From the NCBI RefSeq assembly GCF_027923405.1, contig NZ_BQYI01000001.1:304501-368500 (forward strand): a stretch of 64,000 nt of DNA. Direction: 5' to 3'. Every line of letters starts with the position of its first letter. Position 1 is the first letter of the stretch. Positions 1 through 64,000 of the stretch are shown one piece after another. Origin of the DNA: Paenibacillus sp. YYML68 (lineage in GTDB: Bacteria; Bacillota; Bacilli; Paenibacillales; NBRC-103111). The position numbers and the translations under genes are program-made. The notes beneath the pieces were generated by a model that was not told the origin of the DNA, searched no databases, and worked only from the letters and a program-made list of their open reading frames with translations.

Positions 1-632
1 TGTCACCTTGAGAAAAATGCTCCTTAATAGTATTTTCCCATGAAAGTTCTTGATCCAACAGAAAGCCCCCTTGATTTGTGTGGCTATTAGTAGTATAGCT
101 TAAAGGGGGACAAGTTGTCACGCTGCCCTTATTAAAATATTATTCTTTATATTTTGAAAGCAAGGAAATTTTTAAAAGAATGCTGTAATTACAACGTTTT
201 TGAACACAGACATATCATTTTATCTGTCACGGCCATTTATAATGCTACTTCCCAACTAGCCTAATCATCAAGTGACGGCGAGTTGTGGATTTGCACAGCC
301 ATTCGCCGCTTCAAACCTCTGTCCTAACTGTGAAGTAATTTTTACTTTTACTCCTGTTAAGAGTAAATTAAGAGCTCAAATAAATATTAACCGAAAATTA
401 GTACGCCGTGGCGGCAAAAAAATTTCGCCTTATTGATGATATGCTGAACCGTATCATAAGTAACGGCAAGTTTTTTCGGAAAATCCCGCAGTAGGCTTGG
501 AAAGACATTTTTCCGGGCATGAGTTTGGGATGGGCCACGCTTGGCGTCAAAGTCAGCACTAACGGGCTTCTGCGAGCTTTTTGAGGTCACGAAACGATGC
601 GCTATCTGGAGGGGGACCTTTACTTACGAAAA
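1..632. other. Left-edge region without a recognisable gene
   Basis: No open frame here resembles a family I know. Short frames exist on both strands but lack a convincing ribosome binding site. One structured element is visible: CCCCCTT at 66-72 pairs with AAGGGGG at 103-109, with an inner GCTAT/ATAGC stem. On the minus strand it is followed by CTTTCTG, so it could be a weak terminator of a minus-strand unit. The rest is AT-rich and looks non-coding or too eroded to read. Confidence 0.4.
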
Positions 633-667
633 GCAAAAGCCCCTCCGCCGTTTTGGCGGAAGGGGCC
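633..667 (-). terminator. Intrinsic terminator of the VOC-HxlR operon
   Basis: A GC-rich stem (GCCCCTCCGCC at 639-649 against GGCGGAAGGGGC at 655-666, one bulge) lies about 40 bases past the HxlR stop codon. Read on the minus strand it is followed by TTTTGCTTTTC. That is a normal Rho-independent terminator in the right place and orientation. Confidence 0.8.
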
Positions 668-707
668 AGTTCAAAAAAGTTTTTGGATTCATCTTCCAGA
701 CAATCTC

Positions 708-1253
708 TCATACAAGTGAAAATAAATCGACCGCCATCCGGTCAACCGGTTTGACCGTTCGGGCAGCCAACCCATACAAAAACGAAGGCCGTGGCTGTTC
801 GGAGATTTGCTTGCGAATCAAATCTTCGGCATTCAGTTCGTCAAGCCGTGTCGAAAGGATGCGAGGCGTTGCATGCTGCAACGCATTTCGAATGTTCTGA
901 AATCGGTCATAGCCCATATGAAGTGCCAGTAGCACTGGGATGTTCCATGCTTTGGCGGACAAAACTCCGTGCCCGATATCCACTTCAGCGCTCCTGATCA
1001 TTTGAGCTATTTCCCGATATAGCTTGCCTTTTTCGGTTAACAGATACTCCGGAAGTAATGGATGACGCCGCTCGTACGGCGACAAATGCTGAATTAAGCC
1101 GGCCTCGGCCATTTGCTTCAAATTGTCGCTTAGCCGGGCCGGTGCAATGCTCAATTGGTTCTGCAGCGGCGTGAATCTACCGCCGGAAGCTTCAAGCGCC
1201 AGTAAGATCGGAGCGGTCCACCGTCCCGAAACTTCCTGCGACATTTGAAGCAC
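708..1253 (-). CDS. HxlR-family regulator with two tandem winged-helix domains
   Basis: The protein has about 181 residues. The first domain (about 4-85) shows the HxlR pattern: VSGRW followed by PILLAL, RF, ARLSDNL, AGLI and a YLLTEKG wing. The second (about 98-181) repeats the same landmarks: W-x2-PVLLAL, RF, PRILSTRL and DLI. A single HxlR protein is normally about 110-130 residues and dimerises, so this looks like an internal duplication giving a pseudo-dimer. The GTG at 1253 is chosen because AGGAG lies 6 bases upstream; that Shine-Dalgarno overlaps the stop region of the VOC gene. The two genes form one operon and are probably translationally coupled. HxlR proteins often respond to electrophiles or oxidants and regulate adjacent detoxification genes, so autoregulation of this pair is likely; this is inferred. 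Confidence 0.75.
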   Translation of the reverse strand: MLQMSQEVSGRWTAPILLALEASGGRFTPLQNQLSIAPARLSDNLKQMAEAGLIQHLSPYERRHPLLPEYLLTEKGKLYREIAQMIRSAEVDIGHGVLSAKAWNIPVLLALHMGYDRFQNIRNALQHATPRILSTRLDELNAEDLIRKQISEQPRPSFLYGLAARTVKPVDRMAVDLFSLV

Positions 1254-1263
1254 AATATGCTCC

Positions 1264-1629
1264 TTACTCCGTTGCACCTTGCATCTCCGAGAGCATGAGA
1301 GAATTGCCATCAGGATCGGCAAATGTCGCAAATTTCCCATAGTCGGGGATAGTTTCAATGTCTCCGATGAAAGAAACGCCCTTTTGTTTCAATGTTTCCA
1401 CTGCCTTGTCCATATTCTCCACATCGAACACGGTAGAAGATGTGGAAGGAATAACGGATTCCGCTTCGGAAAATCCGATAGAGCAATCCTTTGTATTTGT
1501 ATTGACCAAGGCCATTCCACCTTCTTTATCGTGAAAAACCAATTCAAAGCCTAGCTGCTCGGTATAAAACGCCAATGAACGCTCTATGCTTTTCACATTA
1601 TACCAAACTGTAGTTCCAGGAATATACAT
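1264..1629 (-). CDS. VOC-family (glyoxalase/dioxygenase fold) protein
   Basis: The 121-residue protein has the single vicinal-oxygen-chelate module expected for this length. The opening beta strand is followed by IERSLAFYTEQLGF, the paired-barrel motif of the family, and the end shows FADPDGNSLMLSEM, the conserved closing strand with a metal-binding Glu position. VOC proteins act as dimers in the cytoplasm, commonly as glyoxalases, thiol transferases or antibiotic-binding proteins; the substrate cannot be told from sequence. The ATG has AAGGAGG upstream with good spacing. It is the first gene of a two-gene operon with the tandem HxlR regulator, which suggests inducible detoxification of a reactive compound. 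Confidence 0.8.
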   Translation of the reverse strand: MYIPGTTVWYNVKSIERSLAFYTEQLGFELVFHDKEGGMALVNTNTKDCSIGFSEAESVIPSTSSTVFDVENMDKAVETLKQKGVSFIGDIETIPDYGKFATFADPDGNSLMLSEMQGATE

Positions 1630-1662
1630 TTAACTTCCTCCTTTTGGGTTTTCAATACCGAT

Positions 1663-1691
1663 ATTGTATCAGATATATTTTCGGTAGTAAA
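1663..1691 (-). promoter_or_regulatory. Sigma-A promoter of the VOC-HxlR operon
   Basis: On the minus strand, TTTACT (1691-1686) and TACAAT (1668-1663) are separated by 17 bases, about 35 bases before the VOC start. ACCGA at 1657-1661 and TCGGT at 1681-1685 form an inverted repeat spanning the -10 and spacer, a plausible operator for the co-transcribed HxlR regulator. Confidence 0.6.
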
Positions 1692-1917
1692 GTAAAGATT
1701 CTTTTCTGTTAACTAAAAAAGTGCCGTTATAGACAGCGCGGAGAACCTTACCATAAGTGAGGCGAAATTTTTCGCATGGGAAGGGCGTAGAGGCGTTTAA
1801 CGGGGTTGGAGCGATGAAAGGGGGGAGAAGATAGATGAGGCCCGAGTAGCTTGGTTTAGAGCAAATCGGGCCTATTCGATGCCTTGTTTGAAACATTTAT
1901 TTGCTAATTAGGGCTTG
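1692..1917. other. Intergenic stretch, nothing recognised
   Basis: The sequence between the VOC promoter and the transposase remnant has short frames only. None carries a recognisable motif or a good ribosome binding site. Confidence 0.4.
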
Positions 1918-2270
1918 CTAGAGAACCCAAAGTCGCCGCTCCAGATTCATAACCAGAAACTGTAAGGCAATGACGGTGAGTCCGGTTTCGGCACCGCGTG
2001 CGCGGATGCGTCCCAGTCCTAGCTTGCGTTTTCCTTCTCCGAACTTCCCTTCGATGGCATTGCGCTCAGCGGCATCCTGTCGTTCCTGCTTACGGTTCGT
2101 CGTAGCGTTCTGATCCTTAGTCGGCCTGCCAAGTTTGGGACCGCTGAGGCGTATGCCGCGCTCTTTGCAATAATTCAGTTTTTCCGATTGCGGTAGATCT
2201 TGTCAACCAGGATGACAGCAGGGTAGCGTCTTGTACACCGGAAATCCTGCCCGGCTCATCAATCGGGAAC
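1918..2270 (-). pseudogene. 3' remnant of an IS5/IS1182-like DDE transposase
   Basis: The minus strand encodes RYPAVILVDKIYRNRKN, then a stop. After a one-base shift it continues as YCKERGIRLSGPKLGRP, and on to a terminal stop at 1920-1918. The wording ADKIYR...CKERGIRLSGPxLGRP is characteristic of the C-terminal half of IS5/IS1182-type transposases. The frameshift lies in an A-run (CGGAAAAAC), consistent with loss of one base. The N-terminal half and a second terminal repeat are absent. It abuts the IS256 remnant, so one element probably inserted into or recombined with the other. Confidence 0.75.
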
Positions 2271-2340
2271 GAAAAGCAGAGCCATTTTCAAAGACCCCGG
2301 TTAGAATGGAGTTTACCAAACAAACATCCAAACGGAGGCT

Positions 2341-3140
2341 ATGAAAATGACTCAATATCAGATTACCGTAAACAGTGAGCTTTTGCACCATCTATTTTCA
2401 ACGAACGCGAAGGACTCAGGCATGGCGAAGTTGTTAGAGTCTGTCCTCAATCAAGTTTTGGAGGCGCAGGTAACCGAACATGTCGGCGCCACACGATATG
2501 AGCGGACGGAGGAGCGCCAGGCTTATCGTAACGTGAGTCGCACTCGAGGTCTCACTCGCAAAATATCACAGATTACAGAGGAGCTGTGTGGTGCGGAATT
2601 CTCAAAATCTACCATCAGTAATCTGTGCAAACAGCTTGACCCGATCGTGCAAGCATGGAACTTGACTTGGTGACCTCAGATAGTCATGGAGGACTTGTCA
2701 ACGCGATACGCAAGGAGTTCCAGGGGGCGGCCTGGCAACGCTGTCAAACTCACTTCATGCGTAACATTACGGACGCAACCCCCAAAGCCTTGCATAAGGA
2801 GCTTCGTGCCCGCGTACGCGCAATTCTGGATGCACCGGATCCCGAGGCTGCCCGAATCCTACTCACTCAGACGCTGAGCATGTACGAATCGAAAGCATCC
2901 AAGGCTATGAAAGTACTAGAGGAAGGATATGATGATGCAACGGCGGTACTCGCGTTACCGGAAGCGTATCGCAAGCGCCTGCGGACGACAAACAGCGTGG
3001 AGCGCATGAACGAGGAGATTCGCAGACGTGAGCGGGTCATTCGCATCTTCCTGAATCGCGCGTCGTTAGAGAGACTCATCGGAGCTCTCCTGATCGAGAT
3101 GGACGAGAAGTGGTCAAGTGGCAAGAAAGTTTGGACTTGA
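2341..3140 (+). pseudogene. Internally deleted IS256-family transposase
   Basis: Two consecutive frames together give about two thirds of a Mutator/IS256 transposase (normally about 400 residues). The first (2341-2673) has the N-terminal region with LLESVLNQVLEAQVTEH and then RKISQITEELCG. It lacks roughly 45 residues between RTRGL and TRKIS without loss of frame. The second frame (from about 2655) resumes at DLVTSDSHGGL and runs through WQRCQTHFMRN to the C-terminal NSVERMNEEIRRRERVIRIF. About 70 residues, including a DDE acidic residue, are missing between the two parts and the frame changes there. The element cannot encode a working transposase. I could not define terminal inverted repeats with confidence. 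Confidence 0.85.
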
Positions 3141-3183
3141 CCTAGGCTTTTTGGGGGCTCATCCATCCCTTATAAATTGAGAA

Positions 3184-3218
3184 TATAAAAATCTCCCGTT
3201 CTTATTAAAGGACGAGAG
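3184..3218 (-). terminator. Terminator of the XRE regulator gene
   Basis: On the minus strand an 11-pair stem with one mismatch (arms 3218-3208 and 3203-3193) and a UAAU loop is followed by ATTTTTA. It starts 3 bases after the stop codon of the XRE gene. Confidence 0.7.
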
Positions 3219-3220
3219 TG

Positions 3221-4069
3221 TTATAGACGGATCGAATGAAATTCAGACACTAAATCTTCTAATCGCTCATCTGTTCCGGTGTTTTCGATTGGTGTGAATA
3301 CCCTCATCACGAATTCACCGCTTTCAGAAACTGTGAAATTATTGTAACGAAATGTCAACAGGCCTGCTTGAGGATGGTGAATCACTTTTTCCCCTTCCGA
3401 ATTTTCGGAAACATCATGTCTTCCCCACCACTCTCTGAACTCTTCACTCCTGTCATATAACATGTTAACTAATTCCTGGTACCACGAATCATTCATGTAT
3501 AAGGCATATCGGCTTCTGAAATGAGCTAACAGCATGGTGGCAACGTTTTCCCAATTAACAATGCGAGCTTGCTTATCCTTCATCATGAACATCCGCCAAA
3601 GGATATTTCTCTCGATCTCTGTCGCTTGATTAAAGTCTCCACATACCTTATTCGTCATTTGGTTCCATGCGGAAACGTTCCAGCGCTTATCGATGACATA
3701 GGCAGGGTAGGTCCCCATCCTGTCAAGAATCCGTTGAATAGCTGGAGATATGGACGCATCCACTGTTACGTGTGGAAGTACAGCATGGTTTGCCAACACG
3801 TATAGATGACTGCGTTCGTCGCTGCTAAGTTGAAGGGTACGAACCAAGCTTTCCAATACTTGTTCCGATACTTGAATATCCCGTCCCTGCTCCAATGCAG
3901 TGTACCACGGTAAGGAAATGCCAGACAGACTTGCCACTTCCTCCCGCCTCAGGCCAGGCGTACGACGACGTGAGGTCTCAACCGGTAATCCCGCCTCATG
4001 CGGAGATAGACGTGAGCGGCGAGTCCGGAGAAAATCAGCTAGTTCTTTACGTCTTCTTTCAGAATTCAT
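3221..4069 (-). CDS. XRE-family regulator with MmyB-like ligand-binding domain
   Basis: The 282-residue protein has an N-terminal helix-turn-helix (about 5-75), with LADFLRTRRSRLSP, the typical TPGLRREEVASLSGIS and WYTALEQGRDIQVS. A C-terminal PAS-like MmyB domain follows from about 105 to the end (YPAYVIDKRWNVSAWN, NILWRMFM and a HHPQAGLLTFRYN strand). This architecture is common in actinobacteria and Bacilli and is thought to bind a fatty-acid-like or other hydrophobic ligand. The start ATG has a GGAGGTGA site upstream. The gene is divergent from a (now broken) NAD(P)H oxidoreductase gene with a perfect palindrome between them. The usual arrangement is regulation of the divergent reductase; here the target is a pseudogene, leaving the regulator orphaned. 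Confidence 0.85.
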   Translation of the reverse strand: MNSERRRKELADFLRTRRSRLSPHEAGLPVETSRRRTPGLRREEVASLSGISLPWYTALEQGRDIQVSEQVLESLVRTLQLSSDERSHLYVLANHAVLPHVTVDASISPAIQRILDRMGTYPAYVIDKRWNVSAWNQMTNKVCGDFNQATEIERNILWRMFMMKDKQARIVNWENVATMLLAHFRSRYALYMNDSWYQELVNMLYDRSEEFREWWGRHDVSENSEGEKVIHHPQAGLLTFRYNNFTVSESGEFVMRVFTPIENTGTDERLEDLVSEFHSIRL

Positions 4070-4091
4070 AACAAGGATTCACCTCCATATC

Positions 4092-4110
4092 CTGATATAT
4101 TTTATATCAG
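4092..4110. promoter_or_regulatory. Perfect palindrome between XRE and oxidoreductase genes
   Basis: CTGATATATTTTATATCAG is an 8-base inverted repeat around TTT, placed between the divergent starts at 4069 and 4205. Position and symmetry fit the operator of the XRE regulator; this is inferred. Confidence 0.55.
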
Positions 4111-4204
4111 TATCCTTACGCTTAGTATTCGGAGTAGTACTACAAACACAGACCTATTTGTGCGTTTAATAACTAATTATAATCGATTCAAGGGAGGAAT
4201 AAAA

Positions 4205-4372
4205 ATGAAACATTTAATTATTTTCGCGCATCCATACGCAAAGAGCTTTGGGAGAGGAATCACGGATACCATTGTAAACGAGCTAAAAAATAAGGAAGCT
4301 GAAGTAAGAGTTAGAGATTTATATGAAATTGGCTTTGATCCTGTCCTGAAGGGTACAGATCTGCCACTATAA
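4205..4372 (+). pseudogene. 5' fragment of an NAD(P)H oxidoreductase (flavodoxin-2 fold)
   Basis: About 50 residues of a KefF/YwrO-type quinone or NAD(P)H oxidoreductase are present: MKHLIIFAHPYAKSFGRGI, then VRVRDLYEIGFDPVLKGTD. Homologues have about 180-200 residues, so only the first quarter, with the flavin-binding start, remains. Homology ends at about 4360 and the frame stops at 4370-4372. The following sequence belongs to a mazF gene, so a deletion has joined the two. The original start keeps a good AGGGAGGAA ribosome binding site and may still be transcribed. Confidence 0.8.
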
Positions 4373-4655
4373 TCCACAAGCAGGTCAAGAACAAGCCGGG
4401 AGAAGGTCTGCGATCGTGCTGTCGCCACAGGCATTTAATGAAACGACGGGCTTTGTTTCGGTTTGTCCAATTATTCATACGGTCCGAGGCTGGGGGTACG
4501 AGGTGCTGCTCCCCAATGGCTTGGTATTTAACGGGGTCATCTTAACGGATCAGATCAAAAATCTGGATTGGCGGGCGGGACGCATTGATATCGTCGGAAA
4601 AGCCCCCGATGAAGTAGTCAATGAGTGTTTAGACAAAATTCACACATTTTTGTAG
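4362..4655 (+). pseudogene. mazF: 5'-truncated mazF-like toxin gene
   Basis: The frame reads NPQAGQEQAGRRSAIVLSPQ, then a GYEVLLPNGL strand and GVILTDQIKNLDWRAGRIDI, matching MazF/PemK endoribonucleases of the ChpB type. The first 12 or so residues, including the first beta strand, are lost at the junction with the oxidoreductase fragment near 4362. The Arg of the GxRP motif is kept (GRRSA). At the second catalytic position, where relatives have CPIT, it reads CPII. A GTG at 4416 could start a shorter product but would drop the catalytic Arg. No antitoxin gene is adjacent. Toxin activity is unlikely. Confidence 0.8.
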
Positions 4656-4705
4656 CGAGTCTCATTATTAGGGGTTGTTTTTTTAATTCAGGCCCAAATA
4701 TTTGT

Positions 4706-4743
4706 CAAAAATGCCTCTAACCCACATCATGTGGTTTAGAGGC
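4706..4743 (-). terminator. Terminator downstream of tRNA-fMet
   Basis: The stem formed by 4713-4743 (GCCTCTAA / TTAGAGGC with inner CCACAT / ATGTGG) is followed on the minus strand by ATTTTTG. It lies about 30 bases after the tRNA 3' end. Confidence 0.85.
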
Positions 4744-4771
4744 ATATACATGTCGAGCTACTATGATAGGT

Positions 4772-4848
4772 TGGTTGCGGGGGCAGGATTTGAACCTGCG
4801 GCCTTCGGGTTATGAGCCCGACGAGCTACCGAGCTGCTCCACCCCGCG
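4772..4848 (-). tRNA. Initiator tRNA-Met (anticodon CAT)
   Basis: The 77-base cloverleaf begins CGCGGGGTGG and ends GCAACCA with an encoded CCA. The anticodon loop is CTCATAA, flanked by three consecutive G:C pairs (GGG/CCC), and the first acceptor position is an unpaired C against A. Both are hallmarks of bacterial initiator tRNA. The D-loop (AGCAGCTCGGTAGCT) and T-arm (CAGGTTCAAATCCTG) are intact. It stands alone, with its own promoter and terminator. Confidence 0.96.
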
Positions 4849-4896
4849 ATAATACAACTTAAGCAAGTTGACCTTTTACCGTTGGTCAGGTCTTTT

Positions 4897-4925
4897 ATAT
4901 TACAGCAGTTCGAGCGCAAATGCAA
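4897..4925 (-). promoter_or_regulatory. Promoter of tRNA-fMet
   Basis: On the minus strand TTGCAT (4925-4920) and TAATAT (4902-4897) have a 17-base spacer. The predicted start is about 40 bases before the mature tRNA 5' end. Confidence 0.65.
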
Positions 4926-5027
4926 GTCCTTTACAACCTCATTTTGTACCAACTGTATCGATACCGTTGATCTAGGATATATAATGTAGGAATAGAACGA
5001 TTGGGTTCTTGGGTAAGGTGGTGCAGC

Positions 5028-5126
5028 ATGGTACACTTCGCTACGGTGAATATGGAGCGTCTGATCAAACGGCTTGCCGAGAAAAGCGTCAGAGTCGTAT
5101 CCAATAAGGCACCGTATCACAAGTGA
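5028..5126 (+). CDS. Possible 32-residue basic peptide upstream of rlmN
   Basis: An ATG at 5028, with AAGGTGG six to seven bases upstream, opens a 32-codon frame ending at TGA 5124-5126. The peptide is basic and helix-prone (NMERLIKRLAEKS in the middle). It ends 46 bases before rlmN. TATAAT at 4980-4985 lies upstream, but the -35 match is poor. I do not recognise the sequence. It could be a small protein, a translated leader peptide controlling rlmN, or chance. Confidence 0.3.
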   Translation: MVHFATVNMERLIKRLAEKSVRVVSNKAPYHK

Positions 5127-5172
5127 CATGTGGTATTATGAAGTATGAAAGAACAGAAAAGAGGCTAGAACA

Positions 5173-6249
5173 TTGCATACATCGATATATGGCTTGACAC
5201 TGGATCAATTGACAGCCTGGCTGCTGGAGCGTGGGCATAAGAAGTCTCGCGCCCTGCAGGTGTGGGACTGGCTCTATCGGAAGCGGGTCACGCAGTTCTC
5301 CGACATGACGGATGTGAACCCAGCGTGCATTCAAGTGCTGTCCGACCACTTCGTCCTTCAAACGTTAAATGAGCACCTGAAGCAGCAAGCGGCGGATGGT
5401 ACGATTAAGTTTCTGTTCAAGCTGCAGGACGGCAACTTGATTGAAACGGTGCTCATGCGACATAAATTTGGCTTATCGGTTTGCGTCACGACGCAGGTAG
5501 GCTGTAACATTGGGTGTAGCTTCTGTGCGAGTGGGCTGCTGGCGAAGAGCCGCGACTTGGCTAGCGGTGAGATCGTGGAGCAGATCGTGAAGGTCCAGCA
5601 GCATCTGGACAACGAGCAGCAGGGCGAGCGAGTGAGCCATATTGTGGTGATGGGGATCGGCGAGCCCCTCGACAATTATGAGAATGTCGCGAATTTCATT
5701 AGGGTCGTGAAGGATCATAAGGGGCTAGCCATTGGTCCGAAGCATCTGACCGTATCGACGAGCGGGCTTGCGGATAAGATCATCGAGTTCGCCGACAGCG
5801 ACCTGGCGGTTAACCTGGCGATATCGTTACATGCGCCGAATGATGAGCTGCGTACACGGATCATGAGGATTAATCGCGCCATCCCGATCGAGAAGCTGAT
5901 GCAGGCGATCGATTACTACTTAGCCAAGACGAAGCGGAAGATTACGCTGGAATATATACTGCTGAAGGATGTTAATGACCGTGTGGAGCACGCTGTGGAG
6001 CTTGCAGAGCTGATCGGCGATCGCCGACAGCTGGCGAATGTGAACTTGATTCCATACAACCCGGTGGACGAGCACAGTCAATACCAGAGAAGCGAGCAGA
6101 GCTCGATACGGGCCTTCTATGACGCGTTGAAAAAGCAGCGTATCAGCTGCAGTGTTCGTCTTGAGCATGGGACGGATATTGATGCGGCTTGCGGACAATT
6201 AAGAAGTAAACAGATGAAAGATAGCGGCTTGAAGAAGGAGATCCTATGA
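5173..6249 (+). CDS. rlmN: RlmN-family 23S rRNA/tRNA adenine-C2 methyltransferase (radical SAM)
   Basis: The 358-residue protein is full length for RlmN. The radical-SAM cluster motif CNIGCSFC supplies C111, C115 and C118. MGIGEPLDN and the closing DIDAACGQL motif, with the methyl-carrying Cys, are present. The enzyme methylates C2 of A2503 in 23S rRNA and A37 of some tRNAs. MGIGEP and the overall match favour RlmN over the resistance methyltransferase Cfr. The TTG at 5173 is the only in-frame start after the stop at 5146 and has GAGG 8 bases upstream. Its TGA overlaps the ATG of the helicase gene (ATGA), indicating translational coupling. Paenibacilli can carry more than one RlmN-like gene, so this may be a second copy. 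Confidence 0.88.
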
Positions 6250-7514
6250 CATTTGAACAATTGCAATTAATTGACCCGATTATGAAAGCATTAGCGAAAG
6301 AAAATTATACGCAGCCTACGCCGATCCAGGAGCAGGCGATCCCACCGGTGCTGGCAGGACGTGACTTGTTCGGCTGCGCCCAGACAGGGACTGGCAAGAC
6401 CGCGGCGTTCCTGCTGCCGATCATCCAGCTGCTGAGCACGCAGCAGAGTCGCCCGAATGGCAAGCGTGTCATTCGTTCGCTCATTCTGACGCCTACGCGT
6501 GAGCTGGCTATACAGATTGCGGACAACGCCGCAGCTTACGGCGCGTTCACCCATCTACGCTGTGGCGTCATCGTCGGCGGCGTCTCGCAGAGAGCGCAGG
6601 AGCAGCTGCTGGAGAAGGGCGTGGACATTCTGATCGCAACACCGGGCCGGCTGATCGATCTGATGAATCAAGGGTTCGTCGACCTGCGTCACGTGCAGAT
6701 CTTGGTGCTCGATGAGGCTGACCGGATGCTCGATATGGGCTTCATTCATGATATGAAGCGAATCATTGCGAAGCTGCCGGTTAAGCGGCAGACGTTATTC
6801 TTCTCGGCGACGATGCCGCCGGAGATTACGTCCTTGGTGCAGTCGTTGCTGAACGATCCGGTGAAGGTGGAGATTACACCTGTATCCTCCACCGCGGAGC
6901 GAATTAAGCAGCAGCTCTACTACGTGGACAAGGCGAATAAGCTGCAGCTGTTGATTGATCTGCTGCAGGACAAGTCGATCACGAGCGCGATCGTGTTCAC
7001 ACGTACGAAGCACGGCGCAGATCGGCTCGTGCGCGGCTTGACGAAGGCGAATATTACGGCACAGGCGATTCACGGTGACAAGTCGCAGAATGCCCGCCAA
7101 GCGGCGCTCAATAACTTCAAGTCTGGTGTGACCCGCTTGCTGGTGGCGACGGACATTGCGGCACGTGGGATCGACGTGGAGGAGCTGTCGCACGTAATCA
7201 ACTATAACTTGCCGAATATACCGGAGACGTATGTGCATCGGATCGGTCGTACGGGGCGTGCGGGGTTAAGCGGGATCGCGATCTCGTTCTGCGAGGAAGA
7301 GGAGATTCCGTATGTGAAGGATATCGAGAAGCTGACGAAGCAGAAGATTCCAGTCGTCGCCGATCATCCTTACCCGATGACGATGACGCAGCCGGAACGA
7401 GCGGCGATCGGGGCCAGCAGAGCCTCTAGTGCACCAGCCAAGGACGGCAATCGCGGTCCTCGCGGCGAAGGTGGCGGTCGCCGCCGCGGACGGCGTCCGA
7501 ATCCCGGGAAGTAA
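6246..7514 (+). CDS. DEAD-box RNA helicase, RhlE-like
   Basis: The 422-residue protein carries every DEAD-box motif in order. It has the Q motif ([10 protein letters not shown]), Walker A (AQTGTGKT, about 45-52), PTREL, TPGR, DEAD (LDEADRMLD) and SAT. The second half has [10 protein letters not shown] and [10 protein letters not shown]. The short tail is rich in Gly and Arg ([12 protein letters not shown]), as in RhlE, where it aids RNA binding. Such helicases unwind short RNA duplexes in ribosome assembly or mRNA decay, often at low temperature. Coupling to rlmN supports a ribosome-maturation role; which RhlE/CshA subgroup it belongs to would need a tree. Confidence 0.92.
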
Positions 7515-7573
7515 GATGGGCGACGATATGCCGTACCAACAGGCTATATTCACCGTATATACGCTATAATCTA

Positions 7574-7604
7574 GGGCACCCGAAGAGGGTGCCCTTCCTT
7601 CTTG
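7574..7604 (+). terminator. Terminator of the rlmN-helicase operon
   Basis: GGGCACCC (7574-7581) pairs with GGGTGCCC (7587-7594), followed by TTCCTTCTT. It sits 60 bases after the helicase stop. Confidence 0.8.
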
Positions 7605-7686
7605 ATGTAGCTGCAGGCCATCTCAGATAGGACGACTGCTTGAGGCTACATGGAATGCATGAGCTATACGACTGGACGAACGACTG

Positions 7687-8328
7687 TTAGGATATCGTTT
7701 GCAAAATTTCCCCTACCTGATGATTAAAATCGGAATCGTCTATCGTATCCAGATGCTCTGGTCTAATCATTTGATACTTCTTCATCTTATAAAATTCGAT
7801 TATGGCTTGCTTCAAGGTCAGATCATACCACTGGATACTAAAGGTCGGTTCCATGATCCGCCGCAGCATAGCATCATCTTGAACCAAAGACAGCACGGCA
7901 TTCATTCTATTGAAAACGTTCTGATCCATCCCGCTTTCAAAAAAAGACTGTAAATTTTTGTTTCGATTTTGTTGGGCAACGACAAGCTTTTCATAAAGCC
8001 TCGGATAAAATTCCCGGAGGTCCTGCAGAAACAGATCAGATAAATAAACAACGCACAGCAATGATTGTATATACGTTTTTTGGAAGCGCTCCACATAAGA
8101 GAGAGCCTCATCGTTCACAACGGAATCCGCCTGCTGTAAATACCGAATTTCATATTCTACAACTTTCTCGATGACATCATCTTTGGATGAAAAATGCTTA
8201 TAAAGCGTCACTTTACTGATATCCATATATTTTGCTATCTCATCTATTTTCAATTGGCTGAACTTCGTTTTTCGAATGACGGGCTTAATTTTATTCATAT
8301 AGTGATCTGCGCTCACTGGTTTTCTCAC
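7687..8328 (-). CDS. TetR-family repressor
   Basis: About 213 residues with an N-terminal helix-turn-helix: LKIDEIAKYMDISKVTLYKHF, the canonical TetR recognition sequence, at about 27-47. The all-helical C-terminal domain presumably binds a ligand, but I do not recognise a subfamily. A longer frame starts upstream with TTG, but the GTG at 8328 has AAGGAGG eight bases before it and is preferred. The gene is divergent from an SDR gene, and a palindrome with a strong promoter lies between them. It most likely represses the SDR gene and itself. Confidence 0.82.
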   Translation of the reverse strand: MRKPVSADHYMNKIKPVIRKTKFSQLKIDEIAKYMDISKVTLYKHFSSKDDVIEKVVEYEIRYLQQADSVVNDEALSYVERFQKTYIQSLLCVVYLSDLFLQDLREFYPRLYEKLVVAQQNRNKNLQSFFESGMDQNVFNRMNAVLSLVQDDAMLRRIMEPTFSIQWYDLTLKQAIIEFYKMKKYQMIRPEHLDTIDDSDFNHQVGEILQTIS

Positions 8329-8411
8329 GACTTTAACCTCCTTGGATGCTTGTTCATCATAGTATATCAAACTCTCACACCCTACAGACAGTACGAACTA
8401 ATATTATAAAG

Positions 8412-8428
8412 TTAACTATTTTAGTTAA
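8412..8428. promoter_or_regulatory. Candidate TetR operator
   Basis: TTAACTATTTTAGTTAA is a perfect 7-base inverted repeat around TTT. It lies just upstream of the SDR -35 element and about 85 bases from the TetR start, well placed to repress both directions. Confidence 0.55.
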
Positions 8429-8433
8429 TTTAG

Positions 8434-8462
8434 TTTACTTAAATGAATTCTTAGTGTATAAT
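8434..8462 (+). promoter_or_regulatory. Promoter of the SDR gene
   Basis: TTTACT (8434-8439) and TATAAT (8457-8462) are separated by exactly 17 bases, 35 bases before the SDR start codon. Confidence 0.7.
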
Positions 8463-8497
8463 TTCTCCTGTAGCTACCATTCCATGAGGGTGAAAGG

Positions 8498-9391
8498 ATG
8501 AATAATATGAACGTATTCGTAACTGGAGCGACGGGGTTCATCGGTTCTGCTGTCGTTCGCGAGCTACTCACTGCGGGGCATCAGGTTATTGGACTCGCCC
8601 GCTCCGACAAGGCTGCCGCAGCGTTGTCTGCAGTCGGTGCCGGGGTCCATCTAGGCTCACTCGATGACCTTGATAGCCTGAGAGCAGGCGCTACGTCGGC
8701 GGAAGGCGTCATTCACTTAGCCTTCAAACACGACTTCACCAACTTTACGGCAGCCGCCGCAGCCGATAGTCTGGCAATTGGGGCTATGGGGGAGGCGCTA
8801 CAGGGCACTGGTAAGCCTCTCGTGGTCACCTCAGGCACCTTGATGCTCACACCAGGAATTCTCGGAACGGAAGAGCAGCCCTCAGGACAATCTATACCGC
8901 GGCGCTCCGAGGAGGCGGCACTTGCGCTAGTTGAGCTAGGAGTGCGTTCATCGATTGTCCGTCTCGCACCGTCCGTGCATGGTAAGGGAGAGCTAGGTCT
9001 CGTGCCGGCCCTCATCAGCATCGCGCGTGAGAAAGGAGTTTCAGCTTATGTGGGGAATGGACTCAATCGGTGGCCGGCCGTGCACCAACTGGATGCAGCA
9101 CGTCTCTTCAGACTGGTGCTGGAGAAGGGGGATACCGGTGCCATCTATCACGGGGTGGCAGACGAGGGCGTACCCTTCCGAGATATTGCTGGCGTCATCG
9201 GTCGCCATCTGAACGTGCCCGTGCTCAGCATAACCCCAGAAGAGGCAGACGCTCACTTCGGGTGGCTCGCCTTCGCTGCGTCCACTGATAATCCGACGTC
9301 CAGCACGCTGACGAAGGAACGCTTGGGATGGCAGCCGGTATATCCCGCTCTGATTCCAGATCTCGAACAGGGACACTACTTCAACAGCTGA
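8498..9391 (+). CDS. Extended SDR, NAD(P)-dependent epimerase/dehydratase family
   Basis: The 297-residue protein begins with a Rossmann fold: [18 protein letters not shown] at about 5-22, containing GxxGxxG. Strands follow with VIHLAF and [10 protein letters not shown]. The family's YxxxK is replaced by RRSEEAAL, so it belongs to the atypical, NmrA-like or SDR-a5-type group in which that motif is degenerate. Members are putative oxidoreductases or epimerases of unknown substrate. The ATG has GAGGG seven bases upstream. The divergent TetR gene and an AraC fragment just downstream suggest a small, formerly larger, inducible locus. Confidence 0.85.
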
Positions 9392-9440
9392 ATAACGTTG
9401 GAATGGTTATACTTGTCTGTAAGGACGAGATTAAGACCAT

Positions 9441-9615
9441 CCCGCAAAGGCTTCAGGAAGCGCGGCGACTCCTCTTCACGCAAAGCATTGAAGCGGCTGA
9501 AGCCGCGTACTTAGTCGGATACGAAAGTCCCTCGCATTTCAGTCGGGAATATACCCGTAAATATGGGCTGCCCCCGATGAGGGATCTTCAGCGTCTGCGC
9601 GAGACGCTAGGCTGA
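9441..9615 (+). pseudogene. C-terminal remnant of an AraC-family regulator
   Basis: The sequence [18 protein letters not shown], then [20 protein letters not shown] and GLPPMRDL, is the second helix-turn-helix of AraC proteins of the AraC_N type. In intact homologues this is preceded by a ligand domain of about 190 residues and the first helix-turn-helix. Here the sequence before it is unrelated and the preceding SDR gene ends only 50 bases earlier. It is a 3' fragment left by a deletion. Confidence 0.75.
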
Positions 9616-9649
9616 AGCGGATTTATATGCAGTGAATCAACGATACCGA

Positions 9650-9930
9650 CCGATGGTGCGACCAGAAGGCGTCCGGCCACTGCAGCTGCAGGCAAGTCAG
9701 AGCGTTCTCCATCTGCAGCACACGGTGAACGACTGGGAGGAGAAGCTGCGGCCGCGCGACGTACATACAACGCCAATGTCGTGGCTTACAACAACGCAAT
9801 CGGTATAATCCCGGCTGTTCTATTTGCGGGTATGCTCGGCTTCAAGTCGGAGTCGATGTATGAGGTCTCGGAGTCCAAAAAGCAAGATGTCGATATGAAG
9901 CAATTGTTGAAGGCCAAAAGAAAGCATGCC
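9650..9930 (+). pseudogene. C-terminal remnant of a LemA-family protein
   Basis: The frame RRTYNANVVAYNNAIGIIP, then FAGMLGFKSESMYEVSES, matches the last helix and tail of LemA proteins (RxxYNxxVxxYNxxI...P...FAGMxGF). Upstream in another frame, LQLQASQSVLHLQHTVNDWE resembles the preceding LemA helix, implying a frameshift near 9730. The N-terminal membrane anchor is missing. A continuing frame to 10017 is probably read-through. Confidence 0.5.
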
Positions 9931-10021
9931 GAACGAGACCGCACGCCCATTTTCGCAAAAAAAATCAATAAACAAGGGGCCAATTCTGGTATGGTTGGTA
10001 TACATCTATGGAGGTGATCTG

Positions 10022-10897
10022 ATGAATGAGATGCAATCGGTAGCCCGAGCCATTGCTTACATAGAGTCCCATCTGACGGATGAAATGACAGTAGAGCAGG
10101 TTGCGGCTGAGGCTGGCTACTCTCCGTTTCACTTCCACCGAATATTCACAGCGGTTACACGGAGTTCGGTTTCGGAGTACATAAGGGGGCGAAGGTTAAC
10201 CTATGCCGCATACGACTTGTTTCATACAAGCCTTAGGATCATTGAGATCGCGGTCAAATATCACTTCTCATCGCAGGAAGCCTTTACGCGGTCGTTTCAA
10301 CGGATGTTCTCGATCACTCCGGGACAATTCCGCAAGCAGAAGCATATGAAGGACACGCTGTTCCGGGCCATGGAGAAGAAACCACTGGATGAGCTGGGGC
10401 TGCGGCATATACGTGAAGGCATGACCTTGGAGCCCGAGATCTTATCAGTGAGCGAGCTAACTCTAGTGGGCCTGGAGATTCGGGGTCTCGCCTCAGAGCA
10501 CATTCAGGAACTATGGAGCTCCTTCAGGCAGCGTGCGGCAGAGCTCGAGCATAGTCGAGTTCACCCCTCCATATTTTACGCGCTTATTGAGCTCACCGGA
10601 TTGAAGGAGGAGGTCTCATACACCGCTTGCGTCGAGGTTGGCAGGGAGGGGAGGACGCCTGACGGGATGGCGACGAAGGTGTTGCCGTCAGCGACGTATG
10701 CGGTGTTCTCCCATAAGGGAACCGTAGAGAGAATACCAGATACGTTCCAGTATATTTATAGCGCGTGGCTGCCTAAATCGGGGAACATTCGCTTGAATCA
10801 ACCGGAATTTGCGCGCTATGACCATAGATACCTAGGGCCGATGCATGAGGCATCGGAGCTTGATATCTATATCCCAATTGGTCTGAGTACAACTTAA
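10022..10897 (+). CDS. AraC-family regulator with GyrI-like effector domain
   Basis: About 291 residues. The AraC DNA-binding domain comes first (about 8-107): VARAIAYIESHL, VEQVAAEAGYSPFHFHRIF, and the second motif IAVKYHFSSQEAFTRSFQRM with the P-F motif TPGQF. A GyrI-like small-molecule-binding domain follows (about 130-290), as in Rob/BmrR-type multidrug sensors. GGAGGTGATCTG precedes the ATG at 10022. The alpha/beta hydrolase starts 12 bases after the stop, so the two are probably one operon. The expected role is sensing a lipophilic cation or drug. Confidence 0.88.
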   Translation: MNEMQSVARAIAYIESHLTDEMTVEQVAAEAGYSPFHFHRIFTAVTRSSVSEYIRGRRLTYAAYDLFHTSLRIIEIAVKYHFSSQEAFTRSFQRMFSITPGQFRKQKHMKDTLFRAMEKKPLDELGLRHIREGMTLEPEILSVSELTLVGLEIRGLASEHIQELWSSFRQRAAELEHSRVHPSIFYALIELTGLKEEVSYTACVEVGREGRTPDGMATKVLPSATYAVFSHKGTVERIPDTFQYIYSAWLPKSGNIRLNQPEFARYDHRYLGPMHEASELDIYIPIGLSTT

Positions 10898-10908
10898 CTT
10901 AATGAGAA

Positions 10909-11808
10909 ATGGAGCGATTTCTTACCATGAAGCCTAATCATCGGAAAGGGTACGCAGGATACCTCGAGGTGCAGCTATTCGACTCCTCACAAGGAATCGG
11001 CTACCCCATGACGGTCATGTATCCGACCGACCAGCCTGAGCAAGAAGAACGGCTAGGACCCTACCTGCTCGGATTAGCTAGAGATGCAGAGCTCTCGGAA
11101 GGGGAGCTTCCACTTGTTCTCATTTCGCACGGTACGGGGGGCTCTCCTCTTGTATACCGGACACTTGCGCGGCATTTAGCGCGAAACGGCTTTATCGTGG
11201 GGATGCCGGAGCATCCGCATAATAATCGCAACGACAATAGCCTGGAGGGGACGATTCAGAACCTTGCGAACAGGCCGAGGCATCTTCGTTTGGCTATCGA
11301 CTGGTTTTTTGAGCAGGAGACGTTTCGAAGAAGAATTCAGACCCATGCTGTTTCAGTGATCGGGCACTCCTTGGGGGGCTACACCGCGCTGGCTGTAGCA
11401 GGAGGCTTGCCTACCTCGTTTCCTCAGGAGTCAGCGGACGGACAATCCCGAAGCATAGAGGTCGTCTCGGATGACCGCGTGAGCGCTCTGGTGCTATTGG
11501 CGCCGGCGACGGTGTGGTTTCGGGCGGACGATGCCTTGCGGGCGGTTCATGCTCCGATCCTTATGCTCGATGCGGAGAAGGACCCGTACACGCCTTCATT
11601 CCATGCACAACTTGTGATGAAGGGGGTTGCTGACCCAAGTAAGGTTCGTTACCGAACAGTCGACAATGCGGGACACTTCTCCTTCCTGAGCCCCTTCCCC
11701 CCATCGATGAAATCTCCATCATTTCTTCCATCCCAGGACCCTCCTGGCTTTGACCGGGATTCGTTTCATGAATGGCTTAACGATGAAGTGTTGAGCTTCC
11801 TACGCTGA
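10909..11808 (+). CDS. Alpha/beta hydrolase (dienelactone-hydrolase/PAF-AH-like)
   Basis: The 299-residue protein has the nucleophile elbow VIGHSLGGYTAL, an oxyanion-region LVLISHGTGG and a late His in DNAGHFSFLSP. DAEKDPYTP supplies the likely acid. The layout resembles predicted dienelactone hydrolases and bacterial PAF-acetylhydrolase-like enzymes. No signal peptide is seen, so it is cytoplasmic. The start is either 10909 or the ATG at 10927; neither has a strong ribosome binding site, so coupling to the preceding AraC gene is likely. Substrate unknown. Confidence 0.82.
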   Translation: MERFLTMKPNHRKGYAGYLEVQLFDSSQGIGYPMTVMYPTDQPEQEERLGPYLLGLARDAELSEGELPLVLISHGTGGSPLVYRTLARHLARNGFIVGMPEHPHNNRNDNSLEGTIQNLANRPRHLRLAIDWFFEQETFRRRIQTHAVSVIGHSLGGYTALAVAGGLPTSFPQESADGQSRSIEVVSDDRVSALVLLAPATVWFRADDALRAVHAPILMLDAEKDPYTPSFHAQLVMKGVADPSKVRYRTVDNAGHFSFLSPFPPSMKSPSFLPSQDPPGFDRDSFHEWLNDEVLSFLR

Positions 11809-11829
11809 GCGCCTGAATAGTATTCTTGG

Positions 11830-11985
11830 GTGGGGGATTGTGGTCATCATACGCCGGGGCATATGGCAGGTCATATCTCGCTCTATCCACCCGCAAGCCA
11901 AACGATGATCGCTGGTGACGCTGTCGTCATCGAGGGGGATGAGCTTCACATCGCGAATCCGCAATATACGAATGTGGTTATGAGC
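11830..11985 (+). pseudogene. Fragment of an MBL-fold metallohydrolase
   Basis: About 45 residues, HHTPGHMAGHISLY, then AGDAVVIEGDELHIANPQYT, match the zinc-binding third and fourth motifs of metallo-beta-lactamase-fold hydrolases. The N-terminal HxHxDH motif and the C-terminal helix are missing. It abuts the decayed gerC end at 11991. Confidence 0.7.
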
Positions 11986-11990
11986 TACTT

Positions 11991-12880
11991 CTACTTAATT
12001 TCCCCCATATTTTTTATCTTTGTTCGGACATGAACGTTCACTTCCGCCTTGGAAAAAGCTTCGTCCCATTCATCCTGAACCTTTTTCCATTGTTCGTATT
12101 CGTACGCTCGCGCGAATAGCCCAAGCCCGATCGGATCAATATGAAGCTTTTGAAGCTTAGTGAGTAAGCTGGATATTTTCGTTCAAGCTCTACATTGATC
12201 ATCTGTTCAAGCTTAGACGCTTCATGATCTACATCGAATGGGAATATTCGTTCGGTCAGAAAGATCGGCGTGCTAAGTGTAATATCAAAGCGAAACGTGC
12301 CGCCTGTGTGGGACGTCTTCACTTTTCTCTTAATATCTGTGCAGTAGAAGCTTAGGACATTCATCTCAAAGCTACTCTTCTTTTGCCGGATCTCAGGTAT
12401 TTTCAAGCTAAGGGACAGGTCGCCGCGCGTTTGTTTCTGAAGCATATGGAGTAGAGAGCTTTCTTCCAATGATATCGTTGTCACATATTGTCCTTGTTTG
12501 TTCAGCAAGGCCGTTCCGGTTGCCTGTATTTCGGTAGGCTTCGCATTCAAGCGTATTTCAGGAAGATACGGTGTAATTCCTTGCTCGTGGATATGTCGGT
12601 TCAGCATAAAGAAGGGTGTCGCCATAACGATATTTCTCTTATTTGCTGTATCGATCAGCTTGGCAATAAACAGGGAAAGCCTTCCCTTATCTTTAGGCTT
12701 GAAAAACATGATCTCTTCGATGGAACCATCTACGGCGATCACTCGGACGATGCTTCGGTTTTGAGAATCGCGCTTAAAGACGTCGAGTAGCTTGTACCAA
12801 TCCTCGTGCTGCAGAACCTTTCTACTAATGAGTAAGTTCTGAATTTTCCCTGTGCTGACCAGCGCCATGCCGATCTTCAT
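11991..12880 (-). pseudogene. gerC: Decayed gerC (spore germination lipoprotein)
   Basis: The minus strand encodes the body and C-terminus of a Ger(x)C protein: SRKVLQHEDWYKLLDVFKRD, RNIVMATPFFML and TPYLPEI in the main frame (from 12880). After a frameshift near 12165 it has LQKLHIDPIGLGLFARAYEY to a stop at 11993-11991. Intact proteins have about 370-400 residues with a lipoprotein signal; here the first 90 or so residues, including the lipobox Cys, are absent. The ATG at 12880 overlaps the gerB-tail stop (ATGA), which may preserve the original start codon with a deletion just after it. Confidence 0.8.
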
Positions 12881-12960
12881 CGAGTACTGCCTCCCCGTCG
12901 TCTAATGATGAGGAGAACGATCCATAGGAACAAAGGGAGCATACGCAGTCCAACAGCCTC
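12877..12960 (-). pseudogene. gerB: 3' tail of gerB (germination permease)
   Basis: In the frame ending at TGA 12879-12877 the minus strand reads EAVGLRMLPLFLWIVLLIIR, then RRGG. This looks like the final transmembrane helix and basic end of a GerB-type permease. Only about 28 residues survive. The sequence is joined directly to the gerA end, so most of gerB has been deleted. Confidence 0.5.
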
Positions 12961-14096
12961 GGGGGAGCGATCGGTGTGATGAAGGATTGCCCCAGTGAAT
13001 TCATGCGCACAAGGTGAGCTAATAAGATCATGGCCCCTGCGACGATACCGACCAAGCCGAATATGGATGCAAGTACCATGAACAGAAAGCGGATCAAGCG
13101 TATGGAGGCAGTGATATCGTAATTCGGCAAAATGAACGTAGCAATAGCTGTCGTTGCAACGACCACCACCATAAGGTTACTGACGATCCCCGCAGCATTT
13201 CTAGAATCATCTCCATTAATAACGCCTCCATGAAAGGAGGAAAGGGTACAGCGGCTCGGAATTCACCAATCGATAATATAAAATCGAGTGGGATAACTTC
13301 ATGATTAAATGAAAGCAGCGAGATGTACAGAGCAGGTAAAAAAACGGCTATGCAGCACGCAAACAATCGTAGTAACCGCAGAAATGTTGCTATAGGCCAA
13401 CGAATGCTGTAGTCGTCAATGTTCTGAAAAAAAGATACAATGCTTACAGGTGCAACCAAGATGCTGGGGGAACGGTCCAAGACGACACAAATTCGACCTT
13501 GCAATAGCTGCGACGCGGTAGAGTCCGGGCGTTCTGTTGAAATGAACTGAGGAATTAATGAGAAAGGGTGATCTTCAATATACTCCATAAGCTCCCCCGT
13601 ACTTAGAACACAATCGACGTTCAAGGCGGAGAGTCGTCGTATCATCTCCTGTAAGAGCTTAGGATGGGCAACATCCTCGATATATAAGCAGAACAGCGTG
13701 TTCAATGTCCAGCCAGTCTACAAGTGTGCGGTGAGCTCCAGCAGTCACGGGGAGGTTCTGCTCGTCACTCACGGTGTGAAACATTAATGGGCGCAGCAAG
13801 TTATTATTAATTGCATTTTTATCCGACAAGCCGGAGAAATACACCAGAGCCGCTTGCTGGCCCGCCTGCTTATAGAAGAACTCACAGACGATCAGGTCAG
13901 GCGTATGACTGAACACTTCCCTTAACGTACTCAGATTTCCGAAGAGCTCGGATGATACAGCTCCCCGTTGCGGCGTGCGGTCATTCGGGTCTGCTACGGC
14001 ATTGAGAGCTAGAATCCGACTTATGTAACGAGATATTCGTAACCATGACATCTGCGATACGCTCCTCGACCAGTAGTAAAAACTTGTTAGTAGCAT
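12961..14096 (-). pseudogene. gerA: Decayed gerA (germinant receptor A subunit) with frameshifts
   Basis: GerA homology is spread over three frames. From 14096 to about 13700: ELFGNLSTLREVFSHTPDLI. From about 13705 to 13190: FCLYIEDVAHPKLLQEM, a DRSPSILVAP stretch and membrane helices with AVFLPALYISLLSFN. From about 13172 to 12961: VVVVATTAIATFILPNYD, helices, and RMNSLGQSFITPIAPP. Frame changes near 13700 and 13180 plus loss of the C-terminal tail make it non-functional. The intact A subunit is an inner-membrane protein of about 480-520 residues that triggers germination with GerB and GerC. The copy is probably redundant in a genome with other ger operons. Confidence 0.85.
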
Positions 14097-14200
14097 TCCT
14101 ATATTTGTAACGTTTATGCGTATATGTCCCTATTTAGCCCCTACATGCATGTGGACAGGTGGGCTAGAGAGCTGAGCCGCAAGGATGGATGCGGATTCGG
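14097..14200. other. Intergenic region between gerA remnant and rsbQ
   Basis: It contains TAGCCC ... GGGCTA arms (about 14136-14167) with an inner ACATGCATGT palindrome, and no T-run on either side. It could be a leader hairpin of the dead ger operon. Nothing else is seen. Confidence 0.3.
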
Positions 14201-14230
14201 TTGACAATATCAAGATATATCCTTTTAAAT
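14201..14230 (+). promoter_or_regulatory. Promoter of the rsbQ-kinase operon
   Basis: A consensus TTGACA at 14201-14206 is followed after 17 bases by TTTAAA (14224-14229), about 50 bases before the rsbQ start codon. Confidence 0.65.
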
Positions 14231-14281
14231 TGAGGAAGGTAGTAGTAGGCTTACTGAATGGGTAAGAAGGAGGCGCTATGT

Positions 14282-15100
14282 ATGGATCAAAGTATCGATA
14301 TCCGAAAACGAAATGACGTGAACATAACCGGATGGGGCACTAAGCCCATCATCTTCGCACCGGGCTTCGGCTGTGATCAGCGAATGTGGAGGTATGTGTC
14401 TCCATCGTTCGAGCAAGATTATCGCGTAATTAACTTCGATTACGTGGGTGCGGGCAATTCCGATCTGGGGTGCTATGACTATGCTAGGTACAAGGAGCTC
14501 TCTGGTTATGCGCAGGACGTCATTGATGTTCTGGCTGCGCTTGAATTGCAGCAAGCTATATTCGTCGGACACTCCGTCAGCAGTATGATTGGACTGCTTG
14601 CTTCTATACAGGCTCCGCAGTACTTCGAGCGTCTTATTATGATCGGTCCTTCCCCGTCTTACATTAATGATCCACCTGACTACATGGGCGGCTACGAGGT
14701 GAGTGCTCTTGAAGGTCTTCTGGAGCTGATGGACAAAAATTATATGCAATGGGCAAGCGTCTTTGCCCCCATCATTATGAAGAATCCAGATCGTCCGAAG
14801 CTAGCGGAGGAGCTGGAAGAGAGCTTCTGCTCGACCGACCCGGTCATTGCCGGCAACTTCGCAAGGGCCACCTTCTTCTCGGATAATCGGCAGGATCTTC
14901 CGAAGGCGACCGTTCCGTCGCTCATTATGCAATGCGCGGATGACGCGATCGCGCCAAGACAAGTAGGAGAATATATACATCAACATATGCCTAGCAGCGA
15001 GATTCGATATATGGAAGCAACGGGGCACTGTCCACATCTGAGTCACCCTGAGGAAACGATAGCGCTAATTAAGGACTATCTCTCCACGTTACATAGCTAG
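14282..15100 (+). CDS. rsbQ: RsbQ-like alpha/beta hydrolase
   Basis: The 272-residue protein is close to B. subtilis RsbQ along its length: [44 protein letters not shown] with nucleophile S98, a QCADDAIAP acid loop and [11 protein letters not shown] with the catalytic His. In B. subtilis RsbQ is needed by the PAS-phosphatase RsbP for energy-stress activation of sigma-B. Plant strigolactone and karrikin receptors share this fold. AAGGAGG eight bases upstream selects the ATG at 14282. The next gene, four bases downstream, is a PAS histidine kinase and not an RsbP phosphatase. The inferred role is to produce or deliver a small hydrophobic ligand to that kinase's first PAS domain. Confidence 0.9.
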
Positions 15101-15104
15101 ATAC

Positions 15105-16529
15105 ATGATCATTGATGCGAATCAGTTGCCATGCGGATACGTGTCGTTGTCGCTCGAAGGAGTCATGCTGTCGATTAATGATCAGCTGCTGGAGTGGGTC
15201 GTTGCCGAGCGTGACAAGACCGAGGGTCGTCACGTGAACGAGATTTTGACGGAATCAAGCAAGCTCTTCTACCAAATGTACCTGTTTCCTATGCTGAAGC
15301 TGCAAGGCAAGGTTGAGGAACTATACATGACTCTGAAATCCGGGGACGGGTCTGAAGTGCCTGTCCTTCTTAATGGAACATGCAGTCAGCGACAAGAAGC
15401 GACGGTCATCGATTGCATCTTGATCCGAACACCGAATAGACACAAGCTTGAGCATGAGCTCCTAGTTGCTAAGAAGGCCGCACAGCAGGCTACCCAAGTG
15501 ATCGTGGAGTCGGTGAGCGATGCCATTATTATGACCAATCATAGCATGAGCATCATCGCTTGGAATAAAGGGGCCGAAGCACTGTTCGGCTATACCGAGC
15601 AGGAAGCACTCGGACAAGCTCTAGAGACCATCGTTCCTCGACATCTTCAAGAGACACACGGTCAAGCTGTAGAGCGTCTGCGTGCCACCGGGCAATCGAT
15701 GGTCATTGGACGTATGGTCGAATCGAGCTTACTGCGCAAGGACGGGACGGAGTTCCCTGCGGAGATGTCATTGAACTGCTGGCAGACCAATGGCCAGTAT
15801 TACTGGAGTGCCATCATACGCGATATGACTGAACGGAAGCAGACCGAGGCGCTGCTGTTAAAGTCAGAGAAGCTCAGCATCGCAGGTCAGCTTGCCGCCG
15901 GCATTGCCCATGAAATTCGCAACCCGTTGACGGCGATCAAGGGCTTTCATCAATTGATGAAGGCAGAGGGGAACGGGAAGGCGTTTTATTTTGACATACT
16001 GACGGAAGAAATGAATCGAATCGAGCTTATCGTAAATGAATTGTTACTCCTCGCCAAGCCGCAAGCTGTACAGCTCAAGCCAGTGGATGTAAGAGCCCTG
16101 CTGGAACGGGTGTACACACTGATGGAATCCCAGGTGCATCTTCATAATATTGAAGTCGAATTGAAGTGCGAGCCCCGTGTGCGGACATCTATTCGATGCG
16201 ATGAAAATCAGATGGTGCAAATCTTCATCAATTTCATTAAGAATGCGATAGAAGCGATGCCTCATGGCGGGAAAATCATTATCGCGATAACGAATCCCGA
16301 TGAGGATCGCATCTGCATACGCATTATCGACCAAGGTGTGGGCATTCCTGAAGATATGCTGAAGCGGCTCGGGGAGCCCTTCTATACGACGAAAGAAAAA
16401 GGAACAGGGCTAGGGCTCATGGTCTGTCGCAAAATTATAGAGGATCACCTCGGATCGTTAAACATCACAAGTCGATTGAACGAAGGGACGACGGTCGAGG
16501 TGCTGCTGCCAGTAGGGAGCAAAGGGTAG
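15105..16529 (+). CDS. PAS-PAS sensor histidine kinase paired with RsbQ
   Basis: 474 residues without transmembrane segments. PAS 1 (about 5-115) has LPCGYVSLSLEGVMLSIN and YLFPMLKLQGKVEE, like the RsbP-type PAS that partners RsbQ. PAS 2 (about 125-245) has VSDAIIMTNHSMSIIAWN, GAEALFGYTEQEALG and WSAIIRDMTERK. HisKA follows with the H box GIAHEIRNPLTAIKGF, then HATPase_c with NFIKNAIEAMPHGG, DQGVGIPEDM and GTGLGLMVCRKI. The C-terminal half resembles Bacillus sporulation kinases (KinA/KinE type), so the phosphoryl acceptor may be Spo0F; no response regulator is encoded alongside. It starts four bases after rsbQ with little ribosome binding site, implying coupling. Confidence 0.9.
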   Translation: MIIDANQLPCGYVSLSLEGVMLSINDQLLEWVVAERDKTEGRHVNEILTESSKLFYQMYLFPMLKLQGKVEELYMTLKSGDGSEVPVLLNGTCSQRQEATVIDCILIRTPNRHKLEHELLVAKKAAQQATQVIVESVSDAIIMTNHSMSIIAWNKGAEALFGYTEQEALGQALETIVPRHLQETHGQAVERLRATGQSMVIGRMVESSLLRKDGTEFPAEMSLNCWQTNGQYYWSAIIRDMTERKQTEALLLKSEKLSIAGQLAAGIAHEIRNPLTAIKGFHQLMKAEGNGKAFYFDILTEEMNRIELIVNELLLLAKPQAVQLKPVDVRALLERVYTLMESQVHLHNIEVELKCEPRVRTSIRCDENQMVQIFINFIKNAIEAMPHGGKIIIAITNPDEDRICIRIIDQGVGIPEDMLKRLGEPFYTTKEKGTGLGLMVCRKIIEDHLGSLNITSRLNEGTTVEVLLPVGSKG

Positions 16530-16602
16530 CGACCGTCATTCCTTCCTTCCCAGTGTCTCCATGGCATGGGAACATCTATATTGAACGTGATATACGTTAA
16601 AT

Positions 16603-17988
16603 TCACGACTCCTGCACTTGCTCAGACTCTCGGTGCTTCCAGCTCGTGAATACGAGGGATAATGCGAAGCAGACGAGGATTAGCCCGAGGGTCCGAAATC
16701 CCCCGAAACTGAATTGCTTCCCCAATACGATACCGATTAATAACGATGAGAGGATCGCTCCTAAGTTCCTGGCTGTGCTGAACAGCCCGGAGGCTACACC
16801 GATGAGGGCCTGCGGGGAGCTCCGGAACAAGGTCGCTTGCAAGCTGACATTACTCAAGCCGTTGGCGATGCCGAACGCCGCTAAGCCCAAGCATACGCTG
16901 AGCAACGGTGAGGTTGGCGTCCATGTTAGAATCCAGGCTGCTCCTAAAGTCATCAGCATGGCAGCCAAACGTAACGCCGGCCGGGGCCCAGATCGGTCGA
17001 CCCATCTGCCCGCAAATGGAGTTATCAGAAGCGAGCTCAAGCCTAACGTTAACATGAGAATTCCGGTATGGAGCTCACTAAGGTGACGAACCGTTTGTAA
17101 ATAGGATGGAATTCCGAAGAAGAGCGCGTAAAATAGCACGTTCACCAGCATGAAATTGACATTGACACGTGTGATCGCTGGATAACGAGCCAGTGCTGGT
17201 AACGGAATAAAGGGAGCTGCTGCTCGTCGTTCATGTTGAATGAAGGTCCCCAGCAGAACAACGCCAGCGACAATGGCTGTGACATGAAGCCAGGAGACGT
17301 GCACAGTGGATTTGGCCGAGAGGAGTCCGATGAGCAGGGACACCAGTCCTGCTGTAAACAGCAAAATACCGAGCGAATCGATCCGATCCAGCCATTGGCG
17401 GAGGGTGAGGCGCTGTGCAACGGTGGACATGCTCTCATCCTTAGGAATGATCCAGTAGCAGAGCAGTAAGCTCAGCACGACAAACGGAACATTCACCGCA
17501 AAGATCGCGTGCCAATCCCACGTATAAATCAACATCCCGCCAATAAATGGACCAATAGCTGCGGCCCCGGATTGGAATACCGTCAATACGGAGATTGCTG
17601 TCGCCTGGTTCTCTTGGGTATGCGTACGAATAATGGCCATACCCGCTGTTAGCAGCATGCTTGTTCCAATGGACTGTACAATCCGACACACCAGGAGCCA
17701 GCCAAACGTTGGCGAGTACGGAGCGAACAGAGATGCGATGAGCGCGACGATCAGGCCGAGGAGGAAGATTTTTTTGCGGCCGAATAGATCACTAGCCTTG
17801 CCCATGACAGGATTGGCGATAGCACTGGCGATGTAGAAGGAGAATATAATCCAGGACACCATAGTAAAATCAAGCCGATACACGTGCTGCAGCCTTGGGA
17901 TCGCGACAGCGACCATCGAGGAATTTAAGGGGTTAAGCAGCATTCCAAGTCCAACGGAAATCATGAGCCACCAACTGCGAGCGTTCAT
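16603..17988 (-). CDS. MFS drug-efflux-type transporter
   Basis: About 461 residues, nearly all membrane helices. The N-half has SSMVAVAIPRLQHVY (a version of the DHA2 motif D1), and GKASDLFGRKKIF, the family motif A at loop 2-3. Motif C-like GAAAIGPFIGGMLI occurs in helix 5. Length and helix count (probably 12-14) fit the EmrB/QacA (DHA2) group or a related efflux subfamily. The TTG of a longer frame at 18003 lies inside the Shine-Dalgarno, so the ATG at 17988 (GGAGG eight bases upstream) is used. It is divergent from a LysR gene, its probable regulator. Proton-coupled export of a drug or metabolite is expected. Confidence 0.85.
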   Translation of the reverse strand: MNARSWWLMISVGLGMLLNPLNSSMVAVAIPRLQHVYRLDFTMVSWIIFSFYIASAIANPVMGKASDLFGRKKIFLLGLIVALIASLFAPYSPTFGWLLVCRIVQSIGTSMLLTAGMAIIRTHTQENQATAISVLTVFQSGAAAIGPFIGGMLIYTWDWHAIFAVNVPFVVLSLLLCYWIIPKDESMSTVAQRLTLRQWLDRIDSLGILLFTAGLVSLLIGLLSAKSTVHVSWLHVTAIVAGVVLLGTFIQHERRAAAPFIPLPALARYPAITRVNVNFMLVNVLFYALFFGIPSYLQTVRHLSELHTGILMLTLGLSSLLITPFAGRWVDRSGPRPALRLAAMLMTLGAAWILTWTPTSPLLSVCLGLAAFGIANGLSNVSLQATLFRSSPQALIGVASGLFSTARNLGAILSSLLIGIVLGKQFSFGGFRTLGLILVCFALSLVFTSWKHRESEQVQES

Positions 17989-18015
17989 CGTATAGTCCTC
18001 CAACGTTGTTTAAGA

Positions 18016-18038
18016 ATATCGTACTGGAAGGTGGATAT
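18016..18038. promoter_or_regulatory. Candidate LysR binding site in the MFS-LysR divergent region
   Basis: ATATC (18016-18020) and GATAT (18034-18038) form an interrupted inverted repeat with a 13-base centre, about 30 bases upstream of the MFS start. TATACT near 18055 could be a -10 for LysR. Spacing is close to, but not exactly, the classical T-N11-A box. Confidence 0.35.
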
Positions 18039-18098
18039 ATACTCCAACGCATTTTATACTATGATTACATGGATTCGAAGGAATAAGGGGGCGGGGAT

Positions 18099-19004
18099 GT
18101 GGAGCTGCTTCAACTGCAATATTTCATTACTGTGGCCCGACTGGAGCACATGACCGAAGCGGCGCGTAGTCTGCATGTCACGCAATCATCCTTAAGCAAG
18201 ACGATTCAACGCTTGGAGGAAGACCTCGGGGTGCCGTTGTTCGATCGAACCGGGAAGAAGCTGCGACTCAACGCATTCGGCAGTCAATTCCTTCAACGCG
18301 CGGAACGGGCCTTGTTCGAGCTGGAGCAGGGTAGGCAGGAGCTACGCGATATGGCGAGTCCGGAGTATGGGACGATTGAGCTGGCAGTAACGACAGCGAG
18401 CACGCTGCCGAATATTCTTCGAGCGTTTCGGGATAAGCGGCCTCATGTCCAGTTTCATGTGCAGATGGTCCACACCGAGAGAATGACAACACTTCTTCGT
18501 CGCGGCGAGGTTGACTTCTGCTTATCTTCACCGCCAGTTCAAGAGGATGATATTGAATGTCAGATCGTTCTTGTCGATCCGATCCTACTGGCCGTTCCCC
18601 AAGGGCATCGTCTGGCTAACCGAAGCCAGGTCTTGTTAACCGAGCTGAGGGACGAATGGTTTGTTGGTGTGAAGAAGGGCTACGGCGCTCGTGATTTCAT
18701 CGATCAATTATGTCAGTCGGCGGGCTTCGAACCGAAGTTTGTGTATGAGGGGGATGAACCAGCCAGATTAAGCGCTTTAATCGAAGCTGGGGTGGGGATC
18801 GCCTTTATCCCAAGCTCAGCAAGAAATCCACGAGATCCTATCTGTTATTTGCAAATAGAGGAGGAACAGCTGGTACGGCAAATCGCGTTATGCTGGCACA
18901 AAAGTCGGTATCTCTCACGAGCTGCACAGGAGTTTCGTGAGGTCGTTATCGAATACTTTCGATCCACCAGCGACGAGATGAAAGGAACAACAGCCCGATG
19001 GTAG
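18099..19004 (+). CDS. LysR-family transcriptional regulator
   Basis: 301 residues. The N-terminal winged helix has LQLQYFITVARLEHMTEAA, HVTQSSLSKTIQRLEEDLG and VPLFDRTGKKLRLN (about 3-60). A periplasmic-binding-protein-like effector domain follows (about 90-290), with IELAVTTASTLPNILRAF and LIEAGVGIAFIPSS. The start is GTG at 18099 after AAGGGGGCGGGG. It faces the MFS gene and probably activates it in response to a substrate. Its stop overlaps the start of the next, secreted protein gene by seven bases, so that gene may share its transcript. Confidence 0.9.
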   Translation: MELLQLQYFITVARLEHMTEAARSLHVTQSSLSKTIQRLEEDLGVPLFDRTGKKLRLNAFGSQFLQRAERALFELEQGRQELRDMASPEYGTIELAVTTASTLPNILRAFRDKRPHVQFHVQMVHTERMTTLLRRGEVDFCLSSPPVQEDDIECQIVLVDPILLAVPQGHRLANRSQVLLTELRDEWFVGVKKGYGARDFIDQLCQSAGFEPKFVYEGDEPARLSALIEAGVGIAFIPSSARNPRDPICYLQIEEEQLVRQIALCWHKSRYLSRAAQEFREVVIEYFRSTSDEMKGTTARW

Positions 19005-20968
19005 ACAAGCTTAGAAGAAATAAATTGGCAATGCTGCTCGTATCGGCAGTGGCTCTTGCAACGGGTGCATCGGTGATGGTGGATACGGTGCAGAATGGGC
19101 AATATGCCGCAATACCCGCTCTACCCTCGGTCGCCGCTCCGGATCGTACCGGTGCTGTGCTATGGGCCTTGGAAAATGGACAGCCATTCGATCCGGCACA
19201 ATTGGACAGCAGTATACAATTTATTAACGCACGGTATGACACCTCGGATTTCCGTATACAGAATGTGTTGCGACTATTATATAAGCATCCTGACAAGCTG
19301 GACCTTGCCACGCGTGAGCAGTTAAAGGATACGGTACTCCGCTTCAAATATTGGATGGATGAGCCGGGACAAGACAGCATGTGCTATTGGTCGGAAAATC
19401 ATCAAATTTTGTTCGCGGCCGCACAGTACTTGGCAGGCCAGCTGTACCGTGACGAAGTATTCATGAATTCCGGCTTAACCGGGCAACAACTGATGGTAGA
19501 GGCAAGAGAGCGCATCATGTACTGGCTTGCCCAACGGTGGGAGTATGGTTTCTCGGAGTGGTATTCGAATGTGTACTACAAAGAAGATGTGGCGGCGATG
19601 GGCAACATCATCGAATTTGCAGAGGACGCGGAGCTCGTGACCAAGACGTCGATGATGATGGACCTGCTGCTCTACGACATAGCTACCCAGTCCTACAAGG
19701 GTACGATGGTAAGCACCTCCGGCAGAGTGTACGAGAAGCACAAGAAGGCAGGCAAAAACGCCAGCACGAGTGCGATAGCTGATTATGCGCTGGGCACGAA
19801 CAGCTGGGGCAAGGACCCTAAGCTTACTACAGCAATTGATCATAGTCTGATCTATAATAACAACTACGAAGTGCCCCCTGTTATTAAAGAAATCGGCAAT
19901 GACCCGGGTACCGCGGAGATCAAGGCATCGAACGGATTGGATGTCATGGAGCTTGCAGGCGAAGGTCTGATCGGGCAGAGGGATGACCAGATCATGATGC
20001 AATGGGCGATGGAGGCGTTCACGAATCCTCCTGTCATCACGAATTCGCTCGAGTATATCCGTAAGAACAACCTGCTGCATAATGCGTTCCTGCATGACTT
20101 CAAGGATATTAATTATACGCTGCTTGTTAAGCTGAACCTACTGCCGGTTATGAGTAAGTGGTTCAATCCGCAGACGAACGGTATTGCGATACAGCGAGCG
20201 AACACGTATACGTACCGCACGTCCGATTATCTCATGGCCACCGCGCAGCGTTACCATCCCGGCGAGTATGCCGATCAGCAGCACATTCATGTGACGACGC
20301 TCGGCAAAGACGTGAGCATCTTCCATACGCATCCCGCTGTGTCTAAGGGCAGTAAGAGCGGGGGATCGCCTGGCTACTGGGTAGGCTACGGACGGTTGCC
20401 GGATTCCGCACAGCATAAGAACATTAATCTGTCGATCTATGTATTGCCTGATCAGAAGGGGATGCTGGAGAAGAGCCTGCAGCCTTATACGCATCATTAT
20501 TTGCCTGAGGATCAATTCGAGCAGGTCATCATTGACGATCGATATGCATTCGCGAAGCATGGTAATACCTATGTAGCGCTCATTGGATTGAATCCGCTCG
20601 GTTACGGTACTCCTAACGCCCAAGGTATCCATGACGACTTGCTGCAGGAGGGTCGAGAGACGTTCTGGGTCACCGAGGTAGGCACAGCTTCAGCCGACGG
20701 GACTCTCGATGAGTTCATGGCCCGGATTAAGGCCAATACCGTCACCTATTCGAATCAGCAGCTGACCTATCATTCGTCGGGGAACACGTTCCGTCTTGCC
20801 TACCAGTCCAGCTTTACGATCAACGGCCGCGATGTGGACACCAGCTATGCGAGAATGGACTCGCCGTATGCGAAGGTGCCTCGCAAGCCAACCCGTATTG
20901 ACATTAGCTACAATGGCAAGAGCCTGCATCTCGATTTTGCCAACAATGTCCGAAGCTATTCAAACTGA
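18998..20968 (+). CDS. Secreted or membrane-anchored protein of unknown function
   Basis: A 656-residue protein with an N-terminal hydrophobic segment (about 10-28, LAMLLVSAVALATGASVMV after a basic start), so exported or anchored. Residues 50-360 look helical, with aromatic-rich motifs (DSMCYWSENHQILFAAAQYL, RWEYGFSEWYSNVYYKED), reminiscent of the alpha/alpha toroids of polysaccharide lyases and heparinase-like enzymes. The C-terminal part (about 400-656) looks beta-rich (YWVGYGRLPD, FWVTEVGTA). I do not recognise a named family, and the catalytic role is a guess. The ATG overlaps the LysR stop by seven bases, and translation is likely coupled. Confidence 0.7.
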   Translation: MVDKLRRNKLAMLLVSAVALATGASVMVDTVQNGQYAAIPALPSVAAPDRTGAVLWALENGQPFDPAQLDSSIQFINARYDTSDFRIQNVLRLLYKHPDKLDLATREQLKDTVLRFKYWMDEPGQDSMCYWSENHQILFAAAQYLAGQLYRDEVFMNSGLTGQQLMVEARERIMYWLAQRWEYGFSEWYSNVYYKEDVAAMGNIIEFAEDAELVTKTSMMMDLLLYDIATQSYKGTMVSTSGRVYEKHKKAGKNASTSAIADYALGTNSWGKDPKLTTAIDHSLIYNNNYEVPPVIKEIGNDPGTAEIKASNGLDVMELAGEGLIGQRDDQIMMQWAMEAFTNPPVITNSLEYIRKNNLLHNAFLHDFKDINYTLLVKLNLLPVMSKWFNPQTNGIAIQRANTYTYRTSDYLMATAQRYHPGEYADQQHIHVTTLGKDVSIFHTHPAVSKGSKSGGSPGYWVGYGRLPDSAQHKNINLSIYVLPDQKGMLEKSLQPYTHHYLPEDQFEQVIIDDRYAFAKHGNTYVALIGLNPLGYGTPNAQGIHDDLLQEGRETFWVTEVGTASADGTLDEFMARIKANTVTYSNQQLTYHSSGNTFRLAYQSSFTINGRDVDTSYARMDSPYAKVPRKPTRIDISYNGKSLHLDFANNVRSYSN

Positions 20969-20977
20969 CAGGTCCAA

Positions 20978-21006
20978 TTGACAATTAACAATAACTGGCG
21001 TAATAT
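20978..21006 (+). promoter_or_regulatory. Promoter of the TetR-DUF3995-monooxygenase operon
   Basis: TTGACA (20978-20983), a 17-base spacer, then TAATAT (21001-21006). It is a near-consensus sigma-A promoter starting ten bases after the preceding stop codon. Confidence 0.8.
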
Positions 21007-21042
21007 GACCTTAGTCAAATAATGACTACGGTCATTTTTTTT
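21005..21042 (+). promoter_or_regulatory. Combined operator/terminator hairpin before TetR
   Basis: The arms 21005-21017 and 21023-21035 are a 13-base inverted repeat (ATGACCTTAGTCA against TGACTACGGTCAT, one mismatch) with a 5-base centre, followed by eight T residues. Overlapping the -10 and the expected start site, it suits a TetR operator. As RNA from upstream it is a good intrinsic terminator for the preceding gene. Confidence 0.65.
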
Positions 21043-21056
21043 ATGGAGGTGAGCGC

Positions 21057-21647
21057 ATGCTCAGACAATTACGCAAGGAAGAGCTGAAGGAGCGCATATT
21101 CGAACAGGCGGTGCAGCTTTTTCATGACAAGGGGTATGAGCAAGTGACGGTACAGGAGATCGCCAGCCAGTGCGGGATCGCGAAGGGAACGTTCTTCAAC
21201 TATTATGCGAAGAAGGAAGACATCTTATTGGATCTGGGAGAATCGCAGCTGGAATTGCTGGAGGAGAGCGTGGTTAGGCATCAGCATGTGGAGCACCCGA
21301 AGGAGCGGGTCCTGCTCGTGCTGAATGATCTGCTGCTTCGGTTCGCGGACAATAGTGAGCTTATGAAGCTGGCTGCTGTTGAGATGATCAAGTCGGCCTA
21401 TCTGACCGAGAAGGAATCGAGAAGCGTGAGACAATTGCACGCCCAGCTCTCGAGCTTAATCGATCGATCGAAGGAGGAGGGGAGGCTGCGAAGTCGTTGG
21501 GAGACCGACGATATTGCGACCACCCTTGTCAGTGTGTACTTTCATACGATGATGTCATGGACGTTGCTGTCTGCTTCAGGTGCGTCCATTAGCGAATCGC
21601 TCGAGAAGCAACTGAACGTCGTCTGGGATGGAATTGATAGCATATAG
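21057..21647 (+). CDS. TetR-family repressor
   Basis: 196 residues. The helix-turn-helix lies at about 12-57: RIFEQAVQLFHDKGYEQVTV, QEIASQCGIAKGTFFNYYAK and KEDILLDLG. The C-terminal helical domain (about 70-195) has no diagnostic motif I recognise. GGAGGTGAGCGC precedes the ATG. It heads an operon with a DUF3995 membrane protein and an FAD monooxygenase, and a palindrome overlaps its promoter, so autorepression and control of the two downstream genes is the likely role. Confidence 0.87.
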   Translation: MLRQLRKEELKERIFEQAVQLFHDKGYEQVTVQEIASQCGIAKGTFFNYYAKKEDILLDLGESQLELLEESVVRHQHVEHPKERVLLVLNDLLLRFADNSELMKLAAVEMIKSAYLTEKESRSVRQLHAQLSSLIDRSKEEGRLRSRWETDDIATTLVSVYFHTMMSWTLLSASGASISESLEKQLNVVWDGIDSI

Positions 21648-21668
21648 CGATTATGGGGGGCGAATTAC

Positions 21669-22091
21669 ATGGTTACGACAATTGTCATCTTTGCTGCTGG
21701 TTGTTTGTTCGCGATAAGCTTGCTGCACATCTACTGGGCGTTCGGGGGGACGTGGGGGACGAAGGCTGTTATTCCCGAGGAGGCAGGTCAGCGAACCTTC
21801 ACGCCAGGTCCGGCGGTTACGCTGCTAGTGGCGGCATTCGTTGCCGCAGCGGGCATCCTCCTGCTCATGGAGGCGGATCTAATTGCAAGGCTTCGTGGAC
21901 TGGACTTCATCGTTCGGGCAGGCGCTTGGACGTGTGCCGCTGTATTCGCGCTGCGAGTCATAGGGGAATTTAATCAATTCGGCCTGTTTAAGAAAAAACG
22001 CCATACGACCTTCGCCCGCATGGATACGTTGCTCTATGTTCCACTATGTGCGGTATTGTCGCTGGCGTACATTCTAGCCATACAATTCTAG
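21669..22091 (+). CDS. DUF3995 family membrane protein
   Basis: 140 residues, about four transmembrane helices, no signal peptide. LHIYWAFGGTWGTKAVIPEE near the start, then FTPGPAVTLLVAAFVAAAG, and FNQFGLFKKKRHTTFARMDT before the last helix, match DUF3995 proteins. Their function is unknown. They often neighbour TetR or redox genes. The gene lies 21 bases after TetR and ends 23 bases before the monooxygenase start. Confidence 0.75.
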   Translation: MVTTIVIFAAGCLFAISLLHIYWAFGGTWGTKAVIPEEAGQRTFTPGPAVTLLVAAFVAAAGILLLMEADLIARLRGLDFIVRAGAWTCAAVFALRVIGEFNQFGLFKKKRHTTFARMDTLLYVPLCAVLSLAYILAIQF

Positions 22092-22114
22092 CGGACGGAA
22101 TAGGAGGGGATGTA

Positions 22115-23251
22115 ATGTCACGTACGGTACTTATTATCGGCGGGGGGATTGCGGGTCTCACCTGTGCGATCGCCCTGCAGCAGCTAGGGATGAATGTGCT
22201 GGTATACGAACGGGAGATGGAGCCGACAGTGGCTGGTGCAGGTATTATTATAGCGCCGAATGCGCTGAAGGCGCTCGAGCCTTATGGAATCGATCGTGAG
22301 ATTCGGCGTGAAGGCATGCCCAGCGACGGCTTCCAGCTGTTAACGGATGCGGGGAAGACGATCAGCCAGCTATCCGTACCCTCCGGCTATGGTCGCTTAT
22401 ATGCGCTGCATCGCAAGGATCTGCATCAGATGCTTCTGTCGAGATTGAAGCCAGGGACGGTGGAGTGGGGGAAAATATATTCGCACCATGAACAGGCTGA
22501 AGGCGGAGTGCGCGTTATATTCCGCGATGGCAGTCAGGCGCAAGGAGAGCTCCTCATTGCCGCCGACGGCATTCACTCGGCTCTCCGCAAGCAGCTCTCC
22601 CCCCATACTGCCTATCGCTATGCGGGCTATACGTGCTGGCGCGGCATCGTCTCAACGGATGACCTGCCGGAAATATCCCATCATTTCATCGAGACGTGGG
22701 GAGCAGGAGGGAGATTCGGTATCGTGCCGCTGCCGCATCATCAGGTGTACTGGTACGCGCTAGTGAATGCGAAGGCGAACGATTCGCAGCTAGCGAGCTA
22801 TACGGCTCAACACTTGCATTCGTTGTTCAAGGATTACCATGACCCCATCCCAAGTCTGCTGCAGAAGACGGCAAGCCGTGACATGATCCATCGTGATATA
22901 ATCGATATTGTACCGATGCAGCGGTTCTATACGGACCGCGTTGTGTTCATAGGGGATGCCGCGCATGCCATTACACCGAATATGGGGCAGGGGGCGTGTC
23001 AGGCGATCGAGGATGCGAGCGTGCTGGCCGACTGTCTGCGTCGCCATGGGGATTATAGAGAAGCTTATGCCGCGTACGATAAGAGGCGTCGTAAGCGTAT
23101 GGAGTGGATTTCGAAGCAATCGTGGTCGTTCGGGAAAATTGCACAAGCAGAAGGCGCTCTATTCATTGCTGCTCGTAATCAGCTGATGAGAGCTGCGCCC
23201 AAGGCGATGTACCGAAGCCAGGCGAAGAAGCTGTATGACGTTCACGTGTAA
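22115..23251 (+). CDS. FAD-dependent aromatic-hydroxylase-type monooxygenase
   Basis: About 378 residues. FAD-binding motifs appear in order: VLIIGGGIAGLTCAIAL (GxGxxG, about 5-21), the DG motif LLIAADGIHSALR (about 150), and the GD motif VVFIGDAAHAITPNMGQGAC with the helix QAIEDASVLADCL. This is the class A flavoprotein hydroxylase fold (p-hydroxybenzoate hydroxylase, UbiH, TetX). AGGAGGGGATGTA precedes ATG 22115; an upstream in-frame start would overlap the DUF3995 end. Substrate unknown: an aromatic, polyketide or antibiotic is possible. The TetR context suggests induction by the substrate. Confidence 0.88.
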   Translation: MSRTVLIIGGGIAGLTCAIALQQLGMNVLVYEREMEPTVAGAGIIIAPNALKALEPYGIDREIRREGMPSDGFQLLTDAGKTISQLSVPSGYGRLYALHRKDLHQMLLSRLKPGTVEWGKIYSHHEQAEGGVRVIFRDGSQAQGELLIAADGIHSALRKQLSPHTAYRYAGYTCWRGIVSTDDLPEISHHFIETWGAGGRFGIVPLPHHQVYWYALVNAKANDSQLASYTAQHLHSLFKDYHDPIPSLLQKTASRDMIHRDIIDIVPMQRFYTDRVVFIGDAAHAITPNMGQGACQAIEDASVLADCLRRHGDYREAYAAYDKRRRKRMEWISKQSWSFGKIAQAEGALFIAARNQLMRAAPKAMYRSQAKKLYDVHV

Positions 23252-23306
23252 TTGGGATACAAATAACTAGACAACGATGCCATTGACGCGACTGGAGATG
23301 AACATC

Positions 23307-24455
23307 ATGAAGTCTATTGTCATCGATGATGAGAAGGCGATGCACCTGGTTCTGAAGCGGATGCTGGCTAAGATCGGACAGGTGGAGGTACTGGCCTGCT
23401 TTCAGGATACGGCAGCAGCCTCCGAATATATGAGTCGGCATTATATTGATCTCGTGTTTGTAGATATTACGATGCCGAAGGAGAGCGGGCTGGAGTTTGT
23501 CCAGCGTCTGCGGTTGGAGGGGAACGACACGAAGGTCGTATTCATTACGTCGCACAAAGCTTTTGCGCTGGATGCGTTTGACGTGACCGCCTTCGACTAT
23601 TTGGTGAAGCCCGTTGTGTTCGAAAGATTGCAGCGTACAGTCGAGAGAGCGCGTGCGCTCTCATCGCTGCAGTCGCAGCCTCAGTCTCAGCAGGCAGCAC
23701 GGACGCAAGCGGTGACAGCGGCTGCCGAGATCAGGTGCTTAGGCGGCGTAGATATGAAGAACGAAGCGGGAGCCAGGGTCAAGTGGAAATCCAGCAAGAG
23801 CGTGGAGCTGCTCGCTTATTTGCTGCTGCATCAAGATCGCCTCGTCTCGCGGGCCCGCCTGCTCGACGATATATTCGGAGATGTGCCGTATAAGAACGCG
23901 GCGACTTACTTGAACACCACGGTCTATCAGCTGCGTAAGGCGTTGGAGCTGGTCGGACTGCGAGGCTGCTTGCATTCCGATAATTATCATTTCTCCCTCC
24001 ATGTAAGGGGCTCGTTCTGGGTTGACTTCATCGCGTTCGAGGAAGGCTGTACGAGGCTCGGGGCTGTCGATGACACGCAGCTCGAGGAGGCGGCTCAGCT
24101 AGAGCGGCTGTATGCTGGACCTTTGTTCGGAGAGCAGGGCTACGCATGGGCGTGGAGTGAGTTGCAGAGACTGGAGCTGATGTACGTGTCGCTGACCCAG
24201 CAGCTCACCGAGGCGTTGCTGCGTAGGGGCGACCTGAGCGAGGCGGTACGGCTGCTGACGAAGCTGGCGGCGCTTGACGAGCTGAATGAGAAGTCCATGA
24301 TGCTTCTGATGACGGCGCTGGCTCTGCAAAAAAATAAAGAAGCACTGAGCCGGCATTATCAGGAATATACGGAGCATATGCGTAAGGAGTTGGGAATGGA
24401 GCCTTCGCATGAAGTTGTGGAATTATATGCTAGCCTGCAGGCGAAGTGCCTTTGA
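23307..24455 (+). CDS. Response regulator with winged-helix and BTAD domains
   Basis: About 382 residues. The receiver domain (1-120) has VIDDE, phospho-acceptor DLVFVDITMPKESGLEF, a Thr/Ser in FITSHKA and the Lys in DYLVKPV. A Q/A linker is followed by an OmpR-like winged helix (about 140-235; LAYLLLHQDRLVSRARLLDD, TYLNTTVYQLRKAL) and a BTAD helical domain (about 250-382), as in SARP-type regulators. No kinase gene is adjacent. ATG 23307 has GGAG nine bases upstream; two in-frame ATGs lie earlier (23277, 23298). A terminator separates it from the giant surface protein. Paenibacillaceae often pair such regulators with surface-protein loci; a role in controlling that locus is a guess. Confidence 0.87.
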   Translation: MKSIVIDDEKAMHLVLKRMLAKIGQVEVLACFQDTAAASEYMSRHYIDLVFVDITMPKESGLEFVQRLRLEGNDTKVVFITSHKAFALDAFDVTAFDYLVKPVVFERLQRTVERARALSSLQSQPQSQQAARTQAVTAAAEIRCLGGVDMKNEAGARVKWKSSKSVELLAYLLLHQDRLVSRARLLDDIFGDVPYKNAATYLNTTVYQLRKALELVGLRGCLHSDNYHFSLHVRGSFWVDFIAFEEGCTRLGAVDDTQLEEAAQLERLYAGPLFGEQGYAWAWSELQRLELMYVSLTQQLTEALLRRGDLSEAVRLLTKLAALDELNEKSMMLLMTALALQKNKEALSRHYQEYTEHMRKELGMEPSHEVVELYASLQAKCL

Positions 24456-24475
24456 TAACGGAATCTATATCGTTC

Positions 24476-24501
24476 AGGAGTCCTAAGTTGGGGCTCTTTT
24501 T
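24476..24501 (+). terminator. Terminator of the response-regulator gene
   Basis: GAGTCC (24478-24483) pairs with GGGCTC (24491-24496), including one G-U pair, followed by TTTTT. It lies about 20 bases past the stop codon. Confidence 0.7.
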
Positions 24502-24581
24502 GTCGTTTCTGTCATTTTGCCGTCATTGGCGTTCGTTATAATGAAGCGGTGATAAGATCGACATCCGTTGGGGGGCATATT

Positions 24582-27500
24582 GTGCATAATCATTACATTC
24601 GTAAGTTCGTTATATTGTTCATGATGATCAGTTTATTAGGTTCATCGTTCAGCTCGGCCGTGCTGGCAAGCACCGCGGACCGTTCGGACATTCAAGGACA
24701 TTGGGCGCAGGAGCAGATTGCAGCCTGGATCGCTAAAGGTCTTGTGAAAGGGTACGACGATGGCCGCTTCAAGCTGGATCATCCGATTACAAGGGCAGAG
24801 TTCATAGTGCTTGTGAACCGAACGTTCGGATTTAGCGGACAGTCGGACATTTCGTTCACAGATGTGTCAGCCACTCACTGGGCCTATGCCGACATGGCGA
24901 AGGCGGTGCATGCCGGCTACATGACCGGCTATGCCGATGGCACGATCGGTGCGAGCGTGCCGATCAGCAGACAGGAAGTGGCTGTCATCGTCAGCAGACT
25001 GCTGAAGCTCGACACGACGCAGGCGAAGGTGGACATCGTGATCGAGGATGCGGCAGACATTGCAGCCTGGAGCAAGGGCGCGATCTATGCGGTGGTCGGC
25101 GCACAGCTGATGAAGGGCTACAGTGCTGACCATACGTTCAAGCCAGAGGCGCTCATTACTCGCGCAGAGGCCATTGTGACGCTGGACCGGGCAGCTGCAT
25201 CGCAGACTGTCGCCTATGACAAGGCTGGTACATACGGGCCGGCAGAGGGCGTCGAGCACGTACACCGTAACGTCGAGGTTCATGCGCCGGGAGTTACGTT
25301 GAGGAACATGGTCATTAACGGGGATCTGCTGCTCGCTGAGGGGATCGGTACGGGCGATGCGTTCCTCGACAACGTTAAGGTGACAGGGAAAGTAACGGTA
25401 CGAGGCGGCGGGGAGAACAGCATTCACTTCAACAACTCGGTGCTTGTGGATGTAGTCATTGATAAGCGAGCCGGGACAGGCATCGTCAGAATTGTATCTG
25501 AAGGCGCAACGACGGTGGCGCTAGTCGTCGTGAACTCTCCTGCAACGATCAATAGCTTCAGTACGACAGGGTCAGGCATTGGCAATGTTAATATTAGCTC
25601 ATCCTTGCCTGCAGGCTCGAAGGTGAAGCTGCAAGGAACATTCGAGACGGTCAATGTCAGCTCCACACAGATTCAAGTCGACCTGCCGGAGGGAAGCATA
25701 CAGCAGATTAATGTCGGTTCTGCGGCTACCGGATCATCGATCAACCTCGGTCAAGGGACGAAGGTGAACTCGCTCGTTCTGGATACGGTTGTAAGTATGC
25801 TCGGTCAAGGTACGGTTGTGGCTGCGAAGATCAATATGCCGGGTACGACGTTCGAGAAGCCGCCGACGTCGTCTAACGTGCCAGCACCGACTCCAGCACC
25901 GCCAGTAGCACCAAGTGTGCCGTCGAATTCAGGTTCGTCCGGTTCGTCGCCTGATTCCCCCCCACAGCACGCTCCGACAGCCTCCAGCGTATCGGTGAGC
26001 GGCGTGGTTACAGTAGGGGAGACGTTAACGGGAAGCTATGTATATGCGGATCAGGACGGCAACCAGGAGGCGGGCTCTACGTACCAGTGGTACCGTTCGG
26101 ACGACTTGAATGCTACAAATCGTACGCCAATTCAAGGAGCAACGAGCACGGCGTACACGCTGCAGCAAGCCGACGTGGGCAAGTACATTACCTTCGAGGT
26201 GACGCCGAAGACGGCAACGGTGCCGACAACAGGCGCAGCGGTGGAGAGCACGGTAACTGCTGCTGTCGTGAAGGCACCAGCCGCTCCGACGGCAAAAAAT
26301 GTAGCGATTAGCGGAGCCGCCGTAGAGGGCGAGACGTTGACTGGTAGCTATACGTATGGCGATGTGAACGGTGACGCAGAGGCGGGAACGACGTACCAGT
26401 GGTACCGTTCGGACGACTTGAATGCTACGAATCGTACGCCAATTCAAGGAGCCGTGAGCACGGCGTACACGCTGCAGCAAGCCGACGTGGGCAAGTACAT
26501 TACCTTCGAGGTGACGCCGAAGACGGCAACGGTGCCGACAACAGGCGCAGCGGTGGAGAGCACGGTAACTGCTGTTGTCGTGAAGGCACCGACAGCACCA
26601 ATAGCAATAAATGTAGCAATTAGCGGAGTCGCCGTAGAAGGCCAGACGTTGACTGGCAGCTATACGTATGGCGATGTGAACGGGGATGTAGAGGCAGGCT
26701 CCACGTACCAGTGGTACCGTTCGGACGACTTGAATGCGACGAATCGTACGCCAATTCAAGGAGCCGTGAGCACGGCGTACACGCTGCAGCAAGCCGACGT
26801 GGGCAAGTACATTACCTTCGAGGTGACGCCGAAGAATGCAATAGCCCCGACAACGGGGACTGCGGTGGAGAGCACGGTAACTGCTGCTGTCGTGAAGGCA
26901 CCAGCCGCTCCGACGGCAACAAATGTAGCGATTAGCGGAGCCGCCGTAGAGGGCGAGACGTTGACTGGTAGCTATACGTATGGCGATGTGAACGGTGACG
27001 CAGAAGCGGGAACGACGTACCAGTGGTACCGTTCGGACGACTTGAATGCTACGAATCGTACGCCAATTCAAGGAGCAACGAGCACGGCGTACACGCTGCA
27101 GCAAGCCGACGTGGGCAAGTACATTACCTTCGAGGTGACGCCGAAGACGGCAACGGTGCCGACAACAGGCGCAGCGGTGGAGAGCACCGTAACTGCTGCT
27201 GTCGTGAAGGCACCAGCCGCTCCGACGGCAACAAATGTAGCGATTAGCGGAGCCGCCGTAGAGGGCGAGACGTTGACTGGTAGCTATACGTATGGCGATG
27301 TGAACGGTGACGCAGAAGCGGGAACGACGTACCAGTGGTACCGTTCGGACGACTTGAATGCTACGAATCGTACGCCAATTCAAGGAGCCGTGAGCACGGC
27401 GTACACGCTGCAGCAAGCCGACGTGGGCAAGTACATTACCTTCGAGGTGACGCCGAAGACGGCAACGGTGCCGACAACAGGCGCAGCGGTGGAGAGCACG

Positions 27501-30404
27501 GTAACTGCTGTTGTCGTGAAGGCACCGACAGCACCAATAGCAATAAATGTAGCAATTAGCGGAGTCGCCGTAGAAGGCCAGACGTTGACTGGCAGCTATA
27601 CGTATGGCGATGTGAACGGGGATGTAGAGGCAGGCTCCACGTACCAGTGGTACCGTTCGGACGACTTGAATGCGACGAATCGTACGCCAATCCAAGGAGC
27701 CGTGAGCACGGCGTACACGCTGCAGCAAGCCGATGTAGGCAAGTATATGTTCTTCGAGGTGACGCCGAAGAATGTAGTAGCTCCGACAACGGGCACCGCG
27801 GCTGAGCAAGCTATGTTAAGCGCTGTGCGGGCGATGCCTGTCGTGGAGCTGGACCCGTCGCTGTCTAACTATATGCCGCTGCTTCGTGTAAGTCATGTCA
27901 ATGCCGGCACACAAGTGAAGGTCTACAATAGTGGCAGCACAACGCTGGTCGGATCCGGAGAAGCAGCGGGTGCAACGGCTGCGATCGCGCTGGATGCATT
28001 GAGTCCAGGCGTACATGACCTCCAAGTGACGGTTACGGATGGGATGACAGGCGTAACCCTACTCTCTCAGACGCTCAATCACAAGGTCAGAGACATCCAT
28101 ATCACACCTGACCATCAGCTGTCAGCAGGAGCGGGTCATTTAGCTGTTCTGGCGACCGACGGGCAAGTGTACACGTGGGGAGCGAACTGGACTGGAGGCA
28201 TTGGCGACGGTACGACTACCGCGCATCCTGAACGGTTCGCAGTGCCGGGCCTGCCTAGCGACATTATTGCGGTACAGGCCGGCTTCGACCACACGATGAT
28301 TTTGACTGCACAGGGACATGTATGGAAGTGGGGCCGAGGTGCGGGAGCGACACCTGCGCCGGTCCAGGGTCTTGATCATGTTGTGTCGATCTCGTCAGAG
28401 GGCGGAACGATGGCACTGGCCTTGAAGAGCGACGGAACGGTATGGGCATGGAATTCCTATGGGGCACCGACGAAGGTCGAGGGCTTGGACCATGTGATTG
28501 CGATTCAAGGCAGATATGCATCGGCGTATGCGTTGAAAGCAGATGGAACCGTATGGGCATGGGGCTCTAATGATCAAGGGCAATTAGGCAATGGTACGAC
28601 GGAGAGCGGCAATACGCCTGTTCAAGTAACTGGCTTAACGAATGTCGTGTCGATGCATATGGGCAATATGCACGGAGTGGTGCTGACAGACGCAGGAACC
28701 GTGTATACTTGGGGCTTCAACCTGATGGGGCAAGTGGGCAACGGCACGACTGAGAATCAGCTCGTTCCTGTGCAAGTACCGGGCCTGTCGAACATTGATC
28801 TAATCAGTGCAGGTAATTACTACACCTTCGCAAGAGATACGAACGGTCAGATCTATGCATGGGGCTACAATGGTAACGGGCAGCTCGGGTTCGGCCATTA
28901 CAGTAACGTGGATACCCCTACCGTCATTAGCGGATTGACAGATGTCGTCGCGATTACGGGAGGCGGAGGCAATACGGCGATTGCGCTGAAGTCCGATGGT
29001 ACGGTATGGACATGGGGAGATGGCGGCTACGGCACGCTTGGCGACGGTAGCACGGGTAGTCGTCTTGTGCCGGGTATGGTGTCTGACTTCAACTTATTCC
29101 CTGGTGTACCGGTCATTACATTAAATGCTGCATTATCCAACCATATGCCTGTAGTCGTAATCGGCAACCTCGTAGCTGGTCAGCAGGTAACGGTGTCAGA
29201 CAGCGTCTATGATGCTGTATACGGCACAACCACTACAGTCGTAGCGACAGGTACAGCGGAGGGCTACAAGCTGACGCTGGCGCTCGATCCGTTGCGAGCA
29301 GGTGAGCATCTCATCACGGTGCAGGTGGTCGACCCGACAGGTAAGCATCAGACGTCTGTGCGGGAGTTGACGCATCAAGTCAACCCAGTAACGATCACTC
29401 CTCGCAACCAGCTGTCAGAGGGGGCAGGTCATATCGCCGTTCTCGCCACAGATGGGCAAGTGTATACGTGGGGGGCGAACTGGACGGGGGGCATTGGAGA
29501 CGGTACAACGAGTGCGCGGACGGAGCGATTTGCGGTGCCGGGCTTGCCTAGCGATATTATCGCCGTTCAGGCCGGCTTCGACCACACCATGATCTTGACC
29601 ACTCAAGGTAAAGTATGGAAGTGGGGCCGGGGAGCGGGAACGACACCTGCGGTCGTTCCAGGTCTGGATCATATCGTCGCGATCGGGTCTGAGGGCGGTA
29701 CGCTGGCGGTAGCGCTGAAGAGCGATGGTACGGTGTGGGCTTGGGACTCTTATAGTGCGCCGACGAAGGTCGACGGCTTGAAGGATGTCATTGCTGTTCG
29801 GGGCTCCTATTCAGCAGCATATGCCTTGAAGGCAGACGGCACAGTGTGGGCTTGGGGCATGAACGACCGCGGACAATTGGGTAACGGTACGACGGATCAC
29901 AGCAACACACCTGTACAAGTGATCGGCTTGTCTAACGTAGTTTCCCTGTACACGGGCAATATGCACGGAGTTGCGTTAACGAACGATGGAACCGTATATG
30001 CTTGGGGCTTCAATGAGATGGGGCAGGTGGGTAACGGCACGACGGCGAATCAGCTGACTGCTGTACAGGTGCCGGGCCTATCTCATATAACGATGGTCAG
30101 CGCTGGCGATTACAACACGTTCGCAAGAGATGCCAGCGGGCAGATCTACTCTTGGGGCTATAACGGTGACGGACAGCTAGGCTTCGGTCATTACAACAAT
30201 ACGAATACGCCAGCAGTAATTAGCGGCATGACAGATGTCGTGGCGATGACGGGCGGCGGCGGCAATACGACGATCGCATTGAAGTCCGATGGTACGGTCT
30301 GGACATGGGGAGACGGATATAACGGCCTCCTTGGCAATGGCGATCATAACGGACGCACCACGCCTGGTTCTGTAGATGGGTTCAATTTAATGCCAACGCC
30401 ATAA
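24582..30404 (+). CDS. Giant S-layer-anchored protein with Ig-like repeats and two RCC1 blocks
   Basis: About 1940 residues. Signal peptide (FVILFMMISLLGSSFSSAVLA), three SLH domains at about 35-208 (IQGHWAQEQIAAWIAKGLVK, FKLDHPITRAEFI), then a beta-helix-like segment (about 210-430) and a Pro/Ser linker. Six near-identical 104-residue Ig-like repeats span about 464-1087 (TYQWYRSDDLNATNRTPIQG, AYTLQQADVGKYITFEVTPK). Two copies of an Ig-like plus RCC1 propeller module (blades such as DGQVYTWGANWTGGIGDGTT) fill about 1088-1935. SLH domains bind pyruvylated cell-wall polymer, so the protein is displayed on the cell surface; propeller and Ig domains suggest adhesion or ligand binding. GTG 24582 follows GGGGGG six bases upstream. 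TATAAT at 24537-24542 is a possible -10. Confidence 0.9.
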   Translation: MHNHYIRKFVILFMMISLLGSSFSSAVLASTADRSDIQGHWAQEQIAAWIAKGLVKGYDDGRFKLDHPITRAEFIVLVNRTFGFSGQSDISFTDVSATHWAYADMAKAVHAGYMTGYADGTIGASVPISRQEVAVIVSRLLKLDTTQAKVDIVIEDAADIAAWSKGAIYAVVGAQLMKGYSADHTFKPEALITRAEAIVTLDRAAASQTVAYDKAGTYGPAEGVEHVHRNVEVHAPGVTLRNMVINGDLLLAEGIGTGDAFLDNVKVTGKVTVRGGGENSIHFNNSVLVDVVIDKRAGTGIVRIVSEGATTVALVVVNSPATINSFSTTGSGIGNVNISSSLPAGSKVKLQGTFETVNVSSTQIQVDLPEGSIQQINVGSAATGSSINLGQGTKVNSLVLDTVVSMLGQGTVVAAKINMPGTTFEKPPTSSNVPAPTPAPPVAPSVPSNSGSSGSSPDSPPQHAPTASSVSVSGVVTVGETLTGSYVYADQDGNQEAGSTYQWYRSDDLNATNRTPIQGATSTAYTLQQADVGKYITFEVTPKTATVPTTGAAVESTVTAAVVKAPAAPTAKNVAISGAAVEGETLTGSYTYGDVNGDAEAGTTYQWYRSDDLNATNRTPIQGAVSTAYTLQQADVGKYITFEVTPKTATVPTTGAAVESTVTAVVVKAPTAPIAINVAISGVAVEGQTLTGSYTYGDVNGDVEAGSTYQWYRSDDLNATNRTPIQGAVSTAYTLQQADVGKYITFEVTPKNAIAPTTGTAVESTVTAAVVKAPAAPTATNVAISGAAVEGETLTGSYTYGDVNGDAEAGTTYQWYRSDDLNATNRTPIQGATSTAYTLQQADVGKYITFEVTPKTATVPTTGAAVESTVTAAVVKAPAAPTATNVAISGAAVEGETLTGSYTYGDVNGDAEAGTTYQWYRSDDLNATNRTPIQGAVSTAYTLQQADVGKYITFEVTPKTATVPTTGAAVESTVTAVVVKAPTAPIAINVAISGVAVEGQTLTGSYTYGDVNGDVEAGSTYQWYRSDDLNATNRTPIQGAVSTAYTLQQADVGKYMFFEVTPKNVVAPTTGTAAEQAMLSAVRAMPVVELDPSLSNYMPLLRVSHVNAGTQVKVYNSGSTTLVGSGEAAGATAAIALDALSPGVHDLQVTVTDGMTGVTLLSQTLNHKVRDIHITPDHQLSAGAGHLAVLATDGQVYTWGANWTGGIGDGTTTAHPERFAVPGLPSDIIAVQAGFDHTMILTAQGHVWKWGRGAGATPAPVQGLDHVVSISSEGGTMALALKSDGTVWAWNSYGAPTKVEGLDHVIAIQGRYASAYALKADGTVWAWGSNDQGQLGNGTTESGNTPVQVTGLTNVVSMHMGNMHGVVLTDAGTVYTWGFNLMGQVGNGTTENQLVPVQVPGLSNIDLISAGNYYTFARDTNGQIYAWGYNGNGQLGFGHYSNVDTPTVISGLTDVVAITGGGGNTAIALKSDGTVWTWGDGGYGTLGDGSTGSRLVPGMVSDFNLFPGVPVITLNAALSNHMPVVVIGNLVAGQQVTVSDSVYDAVYGTTTTVVATGTAEGYKLTLALDPLRAGEHLITVQVVDPTGKHQTSVRELTHQVNPVTITPRNQLSEGAGHIAVLATDGQVYTWGANWTGGIGDGTTSARTERFAVPGLPSDIIAVQAGFDHTMILTTQGKVWKWGRGAGTTPAVVPGLDHIVAIGSEGGTLAVALKSDGTVWAWDSYSAPTKVDGLKDVIAVRGSYSAAYALKADGTVWAWGMNDRGQLGNGTTDHSNTPVQVIGLSNVVSLYTGNMHGVALTNDGTVYAWGFNEMGQVGNGTTANQLTAVQVPGLSHITMVSAGDYNTFARDASGQIYSWGYNGDGQLGFGHYNNTNTPAVISGMTDVVAMTGGGGNTTIALKSDGTVWTWGDGYNGLLGNGDHNGRTTPGSVDGFNLMPTP
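25971..27842 (+). repeat. Six tandem 312-bp repeats inside the giant surface gene
   Basis: Units begin at 25971, 26283, 26595, 26907, 27219 and 27531, each 312 bp (104 codons). Units 2-3 are almost identical to units 5-6 (AVSTAY and VVVKAPT variants, then the APIAINVAISGVAVEGQ variant), and unit 4 resembles unit 5. Recent duplication of a block of two or three units is the simplest history. Unit 1 diverges at its start and unit 6 at its end, as is usual for array edges. Confidence 0.92.
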
Positions 30405-30439
30405 TTCATTTTCAATCCTATAGAGCTTTTGTGTATGCA

Positions 30440-30494
30440 GCTCCTCTTTTAGTAAACAGGTGTTCGTCCTGTTGAAAAAAAGGGGAGCTTTTTT
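30440..30494 (+). terminator. Terminator of the giant surface gene
   Basis: GCTCCTCTTTT (30440-30450) pairs with the A-run and GGGGAGC (to 30488), with an inner AACAGG/CCTGTT stem, followed by TTTTTT. It may also serve the converging cyclase gene. Confidence 0.8.
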
Positions 30495-30508
30495 ATTGGA
30501 CATCCTGC

Positions 30509-31249
30509 CTACACCGGAACCGAATAAGCGATGACAGGCTGTTCCATCCCTTTCAAGTGATACGTTCGGGGCTCCAGATGGGGATACATGTGCTCGATAT
30601 GGGAATAGGCCTCCTCCGTAATCAAGATCTCACCATTCGCGGCTGCGCCTTGAAGCCGTGCTGCTTTATTGACAACTGAACCAATGATCGTGAAGTCCTT
30701 ATAGGCGGTACCGAATTCACCGATCGCAGCTGTCCCCGTATGGATGCCGATTCCGATCTGAACCGGAACATCGAGGCCCGCCGCTGCTCGAAGCTCAGAC
30801 TGTACAGCCGCACACTTCCTCTGGATCTCGATGCCCGCCATCATCGCTTGGTGAACATGATCGTGCTGCTCGATAGGGAAGTTGAATATGGATAGCACCG
30901 CGTCGCCGATCATTTTGTTAATGATGCCGTCTCTTCTCCAGATTGCTGGAGCGCACTCGTCATAGAAGGCATTTAACAGTCGTGCGATCCCATCTGGGCC
31001 GACTTGCTCCGATAAGGCGGTATAGCCTCTTAGATCCGCGAACATGACCGTCGCTTGAATGTCGATTTGCTTATTCTTTTTGACCCTCGTGAACATCGAT
31101 TCGCATAGGGTGCATAGGTTAGGATGCATGCGGCTCGGTCTAATGCCCATTAGGCGGAAAGGAACCGATAGCGGTGTACGAATAAAGATGGGCACCTTCA
31201 TCTGCTGCCAGCAGCCCCGACAGTACACCTTCTTGAAATCATCCATCAT
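30509..31249 (-). CDS. Class III adenylate/guanylate cyclase with N-terminal Cys pairs
   Basis: About 246 residues. Residues 8-55 hold two CxxC pairs (YCRGCW and LCTLCE) that could bind zinc. The catalytic domain (about 65-245) has VMFADLRGYTALSEQ and INKMIGDAVLSIF, with the two metal Asp residues and the base-selecting Lys. DFTIIGSVVNKAARLQG carries the partner Asp and the transition-state Asn and Arg. The Lys-Asp pair points to ATP, hence cAMP. No membrane segment is seen. Firmicutes rarely use cAMP for carbon control, so its target is unclear. ATG 31249 is chosen; TTG 31276 lies upstream and an ATG at 31246 just inside. It converges on the giant surface gene. Confidence 0.85.
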   Translation of the reverse strand: MMDDFKKVYCRGCWQQMKVPIFIRTPLSVPFRLMGIRPSRMHPNLCTLCESMFTRVKKNKQIDIQATVMFADLRGYTALSEQVGPDGIARLLNAFYDECAPAIWRRDGIINKMIGDAVLSIFNFPIEQHDHVHQAMMAGIEIQRKCAAVQSELRAAAGLDVPVQIGIGIHTGTAAIGEFGTAYKDFTIIGSVVNKAARLQGAAANGEILITEEAYSHIEHMYPHLEPRTYHLKGMEQPVIAYSVPV

Positions 31250-31451
31250 TCCGATCTCACCCTCCACGATACGCAAGCTATATCCTTACTGAGTATACAT
31301 GATTGACTAGAAGTTGACGATGGACAAGTCTCTCGCGCTATCATTCGATGTCGTACCTGCAGCGCATCTCCCCACACATTTACAATATTATAATAAAACC
31401 TTAATGTAACGTTTAAATTGCGTATACCCTTTTTCTTTATAATGAATAAGT

Positions 31452-31510
31452 GCGTCGGTTGGACAAGCGGTTGAGGCCGAGGAGTCGAACCGTAAAGGGA
31501 CTTCAATCAT
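31452..31510 (+). other. Structured 5' leader of the LTD surface operon (candidate)
   Basis: Downstream of a TATAAT (31438-31443) the leader folds as CGGTT-x-GAC pairing with GTC-x-AACCG, with an inner short stem. It lies before the GGGAGAGGGG ribosome binding site of the LTD gene. It matches no riboswitch class I know. Confidence 0.3.
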
Positions 31511-31529
31511 TACATAATGGGAGAGGGGT

Positions 31530-34500
31530 ATGAACAGCATGTTGTTCGGAAAGTGGAAACAAAGGCTTAGTGTTGCACTAGCAGCCGTTATGCTGCTCCA
31601 GCTAATTGTTGGCTACGGTGCAGCGCCTACAGCGGAGGCGACTACGGGAGCTCCGGGTGCTCTGAAGATTCATCAAGTATACGGCGGCGGGGGCAAGAGT
31701 GATACGCCGATCAGTCACAGCTTCATCGAGCTCTATAATACGACGGGAGCACCGGTCAGTCTGCAGGGCTGGAAGGTCGAATATTCCTCAGCACGCGTTG
31801 GCACACAGCACCTCGGTACGACGAGTGGCAGCTGGGTCACTCTGGACCTGTCGGGTACGATTCCGGCACATAGCTCCTACCTCATTCGCGGAGCGGCGGA
31901 GACGACGAGCTCGAGTCTGTTAAAATATGATGTAACGAAGTACGACTTGGAATGGACAGGTCGTTACATCGACAACGACCAGTACAATGTGCGTCTTGTT
32001 CATGACAGTACGGTTGTCGATCAAGTGACGGTGAAGGAAGCGCTGAAGGATGGCGGGGAAGGCTCGGCCATTGCGTCCATCTCGAAGCAGAAGACGGTTA
32101 GACGTGTAAGCTTCCAGGACACGAATAACAATGCGGCAGACTTCGAGGTGCTGGAGTACAAGGAGCAGACCCCGGATTTCGTAGCCACGTATCGACCGCG
32201 CAGCACGGTGGACGGACGCTGGGGCCTTGCGAGTCTGATGATTCACCAAGTATACGGCGGCGGTGGCAAGGGCAGCACACCGTTCAGTCACAGCTTCATC
32301 GAGCTCTACAACCCGACAGCTTCATCGATCAGCCTGGATGGCTGGAAGGTAGGCTACTCCTCCGTGCGCACAGGCAGCCACGCGGGCACGACGGTAGGCG
32401 AATGGGTGTATAAGGACTTGACGGGTACGATCCCAGGATACAGCTCCTACCTCGTTCGTGGAGCAGCAGAAACAACGACTGATAGCTTATTGAAGTATGG
32501 TGTGACTGCGTTCGACCTCGAGTGGACCGAGCGTTATATTGACAACAGTCAGTACAATGTAAGCCTGATCAACAGCGGCAAGGTGATCGATCACGTGACG
32601 GTGAATGAGGCGTTGAAGGATGGCGGCGAAGGTCCAGCCATTGCGTCCATTTCCAAGCAAAAGTCGGTTCGACGCGTGAGCTTCCAGGATACGAATAGCA
32701 ACGCGGCGGACTTCACTGTATTAACATATGAAGGCGCTGCACAGGACTTCGTCACAGAGAACCGTCCGCGCAGCTTGGCTGACGGACCGTGGGGACTTGT
32801 GCCGACGTCGCCGGGTACGGACCCGAACCCGAATCCGGATCCAGGCAACAACCCAGACCCAGGTCCAGACCCGACTCCAATTCCGGGTGGAGGCTCCAGT
32901 GGTGGAGGTACGAACCAGCCTCCGGTGGATCCGATCCCGACGGTCCCTCAGGTTCCGACGCAGGGTGGTCTACCGGCTGTACAGGGAGGCTTCACGTACT
33001 TGGGCAGCTTCTCCACCGGCTTCCAGAGCGATGATGGCGGTGTAGCAGAGATCGTCAAGTACAATACGGACAACAAGAAGATGTACCTCGTGAACGGCAA
33101 CGAGAAGAAGATCGACATTGTCAGTCTTGCGAATCTGCAGAACGGCAGCAACACGTTCACGCTCGATAAGCGGGTGGATGTGAGCGGGATGATTCATGGC
33201 TTCGGCTTCGGTGACATTACGAGCATCGATATCCATACCGGACGCAAGCTCATTGCAGCGGCGGTTCAAGCTTCTGACTACTCGAAGAAGGGTGCTGTGC
33301 TGCTGCTCGACTACAACGGTAATTATGTACACCATATCGAGGTCGGCGTGCAGCCGGATATGATTACGTTCACGCCGGACGGACAATATGTACTGACGGC
33401 TGATGAGGGTGAGCCGCGCAATGGCTATGGTAGCAGCGCAGTTGATCCGAAGGGCTCCGTAACCATTGTCAGCTTGAACAATGACAATAAAGCTGCTCAA
33501 GCTACAGTGGTCACCTTCGACGAATGGGATGCGAAGCGGTCGGAGCTGGTTGCGAATCAAGTGATTCTGAAGAAGAACACGATGCCTTCCGTTGATCTGG
33601 AGCCGGAATACATCGTCGTGAAGAGCGACAGCAAGACCGCTTACGTTACGCTGCAGGAAGCGAACGCGATCGCCACGCTCGATATTGAGAATGCACGTTT
33701 TACAACTGTAAAGGGACTGGGCTTCAAGGATCATAGTCTCCCAGGTAACGAAATCGATATTCATCGTAACAGCAAGGCCGATATTGTGAATCAGAACGTA
33801 TATGGCGTCTATATGCCAGATGGCGCTGCTATCGCTGAGATCGGTGGCCTAACATACCTGCTCACGCCGAATGAGGGAGACGCGCGCGAATGGGCGGAAT
33901 ACAAAAATATTACGAGTAAGTCCGTAAACGGCGGGTCGATCGATGCGCTCATTAATGATGAGCACGACGGACTGGATACGAACAAGACCTACATCTTGGG
34001 CGGACGCTCCTTCTCGATCTGGAATGCCGATACGATGGAGCTTGTATACGACAGCGGCAGTGAGTTCGAGAAGAAGACGCTGGAGCGCTTCCCGAATTAC
34101 TTCAACGTGTCGAACGATAACATAACGATGGATCACCGCAGCTCGAAGAAAGGACCAGAGCCTGAAGATGTGAAGGTGATGCAGGTCGGCGGCAAGTGGT
34201 ATGCGATGATCGGTCTGGAGCGCGTTGGCGGCGTCATGATGTATGACATTACGAAGCCGTCTGAGTCGACGTACTTCGATTATATGAGCACAAGAGACTA
34301 CTCCGCAGCAATGAAGGGCGATGTGAGCCCTGAAGGTCTTGCTGTTGTGAACGCGGCGAACAGCCCAACCGGTTACCCGCTCCTGCTCGTCGCTCATGAA
34401 GTGAGCGGCACTGTAGCGGTGTATCAGGTTAATCAAGGCTATGTGAAGCCGTTGGATGTCGCACCGTTCCAGCTGACTGTACAGAAGTCGGCGAACGCGG

Positions 34501-34763
34501 GCATGTCGACGTATCAATACGAGCTATCACGGACAGAGGGCGCTCCAAGCTACCAAGCAGACTTCTACATCGTTGTTCAAGTGTATGAAGGGACCACCTT
34601 CGACACACCGGGCCTGACGCTGATTAAGAAAGTGCAGGCCGGAACGACCTCGGTGGAGGAGCAGATTCAGGTCGGTCAGAACAAGAAGGTCAAGATCATG
34701 GTCGTCTCTGCGACGGAAGGCGATCAGATTCGAGTGCTTGCCGAAGCTTATGGGGTACAGTAA
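31530..34763 (+). CDS. Secreted protein with two lamin-tail domains and a choice-of-anchor-I domain
   Basis: 1077 residues. The signal peptide ends near AEA (about 1-37). Two homologous lamin-tail (LTD) domains follow at about 42-160 and 237-355, each with IHQVYGGGGK, SHSFIELYN and a GRYIDN/ERYIDN motif. They are parts of a repeated block of about 195 residues. After a long Pro/Asn/Asp-rich linker (about 425-480) comes a choice-of-anchor-I domain (about 485-1000), a seven-bladed phytase/esterase-like propeller: GVQPDMITFTPDGQYVLTAD, EGEPRNGYG, LLTPNEGDAREWAEYKN. LTD domains accompany secreted nucleases and phosphatases. No anchor is present here. The SLH protein 33 bases downstream could provide one. 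GGGAGAGGGGT precedes the ATG. Confidence 0.87.
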   Translation: MNSMLFGKWKQRLSVALAAVMLLQLIVGYGAAPTAEATTGAPGALKIHQVYGGGGKSDTPISHSFIELYNTTGAPVSLQGWKVEYSSARVGTQHLGTTSGSWVTLDLSGTIPAHSSYLIRGAAETTSSSLLKYDVTKYDLEWTGRYIDNDQYNVRLVHDSTVVDQVTVKEALKDGGEGSAIASISKQKTVRRVSFQDTNNNAADFEVLEYKEQTPDFVATYRPRSTVDGRWGLASLMIHQVYGGGGKGSTPFSHSFIELYNPTASSISLDGWKVGYSSVRTGSHAGTTVGEWVYKDLTGTIPGYSSYLVRGAAETTTDSLLKYGVTAFDLEWTERYIDNSQYNVSLINSGKVIDHVTVNEALKDGGEGPAIASISKQKSVRRVSFQDTNSNAADFTVLTYEGAAQDFVTENRPRSLADGPWGLVPTSPGTDPNPNPDPGNNPDPGPDPTPIPGGGSSGGGTNQPPVDPIPTVPQVPTQGGLPAVQGGFTYLGSFSTGFQSDDGGVAEIVKYNTDNKKMYLVNGNEKKIDIVSLANLQNGSNTFTLDKRVDVSGMIHGFGFGDITSIDIHTGRKLIAAAVQASDYSKKGAVLLLDYNGNYVHHIEVGVQPDMITFTPDGQYVLTADEGEPRNGYGSSAVDPKGSVTIVSLNNDNKAAQATVVTFDEWDAKRSELVANQVILKKNTMPSVDLEPEYIVVKSDSKTAYVTLQEANAIATLDIENARFTTVKGLGFKDHSLPGNEIDIHRNSKADIVNQNVYGVYMPDGAAIAEIGGLTYLLTPNEGDAREWAEYKNITSKSVNGGSIDALINDEHDGLDTNKTYILGGRSFSIWNADTMELVYDSGSEFEKKTLERFPNYFNVSNDNITMDHRSSKKGPEPEDVKVMQVGGKWYAMIGLERVGGVMMYDITKPSESTYFDYMSTRDYSAAMKGDVSPEGLAVVNAANSPTGYPLLLVAHEVSGTVAVYQVNQGYVKPLDVAPFQLTVQKSANAGMSTYQYELSRTEGAPSYQADFYIVVQVYEGTTFDTPGLTLIKKVQAGTTSVEEQIQVGQNKKVKIMVVSATEGDQIRVLAEAYGVQ

Positions 34764-34796
34764 GGCATGCGGGCCGCCATACGAGGAGGAACACGA

Positions 34797-36428
34797 ATGA
34801 ACAAACTAATAGCTGTCGTACTGGCTATCATGCTGGCGCTCGCCATCGTGCCGATTGCTTCCCAAGCTTCCGCAGTGGCTGTCACCCTTCAGGTGCCGGG
34901 TGAAGTGAAGCTAGAACAAGAGCTGCTTATGACAGGAGCCTCCGCCGACTCGGATGTCGTCTTGTCCATCCGTAGCGCCTCAGGTGAGCTCGTCTACTTC
35001 GACACGCAGAAATCGGTGTCAGGGCAATATCACGGCGCGATCAAGGTTCCGTCTACGTGGGCGGTAGGCACCTATGAGGTGGCGGTCGTCTCTGGAGGTA
35101 CACGGGTAGCGAAAAGTGTAACGGTGCAGACCTCCGACAACGGTGTTGGTAACGACAACGACAACGGCAATGGTGATGGTGGCAGCACACCAGCCTCGGG
35201 GTCCGGCATTCCTGGAGCACCCGCTCAGGAAGCTGCATTGAACGCGGCTGGCAACAGCGTGTCCGTACAGCTCTCCGCTGCTGACGTGAACGGTGTCTCG
35301 ACTGCAGTTGTTCAGGCCGACCAGCTGAAGAAGTACGTGGACGTCTTCAAGTCGGCTGCCGCGAGCAGCAAGAGCACACCAGCTCTGCAGCTAAAGATTG
35401 AGGGTAATGCGCAGTCGAAGCAGGTCGTCCTGCAGCTGCCGAAGGAAGCTGCTGCATTGCTCGTGGACAGCGGCGTCCAGGCGCTCGTCATCGATACGCC
35501 GCTGGGCTCGATGGCCTTCGATCAGAAGAGTCTTCAGGCGCTTAACAAGAAGGACGCGGGAGAGCTTCGCATCGGAGCGTCCAAGGTTGATCCATCGACC
35601 TTGCCGTCCAGTGCCCAGTCTGCGATTGACGATCGTCCTGTGCTGGACCTGACCGTTAGCATCGGTGGAGCTGCTGTACCTGACTTCGGCGGTGGAACGG
35701 TCAAGGTAGGCATTCCGTATGCGCCAGCCGCAAGCGAGGATCACCATGCGCTCGTCATCTACTACATCGCAGACAATGGCCAGATGACGACGGTTGCGAA
35801 CGGACAATATGACCAAGCGTCCGGTACGATGACGTTTGGTGCGAAGCACTTTTCCCACTATGGGGTAGGCTTCAAGAAAGTGAGCTTCGAGGACGTATCC
35901 GGCTGGTCCAAGGACTACATCACGTATATGGCTGCTCGCGGTATTGTACAAGGCTCAGGGGCGGGACAATTCGCTCCAGCCAAGGCTATCACGCGCGCGG
36001 AGGTGCTGGCGATACTCGCGAGAATGTCCGGCGATACACAGAAGCCTTATGAGGCTGGCTTGTTCACCGATGTGGACGCTACGGACTGGTACGCTGGTGC
36101 TGTTCAGTGGGGATCGAGCGCGAGCATCGTCCAAGGGACAGGCGAAGGTGTCTTCAACCCGAACGGCCTCATTACGCGGGAGGAGCTGGCAGTCATGATC
36201 AGCCGCTTCGCCGCGCATGCAGGCTATACGCTGCCGAAGACGAACGCCTTGCATAGCTTCGCAGACAGCGGCACGTTCAGCGCTTGGGCGAAGCTCGAGA
36301 TTGCTGCGCTGCAGCAAGCAGGCATCGTGAACGGAATGGAAGGGAACGTGTTCCGTCCGCAAGGAACAGCTAGCCGCGAGGAAGCGGCGAAGATGCTGGC
36401 CGTATTGCTGCAAGGCATGAGTAAGTAA
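34797..36428 (+). CDS. SLH-domain surface protein, partner of the LTD protein
   Basis: About 543 residues. Signal peptide (LIAVVLAIMLALAIVPIASQASA), a macroglobulin-like Ig domain (about 25-110), an Asn/Gly/Asp-rich linker and a mixed domain (about 150-360). Three C-terminal SLH domains (about 365-540) follow: FEDVSGWSKDYITYMAARGI, DWYAGAVQWGSSASIVQGTG and FADSGTFSAWAKLEIAALQQ, each with the ITR or REE motif. GAGGAGG precedes ATG 34797. It lies directly after the LTD/choice-of-anchor-I gene and shares its terminator. It probably anchors the pair to the wall; a complex between them is inferred. Confidence 0.88.
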   Translation: MNKLIAVVLAIMLALAIVPIASQASAVAVTLQVPGEVKLEQELLMTGASADSDVVLSIRSASGELVYFDTQKSVSGQYHGAIKVPSTWAVGTYEVAVVSGGTRVAKSVTVQTSDNGVGNDNDNGNGDGGSTPASGSGIPGAPAQEAALNAAGNSVSVQLSAADVNGVSTAVVQADQLKKYVDVFKSAAASSKSTPALQLKIEGNAQSKQVVLQLPKEAAALLVDSGVQALVIDTPLGSMAFDQKSLQALNKKDAGELRIGASKVDPSTLPSSAQSAIDDRPVLDLTVSIGGAAVPDFGGGTVKVGIPYAPAASEDHHALVIYYIADNGQMTTVANGQYDQASGTMTFGAKHFSHYGVGFKKVSFEDVSGWSKDYITYMAARGIVQGSGAGQFAPAKAITRAEVLAILARMSGDTQKPYEAGLFTDVDATDWYAGAVQWGSSASIVQGTGEGVFNPNGLITREELAVMISRFAAHAGYTLPKTNALHSFADSGTFSAWAKLEIAALQQAGIVNGMEGNVFRPQGTASREEAAKMLAVLLQGMSK

Positions 36429-36452
36429 ACGAAAAGCTTCCATATTAATGAT

Positions 36453-36525
36453 ATAGGGCCGCACAAGCAGCGGGAACGAAGCAATGTCGTTCCTGGCTGT
36501 CTCGTACGGCCCTATTGGCATTTTT
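36453..36525 (+). terminator. Terminator of the LTD-SLH operon
   Basis: ATAGGGCCG (36453-36461) pairs with CGGCCCTAT (36507-36515), enclosing a second GGAACGA/TCGTTCC stem, then TGGCATTTTT. Confidence 0.75.
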
Positions 36526-36570
36526 CCGAACGATATGGCCTTGTCAGCGACTGCGATATGGAAATTCGTA

Positions 36571-36598
36571 TTGATTATTCGGCGTTACCTCATATAAT
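36571..36598 (+). promoter_or_regulatory. Promoter of the DUF389 gene
   Basis: TTGATT (36571-36576), a 16-base spacer and TATAAT (36593-36598), 37 bases before the start codon. Confidence 0.65.
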
Positions 36599-36634
36599 GA
36601 GAACAGATTCATATTCTGGCGTAAGGGGTGCCGA

Positions 36635-37660
36635 ATGGCTCTTCAATTGATCGAGGCGTATATTCCGGAGAAGCATTACGCAAGCGTGCACGACAAGATT
36701 GCACAGTTCAACATCGTCTCCTTCTGGTCGAAGGAGCAGTCGGATACGCAGACACTGGTGCGCATTCTGGTGAAGACGGAGGACTCGGAGGACGTTCTGA
36801 ACTACTTCGAGAGCATTGCCAACCTGATTGACGGCTTCGAGGTGATGCTGTTCCCCGTGCAGACGTTCCTGAAGCGCAAGGCTGACAACGCCGAGGAAGA
36901 GCTGGAGAAGGAGAAGGGCGAACAGCTCAAGCTGCTTCGAGCGAGCCGTCATGAGCTGTTTCTACAGATTGAAGCGTCGAGTAAATCGGACTTAACGTAT
37001 CTATTATTCATTGTGCTGTCTGCCATCGTGGTCACGATTGGCCTGTTGAAGAACAGCTCCGCGATCATCATCGGCGGTATGGTCATCGCCCCGTTATTAG
37101 GTCCGGTCATCGCGCTGGCCTTCTCCTCGATTCTCGGCGATTATCAGCTGGTGAAGCAGTCGATCCTGACTGTGCTCAAAGGAATTATGCTAACGATCGG
37201 CATCTCGGTCGCCCTCAGCCTGTTCCTGCATGCGCCTCTGACGAATAGCGAGTTCGTGGCCCGAACACAAGTGGACCTAACGGATATTGTACTCGCTCTC
37301 GCATCGGGCGCAGCGGCCGCCTTATCGGTGCTGAAGCGGGTGCCAAGCTCCCTGGTAGGTGTCATGGTAGCGGTGGCGCTGCTGCCCCCGACGGTCGTGT
37401 TGGGCTTGTCGATTGGCGAGATGAGATGGGATAGTGCGATGGGAGCGTTATTATTGCTGCTGGTCAACATCAGCTCGATCTTGCTCGCGGGTATTATTAC
37501 GTTCACGCTGTCAGGCATTAACCCGGTTCAATACGAGGAGGTTCGAAGAGCGAACAATTCGAAGAAGTACAGCCTGCTCTTCATTCTGCTTATCGTCCTC
37601 CTGCTCGTGGTGGCTGTGCTGTACAGTGAGTCGCTGATTGGCTCGGGGTCGTTGCTCTGA
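36635..37660 (+). CDS. TIGR00341/DUF389 family membrane protein
   Basis: 341 residues. A cytoplasmic N-terminal domain (about 1-115) has an ACT-like beta-alpha pattern, and a membrane domain follows with about six or seven helices (125-335). Hallmarks of DUF389 are SSAIIIGGMVIAPLLGPVIA in the second helix region and VGVMVAVALLPPTVVLGL later. The function is not established. Members occur in bacteria and archaea, sometimes near stress genes. AAGGGGTGCCGA precedes the ATG. It is a single-gene unit with its own promoter. Confidence 0.85.
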   Translation: MALQLIEAYIPEKHYASVHDKIAQFNIVSFWSKEQSDTQTLVRILVKTEDSEDVLNYFESIANLIDGFEVMLFPVQTFLKRKADNAEEELEKEKGEQLKLLRASRHELFLQIEASSKSDLTYLLFIVLSAIVVTIGLLKNSSAIIIGGMVIAPLLGPVIALAFSSILGDYQLVKQSILTVLKGIMLTIGISVALSLFLHAPLTNSEFVARTQVDLTDIVLALASGAAAALSVLKRVPSSLVGVMVAVALLPPTVVLGLSIGEMRWDSAMGALLLLLVNISSILLAGIITFTLSGINPVQYEEVRRANNSKKYSLLFILLIVLLLVVAVLYSESLIGSGSLL

Positions 37661-37747
37661 ATGAGTCTTCACCTCAGACCGATGTGACGATTCGGGAACA
37701 GCGATATAGGTGACAAGATCGAAGGAGTGCGCATATAGCTCGCATCA

Positions 37748-37780
37748 TAAAAAAGCCTCGGCTGTCGTTCAGCCGAGGCT
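37748..37780 (-). terminator. Terminator of the Dabb gene
   Basis: An 11-base perfect stem (37754-37764 with 37770-37780, AGCCTCGGCTG) with a 5-base loop, followed on the minus strand by TTTTTTAT. Confidence 0.85.
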
Positions 37781-37819
37781 TGCTACCGTCCTGAGATAGG
37801 GTGTCGCTCGAAGTAAGTG

Positions 37820-38113
37820 TTACAGTACGATATCGACACCAACGCTGTCGATGCGTCCCGATTCGCGAATGAAGGCAGCCACGGCTTGATGGTCCTCGTT
37901 CGTCGTGTACGCGTCCAGAGCCGCTTGATTCTCAAAGCGTACCATGAGCACGACCTGGTACTCCTTGCTGCGCTCTGCGATGTTGAGTCCGGCATGAATT
38001 TCGACGATGCCCGACAGTACATTCTTCAATGCTACAAAGCGGTCAATAATCTCTTGAAGCTGTGCTTGCGTAGTAGTCTCGGCAAACTTAATTAGTACTG
38101 TACGTTGAATCAA
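37820..38113 (-). CDS. Dabb (stress-responsive A/B barrel) protein
   Basis: 97 residues, one dimeric alpha+beta barrel domain: RTVLIKFAETTTQAQLQEII, LNIAERSKEYQVVLMVRFEN and AFIRESGRI are typical. Dabb proteins are cytoplasmic dimers induced by salt or other stress in some organisms; the biochemical role is unclear. The TTG start at 38113 has AGGAGGA six bases upstream, stronger than any alternative. It is a monocistronic unit with a strong terminator. Confidence 0.82.
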   Translation of the reverse strand: MIQRTVLIKFAETTTQAQLQEIIDRFVALKNVLSGIVEIHAGLNIAERSKEYQVVLMVRFENQAALDAYTTNEDHQAVAAFIRESGRIDSVGVDIVL

Positions 38114-38133
38114 GGGAACTCCTCCTATCGTGA

Positions 38134-38604
38134 TTGCGATTGTATCTTGTTCATCTTACATGGGACATGCAGGAAGATCAAATGCTGCTGGTAGGCATTA
38201 CGCAGCTGTATGTGGCGCCTCGCTTGCACAGGGTTGATATCTGGTCAAGAGTTCGTTCGGCTCGCCCAGGCGTTCGCGGGAGCGTCGAAGCCGGTACTGC
38301 AGCTCCAGATCGACTTAACAATTGTTGGGGTTATTAATCCCGATCATGAAGGAAGTCGAAGTGAGACTCTGACTGACGACAGAGCAGCTCCGCTTGAGCA
38401 GTTAGAAGTATGTGCGACGCGTCGTCCAGATTACAGCTACGAGCTTCGAGAAGGGGATCCAAGCTACAATCCGGCAGCTTCAGGCTTCCGAGAAGCAGTT
38501 CTGAAGTAGGGCTGTAAGCCGCCGTTCATCGTCAACAACCAGCCGAAGGGCTGCTCCATGCGAAGATGGCTCTAGGAAGGGAGCACCGCGTGCAGCAGCA
38601 TGAT
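38134..38604 (+). other. Unrecognised, possibly decayed gene region
   Basis: Two overlapping plus-strand frames run through this 470-base stretch (38134-38337 and 38210-38509) and change place near 38250. I recognise no family and see no good ribosome binding site. A clear plus-strand terminator at 38605-38642 implies that a plus-strand gene was, or is, transcribed here. Confidence 0.3.
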
Positions 38605-38642
38605 AATGCAGCTTCGCCAGCAGACGGCGCCGCTGCATTTTT
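38605..38642 (+). terminator. Plus-strand terminator without an intact upstream gene
   Basis: AATGCAGC (38605-38612) pairs perfectly with GCTGCATT (38632-38639), an inner GCC/GGC stem extends it, and the T-run TTTTTC follows. There is no T-run in the other direction. Confidence 0.75.
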
Positions 38643-38678
38643 CTTGTTTAGAGCGAAAGCAGGCAAGGTGTGCATGAG

Positions 38679-38693
38679 TTGGTAACGCTTTAA
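38679..38693. promoter_or_regulatory. Possible cre (CcpA) site upstream of the catabolic operon
   Basis: TTGGTAACGCTTTAA matches the cre pattern WTGNAANCGNWNNCW at all but two defined positions. It lies 120 bases before the AraC start, where catabolite repression of the glycoside operon would be expected. Confidence 0.3.
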
Positions 38694-38813
38694 TTTTCAA
38701 CAATACATATCAAATACGTAGCAAGATACGTTAAATGAGTTTAAGACTAGTATGATATATTTTGAAATGTGCACATTAACATCATGATGGTTAAGCAGGT
38801 AAGGAGGATCCTT

Positions 38814-39683
38814 GTGGTTATTCATACGCCCACTAATCTAGCGCTCCGGAGGCTCGGGATTTACGTTAGGGCGGACGCAGACGATTGGCAATTCAATTGG
38901 CCTGTTCATACTCATGAAGGGCTTGAGGTGTATTACTTCCAGAGGGGCAATGCGAACTACGTCATTGGGGAAAATATACATGATCTATCCCCGGGAGATA
39001 TGCTGTTGTTCTGCGGGGGGACGATTCATCGAGTCAATCCGACGAAGGAGACCGTTTACATTCGGAGCTATGTCAACTTCACCGAAGCGTTCCTGCAGCA
39101 GCAACTGGATGAAGAGATGTTCGGAAAGCTGATGTCGTTGTTCGAAGCTCCGAATGGGCTGCTGATTCGCTGGTCTCCGGAGGAGCGAGAGGAAGTGGAG
39201 ATGTATTTCCGTGCGATCCAGAGAGAGAATGAGCGCGAGTCATTCGGTTATGAGGTCATTCTGAGGACGCTTCTCATTCAGCTGCTAATCGCTATCTACC
39301 GCAAGGTGAAGCGGTTGCACCAGATTGTGCCGAATGCGCATCAGTCCCACAGTCAAGAGAACGTGCGCCGTATTCTCCAGTATATTAACCAGCATTATAC
39401 TAACAGTTTCTCACTGCAACAGCTATCGGGCGATCTCCATTTGAATAAGTACTATATGTGCCATTGCTTTAAAGAGGTGACCGGCTACACGATCAACAAC
39501 TATGTCATCAGCAAGCGGATTGAGGAAGCGAAGAAGCTGCTGCGTACGACGGATGAACCTATAGCGTTCTTATGTGAAAAGCTCGGCTTTAATACGGCTG
39601 TTCATTTCAGCCGTTCCTTTAAAAAGTTAGTCGGGGTGTCGCCACAGCAATATCGCAAGCAAGCTGCAGGCTCTAGAGCTTGA
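38814..39683 (+). CDS. AraC-family regulator of the glycoside-glycerol operon
   Basis: About 289 residues. An N-terminal cupin (about 15-160) has WPVHTHEGLEVYYFQRG and HDLSPGDMLLFCGGTIHRV. Two C-terminal helix-turn-helices follow (about 185-285): FSLQQLSGDLHLNKYYMCHC, then IAFLCEKLGFNTAVHFSRSF and VSPQQYRKQ. The cupin probably binds the inducing sugar or glycoside. GTG 38814 has AAGGAGG six bases upstream; a longer frame from 38769 lacks one. The solute-binding protein starts 32 bases after the stop, so this regulator is likely the local activator of the operon. Confidence 0.88.
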   Translation: MVIHTPTNLALRRLGIYVRADADDWQFNWPVHTHEGLEVYYFQRGNANYVIGENIHDLSPGDMLLFCGGTIHRVNPTKETVYIRSYVNFTEAFLQQQLDEEMFGKLMSLFEAPNGLLIRWSPEEREEVEMYFRAIQRENERESFGYEVILRTLLIQLLIAIYRKVKRLHQIVPNAHQSHSQENVRRILQYINQHYTNSFSLQQLSGDLHLNKYYMCHCFKEVTGYTINNYVISKRIEEAKKLLRTTDEPIAFLCEKLGFNTAVHFSRSFKKLVGVSPQQYRKQAAGSRA

Positions 39684-39715
39684 ATAAATATGATGATGAG
39701 AAGAGGGGTAGCTTC

Positions 39716-41011
39716 ATGAAAAAGTTTATGAAAACGGTATCGATTACATTGTCAATTGCTATGCTGAGTATGGCATCTGTCGCTTGCGGGAACAAGGAGA
39801 CTGACACAGCAACTGGCAGCAGCGAGGCGAAGCCCGCCAAGCTTGATTTCGTCTGGTTCTCGGATGGCAGCGAGGGCAAGATCATGGAAGGCATTATTAA
39901 GGAATACACTGCGAAAAAGCCTCACGTGACGGTCAATATGATCGAGGTTCCGTACAAGGATCTGTCTACGAAGCTGAAAACGATGGTTGCCGGTGGACAG
40001 CCGCCTGCGCTTGCCCGCATCAGTACATCTGAGCTCGGCGGCTTCGCCAATCAAGCGATCGACTTGAGCACCAGTAATGGCGGCCTTGATGCTTACACCG
40101 GACAATTCATAGACTCGTTGAAGCCCTTCTATGTGGTGAATAATAAAGCGGTGGCTGCTCCGATGGACGTCACAGCTAACGGTCTGATCTACAACAAAAC
40201 ACTGTTTGACAAAGCTGGTGTCAAGGTTCCGACCTCTCCAGATCAAATTTGGACGTGGGAGGACTTTACCGGAGCGCTGAAGCAGGTCATGGACAAGGGC
40301 GGCGCGAAGTATGGTCTCGTGTGGGACTACACCCCGCAGCGCTGGTCCACACTGTTGTACCAATTCGGGGGCAGCATGATGAGTGCGGACGGCACGAAAG
40401 CGACTATCAACAATGAAGCAGGCGTACAAACGGCAGAGTTCTTCAAGAAGCTGCACACGGATGGTCTTGCTCCGACGTCGGTATGGTTCGGCGGAGAGAA
40501 TCCGAACAACCTGTTCCGTACAGGCACGGTGGCTGCTCATTTGGCTGGCAACTGGATGATCAGCAACTATAAGGACATCACGAATTTTGAGTGGGGTGTA
40601 ACCTACATGCCGAAGGCGAAAAATCGTTCCTCGGTACCGGGCGGCAAGTTCGCGATGGCCTTTAAGGACTCGGGCGTTGAGAAGGAAGCGACCGATTTCA
40701 TCAACTACCTGACGACGAAAGAGGTTAATGCCAAATATACGCAAGAGGCATTATTCCTAAGCCCGCGCAAGGACAATGCGAAGCTGGAATACGCTTTCGG
40801 CAAAGATATGATGGAGCTGTTCTCGAACGAATTGAACAATACGGTGCCTGCCGCGGCTGAGGATTGGTCGAAGCAGACGATTGTGCCGAAGTTCAGTAAC
40901 GATCTGAAGAAGACGATATCCGAGATTGTCGCCGACAAGGTGACGGCGAAGGAAGGTCTGGATCAGGTCGCAGGTTTAATTGATAAGGCCATTCAAGATC
41001 AGAAGAAGTAA
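39716..41011 (+). CDS. Sugar-type ABC transporter solute-binding lipoprotein
   Basis: 431 residues. A lipoprotein signal is present: basic start, hydrophobic core, then lipobox MASVAC with the Cys at about 22. The body is a family-1 extracellular solute-binding protein: DFVWFSDGSEGKIMEGIIKE, KTMVAGGQPPALARISTSE, VPTSPDQIWTWEDFTGALKQ and FAMAFKDSGVEKEATDFINY. It captures a sugar or glycoside outside the membrane for the two permeases that follow. ATG 39716 has GAGGGGT upstream. A strong hairpin after the gene probably sets excess of this protein over the permeases. Confidence 0.9.
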   Translation: MKKFMKTVSITLSIAMLSMASVACGNKETDTATGSSEAKPAKLDFVWFSDGSEGKIMEGIIKEYTAKKPHVTVNMIEVPYKDLSTKLKTMVAGGQPPALARISTSELGGFANQAIDLSTSNGGLDAYTGQFIDSLKPFYVVNNKAVAAPMDVTANGLIYNKTLFDKAGVKVPTSPDQIWTWEDFTGALKQVMDKGGAKYGLVWDYTPQRWSTLLYQFGGSMMSADGTKATINNEAGVQTAEFFKKLHTDGLAPTSVWFGGENPNNLFRTGTVAAHLAGNWMISNYKDITNFEWGVTYMPKAKNRSSVPGGKFAMAFKDSGVEKEATDFINYLTTKEVNAKYTQEALFLSPRKDNAKLEYAFGKDMMELFSNELNNTVPAAAEDWSKQTIVPKFSNDLKKTISEIVADKVTAKEGLDQVAGLIDKAIQDQKK

Positions 41012-41017
41012 CAGTGT

Positions 41018-41062
41018 GGAGAGACTGCTGCCGCGGGGTGACTGCGGCAGCGCTCCATTTTT
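41018..41062 (+). terminator. Hairpin attenuator between binding protein and permeases
   Basis: GCTGCCGC (41027-41034) pairs with GCGGCAGC (41044-41051), extended by GGAG/CTCC, followed by ATTTTTAT. Placed inside an ABC operon, it likely terminates part of transcription and stabilises the binding-protein mRNA. Confidence 0.75.
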
Positions 41063-41092
41063 ATATAGGAAAGTTAGAAAGGAGTATGGAAT

Positions 41093-41990
41093 ATGTCTGC
41101 ACCAGCATCGGCAGTCAAGAAGACAAGCAAGCGGCGGCCCGGTCAATCGTTCGGTTCAATCCCCTATCTGTTTGTGCTTCCTAACTTCCTGATCTTCACC
41201 ACCTTTATTGTCATCCCTACGATTATCGGGTTCGTGTATTCCTTCCATGAATATGATGGGCTAAACCCGATGGAGTTCGTCGGCCTTGCTAATTATAAAG
41301 AAATATTTACGAACGGTGAATACTGGACGGCACTTGGGAAGACGTCGCTGTACGCGCTTATAGTCGTACCGGTAATTTACGGTCTCTCCCTTGCTGTGGC
41401 GATGATGCTGATTCAGCCCATTCAGATGAAGGGCTTTTTTCGATCTATTTTTTATTGGCCTACCATGATTTCCTACATTATTGTCGGCTTAACCTGGAAG
41501 TGGATTTTTGGTGATTTCGGAGTGCTCAATTACTTTATGTCATTGTTTGGCGTCGAACCCGTTCATTTCTTGTCTGATTCGTTTTTTGCTGGGGTATCCG
41601 TTATTATTGCGACGATCTGGTCAAGACTTGGCTTCTATATGGTCATCTTCATGGCAGGCTTGCAGGCAATCCCGAACGATTACTATGAGGCGGCCCGATT
41701 GGATGGGGCATCGAAGCCTCGGGTGTTCTGGAGTATTACCCTGCCGCTCTTGAAGCCGACGACGGTGCTCGTCATCATGCTCTCGCTGATTGAATCGTTC
41801 AAGGCGTACCCGCTATTATTCGCGCTTACCGGAGGAGGTCCGGGACGGGAGACGACATATATCGTGCAGTATATCTATGAGACCGGCTTTGCGAAGCAGG
41901 AGTTGGGTATGGCGAGCGCGATGTCGGTGCTGCTGTTCGTTCTGATCTCGGTGTTCACCGCCTTGCAATTCAGACTGTCCAAGGGAGGCA

Positions 41991-41998
<8 letters not shown>
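41093..41998 (+). CDS. ABC transporter permease, MalF type
   Basis: 301 residues with six transmembrane helices (the first at about 27-50). The inner-membrane-component signature with the EAA loop is present: DYYEAARLDGASKPRVFWSI followed by LPLLKPTT, the site that docks the ATPase. It is the MalF/UgpA-like subunit. GAAAGGAGTATGGAAT precedes the ATG. The stop overlaps the start of the second permease by eight bases. Confidence 0.92.
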
Positions 41999-44334
<2,336 letters not shown>

Positions 44335-44360
44335 CGGATAGGAAGTGTGGAGGGTCAATC

Positions 44361-46847
44361 ATGAACATAAGCAAAAAGCTGGTGAAGCTGGAGGGGCATG
44401 AGGACTATCTGGAGCTGGCGACCGATGCTGCGAAGTATCGCATCTATCTGATGAACGACTCGGTCATTCGTATTCGTTGCACCTTCGACGAGCAGTTCGC
44501 TCCAGAAGCATCGTACGCGCTGACCATGACGGCATGGGAAGATCACATGGACGAACTGGTCGAGGAGAGACGAAGAATAACGCCGCTGCGTGCCGAGTAT
44601 GAGGATCAGGGAACACATGTGCTGATGCGAACCGGACAATTACAAATGACGATTCAGAGGGAGCCCTTCGCCATTACGATTGCGGATGCGCAAGGCCGGG
44701 TGCTTCACGAGGATCTGAAGGAGCGCTCCTACCTGAAGGACCCGCAGGGGCGCGTCTACCATTATTCATGCATGAGCGATGAGGACTATTACTATGGCTT
44801 CGGTGAGAAGAGTGGATACTTGAACAAGAAGAAGCGAAGAATGCGGATGCATAACGTCGACACGATCGGCTACGATTCCGAGCATACGGACCCTCTGTAT
44901 AAGCATATTCCATTCTATATCAAGTTTAACGGTCAGGCGCAGATGGCTACGGGCTTGTTCTATCACAACACGCACGATTCGACCTTCGATGTCGGAGGCG
45001 AGCGCAGCGGATATTGGAATAAGTACAGCTACTTCTGTGCCGATGGCGGAGAGCTTGACTTCTTCTTCATGCATGGTCCAACCATTCAGGACGTCGTTCG
45101 CCATTATACGGATCTTACGGGCAAAACGATTTTGCCGACCCGATATTCGCTGGGCTATATGGGATCAACGATGTATTACACAGAGCTGGAGCGCGATTCG
45201 GATCAGGCGATCTTAAAGTTTCTGGATAAATGTGAGACTGAGGGCATTCCGTGTGACGGCTTCTTCATGTCGTCTGGCTACACGACGGGTCACGATGGCA
45301 AGCGGTATGTATTTAATTGGAATTACGATCGCTTCCCGGACCCGCAGCGTTTTATTGAAGAGATGCAGAGTAAGGGGGCTGCGCTTGCCCCGAATGTGAA
45401 GCCGGGCATGCTGCTCACCCATCCGTTATATAGGCAGTTCGACGAGGCAGGGGCCTATATACAGGATGAGAAGGGAGCACGGAGTGAGACAGACCGCTAC
45501 TGGGGGGGGCAGGCGTCCTTCGTCGATTTCACGAATCCTAACGGCAGGGCGTTGTGGAAGAAGCATCTGATCGATTCGTTCATCAGCAAGGGTGTTACAT
45601 CGATCTGGAACGATAACAATGAATATGAGATTCAGAACCCGCATGCGCTGTGCGACTTCGAGGGCCAGAAGAAGGAAGTGAGCGCGCTTAGACCGATACT
45701 GCCGAACTTGATGGCTCAGATGGCGAAGGAAGCGATTGTGGAGGCGGCACCTGGTACAAGGCCGTACATTGTGAACCGAGCGGGCTTCGCTGGCATTCAG
45801 CGCTATGCGCAGACATGGGCCGGAGATAACAGCACAAGCTGGCATAGCTTGAAGTTCAACATTCCCGTTATACTCGGACTGGGACTCTCAGGTGTGGCCA
45901 ATCAGGGCTGCGATATCGGCGGCTTCTTCGGTCCGGCGCCAGAGCCGGAGTTGTTCGTCCGCTGGGTGCAGAACGGAATATTCCAGCCGAGATTCTCGAT
46001 CCATTCCTGCAATACCGATAATACGGTGACAGAGCCGTGGATGTACCCTTCATATACACCGTATATTCGGGACGCTATTCAGCTTCGCTATATGCTCGTG
46101 CCGTATCTGTATGCCTTGCTCCACGAGGCGTCTGTGATCGGGTCGCCAGTGATGAGGCCGATGGTGTACGAGTTCGAGCACGATGCGGCTACCTGGGAGG
46201 AGAGCTTCGACTTCATGCTCGGCCGTTCGCTTCTGGTGGCGAACGTTCTGGAGAAGGGCGCGAGCACAAGAGCGGTTTATTTGCCCAAGGGTAGCGAATG
46301 GGTTCATTGGGAGACGAGAGAGCGCTATGCCGGAGGGCAGACGATTGAGCTATCGGTATCGATCGGAACGATTCCGATGCTCATCCGAAGCGGAGCGATC
46401 ATTCCGCTTGCCCCGCAGCTTCGTAACATTCATAAGGATCGCATCGAAGAGCTGCACCTGCTGGTCGAGCCGTCGGAGAGCTCCAGCTTCGACCTATATG
46501 AGGATGATGGCGTATCGAACCGCTACAAGAGCGGGGAATATGTGCGAACGACGATATCCGTCGAGGCCGCTCGGGATACACGGATCTCCTTCTGCAGAGA
46601 AGGGTCCTATGAGAGCCCAGTGAAGATGATGCTCCTCGAGCTCATTGTGAAGGAGATAGCCCCTGTTCGGGTTGCGCTGCAAGGTCTTCCGCTGCCGATG
46701 TTCCTAGATGCAACGGAGTGGAGCGTGAGCGAGGAGGGCTGGTACTACGATATGGAGCGTAGAGCGGTCCGTATCAAGTACACCAACGTAAGCGCGGATT
46801 ACGATGTAACGGTCAGCTTTGACGTGAAGGATTTGATTTCTATATAA
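44361..46847 (+). CDS. GH31 alpha-glycosidase, cytoplasmic
   Basis: 828 residues, no signal peptide. The N-terminal beta-sandwich (about 1-230) precedes a (beta/alpha)8 barrel (about 250-590) and C-terminal beta domains. Nucleophile D418 lies in SIWNDNNEYEI and acid/base D489 in TWAGDNSTSW; FFMSSGY and FQPRFSIHSCN line the pocket. GH31 enzymes cleave terminal alpha-glucose, alpha-xylose or alpha-galactose with retention. The frame WNDNNE differs from the classical WxDMNE of maltases, suggesting a separate subfamily. Placed between glycerol kinase and glycerol-3-phosphate dehydrogenase, its likely substrate is an alpha-glycoside of glycerol. Specificity cannot be set by eye. Confidence 0.9.
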   Translation: MNISKKLVKLEGHEDYLELATDAAKYRIYLMNDSVIRIRCTFDEQFAPEASYALTMTAWEDHMDELVEERRRITPLRAEYEDQGTHVLMRTGQLQMTIQREPFAITIADAQGRVLHEDLKERSYLKDPQGRVYHYSCMSDEDYYYGFGEKSGYLNKKKRRMRMHNVDTIGYDSEHTDPLYKHIPFYIKFNGQAQMATGLFYHNTHDSTFDVGGERSGYWNKYSYFCADGGELDFFFMHGPTIQDVVRHYTDLTGKTILPTRYSLGYMGSTMYYTELERDSDQAILKFLDKCETEGIPCDGFFMSSGYTTGHDGKRYVFNWNYDRFPDPQRFIEEMQSKGAALAPNVKPGMLLTHPLYRQFDEAGAYIQDEKGARSETDRYWGGQASFVDFTNPNGRALWKKHLIDSFISKGVTSIWNDNNEYEIQNPHALCDFEGQKKEVSALRPILPNLMAQMAKEAIVEAAPGTRPYIVNRAGFAGIQRYAQTWAGDNSTSWHSLKFNIPVILGLGLSGVANQGCDIGGFFGPAPEPELFVRWVQNGIFQPRFSIHSCNTDNTVTEPWMYPSYTPYIRDAIQLRYMLVPYLYALLHEASVIGSPVMRPMVYEFEHDAATWEESFDFMLGRSLLVANVLEKGASTRAVYLPKGSEWVHWETRERYAGGQTIELSVSIGTIPMLIRSGAIIPLAPQLRNIHKDRIEELHLLVEPSESSSFDLYEDDGVSNRYKSGEYVRTTISVEAARDTRISFCREGSYESPVKMMLLELIVKEIAPVRVALQGLPLPMFLDATEWSVSEEGWYYDMERRAVRIKYTNVSADYDVTVSFDVKDLISI

Positions 46848-46877
46848 ATAACTTCGCTTTATTCGGAGGATTACGAG

Positions 46878-48533
46878 ATGGGGAGCTTCTCAACGAAAGC
46901 AAGAGCTAGTGTCTTACAAAGTCTGCACCAACAAAGCTTCGATGTGCTGATCATTGGCGGCGGAATTACAGGTGCCGGGATTGCATTAGATGCGGTCACC
47001 CGGGGAATGAGCACCGTGCTGGTGGAGATGCAGGACTTCGCAGCAGGTACGTCCAGCCGATCGACGAAGCTCGTTCACGGCGGGCTGCGCTACTTGAAGC
47101 AGCTTGAGGTGAAGATGGTTGCGGAGGTCGGCAAGGAGCGTACAGTCGTGTATGAGAACGGTCCGCATGTAACGACGCCGGAGTGGATGCTATTGCCGTT
47201 GTACGAGAACGGAACATTCGGCCGTCTTAGTACCTCGCTGGGCTTACGGATGTATGACTTCCTAGCGGGTGTGAAGCGGAGCGAGCGCCGTTCGATGCTC
47301 AGCGTACAAGAGACGCTGCAGCGCGAGCCTCTGCTGAAGCGCGACGGTCTGAAGGGCAGCGGAGTGTACGTCGAGTATCGGACCGATGATGCGCGGCTTA
47401 CGATTGAAGTCATGAAGGAAGCGGTCAAGCGAGGTGCGAAGGCGGTCAATTATGCCAAGGTCGAGCAGCTGTTGTATAAGGACGGCAACGTTATCGGTGT
47501 GAAGGTGAAGGATGTCATTCACGGAGGCTACTACGAGCTATTCGCACGTCGTATTGTCAATGCAGCTGGGCCGTGGGTCGATACGCTGCGTGAGCTTGAC
47601 GGCTCGAAGGAGAAGAAGCACCTTCAACTGACGAAGGGGGTGCATCTTGTCATCGACCAGTCGCGCTTCCCGCTGAAGCAGGCGGTCTACTTTGATACGA
47701 AGGACGGTCGGATGATATTCGCGATTCCGCGGGACGGGAAGACGTATGTCGGCACGACCGATACAGTGTATGAGGGTGACATCGCCCATCCGAGAATGAC
47801 GGCCGAGGACCGTGCATATATCATCGATGCGATCCTAGATATGTTCCCATCCTTGAATATTGGCCCGGATGATATTGAATCGAGCTGGGCCGGACTGAGG
47901 CCGCTCATCTTCGAGGAAGGCAAGAGCGCGTCCGAGATTTCTAGGAGGGATGAGATCTGGGAATCAAAATCCGGGCTCATCACGATTGCGGGGGGTAAGC
48001 TCACCGGCTACCGGAGGATGGCTGAGATGGTCGTGGACCGATTGACGGAGCTGTTCCAGCAGGCAGGCATGCAACCATTCAAGCCGTGCGTAACGAGGAC
48101 GATGCCGATCTCGGGAGGGAACGTAGGCGGCCCGGATCGATTCTCGTCGTTCATCCATTCGAAGACAACGGAAGGCGTCAAGCTCGGCATGTCGCGCGAG
48201 CAGGCAGAGACGCTTGTTCGCCGCTACGGCTCGAATGTTGACCGACTATTCACGCTTGCTGCCGCTTACGGGAAGGATGCGGAGAGTTACGGTCTTCCAG
48301 TTGATGTGATGGCTATGCTGGTGTACGCAATGGAGGAGGAGCTGACAGTGAAGCCGATCGACTTCTTCAATCGCCGCACAGGCGCCATGCTCTTCGATAT
48401 CGGCTGGGTACAAAGGTATCGTCCGTCCGTCCTCGTCTTCATGGCGCAATATTTAGATTGGAGCACGGAAGAAACGCAGCGATACGGCGAAGAGCTGGAT
48501 CAGCAGCTGCATGAAGTGGTCGTGCCGGGCTGA
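46878..48533 (+). CDS. glpD: Aerobic glycerol-3-phosphate dehydrogenase
   Basis: 551 residues, full length for GlpD. The FAD-binding start VLIIGGGITGAGIALDAVTR, then SSRSTKLVHGGLRYL, FAIPRDGKTYVGTTDT, and GLRPLIFEEGKSASEISRRD with AGGKLTGYRRMAE are family signatures. It oxidises glycerol-3-phosphate to dihydroxyacetone phosphate at the membrane, passing electrons to menaquinone. GGAGG with a spacing of eight bases precedes the ATG. It is the last gene of the operon, which ends in a hairpin at 48591. Confidence 0.96.
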   Translation: MGSFSTKARASVLQSLHQQSFDVLIIGGGITGAGIALDAVTRGMSTVLVEMQDFAAGTSSRSTKLVHGGLRYLKQLEVKMVAEVGKERTVVYENGPHVTTPEWMLLPLYENGTFGRLSTSLGLRMYDFLAGVKRSERRSMLSVQETLQREPLLKRDGLKGSGVYVEYRTDDARLTIEVMKEAVKRGAKAVNYAKVEQLLYKDGNVIGVKVKDVIHGGYYELFARRIVNAAGPWVDTLRELDGSKEKKHLQLTKGVHLVIDQSRFPLKQAVYFDTKDGRMIFAIPRDGKTYVGTTDTVYEGDIAHPRMTAEDRAYIIDAILDMFPSLNIGPDDIESSWAGLRPLIFEEGKSASEISRRDEIWESKSGLITIAGGKLTGYRRMAEMVVDRLTELFQQAGMQPFKPCVTRTMPISGGNVGGPDRFSSFIHSKTTEGVKLGMSREQAETLVRRYGSNVDRLFTLAAAYGKDAESYGLPVDVMAMLVYAMEEELTVKPIDFFNRRTGAMLFDIGWVQRYRPSVLVFMAQYLDWSTEETQRYGEELDQQLHEVVVPG

Positions 48534-48590
48534 TACGGTTTACCGAGGGCAATTCAAGTGAACCCTGTCTTCGCTCTACTTTCAACAGGT

Positions 48591-48622
48591 ACAGCCTGCA
48601 TCTCGTCAGATGCAGGCTGTTT
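48591..48622 (+). terminator. Terminator of the glycoside-glycerol operon
   Basis: A perfect 13-base stem (48591-48603 with 48608-48620, ACAGCCTGCATCT) and 4-base loop, with a short T-run only. The strong stem and position favour a terminator. Confidence 0.65.
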
Positions 48623-48760
48623 GCCATGCCCCTCTGTCCGCCTACTACATCGGGTGCCGCCTGTCCATAGTTACGATCTGACGGGTCATCCCCTCCTGCT
48701 GAATCAAGTCGCAGATCACGGCTGCAAGTAACTTATAGCGCTCATTGCAATAAAAAAGCG

Positions 48761-48790
48761 TTTACACATCTTCCAACCTCTAGCTATAAT
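48761..48790 (+). promoter_or_regulatory. Promoter of the first chemoreceptor gene
   Basis: TTTACA (48761-48766), an 18-base spacer and TATAAT (48785-48790), about 58 bases before the start codon. Confidence 0.65.
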
Positions 48791-48848
48791 ACATCAGTAG
48801 TTGAATAAGCCGTTTGCACCAATAAATGAAAAGGGGGCGGATCCAGAT

Positions 48849-50963
48849 ATGAAGTTACAGCATGTGTTTACTCCAGCGGTCAAGACGCTAGATGCGTTAA
48901 AGTATTGGCAGAAGTTTATTTTAATTGGCTTGATCTTGCTCTCTCCAATGCTCGGTATGATGATGAAGATCATCGGCACCTTGAATGAGCAAGTGGTCAG
49001 CGATATGAAACGGCTAGACGGAGCCGCCTACAACAGCTTGGTCAAAAATTTCATTCAGGACCTCCAGCAACATCGGGGATTGTCGGTAAGCTATCTGGGC
49101 GGTGATCCGAGTATGAAGGAGCAGTACGCAGCCAAGCAGCAAGAGCTGGCGGAGGACATCCGAGCCATTGATGAGCTCGACCAGCGCGTTGGCGCATCCT
49201 TGCAAGCCTCCGAGCAGTGGACGAAGCTGAAGGAGCAATGGCTGTCGCTTGAAGAGAGTATGGAGAAGCGAACCGTTGAGGAAGCGAAGTTTGTCCAAAA
49301 CATCTATATAGAGAAGCTGCTTAGCTTCATGAACGATATCGCCGATAACTCTTCGTTAACTGCTGAGGAGTCTCTATTCACGATGTATCTGGTTCAGAGC
49401 ACGACTCGAACGTTGCCTGAGCTGACCGAGCGACTCGGGCAAACAAGGGCGGACGGCGTTAGTGTGCTGGCTGATCAACATATTTCCTTGCAGGAGCGGA
49501 TGCAGTTCAATGCGTTGGAGACGTATGTGAACAACCGTCTTCAGATTTTGCAGCGAGAGACTAGCCATATGTTCAAGGGAAAGCCTGAGCTGGAGGGTCA
49601 GCTGGGGGCTCTATATACGGATGCGGTGCAGGAGACGACGAAGCTCGTAGATATCGTAAAAAATAACTTCATCTATGTCGATGTACCGTCATTGAGCTCG
49701 GAGCAATATTTCGAGGCGGCTACCCAAACGATCAACGCCAGCTTCAAGCTGTACGACGCTGAAGCAGCGGTGCTTCAGACGATATTACAGGAGCGAATCG
49801 ATGCTGCACGGACGAGCATGTACGTACGTAGTACTCTGCTTATCATCAGCGGGCTGCTGGGCATCTATGCCTTCATCGGCTTGTACATGTCGACGCAGCG
49901 AGTGGTCAACGTATTGAAGGAGCTGACGTCGAAGGTTGCAGACGGCGACCTGACGACGCGTGTCTCGCTCGGAACGAAGGATGAGATGCGCTCTGTGGCT
50001 GATGCCTTCAACGACATGGTGAGTAAGCTACGCGGGCTGATCGAGCAGGTCGGGCTGTCCTCGGAGCAGGTGTCTGCCTCCTCGCAGCAGCTTCATGCCA
50101 GTGCGGAGCAGTCGAGTCAAGCGACCGAGCAGGTGGCGGCGGTTGTGCAGGACGTCGCAACGGGAGCAGACCATCAGCTTACCCGCGTCAGTGAGAGCGT
50201 GAGGACGCTGGAGGAGCTGTCAACAGGCATAGGGCGTATGGCGGAGAGCGCTTCCTCCATGTCGGACAGCTCCAGATATACGATGGAGAAGGCTGAGGAA
50301 GGGGGCCGCTCCGTGCAGGTTACGCTGCAGCAGATGAGCTCCATTGAGCAATCGGTGGAGGCGACCGATGCGGTCATTCGGCTGTTCGATCAGAAGTCGC
50401 AGCAAATCCAGCAAATTCTCTCGGTTATTACGGATATTGCCAGACAGACAAATTTGCTCGCTCTGAATGCTGCCATCGAGGCGGCACGGGCAGGTGAGCA
50501 AGGACGCGGCTTCGCCGTTGTGGCGGGAGAAGTAAGGAAGCTCGCTGAGCAATCGTCAGCCTCCTCCTCGCAGATCGCCGCGTTAGTTCATGATATTCAG
50601 AGCGACATGAAGCGGTCGGTTGCGGCGATGGTCCATGTGAAGGGTGAGGTGCAGGAGGGCTTGAAGGTGACGCAGGCGACGAGCAGCATCTTCAAGGAGA
50701 TCGTAGCCGCGACGACGTCGATGGCGGGCCGGATCGAGGATCTTGCCGCTACGGCGGAGGAGATGGCAGCGGGCTCGGAGCAGGTGAACAGCTCGGCTGC
50801 TATTATAGCTGAGATAGCGGGACAAGCGACCGTCAGCTCACAGGAGGCTGCGTCGCTGACGGAGGAGCAGCTGGCCTCGATGGAGGAGATTGCGGCATCG
50901 GCTGCGCACTTGTCCAGCATGGCCGAGGAGCTGCAGACAGCTGTGTCGCGATTTAAGCTGTAG
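48849..50963 (+). CDS. Methyl-accepting chemotaxis protein with NIT-like helical sensor
   Basis: About 704 residues. TM1 lies at about 24-45 and TM2 at about 323-348. The extracellular segment between them is helical and begins [20 protein letters not shown], resembling the NIT (nitrate/nitrite-sensing) four-helix domain with its conserved ERG-like stretch. HAMP ([16 protein letters not shown]) and a signalling domain follow, with the hairpin tip [23 protein letters not shown] 48849 with an upstream GGGGGCGG is preferred to TTG 48801. It is a stand-alone gene with no che genes near. The ligand could be nitrate/nitrite or another small molecule; NIT assignment is by pattern only. Confidence 0.87.
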
Positions 50964-51128
50964 CTTGGCGATCATCGGACAGCGGTACGGCATGCGCATG
51001 AGAATTTTTACCGTGGTAGGTGTATAATAGGGCTGTTGGGCAGCACGAGCAGATGGACGCTTATGCTTCCAGTTGCAGCTGCCTATGAAGCTGCGGTTAA
51101 CCATTCTTATACGAATCGAGGAGCTGCG

Positions 51129-52604
51129 ATGACACAACATTCATCTACCCACGAAGCGGGCTGGCGCTTCGACAATAGCTACATCCGACTGTCGGACCTG
51201 TTCTACGCGAGACAGGAGCCGACACCTGTACGCTCGCCGAAGCTCGTCCTGCTGAATGAGCCGCTCGCCGCTTCGCTCGGACTGAACCCCGAGGTACTGC
51301 GCAGTCCGGTGAGCACGGAGGTGCTTGCCGGCAATCGGCTGCCGCAAGGGGCAGAGCCGCTGGCGCAATCGTATGCAGGGCACCAGTTCGGGTACTTCAC
51401 GATGCTGGGGGATGGCCGTGCGATCTTGCTCGGCGAGCAGCTGACGCCGACGGGGGAGAGGGTCGACATACAGCTGAAGGGACCGGGACGAACGCCGTAC
51501 TCGCGTACGGGCGATGGCCGGGCTGCGCTCGGTCCGATGCTGCGGGAGTATATCATCAGCGAGGCGATGCATGCGCTCGGCATTCCGACGACGCGAAGTC
51601 TAGCTGTCACGACGACCGGGCAGCCTGTGCATCGCGAGACGGAGCTGCCGGGGGCGGTGCTGACGCGTGTTGCGGCCAGTCATATTCGGGTCGGTACCTT
51701 CCAATTCGCGGCCAAATGGGGCTCGGTCGAGGAGCTGAGGGCTCTGGCGGACTATACGGTGGAACGACATGATCCGGAGGCTGCAACGGCGGACAATCGT
51801 TACTTGGCGCTGCTGCACGGAGTCGTCGAGAGACAAGCGTCGCTGCTCGCGAAGTGGCAGCTTGTCGGCTTCGTGCATGGGGTTATGAATACGGACAATA
51901 TGACGCTGAGCGGCGAGACGATCGACTACGGTCCGTGTGCCTTCATGGATACGTACGATCCGATGACGGTGTTCAGCTCGATTGACAGACAGGGTCGCTA
52001 TGCGTACGGCAATCAGCCGGCCATTGCCGCATGGAATCTCGCGAGACTAGCCGAGTCACTGCTGCCGCTGCTGCACGAGGATCAAGAGCAGGCAGTGCAG
52101 GCGGCCGAGAGGGCGATTGCCCAGTTCGCAGGGCTATATCAGCGCAACTGGCTGTCCGGGATGCGGGCGAAGCTCGGTCTGTTCAACGAGGAGGCGGACG
52201 ATCAGGCGCTCGTCGACGAGCTGCTCGCTCTCATGCAGAAGACGCGCGCCGACTACACGAACACGTTCCGTGCGCTGACGCTCGGTACGCTTGAGGAGAC
52301 TTCGCTGTCCGGTACAGCGGAGCTCACACCTTGGCTGGAGCGCTGGCGGGCACGGCTCGGCAGACAGGTGGAGAATGCGGCTGCGTCGCAGAAGCTGATG
52401 CAGGCGAGCAATCCTGCAGTCATTCCGCGCAATCATCGGGTCGAGGCGGCGCTCGAGGCGGCAGAGCAGCATGGCGATTACAGCGTGCTGGAGCGGCTGC
52501 TCGCTGCCTTGAGACAGCCGTATGCCTATGTCCCCGAGCAGGCCGAGTATGCGGAGCAGCCGGAACGATCGGAGCGTCCGTACCGTACGTATTGCGGGAC
52601 TTGA
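51129..52604 (+). CDS. selO: SelO/YdiU family protein adenylyltransferase
   Basis: 491 residues, full length. [19 protein letters not shown] at the start, [60 protein letters not shown] (metal-binding N and D) and [12 protein letters not shown] are the SelO signatures; it ends RPYRTYCGT. SelO is a pseudokinase-fold enzyme that transfers AMP to Ser, Thr or Tyr, linked to redox stress. As in many bacteria, the C-terminal selenocysteine of some eukaryotic forms is a Cys (YCGT). GAGGAGCTGCG precedes ATG 51129. The DinB gene follows after 20 bases. Confidence 0.93.
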
Positions 52605-52624
52605 TGGAAGAGGGAGCCGGTCCT

Positions 52625-53146
52625 ATGACAGTTCAGCTCAATGAAGCAGTACAGCTGCTCGCCCGTACGCCGCAGGCGCTGGAGCAGCTGCTGGTCGGCT
52701 TGTCGGACGAGTGGCTGACATGTAATGAAGGCGAAGGTACGTGGAATGCGACTGAGGTTGTGGAGCATCTGCTGGTGGCCGAGAGGACGAATTGGATTCC
52801 GCGGCTCGAGTGGCTGATGAAGGAAGGGGAGGGGCGGGCCTTCCCTCCGTTCGATCGATTCGCCCATCTGCAGCAGAGACGGGACGATTCGATGGAGTGC
52901 AAGCTTCGTGAATTCCGGCAGCTGCGCGAGGCGAGCCTTGCAAGGCTGCATACGATCATCAATTTCGAGAGCGACCTGGATCGGACCGGACGGCACCCTC
53001 AGCTTGGCATCGTGAAGGCGAGCGAGCTGCTGGCCACCTGGGTAGTTCATGATCTGACGCATACGTCACAGATTACCAGAGTGCTGGCTAACCGATACCG
53101 GTCAGAGGTAGGACCATGGGTGCAATACTTAAGTATCCTTCGATAA
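52625..53146 (+). CDS. DinB-like four-helix protein
   Basis: 173 residues, all-helical DinB_2 type. Metal ligands typical of the family are visible: VVEHLLVAE near residue 45, and VVHDLTHTSQI, giving HxxxH, near 142-146. Such proteins include thiol-dependent transferases (bacillithiol S-transferases) and proteins of unknown role. It forms a two-gene unit with selO, which fits a thiol/redox theme but is inferred. An upstream in-frame extension overlaps selO and has no start signal; ATG 52625 has GGGAG upstream. Confidence 0.82.
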   Translation: MTVQLNEAVQLLARTPQALEQLLVGLSDEWLTCNEGEGTWNATEVVEHLLVAERTNWIPRLEWLMKEGEGRAFPPFDRFAHLQQRRDDSMECKLREFRQLREASLARLHTIINFESDLDRTGRHPQLGIVKASELLATWVVHDLTHTSQITRVLANRYRSEVGPWVQYLSILR

Positions 53147-53153
53147 CAGCAGG

Positions 53154-53189
53154 AGATGACCTTAGACTTAGTCCGAGGTCATCTTTTTT
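53154..53189 (+). terminator. Terminator of the selO-dinB unit
   Basis: AGATGACCT (53154-53162) pairs with AGGTCATCT (53176-53184), followed by TTTTTT. Confidence 0.85.
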
Positions 53190-53448
53190 GGATCCAACAT
53201 TGTACAAATCCAATAACTTTTTGTTTACATCAATTCATAAAACAGATTAAAATACCGATATATAATGTCGAATAGAAGGGCGAACTGTCGACAATCTTTG
53301 TTGATCACAGTAAGGGGGTAAAATAAAACACAGCTGCCGTCGTGAAAGTGCTTACATTACAAGTTTCGGGTTTTACTGATAATGTAAGGTGAGCGAAAAG
53401 AAGACATGAATGTTAGCGATACATATTACATCGTGAGGAAGTGGACAA
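53190..53448 (+). other. Long leader and promoter region of the second chemoreceptor
   Basis: A possible promoter is TTTACA (53224-53229), 17 bases, TTAAAA (53247-53252). Further on, CTTACATTA (53351-53359) and TAATGTAAG (53380-53388) form a perfect 9-base inverted repeat with no T-run, 60 bases before the start codon. It may be an operator or a structured leader; no known riboswitch class is evident. Confidence 0.35.
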
Positions 53449-55197
53449 ATGACCAAGACACGGAATTATTTCAGCAAAAACCTGTTATTTTCTATGCTGA
53501 ACCTGCTGCTAATCGGAGTCGTACTTATATCTGTCAGCGCTTATTTCCAGAACAATATTTTGTCCGACACGATCCGGGAGCAGACACATGGAATGACGTC
53601 CGTATGGGCGAAGGACGTTTCAATTAAGGATGTGGAGGCGGCCTTAAGCGATAAGCGCTGGGATGCGCCAGGGCAGCAGCAGCTGTCCAAGAAGTTCGAT
53701 AACTTCTCAGCTTACAATGCCAACGTTGCACAAGCTTACATATTCGGTGTGGAGCTGCAGGATGGCAACAAGACGTCCGCGATCGCGTTTCCGAATCATG
53801 TCGTGACAGCGCTGAAGGAAGCGGGGCTGAACGTCGGCGACATGTATGAGCAGCCGGAGGGCGTTGTTACAGCGATCAAGAGCATGCTCGAGACGAAATC
53901 AGAGACGTTCACCTCCTTCTATAAGGACGATTTCGGCACTTGGCTAAGCGTGCTGTATCCGATTATGAATAATGAGGGCAAGGTCGTGGCTTACTTCGCC
54001 GTTGACATCAATGCACAGGCGATTCCAGAGGCCAAGGAGGACTTCATTAAGAGCTCCATGATCTTGCTGCTAGCCGCGCTTATTGTTTGTGGTGGCGCCC
54101 AGTATTTCGTAGCGAGGAGAACGCTGCTGCCGCTGAACGAGCTTGTTCGGGGCATTGAGCAGGTGTCCGTCGGTAAGTTCAACTTCGTCTTGTCCGAGAA
54201 GGGCAGCTTCGGTGAGCTGAATGGCAAGTTCAATGCGATGGTGTCCAATATCCGCGACATCTTGTCCAGTATCAAGCAGACAGCGAGCAGTGTATCGGAG
54301 GCCTCGAACCAGTTGTATGCCATTACGGAGGAGAATCGCCGTAGCGTTGAGTTCATTACGACCGAGGTTAAAGAAATGAATTCGCATGTCGATCAGCAGA
54401 AGACGTCGACCGAGGAATGTGGACGCTCGATGGAGGACATCTCCAACTCGCTGCACGTGATCGCCCAGACTGCGGGTCAAGTGGCGAATGCCTCTCGTGA
54501 GATGAGAAGCTTATCCCAGGAAGGTGACACAGCGGTTCAGACGATCTCCGATCAGATGGCTCGGATTAATGCCAACTCCTTGTCTACGACGGAAACGATG
54601 AAGCTGCTGGAAACGAAGTCGATGGAAATTGGTTCGATCGTCAAGCTGATCAAGGACATCTCGACGCAGACGAACCTGCTCGCACTCAATGCAAGCATTG
54701 AGGCGGCGCGTGCAGGCGAGCATGGCAAAGGCTTCGCCGTTGTCGCAGCGGAGGTCCGCAAGCTGGCGGAGCAGTCGAACAACTCGACCTTCCAGATCGA
54801 GTCGCTGATCGCAGAGATTCAATCTGAGACGAATCAGGCGGTCGCCTACGTTGCACAAGGGACGAGCGAGACGGAGAAGGGTCTGAGCTTCGCGCAGGAA
54901 ACGGGAGCCGCGTTCAAGGAGATTCTGGACGCAACCCAGCAGGTGGCCAGCCAAGTATTCGATATCTCGTCTTCAACCGAGCAGATGTCGGCAGGCACCG
55001 AGGAAGTATCGGCGATGATTACGGAGCTGGCAGGCGTCTCACGCAAGACGGCGGCGAGCACGCACAAGATCATGGAGACGGTTATTGCACAGGAATCGTC
55101 CTTGCAGAACATCTCGAGCTTCGCCAGCAAGCTGTCCAGCGTAGCTGAAGAATTGAACGGCATGATCGGCAAGTTCGATACCGAAGTCAAAAAATAA
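53449..55197 (+). CDS. Methyl-accepting chemotaxis protein with Cache-like sensor
   Basis: 582 residues. TM1 is at about 12-34, an extracellular domain of about 150 residues follows, and TM2 is at about 202-222. The sensor has the strand pattern of single-Cache domains ([20 protein letters not shown] followed by YFAVDIN). A degenerate HAMP ([17 protein letters not shown]) and the signalling domain with [20 protein letters not shown] follow. The ATG has GAGGAAG upstream. It sits between the selO unit and the NRPS gene and has no close chemotaxis partner. Single-Cache receptors often sense organic acids; the ligand here is unknown. Confidence 0.88.
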
Positions 55198-55209
55198 TAG
55201 AACATTCAG

Positions 55210-55253
55210 GTGGAGAATATGGGAATAGCGCTAATGCTAACCGTATTCTCCAC
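55210..55253 (+). terminator. Hairpin between chemoreceptor and NRPS genes
   Basis: GTGGAGAATA (55210-55219) and TATTCTCCAC (55244-55253) pair perfectly around an inner TAGCGCTA palindrome. There is no clear T-run, so it may end transcription only partly or be a regulatory structure. Confidence 0.45.
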
Positions 55254-55291
55254 TCTGCTTCCTACATACAGAATATTCAAGGAGAGAGCAT

Positions 55292-58200
55292 ATGCCGAAT
55301 ACGATGAAGAAGCATCCGTCTATATATAGTCGAATTAACAGCACCGAAGAACGCTATCCATCCGACGAAACGATTTCCTCGTTATTCCGCAAAGTCGTTG
55401 CTGCTCATGCGTCTGCAACGGCCATTGTATATGGGGAGCGTACGATCTCGTACGACGAGCTGCTGCTGCGAAGCTCACAGGTCGCCGAGCTGCTGGCTCG
55501 CGAGGGATGCGGCAAGGGCGACTATATCGGCATATACATGGAGCGCAGTCCTGAGACCGTTATCGCGATTCTCGGCGTGCTGCGGCTTGGCGCTGTCTAT
55601 GTGCCGATCGACCCGGAGCATCCTATTGAACGCAATCGTTACATTGTGGGAGATGCGCATTGTAAGCAGCTTCTGACGAAGGACGTGTATATGGCGCAGG
55701 CCAAGAGCCTGTCTGCAACAATCGGGGTTGAGGAGCCGCTGACGATGGAGCGCTGCTTCGAGGGCAACGGTCAGTTCGCGGACCCGGAGCTCACACCCGA
55801 TGATCTGGCCTATGTGATCTACACATCCGGTTCGACAGGCAAGCCGAAGGGGACGCTGATCCGTCATAGAGGCGTCGTCAATTTGTGGAACACGTTCACG
55901 CAGGACCTCGGCGTGACGCATCAGGATGTCGTCACCCAGTTCTCGACGTTCAGCTTCGACGCTTCCATTATTGATACGTTCATCGGCCTCTTGAACGGCG
56001 CGAAGCTGGTCATTCTGACGAAGGAGGAGCAGTTGACGCCGGAGCTGTTTCTGGCCTTGCTGGAGCGGCAGCAGGTTACGCACATCGGCTGTCTGCCGAC
56101 GTCCGTATTCAACCGTCTCTCCGAGGTTACAACGGCTGATTCCAAGAGCAAGTGGAGAACGGTGAAGCACATTCTGGTCGGCGGAGAGGCGCTGCTGTCG
56201 GATCACGTTCGGAAGTTCCAGGGGAAGTTCGGCACGGCGACGACGATTATTAATGCCTACGGCCCAACCGAATGTACCGTTATTACGACCTGCTACAAGG
56301 TGAAGCAGTACTGGAGCAGTCAGGCGGTAACGGTGCCGATCGGCAAGCCTATTGGTAATTACAAGATCTATGTTGTGAAGCCGGACGGGACGCTGGCCAA
56401 TGTCGGGGAGGAAGGCGAGCTGTATATCGAGACGTTTGCTCTCGCGAAGGGCTATCTCAACCTGCCTGACAAAACGAACGAGGTGTTCATCGCGAATCCG
56501 TTCAGTGACGACCCTCAATCGATGGTGTACACCTCCGGCGACATCGTGAAGCTGCTGCCCGACGGTAATGTAGAGTTCCAGTACCGCAAGGACGGACAGC
56601 TGAAGCTGCGGGGATTCCGCATAGAGATCGGTGAGATCGAGAATGCACTGTCGAAGCACCCATCTGTCCTTGATGCGGCCGTCATTGCAGTTAAGGATGG
56701 CAACGTCGTGAAGCATCTGTCCTGTTTTTATTCCGAGAAGGAGCGTGTGACCAGCTCAGAGCTAAGGGAGCATCTGAAGGCATACGTGCCGCATTATATG
56801 ATTCCGAGCTACTTCTACCGACTGACCGAAATACCGCTGTCCCCGACCGGGAAGGTCGATCGTAACAAGCTGCTGACGATGGATAATATTGAGCAGGCAG
56901 AGCAGGATGCGCCTTATGAGGAGCCGGCTGGAGAGCTGGAGCAGACGATCGCGGCCGTATGGGCGGATGTGCTAGGTCTTGCCAGGGTCAGCCGCAATGT
57001 TAGCTTCTTCGACATCGGAGGCTATTCACACGCGGTCATGCGCGTATTAGCTCGACTTAAGCTGGATTATTCGAGCCTGCGGCTCAATGACCTGTACGCG
57101 TACAAGACGATCGGGGAGCTTGCTGCTCATATGAGCACGATGACCGACCATACTCAGGTGGAGGAGCTGTCGATCGTCGAATATAAGGATCTGCTTGAGC
57201 GGCCGGCGCTGCCGCGCGTCCAGGTGAACCATAGAGACGGACTCGGCTCCGATATATTGCTGACAGGAGCTACCGGCTATCTGGGCTCACATATTCTCCA
57301 CGATCTCTTGACGACAACCGATGCGAATATTCACGTTCTCGTACGGCCGAACCTCGGTCAGAATGCAATCTCTCGTATCTGGAAAACAATGGACGTCTAC
57401 TTCGGTCAGCAGCTATTCGCGAAATATACGAGCCGAATATTCGTGTACGAGGGCGATCTGGTTAGTGCTAGTCTCGGGCTGTCTGGTGAACAGTTAGCGC
57501 AGCTGAAGAGTAAGATTACGTCCATCATTCATGCTGGAGCCGATGTGCGTCATTTCGGCCGTGCCGATGAATTCCAAGCAACGAACGTCGTAGGGACGGA
57601 CAACCTGCTTAACCTGGTGAAGCAGCGTCCGGAGATTGCGTTCCACTTCATCTCGACGCTAGGTATTCCGGAAGATATGGCTGCATCCGGTATATGGGAG
57701 TCGGTCTCGGAGAGCGCGGATGCGTTCTACCAGGTGAAGCTGGACAATGTGTACACGAACAGCAAGCTGCTCGCTGAGAAGCTCGTAGCCGAGGCGATTA
57801 CAGCCGGCTTGCCGTGCTCGATTTATCGGGCGGGCAACCTGTCGTGTCATAGCGTTACCGGACATTTCCAGAACAACATTAACGAGAACTACTTCTACCG
57901 CATGGTGAAGTCGTTCCTGCTGCTGGGCAAGGCGCCGATGGTAGACACGTACGTCGACATTACGCCGATCGATTGCGCCAGCAGTCTGATGGTGTCGTTG
58001 ATGAAGCAGCCTGTACTTGGCGGCACGTATCACATCTGCAACCCGAGTCCAAGCATGTACGGGGCGTTCATACAGGCATTGACCGCACGAGGGTATGAGA
58101 TTGAGCTGATGCCGCAGCAAGAGTTCGAGCGCTGGGTGTTGAAGGAGGGTGGTGCTGTCAGTCAGGAGGGCGTGGAGCTGGCCATGGCACTGCTCGATGG

Positions 58201-58366
58201 AGATGGCGTGCGCACCTCTCCTTACCGTTACTCGAGCGCGCAATCGTATCTGCAGGCGCAAGAGGATGTGAAGCGGATGCCTGAGCTCCATGAGCTGGTG
58301 GGCAAGCTCGTCCAGCATGCGGTCGATCGCGGGTACTTCCCGCCAGCGACTCGTCACAGTGCTTAG
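55292..58366 (+). CDS. Stand-alone NRPS module: adenylation, carrier and thioester-reductase domains
   Basis: 1024 residues. The A domain (about 25-540) shows YVIYTSGSTGKPKGT, NAYGPTECT, YTSGDIVKLLPDG, FRIEIGEIE and LSPTGKVDRNKL. The carrier (about 555-625) has FFDIGGYSHAVM with the pantetheine Ser S579. The R domain (about 650-1010) is an extended SDR with LLTGATGYLGSHIL and Y-x3-K in VYTNSKLLAEKL. There is no condensation domain. Such enzymes activate one carboxylic or amino acid and release it reductively as aldehyde or alcohol, as Lys2 and carboxylic acid reductases do. By my alignment to GrsA the pocket code reads D-A-I-G-L-G-A-V-I-K, unmatched in memory. AAGGAGAG precedes the ATG. A phosphopantetheinyl transferase must come from elsewhere. 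Confidence 0.9.
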   Translation: MPNTMKKHPSIYSRINSTEERYPSDETISSLFRKVVAAHASATAIVYGERTISYDELLLRSSQVAELLAREGCGKGDYIGIYMERSPETVIAILGVLRLGAVYVPIDPEHPIERNRYIVGDAHCKQLLTKDVYMAQAKSLSATIGVEEPLTMERCFEGNGQFADPELTPDDLAYVIYTSGSTGKPKGTLIRHRGVVNLWNTFTQDLGVTHQDVVTQFSTFSFDASIIDTFIGLLNGAKLVILTKEEQLTPELFLALLERQQVTHIGCLPTSVFNRLSEVTTADSKSKWRTVKHILVGGEALLSDHVRKFQGKFGTATTIINAYGPTECTVITTCYKVKQYWSSQAVTVPIGKPIGNYKIYVVKPDGTLANVGEEGELYIETFALAKGYLNLPDKTNEVFIANPFSDDPQSMVYTSGDIVKLLPDGNVEFQYRKDGQLKLRGFRIEIGEIENALSKHPSVLDAAVIAVKDGNVVKHLSCFYSEKERVTSSELREHLKAYVPHYMIPSYFYRLTEIPLSPTGKVDRNKLLTMDNIEQAEQDAPYEEPAGELEQTIAAVWADVLGLARVSRNVSFFDIGGYSHAVMRVLARLKLDYSSLRLNDLYAYKTIGELAAHMSTMTDHTQVEELSIVEYKDLLERPALPRVQVNHRDGLGSDILLTGATGYLGSHILHDLLTTTDANIHVLVRPNLGQNAISRIWKTMDVYFGQQLFAKYTSRIFVYEGDLVSASLGLSGEQLAQLKSKITSIIHAGADVRHFGRADEFQATNVVGTDNLLNLVKQRPEIAFHFISTLGIPEDMAASGIWESVSESADAFYQVKLDNVYTNSKLLAEKLVAEAITAGLPCSIYRAGNLSCHSVTGHFQNNINENYFYRMVKSFLLLGKAPMVDTYVDITPIDCASSLMVSLMKQPVLGGTYHICNPSPSMYGAFIQALTARGYEIELMPQQEFERWVLKEGGAVSQEGVELAMALLDGDGVRTSPYRYSSAQSYLQAQEDVKRMPELHELVGKLVQHAVDRGYFPPATRHSA

Positions 58367-58428
58367 CAAATATGCACAGCCTCTGTAGGCTAATTGCCTT
58401 GTGTCATCGTGTAGTATAAGTTGAAGAA

Positions 58429-58455
58429 GGTCAGCACGGATGTGCTGGCCTATTT
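58429..58455 (+). terminator. Terminator of the NRPS gene
   Basis: GGTCAGCAC (58429-58437) pairs with GTGCTGGCC (58442-58450) around GGAT, followed by TATTTGCTGTTT. Confidence 0.6.
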
Positions 58456-58496
58456 GCTGTTTATTCGTATTGCACTATAGGGCGAGGAAAATAGTT

Positions 58497-58505
58497 ACAG
58501 TATAT
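58497..58505. repeat. Left target-site duplication of the IS4 element
   Basis: ACAGTATAT flanks the left end and is repeated exactly at 59981-59989 on the right. Confidence 0.95.
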
Positions 58506-59980
58506 CAGTAGCGTTGCATAAATCATGACATCTAAAATGGTGGAATATTCAGAAATTAGTTTTCAAATTCCAAGGGCCAAAAACTTACGGGGTACCCCTG
58601 AAACAGGCAGTTGCTGTCCATTTGTAATATTCATCCTTTTCAAGTTGATGATTGGTTTTTTTTCGACTTAGGCGACTTACTGGTCTTTCTGTTTCTTCTG
58701 TCGCCCTCTCGAAGTTCGACTTGGTTTTCGCTCTACTGCTGCGACCATCCTCAGCCACGGTTGCCACATGAGTTCTTTCAAAGCCTCAATGAGTTCCGTT
58801 AACGTTCGACTCGTTCCCAGTTCTAGCTTCATAAGCAGCAGCAAGCAGTATGCAATTAAACAGATCCAAATCTGATTCATCACTGCGTTCTCGCTGTCAC
58901 CGTAAAAACAGGTTAGCTTCAGGTTCTGCTTGACCCACCGGAAGAACATCTCGATCTGCCAGCGGCTACGATACAGGTCACCAAGCTCTTCTGCCGTCAG
59001 GTCGAACCGATTCGTAATGATACGGACCTCATTACCGCGACCGTCTGTGGTGACGATCATACGAAGGGGGTGCTGCATGCGCTTGTGAGCTTTGCCTAGC
59101 ACGACTTTGACATCGCGGATGATGTCTGAATCTGTGTTCACCGAAAGTTCTTCCACTTCTTCGACAACAGCATTGTCCTTTAATCGTGATACGAATCGAA
59201 TGCCACGCTCGCAGTAACTGTCGTATTTGCCGTAGTCCAGATACCCGCGGTCCATCAGATACGTGACGTCCGACTCATCGATCAGGACGTCCATTTGGCT
59301 GCGGTCTGCGGGCCTTGCAGGCGTAACCACTGCCTTATCCGGATAAACATGGTCGGGGTCAGCAAATGCCACTCGCAGGTGCAGTTTCACGCCTGCTTTC
59401 GTTTTTCGGAAAGTCGCCCATTTATACCGCTGTAGGCAAACGCTGATCGTAGAAGAGTCTATAATCTTGACCGTTCCGATGCGCCCTGATATCGGCCTAG
59501 CATCTCGATGCAACTGTGTAATGAGATTACAAAGGATGGCTTGAAGTACTTCTGGGTCCAGTTGATTATTTTTACGGGACAACTGGGATGCACTGATCGA
59601 AGCAATGCCGAGTTGCTTTTGAAATTCCTCGTCGTGCTCCAGCTTTCGCATGATGGAACGAAGACCCTTTCGCTTCTCTAACTGTGCTTCGATGAAGATG
59701 TACAGAAAGACTAAGGTGTCGAGCTTTTTCACATAACGGTCGAGCGTAGTCGTGCTTTGCCAATTCGGGATGATGTTTGGATTTATTGGTGCAACCCATT
59801 TACCAAATGCAGAAAATAGTGTATCCTTGTCCATGCGTATCTCCTAAGTTAGGGATTTGGACAGGGCTACCTGTTACCCTAATTTTAGGAGTTTTTTGTT
59901 ACAGAGTACGACCTATTTATTACAATAATAGCACAATTTGTCCAATCTGTTCGCGTGTTAGTTTTTATGCAACGCTACTG
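58506..59980 (-). mobile_element. Complete IS4-family insertion sequence
   Basis: A 1475-bp element bounded by perfect 17-base inverted repeats (CAGTAGCGTTGCATAAA at 58506-58522 and its complement at 59964-59980), with identical 9-base target duplications outside. It carries one intact transposase gene on the minus strand. Intact ends and an unmutated target duplication show recent insertion, into the intergenic space between the NRPS terminator and the large adhesin gene. Confidence 0.95.
58677..59834 (-). CDS. IS4-family transposase
   Basis: 385 residues, DDE type. IIDSSTIS gives the first Asp, YLMDRGYLDYGKYDSY the second. The YREK-type signature is YRSRWQIEMFFRWVKQNLKL, with the catalytic Glu. 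AGGAGATACGC precedes the ATG, and the frame is intact to a basic tail (RTSRGRQKKQKDQ). The 9-base target duplication fits the IS4 family. The protein is probably active. Confidence 0.95.
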   Translation of the reverse strand: MDKDTLFSAFGKWVAPINPNIIPNWQSTTTLDRYVKKLDTLVFLYIFIEAQLEKRKGLRSIMRKLEHDEEFQKQLGIASISASQLSRKNNQLDPEVLQAILCNLITQLHRDARPISGRIGTVKIIDSSTISVCLQRYKWATFRKTKAGVKLHLRVAFADPDHVYPDKAVVTPARPADRSQMDVLIDESDVTYLMDRGYLDYGKYDSYCERGIRFVSRLKDNAVVEEVEELSVNTDSDIIRDVKVVLGKAHKRMQHPLRMIVTTDGRGNEVRIITNRFDLTAEELGDLYRSRWQIEMFFRWVKQNLKLTCFYGDSENAVMNQIWICLIAYCLLLLMKLELGTSRTLTELIEALKELMWQPWLRMVAAVERKPSRTSRGRQKKQKDQ

Positions 59981-59989
59981 ACAGTATAT
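59981..59989. repeat. Right target-site duplication of the IS4 element
   Basis: ACAGTATAT directly follows the right terminal repeat and equals the left copy at 58497-58505. Confidence 0.95.
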
Positions 59990-60137
59990 GTCGAAGAGTT
60001 TTAAGAAAGTTTGATCAAACTAGGGCTTATTTCATCCAATATCACGCTGTATAATGGGCTTATAGTTCAGTAGTACCACAATCTAGCGTATTTGACCAGC
60101 AACTTTATTCAGGAGTGAGAAAGGGGATTGACCGTTA

Positions 60138-63100
60138 GTGTATGAACATCGACAACTGATCCGACATCTTGCAGCTCGACCCTTGCAAGTATTGCTGCTT
60201 GCCGTGGTGGTGCTACTTGGCTTGTATGGAGTGGGGATGGAGCAGGCACACGCCTCGACACCAGCGCTGACTGATTATATGTTCGGCGAACCCTCCAACA
60301 GCAAGGGGAACAACAAGGACACGAACACGAATAACAACTTTCGACATTTTACAGCGACGACATATTCGGGCGTCAACTTAACGGATGCGCAGAGGGGCAA
60401 CACTGCGGTCGTCCGGCCCAATGGCACACAGGATAACTGGAACATTACATATACGCTCGATCTAGACCGTCTAACGTCGGTCATTGATAAGGGCGACCTG
60501 CAATTCAAGGTCATCTTCGACGGTCATAGTATCGACGAGACGTGGGATAACGATCTTCTGGAGTATAAGCTGGAGCGAGTGACCTCGAACTGGCAATATA
60601 TCAAGGTGACTGGCTATGGAGATGAACAGGGTAACGATGAATTCAATGACGTTGAGGGATGGGTTCGGGACATAGACAAGGGCTGGTTCAATCTCGATCC
60701 GCTAACGCGAAAAATATTAGTAGGCTTCTACTCCACCGATGGGGAGAAGAGTAATAACCGTACGCAGGTTGAGAACGTTCGCGTGTACTTCAGGGATACG
60801 GTGCGACCGTTGCTGAAGAAGGTAACGCCGTTAACTGCGAACGGATCGTACAAGAAGGATAGTAAAATTTCGTTCCAGCTCGAATTCGATGAGCCGGTCA
60901 AGGTGAACACGAGCTCCACGATTCCGATGAATACAGGCGGTGCGGCCGTCTACGAGAGTGGCAATTATTCCAATACACTTACCTATTCGTATATTGTCAG
61001 AGAAAATGACGATCAATCGAAGCTCGATACGACGATTAATATGCTTAATATCGCGAGCCTTACGCTGAGGGTGCAGGATCTTGGGGGCAATGAGCTGATC
61101 GATACCGCACCTGGCTACTCCAACGGCTTGACTGCGAGTGCAATTAAGGCGGACGGCAAGGCGCCGAGCGTGAACAGCAGCGGCATTACGGTGAGCAAGC
61201 GGGATACGATGCTGCGATACGGGGACATCATCGAAATTACCGTGCCCTTCACCGAGAACGTGAATGTGAGCGGGCAGCCATCGGCGATTACGCTATGGTT
61301 CAATAACGGCTCGTTCGCTACTGCGAAGAGCATTGGCAATAACTTGAGTAGTCTTACGTTCGAATATATCGGAGGAGAGACGGGACAGGATGTGGCCTTG
61401 CTCGACTTTGCTTCATCTGGCAGCTTCCTTGGCGGGATGATTACTGACGTGGCGGGTAACCCGCTCGCGAATCAGAGCGTGTCAGGCTTCTCGGCCTTCA
61501 ACATTGGGGTTGATACGAAGGCGCCGACCATCACCTACACACGCTCTGGCGCCGATACGTATAAACAGACCGAGTCGGTTCGCGTTGATCTGAATGACGG
61601 AAGCGGAACAGGCGTAACCGACCTGTTCACCTATCATTGGTCCGCGCAGACCTATGTATCGGACTGGAATGCTGTGACGACGACAGCGGCGCCGGGGACG
61701 ACCTTGACGTCCCCGACTGGCATGACAGGCACGCAATATTTGCACGTGCGCGCAGCGGACAAGAACGGCAACGTCCGAACCGAGTTCACGCCTGTCAAGC
61801 TCGACAACACACCACCTGTAATCCAAGTGAACCCGAACGGGGGGACGGCTTACCAGCAGAGCTACACGGTGTCCCTTCAAGCAAGTGATGGTCATGCGGG
61901 TATGGATACTGGCAGTCTGAAGTATCAGTGGATTGCTGATGGCGGCACCGTTAATGAAGGAAGCTGGCGCAGTGCAACACTCGGGGAATCGATTCGCTCG
62001 GACTTGACAGGTGCATCGACTGCCGGACAGTGGCGGCTTGCTGTACGGGCGAGCGATCTTGCAGGGAATACGGGCAATATTCAATCCGAGCCGTATACGA
62101 TTGATCGCACAGGACCGCAGGTGACAGTCACACCGAATGGCAGTGAGACGTACAGTCGAAGCTACAACATTCAAGTGTCCGCCTCTGACCCGGCTGGTAT
62201 CGGCACGCTTCAGTATCAATGGACCGATAGTGCCGATACGCCGGGATCGGGCTGGCGTTCGACGTCAAGCGGCAGCACGATTACGGGTGAGTCCCACTTC
62301 GAGGGCATGTGGTACTTACATCTGATGGCGACTGACTCAGCGGGCAACGTCACGACGACGTACAAGCCGTTCCGATATGACCAGCAGGCCCCAACTGTCA
62401 GCTTCTCGCCTGATGGCTCGAGCGCTCCGGCGAAGACGGCGAATCCAACCGTCAATGCGGTAGATGCGTACTCGTCGGTCCAGCTGTACGCCATGTGGAA
62501 GCGTCAAGGCGAGTCGGTGCAGGCATCCGATGCAGGCTGGGTGCAGGTGAGCACAGCGAACGTGCCGCTGAACAGCGGCGACGGCTCCTGGGTGCTTCAT
62601 GTGAAGGCGACGGACAGCGCGGGCAATATGCAGCTGTACGTGAGCTCGCCGTACTTGCTCGATAACACGGCGCCGACGGGCTCGGTTGTTCCGATGAAGG
62701 CTTCGACGACATTACCGCAGGCCGAGCTCAAGCTGACAGGCACCGATACAGTCAGCGAGACGGGTGAACTGGAATATACGATTTCGTTGGACGGGGGCAG
62801 TCAGTGGAGCAGCTGGCAGCTGTTCACGGCAGAGGTTCCAGTACAGCTTCCCGACCAAGAGGGTACGTACCCAATACAGGTGAAGCTTCGCGATCAGGCG
62901 CTCAACGAGAGCAACGTATATACGACTGAAGTTGCGGTAGATCGGACCGCACCAACGGCAGAGGTTCAATATTCAACGACGAAGCCGACGAAGCAGAGCG
63001 TCATCGCGACATTGATCAACGTGCAGGACGGGGTTACATCGAGTGCTGATGTGAGGGTCGTCAATAACAACGGCGACATGTCCAGAACGTTGACCGAGAA

Positions 63101-64000
63101 CGGTACCTTCGAGTTCATTATTGAGGATGAGGCGGGCAACCAGCGTACGATCGAGGCGAAGGTAAGCTGGATCTTCGAGGAGGCCGTCAGCATCGGTGTG
63201 ACGCCAGATGGAAGAGCCACAGCTGCACAGGGGGCCAAGGCTGTCGTGACCGTTACGAACACGGCACCATTCGAGGTAGATCCGAAGCTGGAGTATCAGT
63301 GGAGCACAAGCGACCAGCCGTCTAGCTCTGCTTGGAGCGTGGCAGCGGACGGCACGTATAACATCACCGATAAGGTGCGTGTCGACGTACAGCTGGCTAA
63401 CGGCTCGTACACGTTCGAGCTGAACGGCGGTGATGGGGACTGGTATTTGCACGTACGAGCGTTCGACAGTGATGGTGTGCCTGTTGTGAAGTCGACAGGA
63501 CGGTTCCTTCTGGACAATACGGCACCGACAGGAAGCGTGGAGCTGGCGCAGCCGATTACGCGCAGCCCGGAGGCGAAGCTGAAGCTGACTGGAGCGGACG
63601 ATCGGACGATTAACGGTAATCTCGAGTATGCAATATCGACGGACAACGGCACGAGCTGGTCCAGCTGGACGCTGCTGGCTGCTGAGCGTACGGTTGATTT
63701 GCCCAATCAGGAGGGCACGTACAGCATCTACGTCAAGCTGCGGGACGAAGCTTCGAATGAGAGTGTCAGCTATCCGGTGCAAGCGATTATCGATCAGACG
63801 GCGCCAACAGCTTCGATTCAATATTCGACAACGGAAGCGACGAAGCGCCCGGTGACGGCTACACTTGTAGGCTTGGCGGATAATGTGTCTGCCGCTGAGC
63901 GCATTACCGTATTGAACAACAACGGTGAGAAGACGAAGGAGCTTACAGCGAACGGGACGTTCACCTTCGTTCTGGCTGATGAGGCTGGCAACGAGCGTAC
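60138..64000 (+). CDS. Large secreted protein with repeated Ig-like domains (3' end outside window)
   Basis: An open frame of more than 1287 codons runs to the window edge. GTG 60138 opens a signal peptide: basic start, PLQVLLLAVVVLLGLYG core, probable cleavage after AHA at 39. An N-terminal beta domain is followed by repeated bacterial Ig-like domains. Motifs recur at spaced intervals: LDNTPPVIQVNPNG, IDRTGPQVTVTPNG, WYLHLMATDSAGNV, LDNTAPTGSV (twice), SSWxL and LPDQEGTYPIQVKLRD/LPNQEGTYSIYVKLRD. This is typical of large Paenibacillus adhesins or wall-associated proteins, which often end in SLH domains; the anchor is beyond the window. AAAGGGG lies rather far upstream of the GTG. TATAAT at 60050-60055 is a possible -10. 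Confidence 0.85.
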   Translation, partial: MYEHRQLIRHLAARPLQVLLLAVVVLLGLYGVGMEQAHASTPALTDYMFGEPSNSKGNNKDTNTNNNFRHFTATTYSGVNLTDAQRGNTAVVRPNGTQDNWNITYTLDLDRLTSVIDKGDLQFKVIFDGHSIDETWDNDLLEYKLERVTSNWQYIKVTGYGDEQGNDEFNDVEGWVRDIDKGWFNLDPLTRKILVGFYSTDGEKSNNRTQVENVRVYFRDTVRPLLKKVTPLTANGSYKKDSKISFQLEFDEPVKVNTSSTIPMNTGGAAVYESGNYSNTLTYSYIVRENDDQSKLDTTINMLNIASLTLRVQDLGGNELIDTAPGYSNGLTASAIKADGKAPSVNSSGITVSKRDTMLRYGDIIEITVPFTENVNVSGQPSAITLWFNNGSFATAKSIGNNLSSLTFEYIGGETGQDVALLDFASSGSFLGGMITDVAGNPLANQSVSGFSAFNIGVDTKAPTITYTRSGADTYKQTESVRVDLNDGSGTGVTDLFTYHWSAQTYVSDWNAVTTTAAPGTTLTSPTGMTGTQYLHVRAADKNGNVRTEFTPVKLDNTPPVIQVNPNGGTAYQQSYTVSLQASDGHAGMDTGSLKYQWIADGGTVNEGSWRSATLGESIRSDLTGASTAGQWRLAVRASDLAGNTGNIQSEPYTIDRTGPQVTVTPNGSETYSRSYNIQVSASDPAGIGTLQYQWTDSADTPGSGWRSTSSGSTITGESHFEGMWYLHLMATDSAGNVTTTYKPFRYDQQAPTVSFSPDGSSAPAKTANPTVNAVDAYSSVQLYAMWKRQGESVQASDAGWVQVSTANVPLNSGDGSWVLHVKATDSAGNMQLYVSSPYLLDNTAPTGSVVPMKASTTLPQAELKLTGTDTVSETGELEYTISLDGGSQWSSWQLFTAEVPVQLPDQEGTYPIQVKLRDQALNESNVYTTEVAVDRTAPTAEVQYSTTKPTKQSVIATLINVQDGVTSSADVRVVNNNGDMSRTLTENGTFEFIIEDEAGNQRTIEAKVSWIFEEAVSIGVTPDGRATAAQGAKAVVTVTNTAPFEVDPKLEYQWSTSDQPSSSAWSVAADGTYNITDKVRVDVQLANGSYTFELNGGDGDWYLHVRAFDSDGVPVVKSTGRFLLDNTAPTGSVELAQPITRSPEAKLKLTGADDRTINGNLEYAISTDNGTSWSSWTLLAAERTVDLPNQEGTYSIYVKLRDEASNESVSYPVQAIIDQTAPTASIQYSTTEATKRPVTATLVGLADNVSAAERITVLNNNGEKTKELTANGTFTFVLADEAGNER

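Follow-up and report, generated by a model that had tools for sequence, protein, structure and literature searches.

An RsbQ-type alpha/beta hydrolase of Paenibacillus sp. YYML68 is encoded directly upstream of a soluble histidine kinase, and it probably acts through the first PAS domain of that kinase (PAS 1) to set the flow of phosphate into the sporulation phosphorelay; the pair would accordingly be an RsbQ-PAS sensor with a KinA-type output. Both genes lie in the window, i.e., the whole stretch of 64,000 nucleotides that was analysed, and their features are collected in Table 1.

In B. subtilis, RsbQ needs its catalytic triad and must touch the PAS domain of RsbP, and two models have been offered for its action, in which either a product of the hydrolase is delivered to the PAS domain or the hydrolase is itself the receptor (Nadezhdin et al. 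2011, PMC3183031). The same paper, which calls the RsbQ cue mysterious, describes the RsbQ-PAS module with three kinds of output, namely a phosphatase, a diguanylate cyclase, and, only in Gram-negatives, a histidine kinase. The module and its histidine-kinase coupling have therefore been known since 2011, then for Gram-negatives only; what is new, as far as our searches reach, is a kinase output in Bacilli, with a core of the sporulation type that carries the KinA/KinE specificity residues, spread as a two-gene cassette. In a 2023 comparison of Bacillales that worked with orthologue groups, RsbQP and RsbKY are both listed for Paenibacillus, rsbP and rsbY share one group, and the sections consulted describe no kinase partner of RsbQ (PMC9847131). 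Additionally, a 2025 survey of Paenibacillus sporulation reports KinA to KinE, Spo0F, Spo0B, and Spo0A as conserved, with no mention of RsbQ in the portions used here (PMC12826061). No published pairing of RsbQ with a sporulation kinase emerged from a literature search that excluded preprints and covered few subscription papers.

Table 1. The hydrolase-kinase pair and its parts, in window positions
Feature	Position	Strand	Description
RsbQ-type alpha/beta hydrolase gene	14282..15100	+	272 aa; 391.8 bits vs 1wom; triad S98, D221, H249
Histidine kinase gene	15105..16529	+	474 aa; soluble orphan; PAS-PAS-HisKA-HATPase_c
Ribosome-binding site AAGGAGG	14267..14273	+	8 nt upstream of the ATG at 14282
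PAS 1, RsbP-PAS class	15105..15458	+	residues 1-118; L48, F55, Y59, P62, E72, P86; by profile and predicted fold
PAS 2, ordinary PAS_9/PAS_4 domain	15495..15842	+	residues 131-246; by Pfam; 17.6 bits to the RsbP-PAS profile, not RsbP-like
HisKA	15885..16067	+	residues 261-321; phosphoacceptor H269; specificity residues TAGFQL; by Pfam
HATPase_c	16200..16514	+	residues 366-470; by Pfam

The hydrolase and its RsbP-type PAS partner

The two reading frames are intact and stand in tandem, with four bases between the hydrolase stop and the kinase ATG. The kinase contains no transmembrane stretch (the highest 19-residue Kyte-Doolittle mean is 1.09), and its domains are recognized by Pfam together with an RsbP-PAS profile, so that the arrangement proposed in the first-pass annotation, a hydrolase four bases from a soluble PAS-PAS-HisKA-HATPase protein, stands. 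A longer mechanical frame that opens at 14258 was dropped for the in-frame ATG of Table 1, since the ribosome-binding site precedes that codon. Scans for promoters and terminators gave no signal above shuffled sequences. The pair is flanked downstream by an MFS transporter gene and upstream, on the opposite strand, by a gerA/gerC spore-germination remnant (12038-14096, - strand). This operon looks decayed, because GerA is broken into two frames (13094-13705 and 13659-14096), and the GerC-like frame is missing the beginning of its N-terminal profile. Farther along the window, an open frame of 656 aa (18998-20968, + strand) has no Pfam match at E 0.001.

The best solved relative of the hydrolase is B. 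subtilis RsbQ (1wom, E 1.6e-116), followed by the Olei00960 protein (3qvm, 270 bits), the plant KAI2/D14 receptors (at most 206.6 bits), and ordinary hydrolases. Its catalytic triad is intact in an alignment with the hydrolases of L034, a member of the same clade, and of L197, an RsbQP pair from a relative of B. subtilis; the hydrolase also shares a tree branch with that of L197, which has 88.6% identity to the 1wom fragment. Among the matches listed, NCBIfam gave no equivalog name above its cut-off for either the hydrolase or the kinase. By these sequence comparisons, the window hydrolase is a true RsbQ relative. The likeness extends to KAI2 and D14, plant receptors for which we know of no PAS partner, which are homologous alpha/beta hydrolases that use a Ser-His-Asp triad for signaling.

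Pfam finds no match in kinase residues 1-118; nevertheless, this region is assigned as PAS 1 because the RsbP-PAS profile and the predicted fold both match. The AlphaFold2 model folds as a PAS domain with a mean pLDDT of 90.3 and a single helix over residues 50-67, and the best 50 of 1416 PDB matches retrieved with it by Foldseek are PAS or LOV proteins. The profile was built from 58 RsbP-PAS domains, taken from partner proteins of RsbQ homologues across named and unnamed loci with the clade of the window excluded. PAS 1 scores 131 bits against it, whereas the best other single PAS domain among 41 further kinases, i.e., 29 from the same genome and 12 from genome G609, reaches 26 bits; the kinases of the same genome were taken from 30 loci with 1.5-kb flanks, which can cut long kinases. 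One of them, L154, attains 50.6 bits as the sum of several PAS domains, against 148 for the window kinase. The alignment that the first-pass annotation had called for gives 40% identity over 117 residues between PAS 1 and the RsbP-PAS of L197.

The residues to which RsbP is sensitive are retained as well. L48, F55, Y59, and E72 are essential in RsbP and P86 is an important contributor, while changes to F55 or Y59 weaken the contact with RsbQ in a two-hybrid assay (Nadezhdin et al. 2011, PMC3183031). Each of the six distinct members of the clade to which the window kinase belongs has all five. Over the wider set of class residues (C10, L13, L48, F55, Y59, P62, E72, P86, a basic residue at 53, and an aromatic one at 56), PAS 1 departs only at L13, where V keeps the position hydrophobic; the RsbP of L197 keeps all ten reference residues at the B. 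subtilis numbering. K and Y take the places of RsbP Q53 and C56 in PAS 1 and are commoner than Q and C among 122 rows. No DIT motif is seen by eye at the end of PAS 1, which reads IRTPNRHKLE, and PAS 2 ends in RDMTERK. Judged by profile and residues, PAS 1 is an RsbP-PAS, specifically RsbP-like, as had been noticed from the sequence alone. The pair resembles RsbQ-RsbP of B. subtilis in its RsbQ with the same triad, in the gene order with the hydrolase directly upstream, and in the N-terminal PAS of the RsbP class with its functional residues. It differs in its output: the PPM/SpoIIE phosphatase domain of RsbP is missing from the window partner, in which Pfam recognizes HisKA and HATPase_c instead, preceded by an interposed second PAS.

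Kinase class and phosphorelay specificity

The receiver closest to the HisKA domain lies 7.4 kb away, and the kinase is therefore called an orphan. An orphan HisKA kinase with an N-terminal PAS is the signature of a phosphorelay sporulation kinase (PMC6136694), and the window kinase displays it. Its closest relatives in the same genome are five kinases without a receiver within 5 kb (46-55% identical in the core), and the KinA-like kinase L267 of G609 is 55% identical in the core and 75% in the DHp; the remaining kinases, outside this Kin-like group, score at most 105 bits. Of the kinases with solved structures, sporulation kinase B (3d36, 152 bits) is the closest. Against the KinD equivalog NF053867 of NCBIfam, the window kinase scores 216 bits, in its C-terminal part only and below the cut-off of 775 bits. 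In the kinase tree, its clade (support 100/99) is nested in a 20-row sporulation-type set (100/100) together with KinD, KinA-like, and other orphan kinases of Bacilli.

Six specificity residues have been given for the sporulation kinases, namely TAGFQL for KinA and KinE, TVGFQL for KinB, TSGFQI for KinC, and TGGFQL for KinD (Davidson et al. 2018, PMC6136694). The offsets used here were fitted to these published strings; applied to the five Kin-type kinases of G609, they return all five strings. One of these, L266, is KinD by NCBIfam (896 bits). The other four carry names that we presume from their specificity strings. Specificity was scored at 27 of the 39 HisKA places of the window genome (30 loci were taken, three of which gave no motif match), and the window kinase alone has all six residues of the KinA/KinE string, while eight others reach five of six. 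These results, along with the position in the sporulation-type set, bear out the earlier suggestion as far as the kinase is of the sporulation phosphorelay type. Within the clade, TAGFQL recurs in L034, L036, and L089. The remaining two of the six members, L035 and L088, have TSGFQL instead, which is a point against a KinA-type sporulation target. The specificity residues show some degeneracy, and eight kinases of the same genome stand at five of six; the window kinase may therefore be one of several redundant inputs.

The downstream components are encoded in the genome. A Spo0F gene occurs in all six clade genomes, with 68-81% identity to that of the window genome, in which Spo0A is found at 418 bits. 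Spo0B is also present, between two frames that we take, by eye, to be ribosomal protein L27 and Obg. Beside L27 and Obg is where spo0B normally sits (Davidson et al., PMC6136694). Spo0F is the best-supported target and an RsbY-like receiver a weaker alternative, because the kinase has the TAGFQL string, spo0F, spo0B, and spo0A are all present, and the hybrid kinase of the sigma-B-like locus of this genome reads NSILQL. The window kinase is thus akin to KinA to KinE in being an orphan that bears PAS domains, in being soluble like KinA and KinE, and in sharing their specificity residues; it is unlike them in that the PAS at its N-terminus is of the RsbP class and has an RsbQ gene dedicated to it.

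Recurrence and origin of the pair

Hydrolases at E 1e-50 or better were found in 132 of 392 genomes of the order, seven of them with two matches (139 places), and in 48 of 398 genomes of the class. Sixty order-level regions were examined, a non-random set made up of 11 from the family of the window genome besides the window, genome G057, and f10 places from both ends of the list; 20 class-level regions were added. An RsbP-PAS gene follows the hydrolase in 59 of the 60 (36 GGDEF, 21 short PAS-only, two histidine kinase) and in 19 of the 20 (14 GGDEF, two histidine kinase, and three with a SpoIIE phosphatase: L197, L200, and L201), although the profile that recognizes these partners was built partly from the same loci. 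The phosphatase type thus makes up 3 of the 80 surveyed Bacilli loci. Among 43 named loci, the partner is a histidine kinase in 29, a GGDEF protein in five, and an unclassified long protein in eight, and one has none.

In Bacilli, the histidine-kinase type forms a single clade of six genomes, which comprises the window genome, Paenibacillus turpanensis (L034, G044), Ammoniphilus sp. YIM 78166 (L036/L196, G548), Litchfieldia salsa (L035/L195, G704), G057, and G290. The kinases of the five relatives are 71-76% identical to that of the window and their hydrolases 75-80%, and the gaps between the two genes range from -4 to +4 across the clade. When window positions 8001-25000 were compared with about 2-6 kb on each side of the relatives' pairs, the flanking genes of the window were absent beside the pair in the other five genomes, except for one 28% match to a distant window gene. 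The pairing is more than chance, because the same pair stands in five other genomes without the neighbors it has in the window; the genome survey thus upholds the recurrent adjacency that the earlier reading relied on, and neither of the two outcomes named there as refuting was observed. Of 24 congeners, none has the RsbQ-kinase pair at the threshold; four possess an RsbQ relative, in each case with the short PAS type.

The short RsbP-PAS partners, of about 115-200 aa, end after a helix without an output domain and accompany 21 of the 60 order-level RsbQ genes (L077-L080, L083, L090-L093, L095, L097, L099-L101, L104, L106, L107, L109, L114, L117, and L121). At L100, L117, and L121, the next gene after the short PAS encodes about 377 aa, and that of L117 is a receiver-SpoIIE phosphatase. 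Because the short PAS of L117 precedes such a gene, an RsbY-like protein may be the target, in trans, of the short-PAS RsbQ module. Both the short and the GGDEF versions occur in seven genomes (G042, G064, G127, G230, G275, G311, and G353), and at L211 (G661) two RsbQ relatives are encoded on one strand with about 7 kb between them. A Bacillus MAG (L037, at about 4798-5700) encodes a sister hydrolase with no adjacent PAS partner, and its downstream frames look by eye like CheW and CheA.

In the hydrolase tree, the clade (100/97) falls in a branch with other Bacilli RsbQs (99/96), which also includes the Alteromonas-type GGDEF hydrolases and two Aquabacterium hydrolases of the histidine-kinase type; those of Hymenobacter, Pseudomonas, Azohydromonas, and Neorhizobium lie in another branch. 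Descent from the Gram-negative RsbQ-linked kinases was considered and rejected: in the kinase tree, eight of their nine cores group together elsewhere, and the ninth, L066, on a long branch, likewise falls outside the sporulation-type set (support for all nine as a single group is only 66/39). On the hydrolase alone, the separation is incomplete, because the two Aquabacterium hydrolases sit within the branch that holds the Bacilli. The Gram-negative systems (Hymenobacter and its kin, Pseudomonas, Aquabacterium, Azohydromonas, and Neorhizobium) thus place the same module on HisKA kinases, whereas their cores match one to four of the six residues of the Kin strings, against six of six in the window, and most, not all, of their hydrolases branch apart. 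The Bacilli RsbQ-PAS-GGDEF proteins share the large hydrolase branch, the PAS class, and the bacterial order and class with the window pair and differ in their diguanylate cyclase output.

These trees are most simply explained if an RsbQ-PAS module of Bacilli was coupled to a local kinase of the KinA type. The earlier idea that the kinase had taken over the module from a sigma-B phosphatase was not borne out by the hydrolase tree, in which no phosphatase ancestor is evident, since most of the surveyed Bacilli relatives are linked to GGDEF or to short PAS-only partners and few to a phosphatase. Horizontal transfer of the two-gene cassette is suggested by its patchy occurrence among congeners and by the absence of the window's flanks elsewhere; it is not proved, because the Spo0F identities across the same genomes are similar.

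Mechanism, alternatives, and meaning

By analogy with B. subtilis, the hydrolase would meet or process a small molecule and contact PAS 1 at its F-alpha helix. The resulting change would reach the HisKA dimer by way of PAS 2 and the helices of PAS 2 and would set the autophosphorylation of H269, with activation assumed as its sign. Phosphate would then pass from H269 to Spo0F, Spo0B, and Spo0A, and the module would add a vote to the sporulation decision. Catalysis by the hydrolase is presumably needed for signaling, and we infer every step past the gene pairing and the residue conservation. Because a second PAS stands between PAS 1 and the kinase, a signal other than that of PAS 1 may dominate.

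HisKA kinases can be bifunctional, and the sign of the effect may be the reverse of the one assumed. The kinase could thus reach Spo0F mainly as a phosphatase, so that RsbQ signaling would drain the phosphorelay and delay sporulation. We regard this as unlikely, considering that RsbQ acts positively on RsbP in B. subtilis (PMC3183031) and that KinA to KinE are phosphate donors (PMC12826061). A still less likely, though possible, alternative target is the sigma-B-like locus of the same organism (L258, G000:C1:1097000-1116999), through which the module would feed general stress if the kinase phosphorylated an RsbY-like receiver-phosphatase that acts on RsbV and RsbW. The locus encodes a receiver-SpoIIE phosphatase, a three-receiver hybrid kinase, CheR, a receiver-kinase, two pairs of STAS (RsbV-like) and RsbW-like proteins, and a sigma-B-like factor, the RsbW and sigma-B matches being under the NCBIfam cut-offs; moreover, RsbQ serves sigma-B in B. 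subtilis, and at L117 RsbQ and a short PAS gene directly precede a receiver-SpoIIE phosphatase gene. However, the locus has kinases of its own, of which the hybrid kinase (L145) reads NSILQL rather than TAGFQL, and the window kinase is KinA-like and about 0.8 Mb away.

That the two genes are mere neighbors, with the hydrolase a metabolic enzyme and PAS 1 sensing a ligand of its own, appears very improbable. L037 keeps RsbQ without a PAS partner, and both the RsbQ-PAS binding and the hydrolase product are predictions; against this, the two-gene unit recurs without the window's flanks, the class-specific interface residues are kept, and an RsbP-PAS gene follows RsbQ in nearly all of the surveyed loci, albeit by a profile drawn partly from them.

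The reading preferred here, an RsbQ-PAS sensor with a KinA-type output, would represent a swap of output within Bacilli, distinct from the RsbQ-linked kinases of Gram-negatives. More tentatively, and with rather less than even confidence, we propose that in Bacilli one small-molecule signal, received by RsbQ and an RsbP-type PAS, has been output-swapped into general stress, a cyclic-di-GMP lifestyle, and, as a mobile cassette acting via Spo0F, sporulation, with the short PAS-only partners as a fourth, in-trans version. The KinA-type wiring would provide a clean readout, in Spo0F phosphate and spores, for candidate ligands and would help to tell the delivery of a hydrolase product from a hydrolase that is itself the receptor. 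If true, a sensor of the energy-stress branch would be linked to the decision to sporulate.
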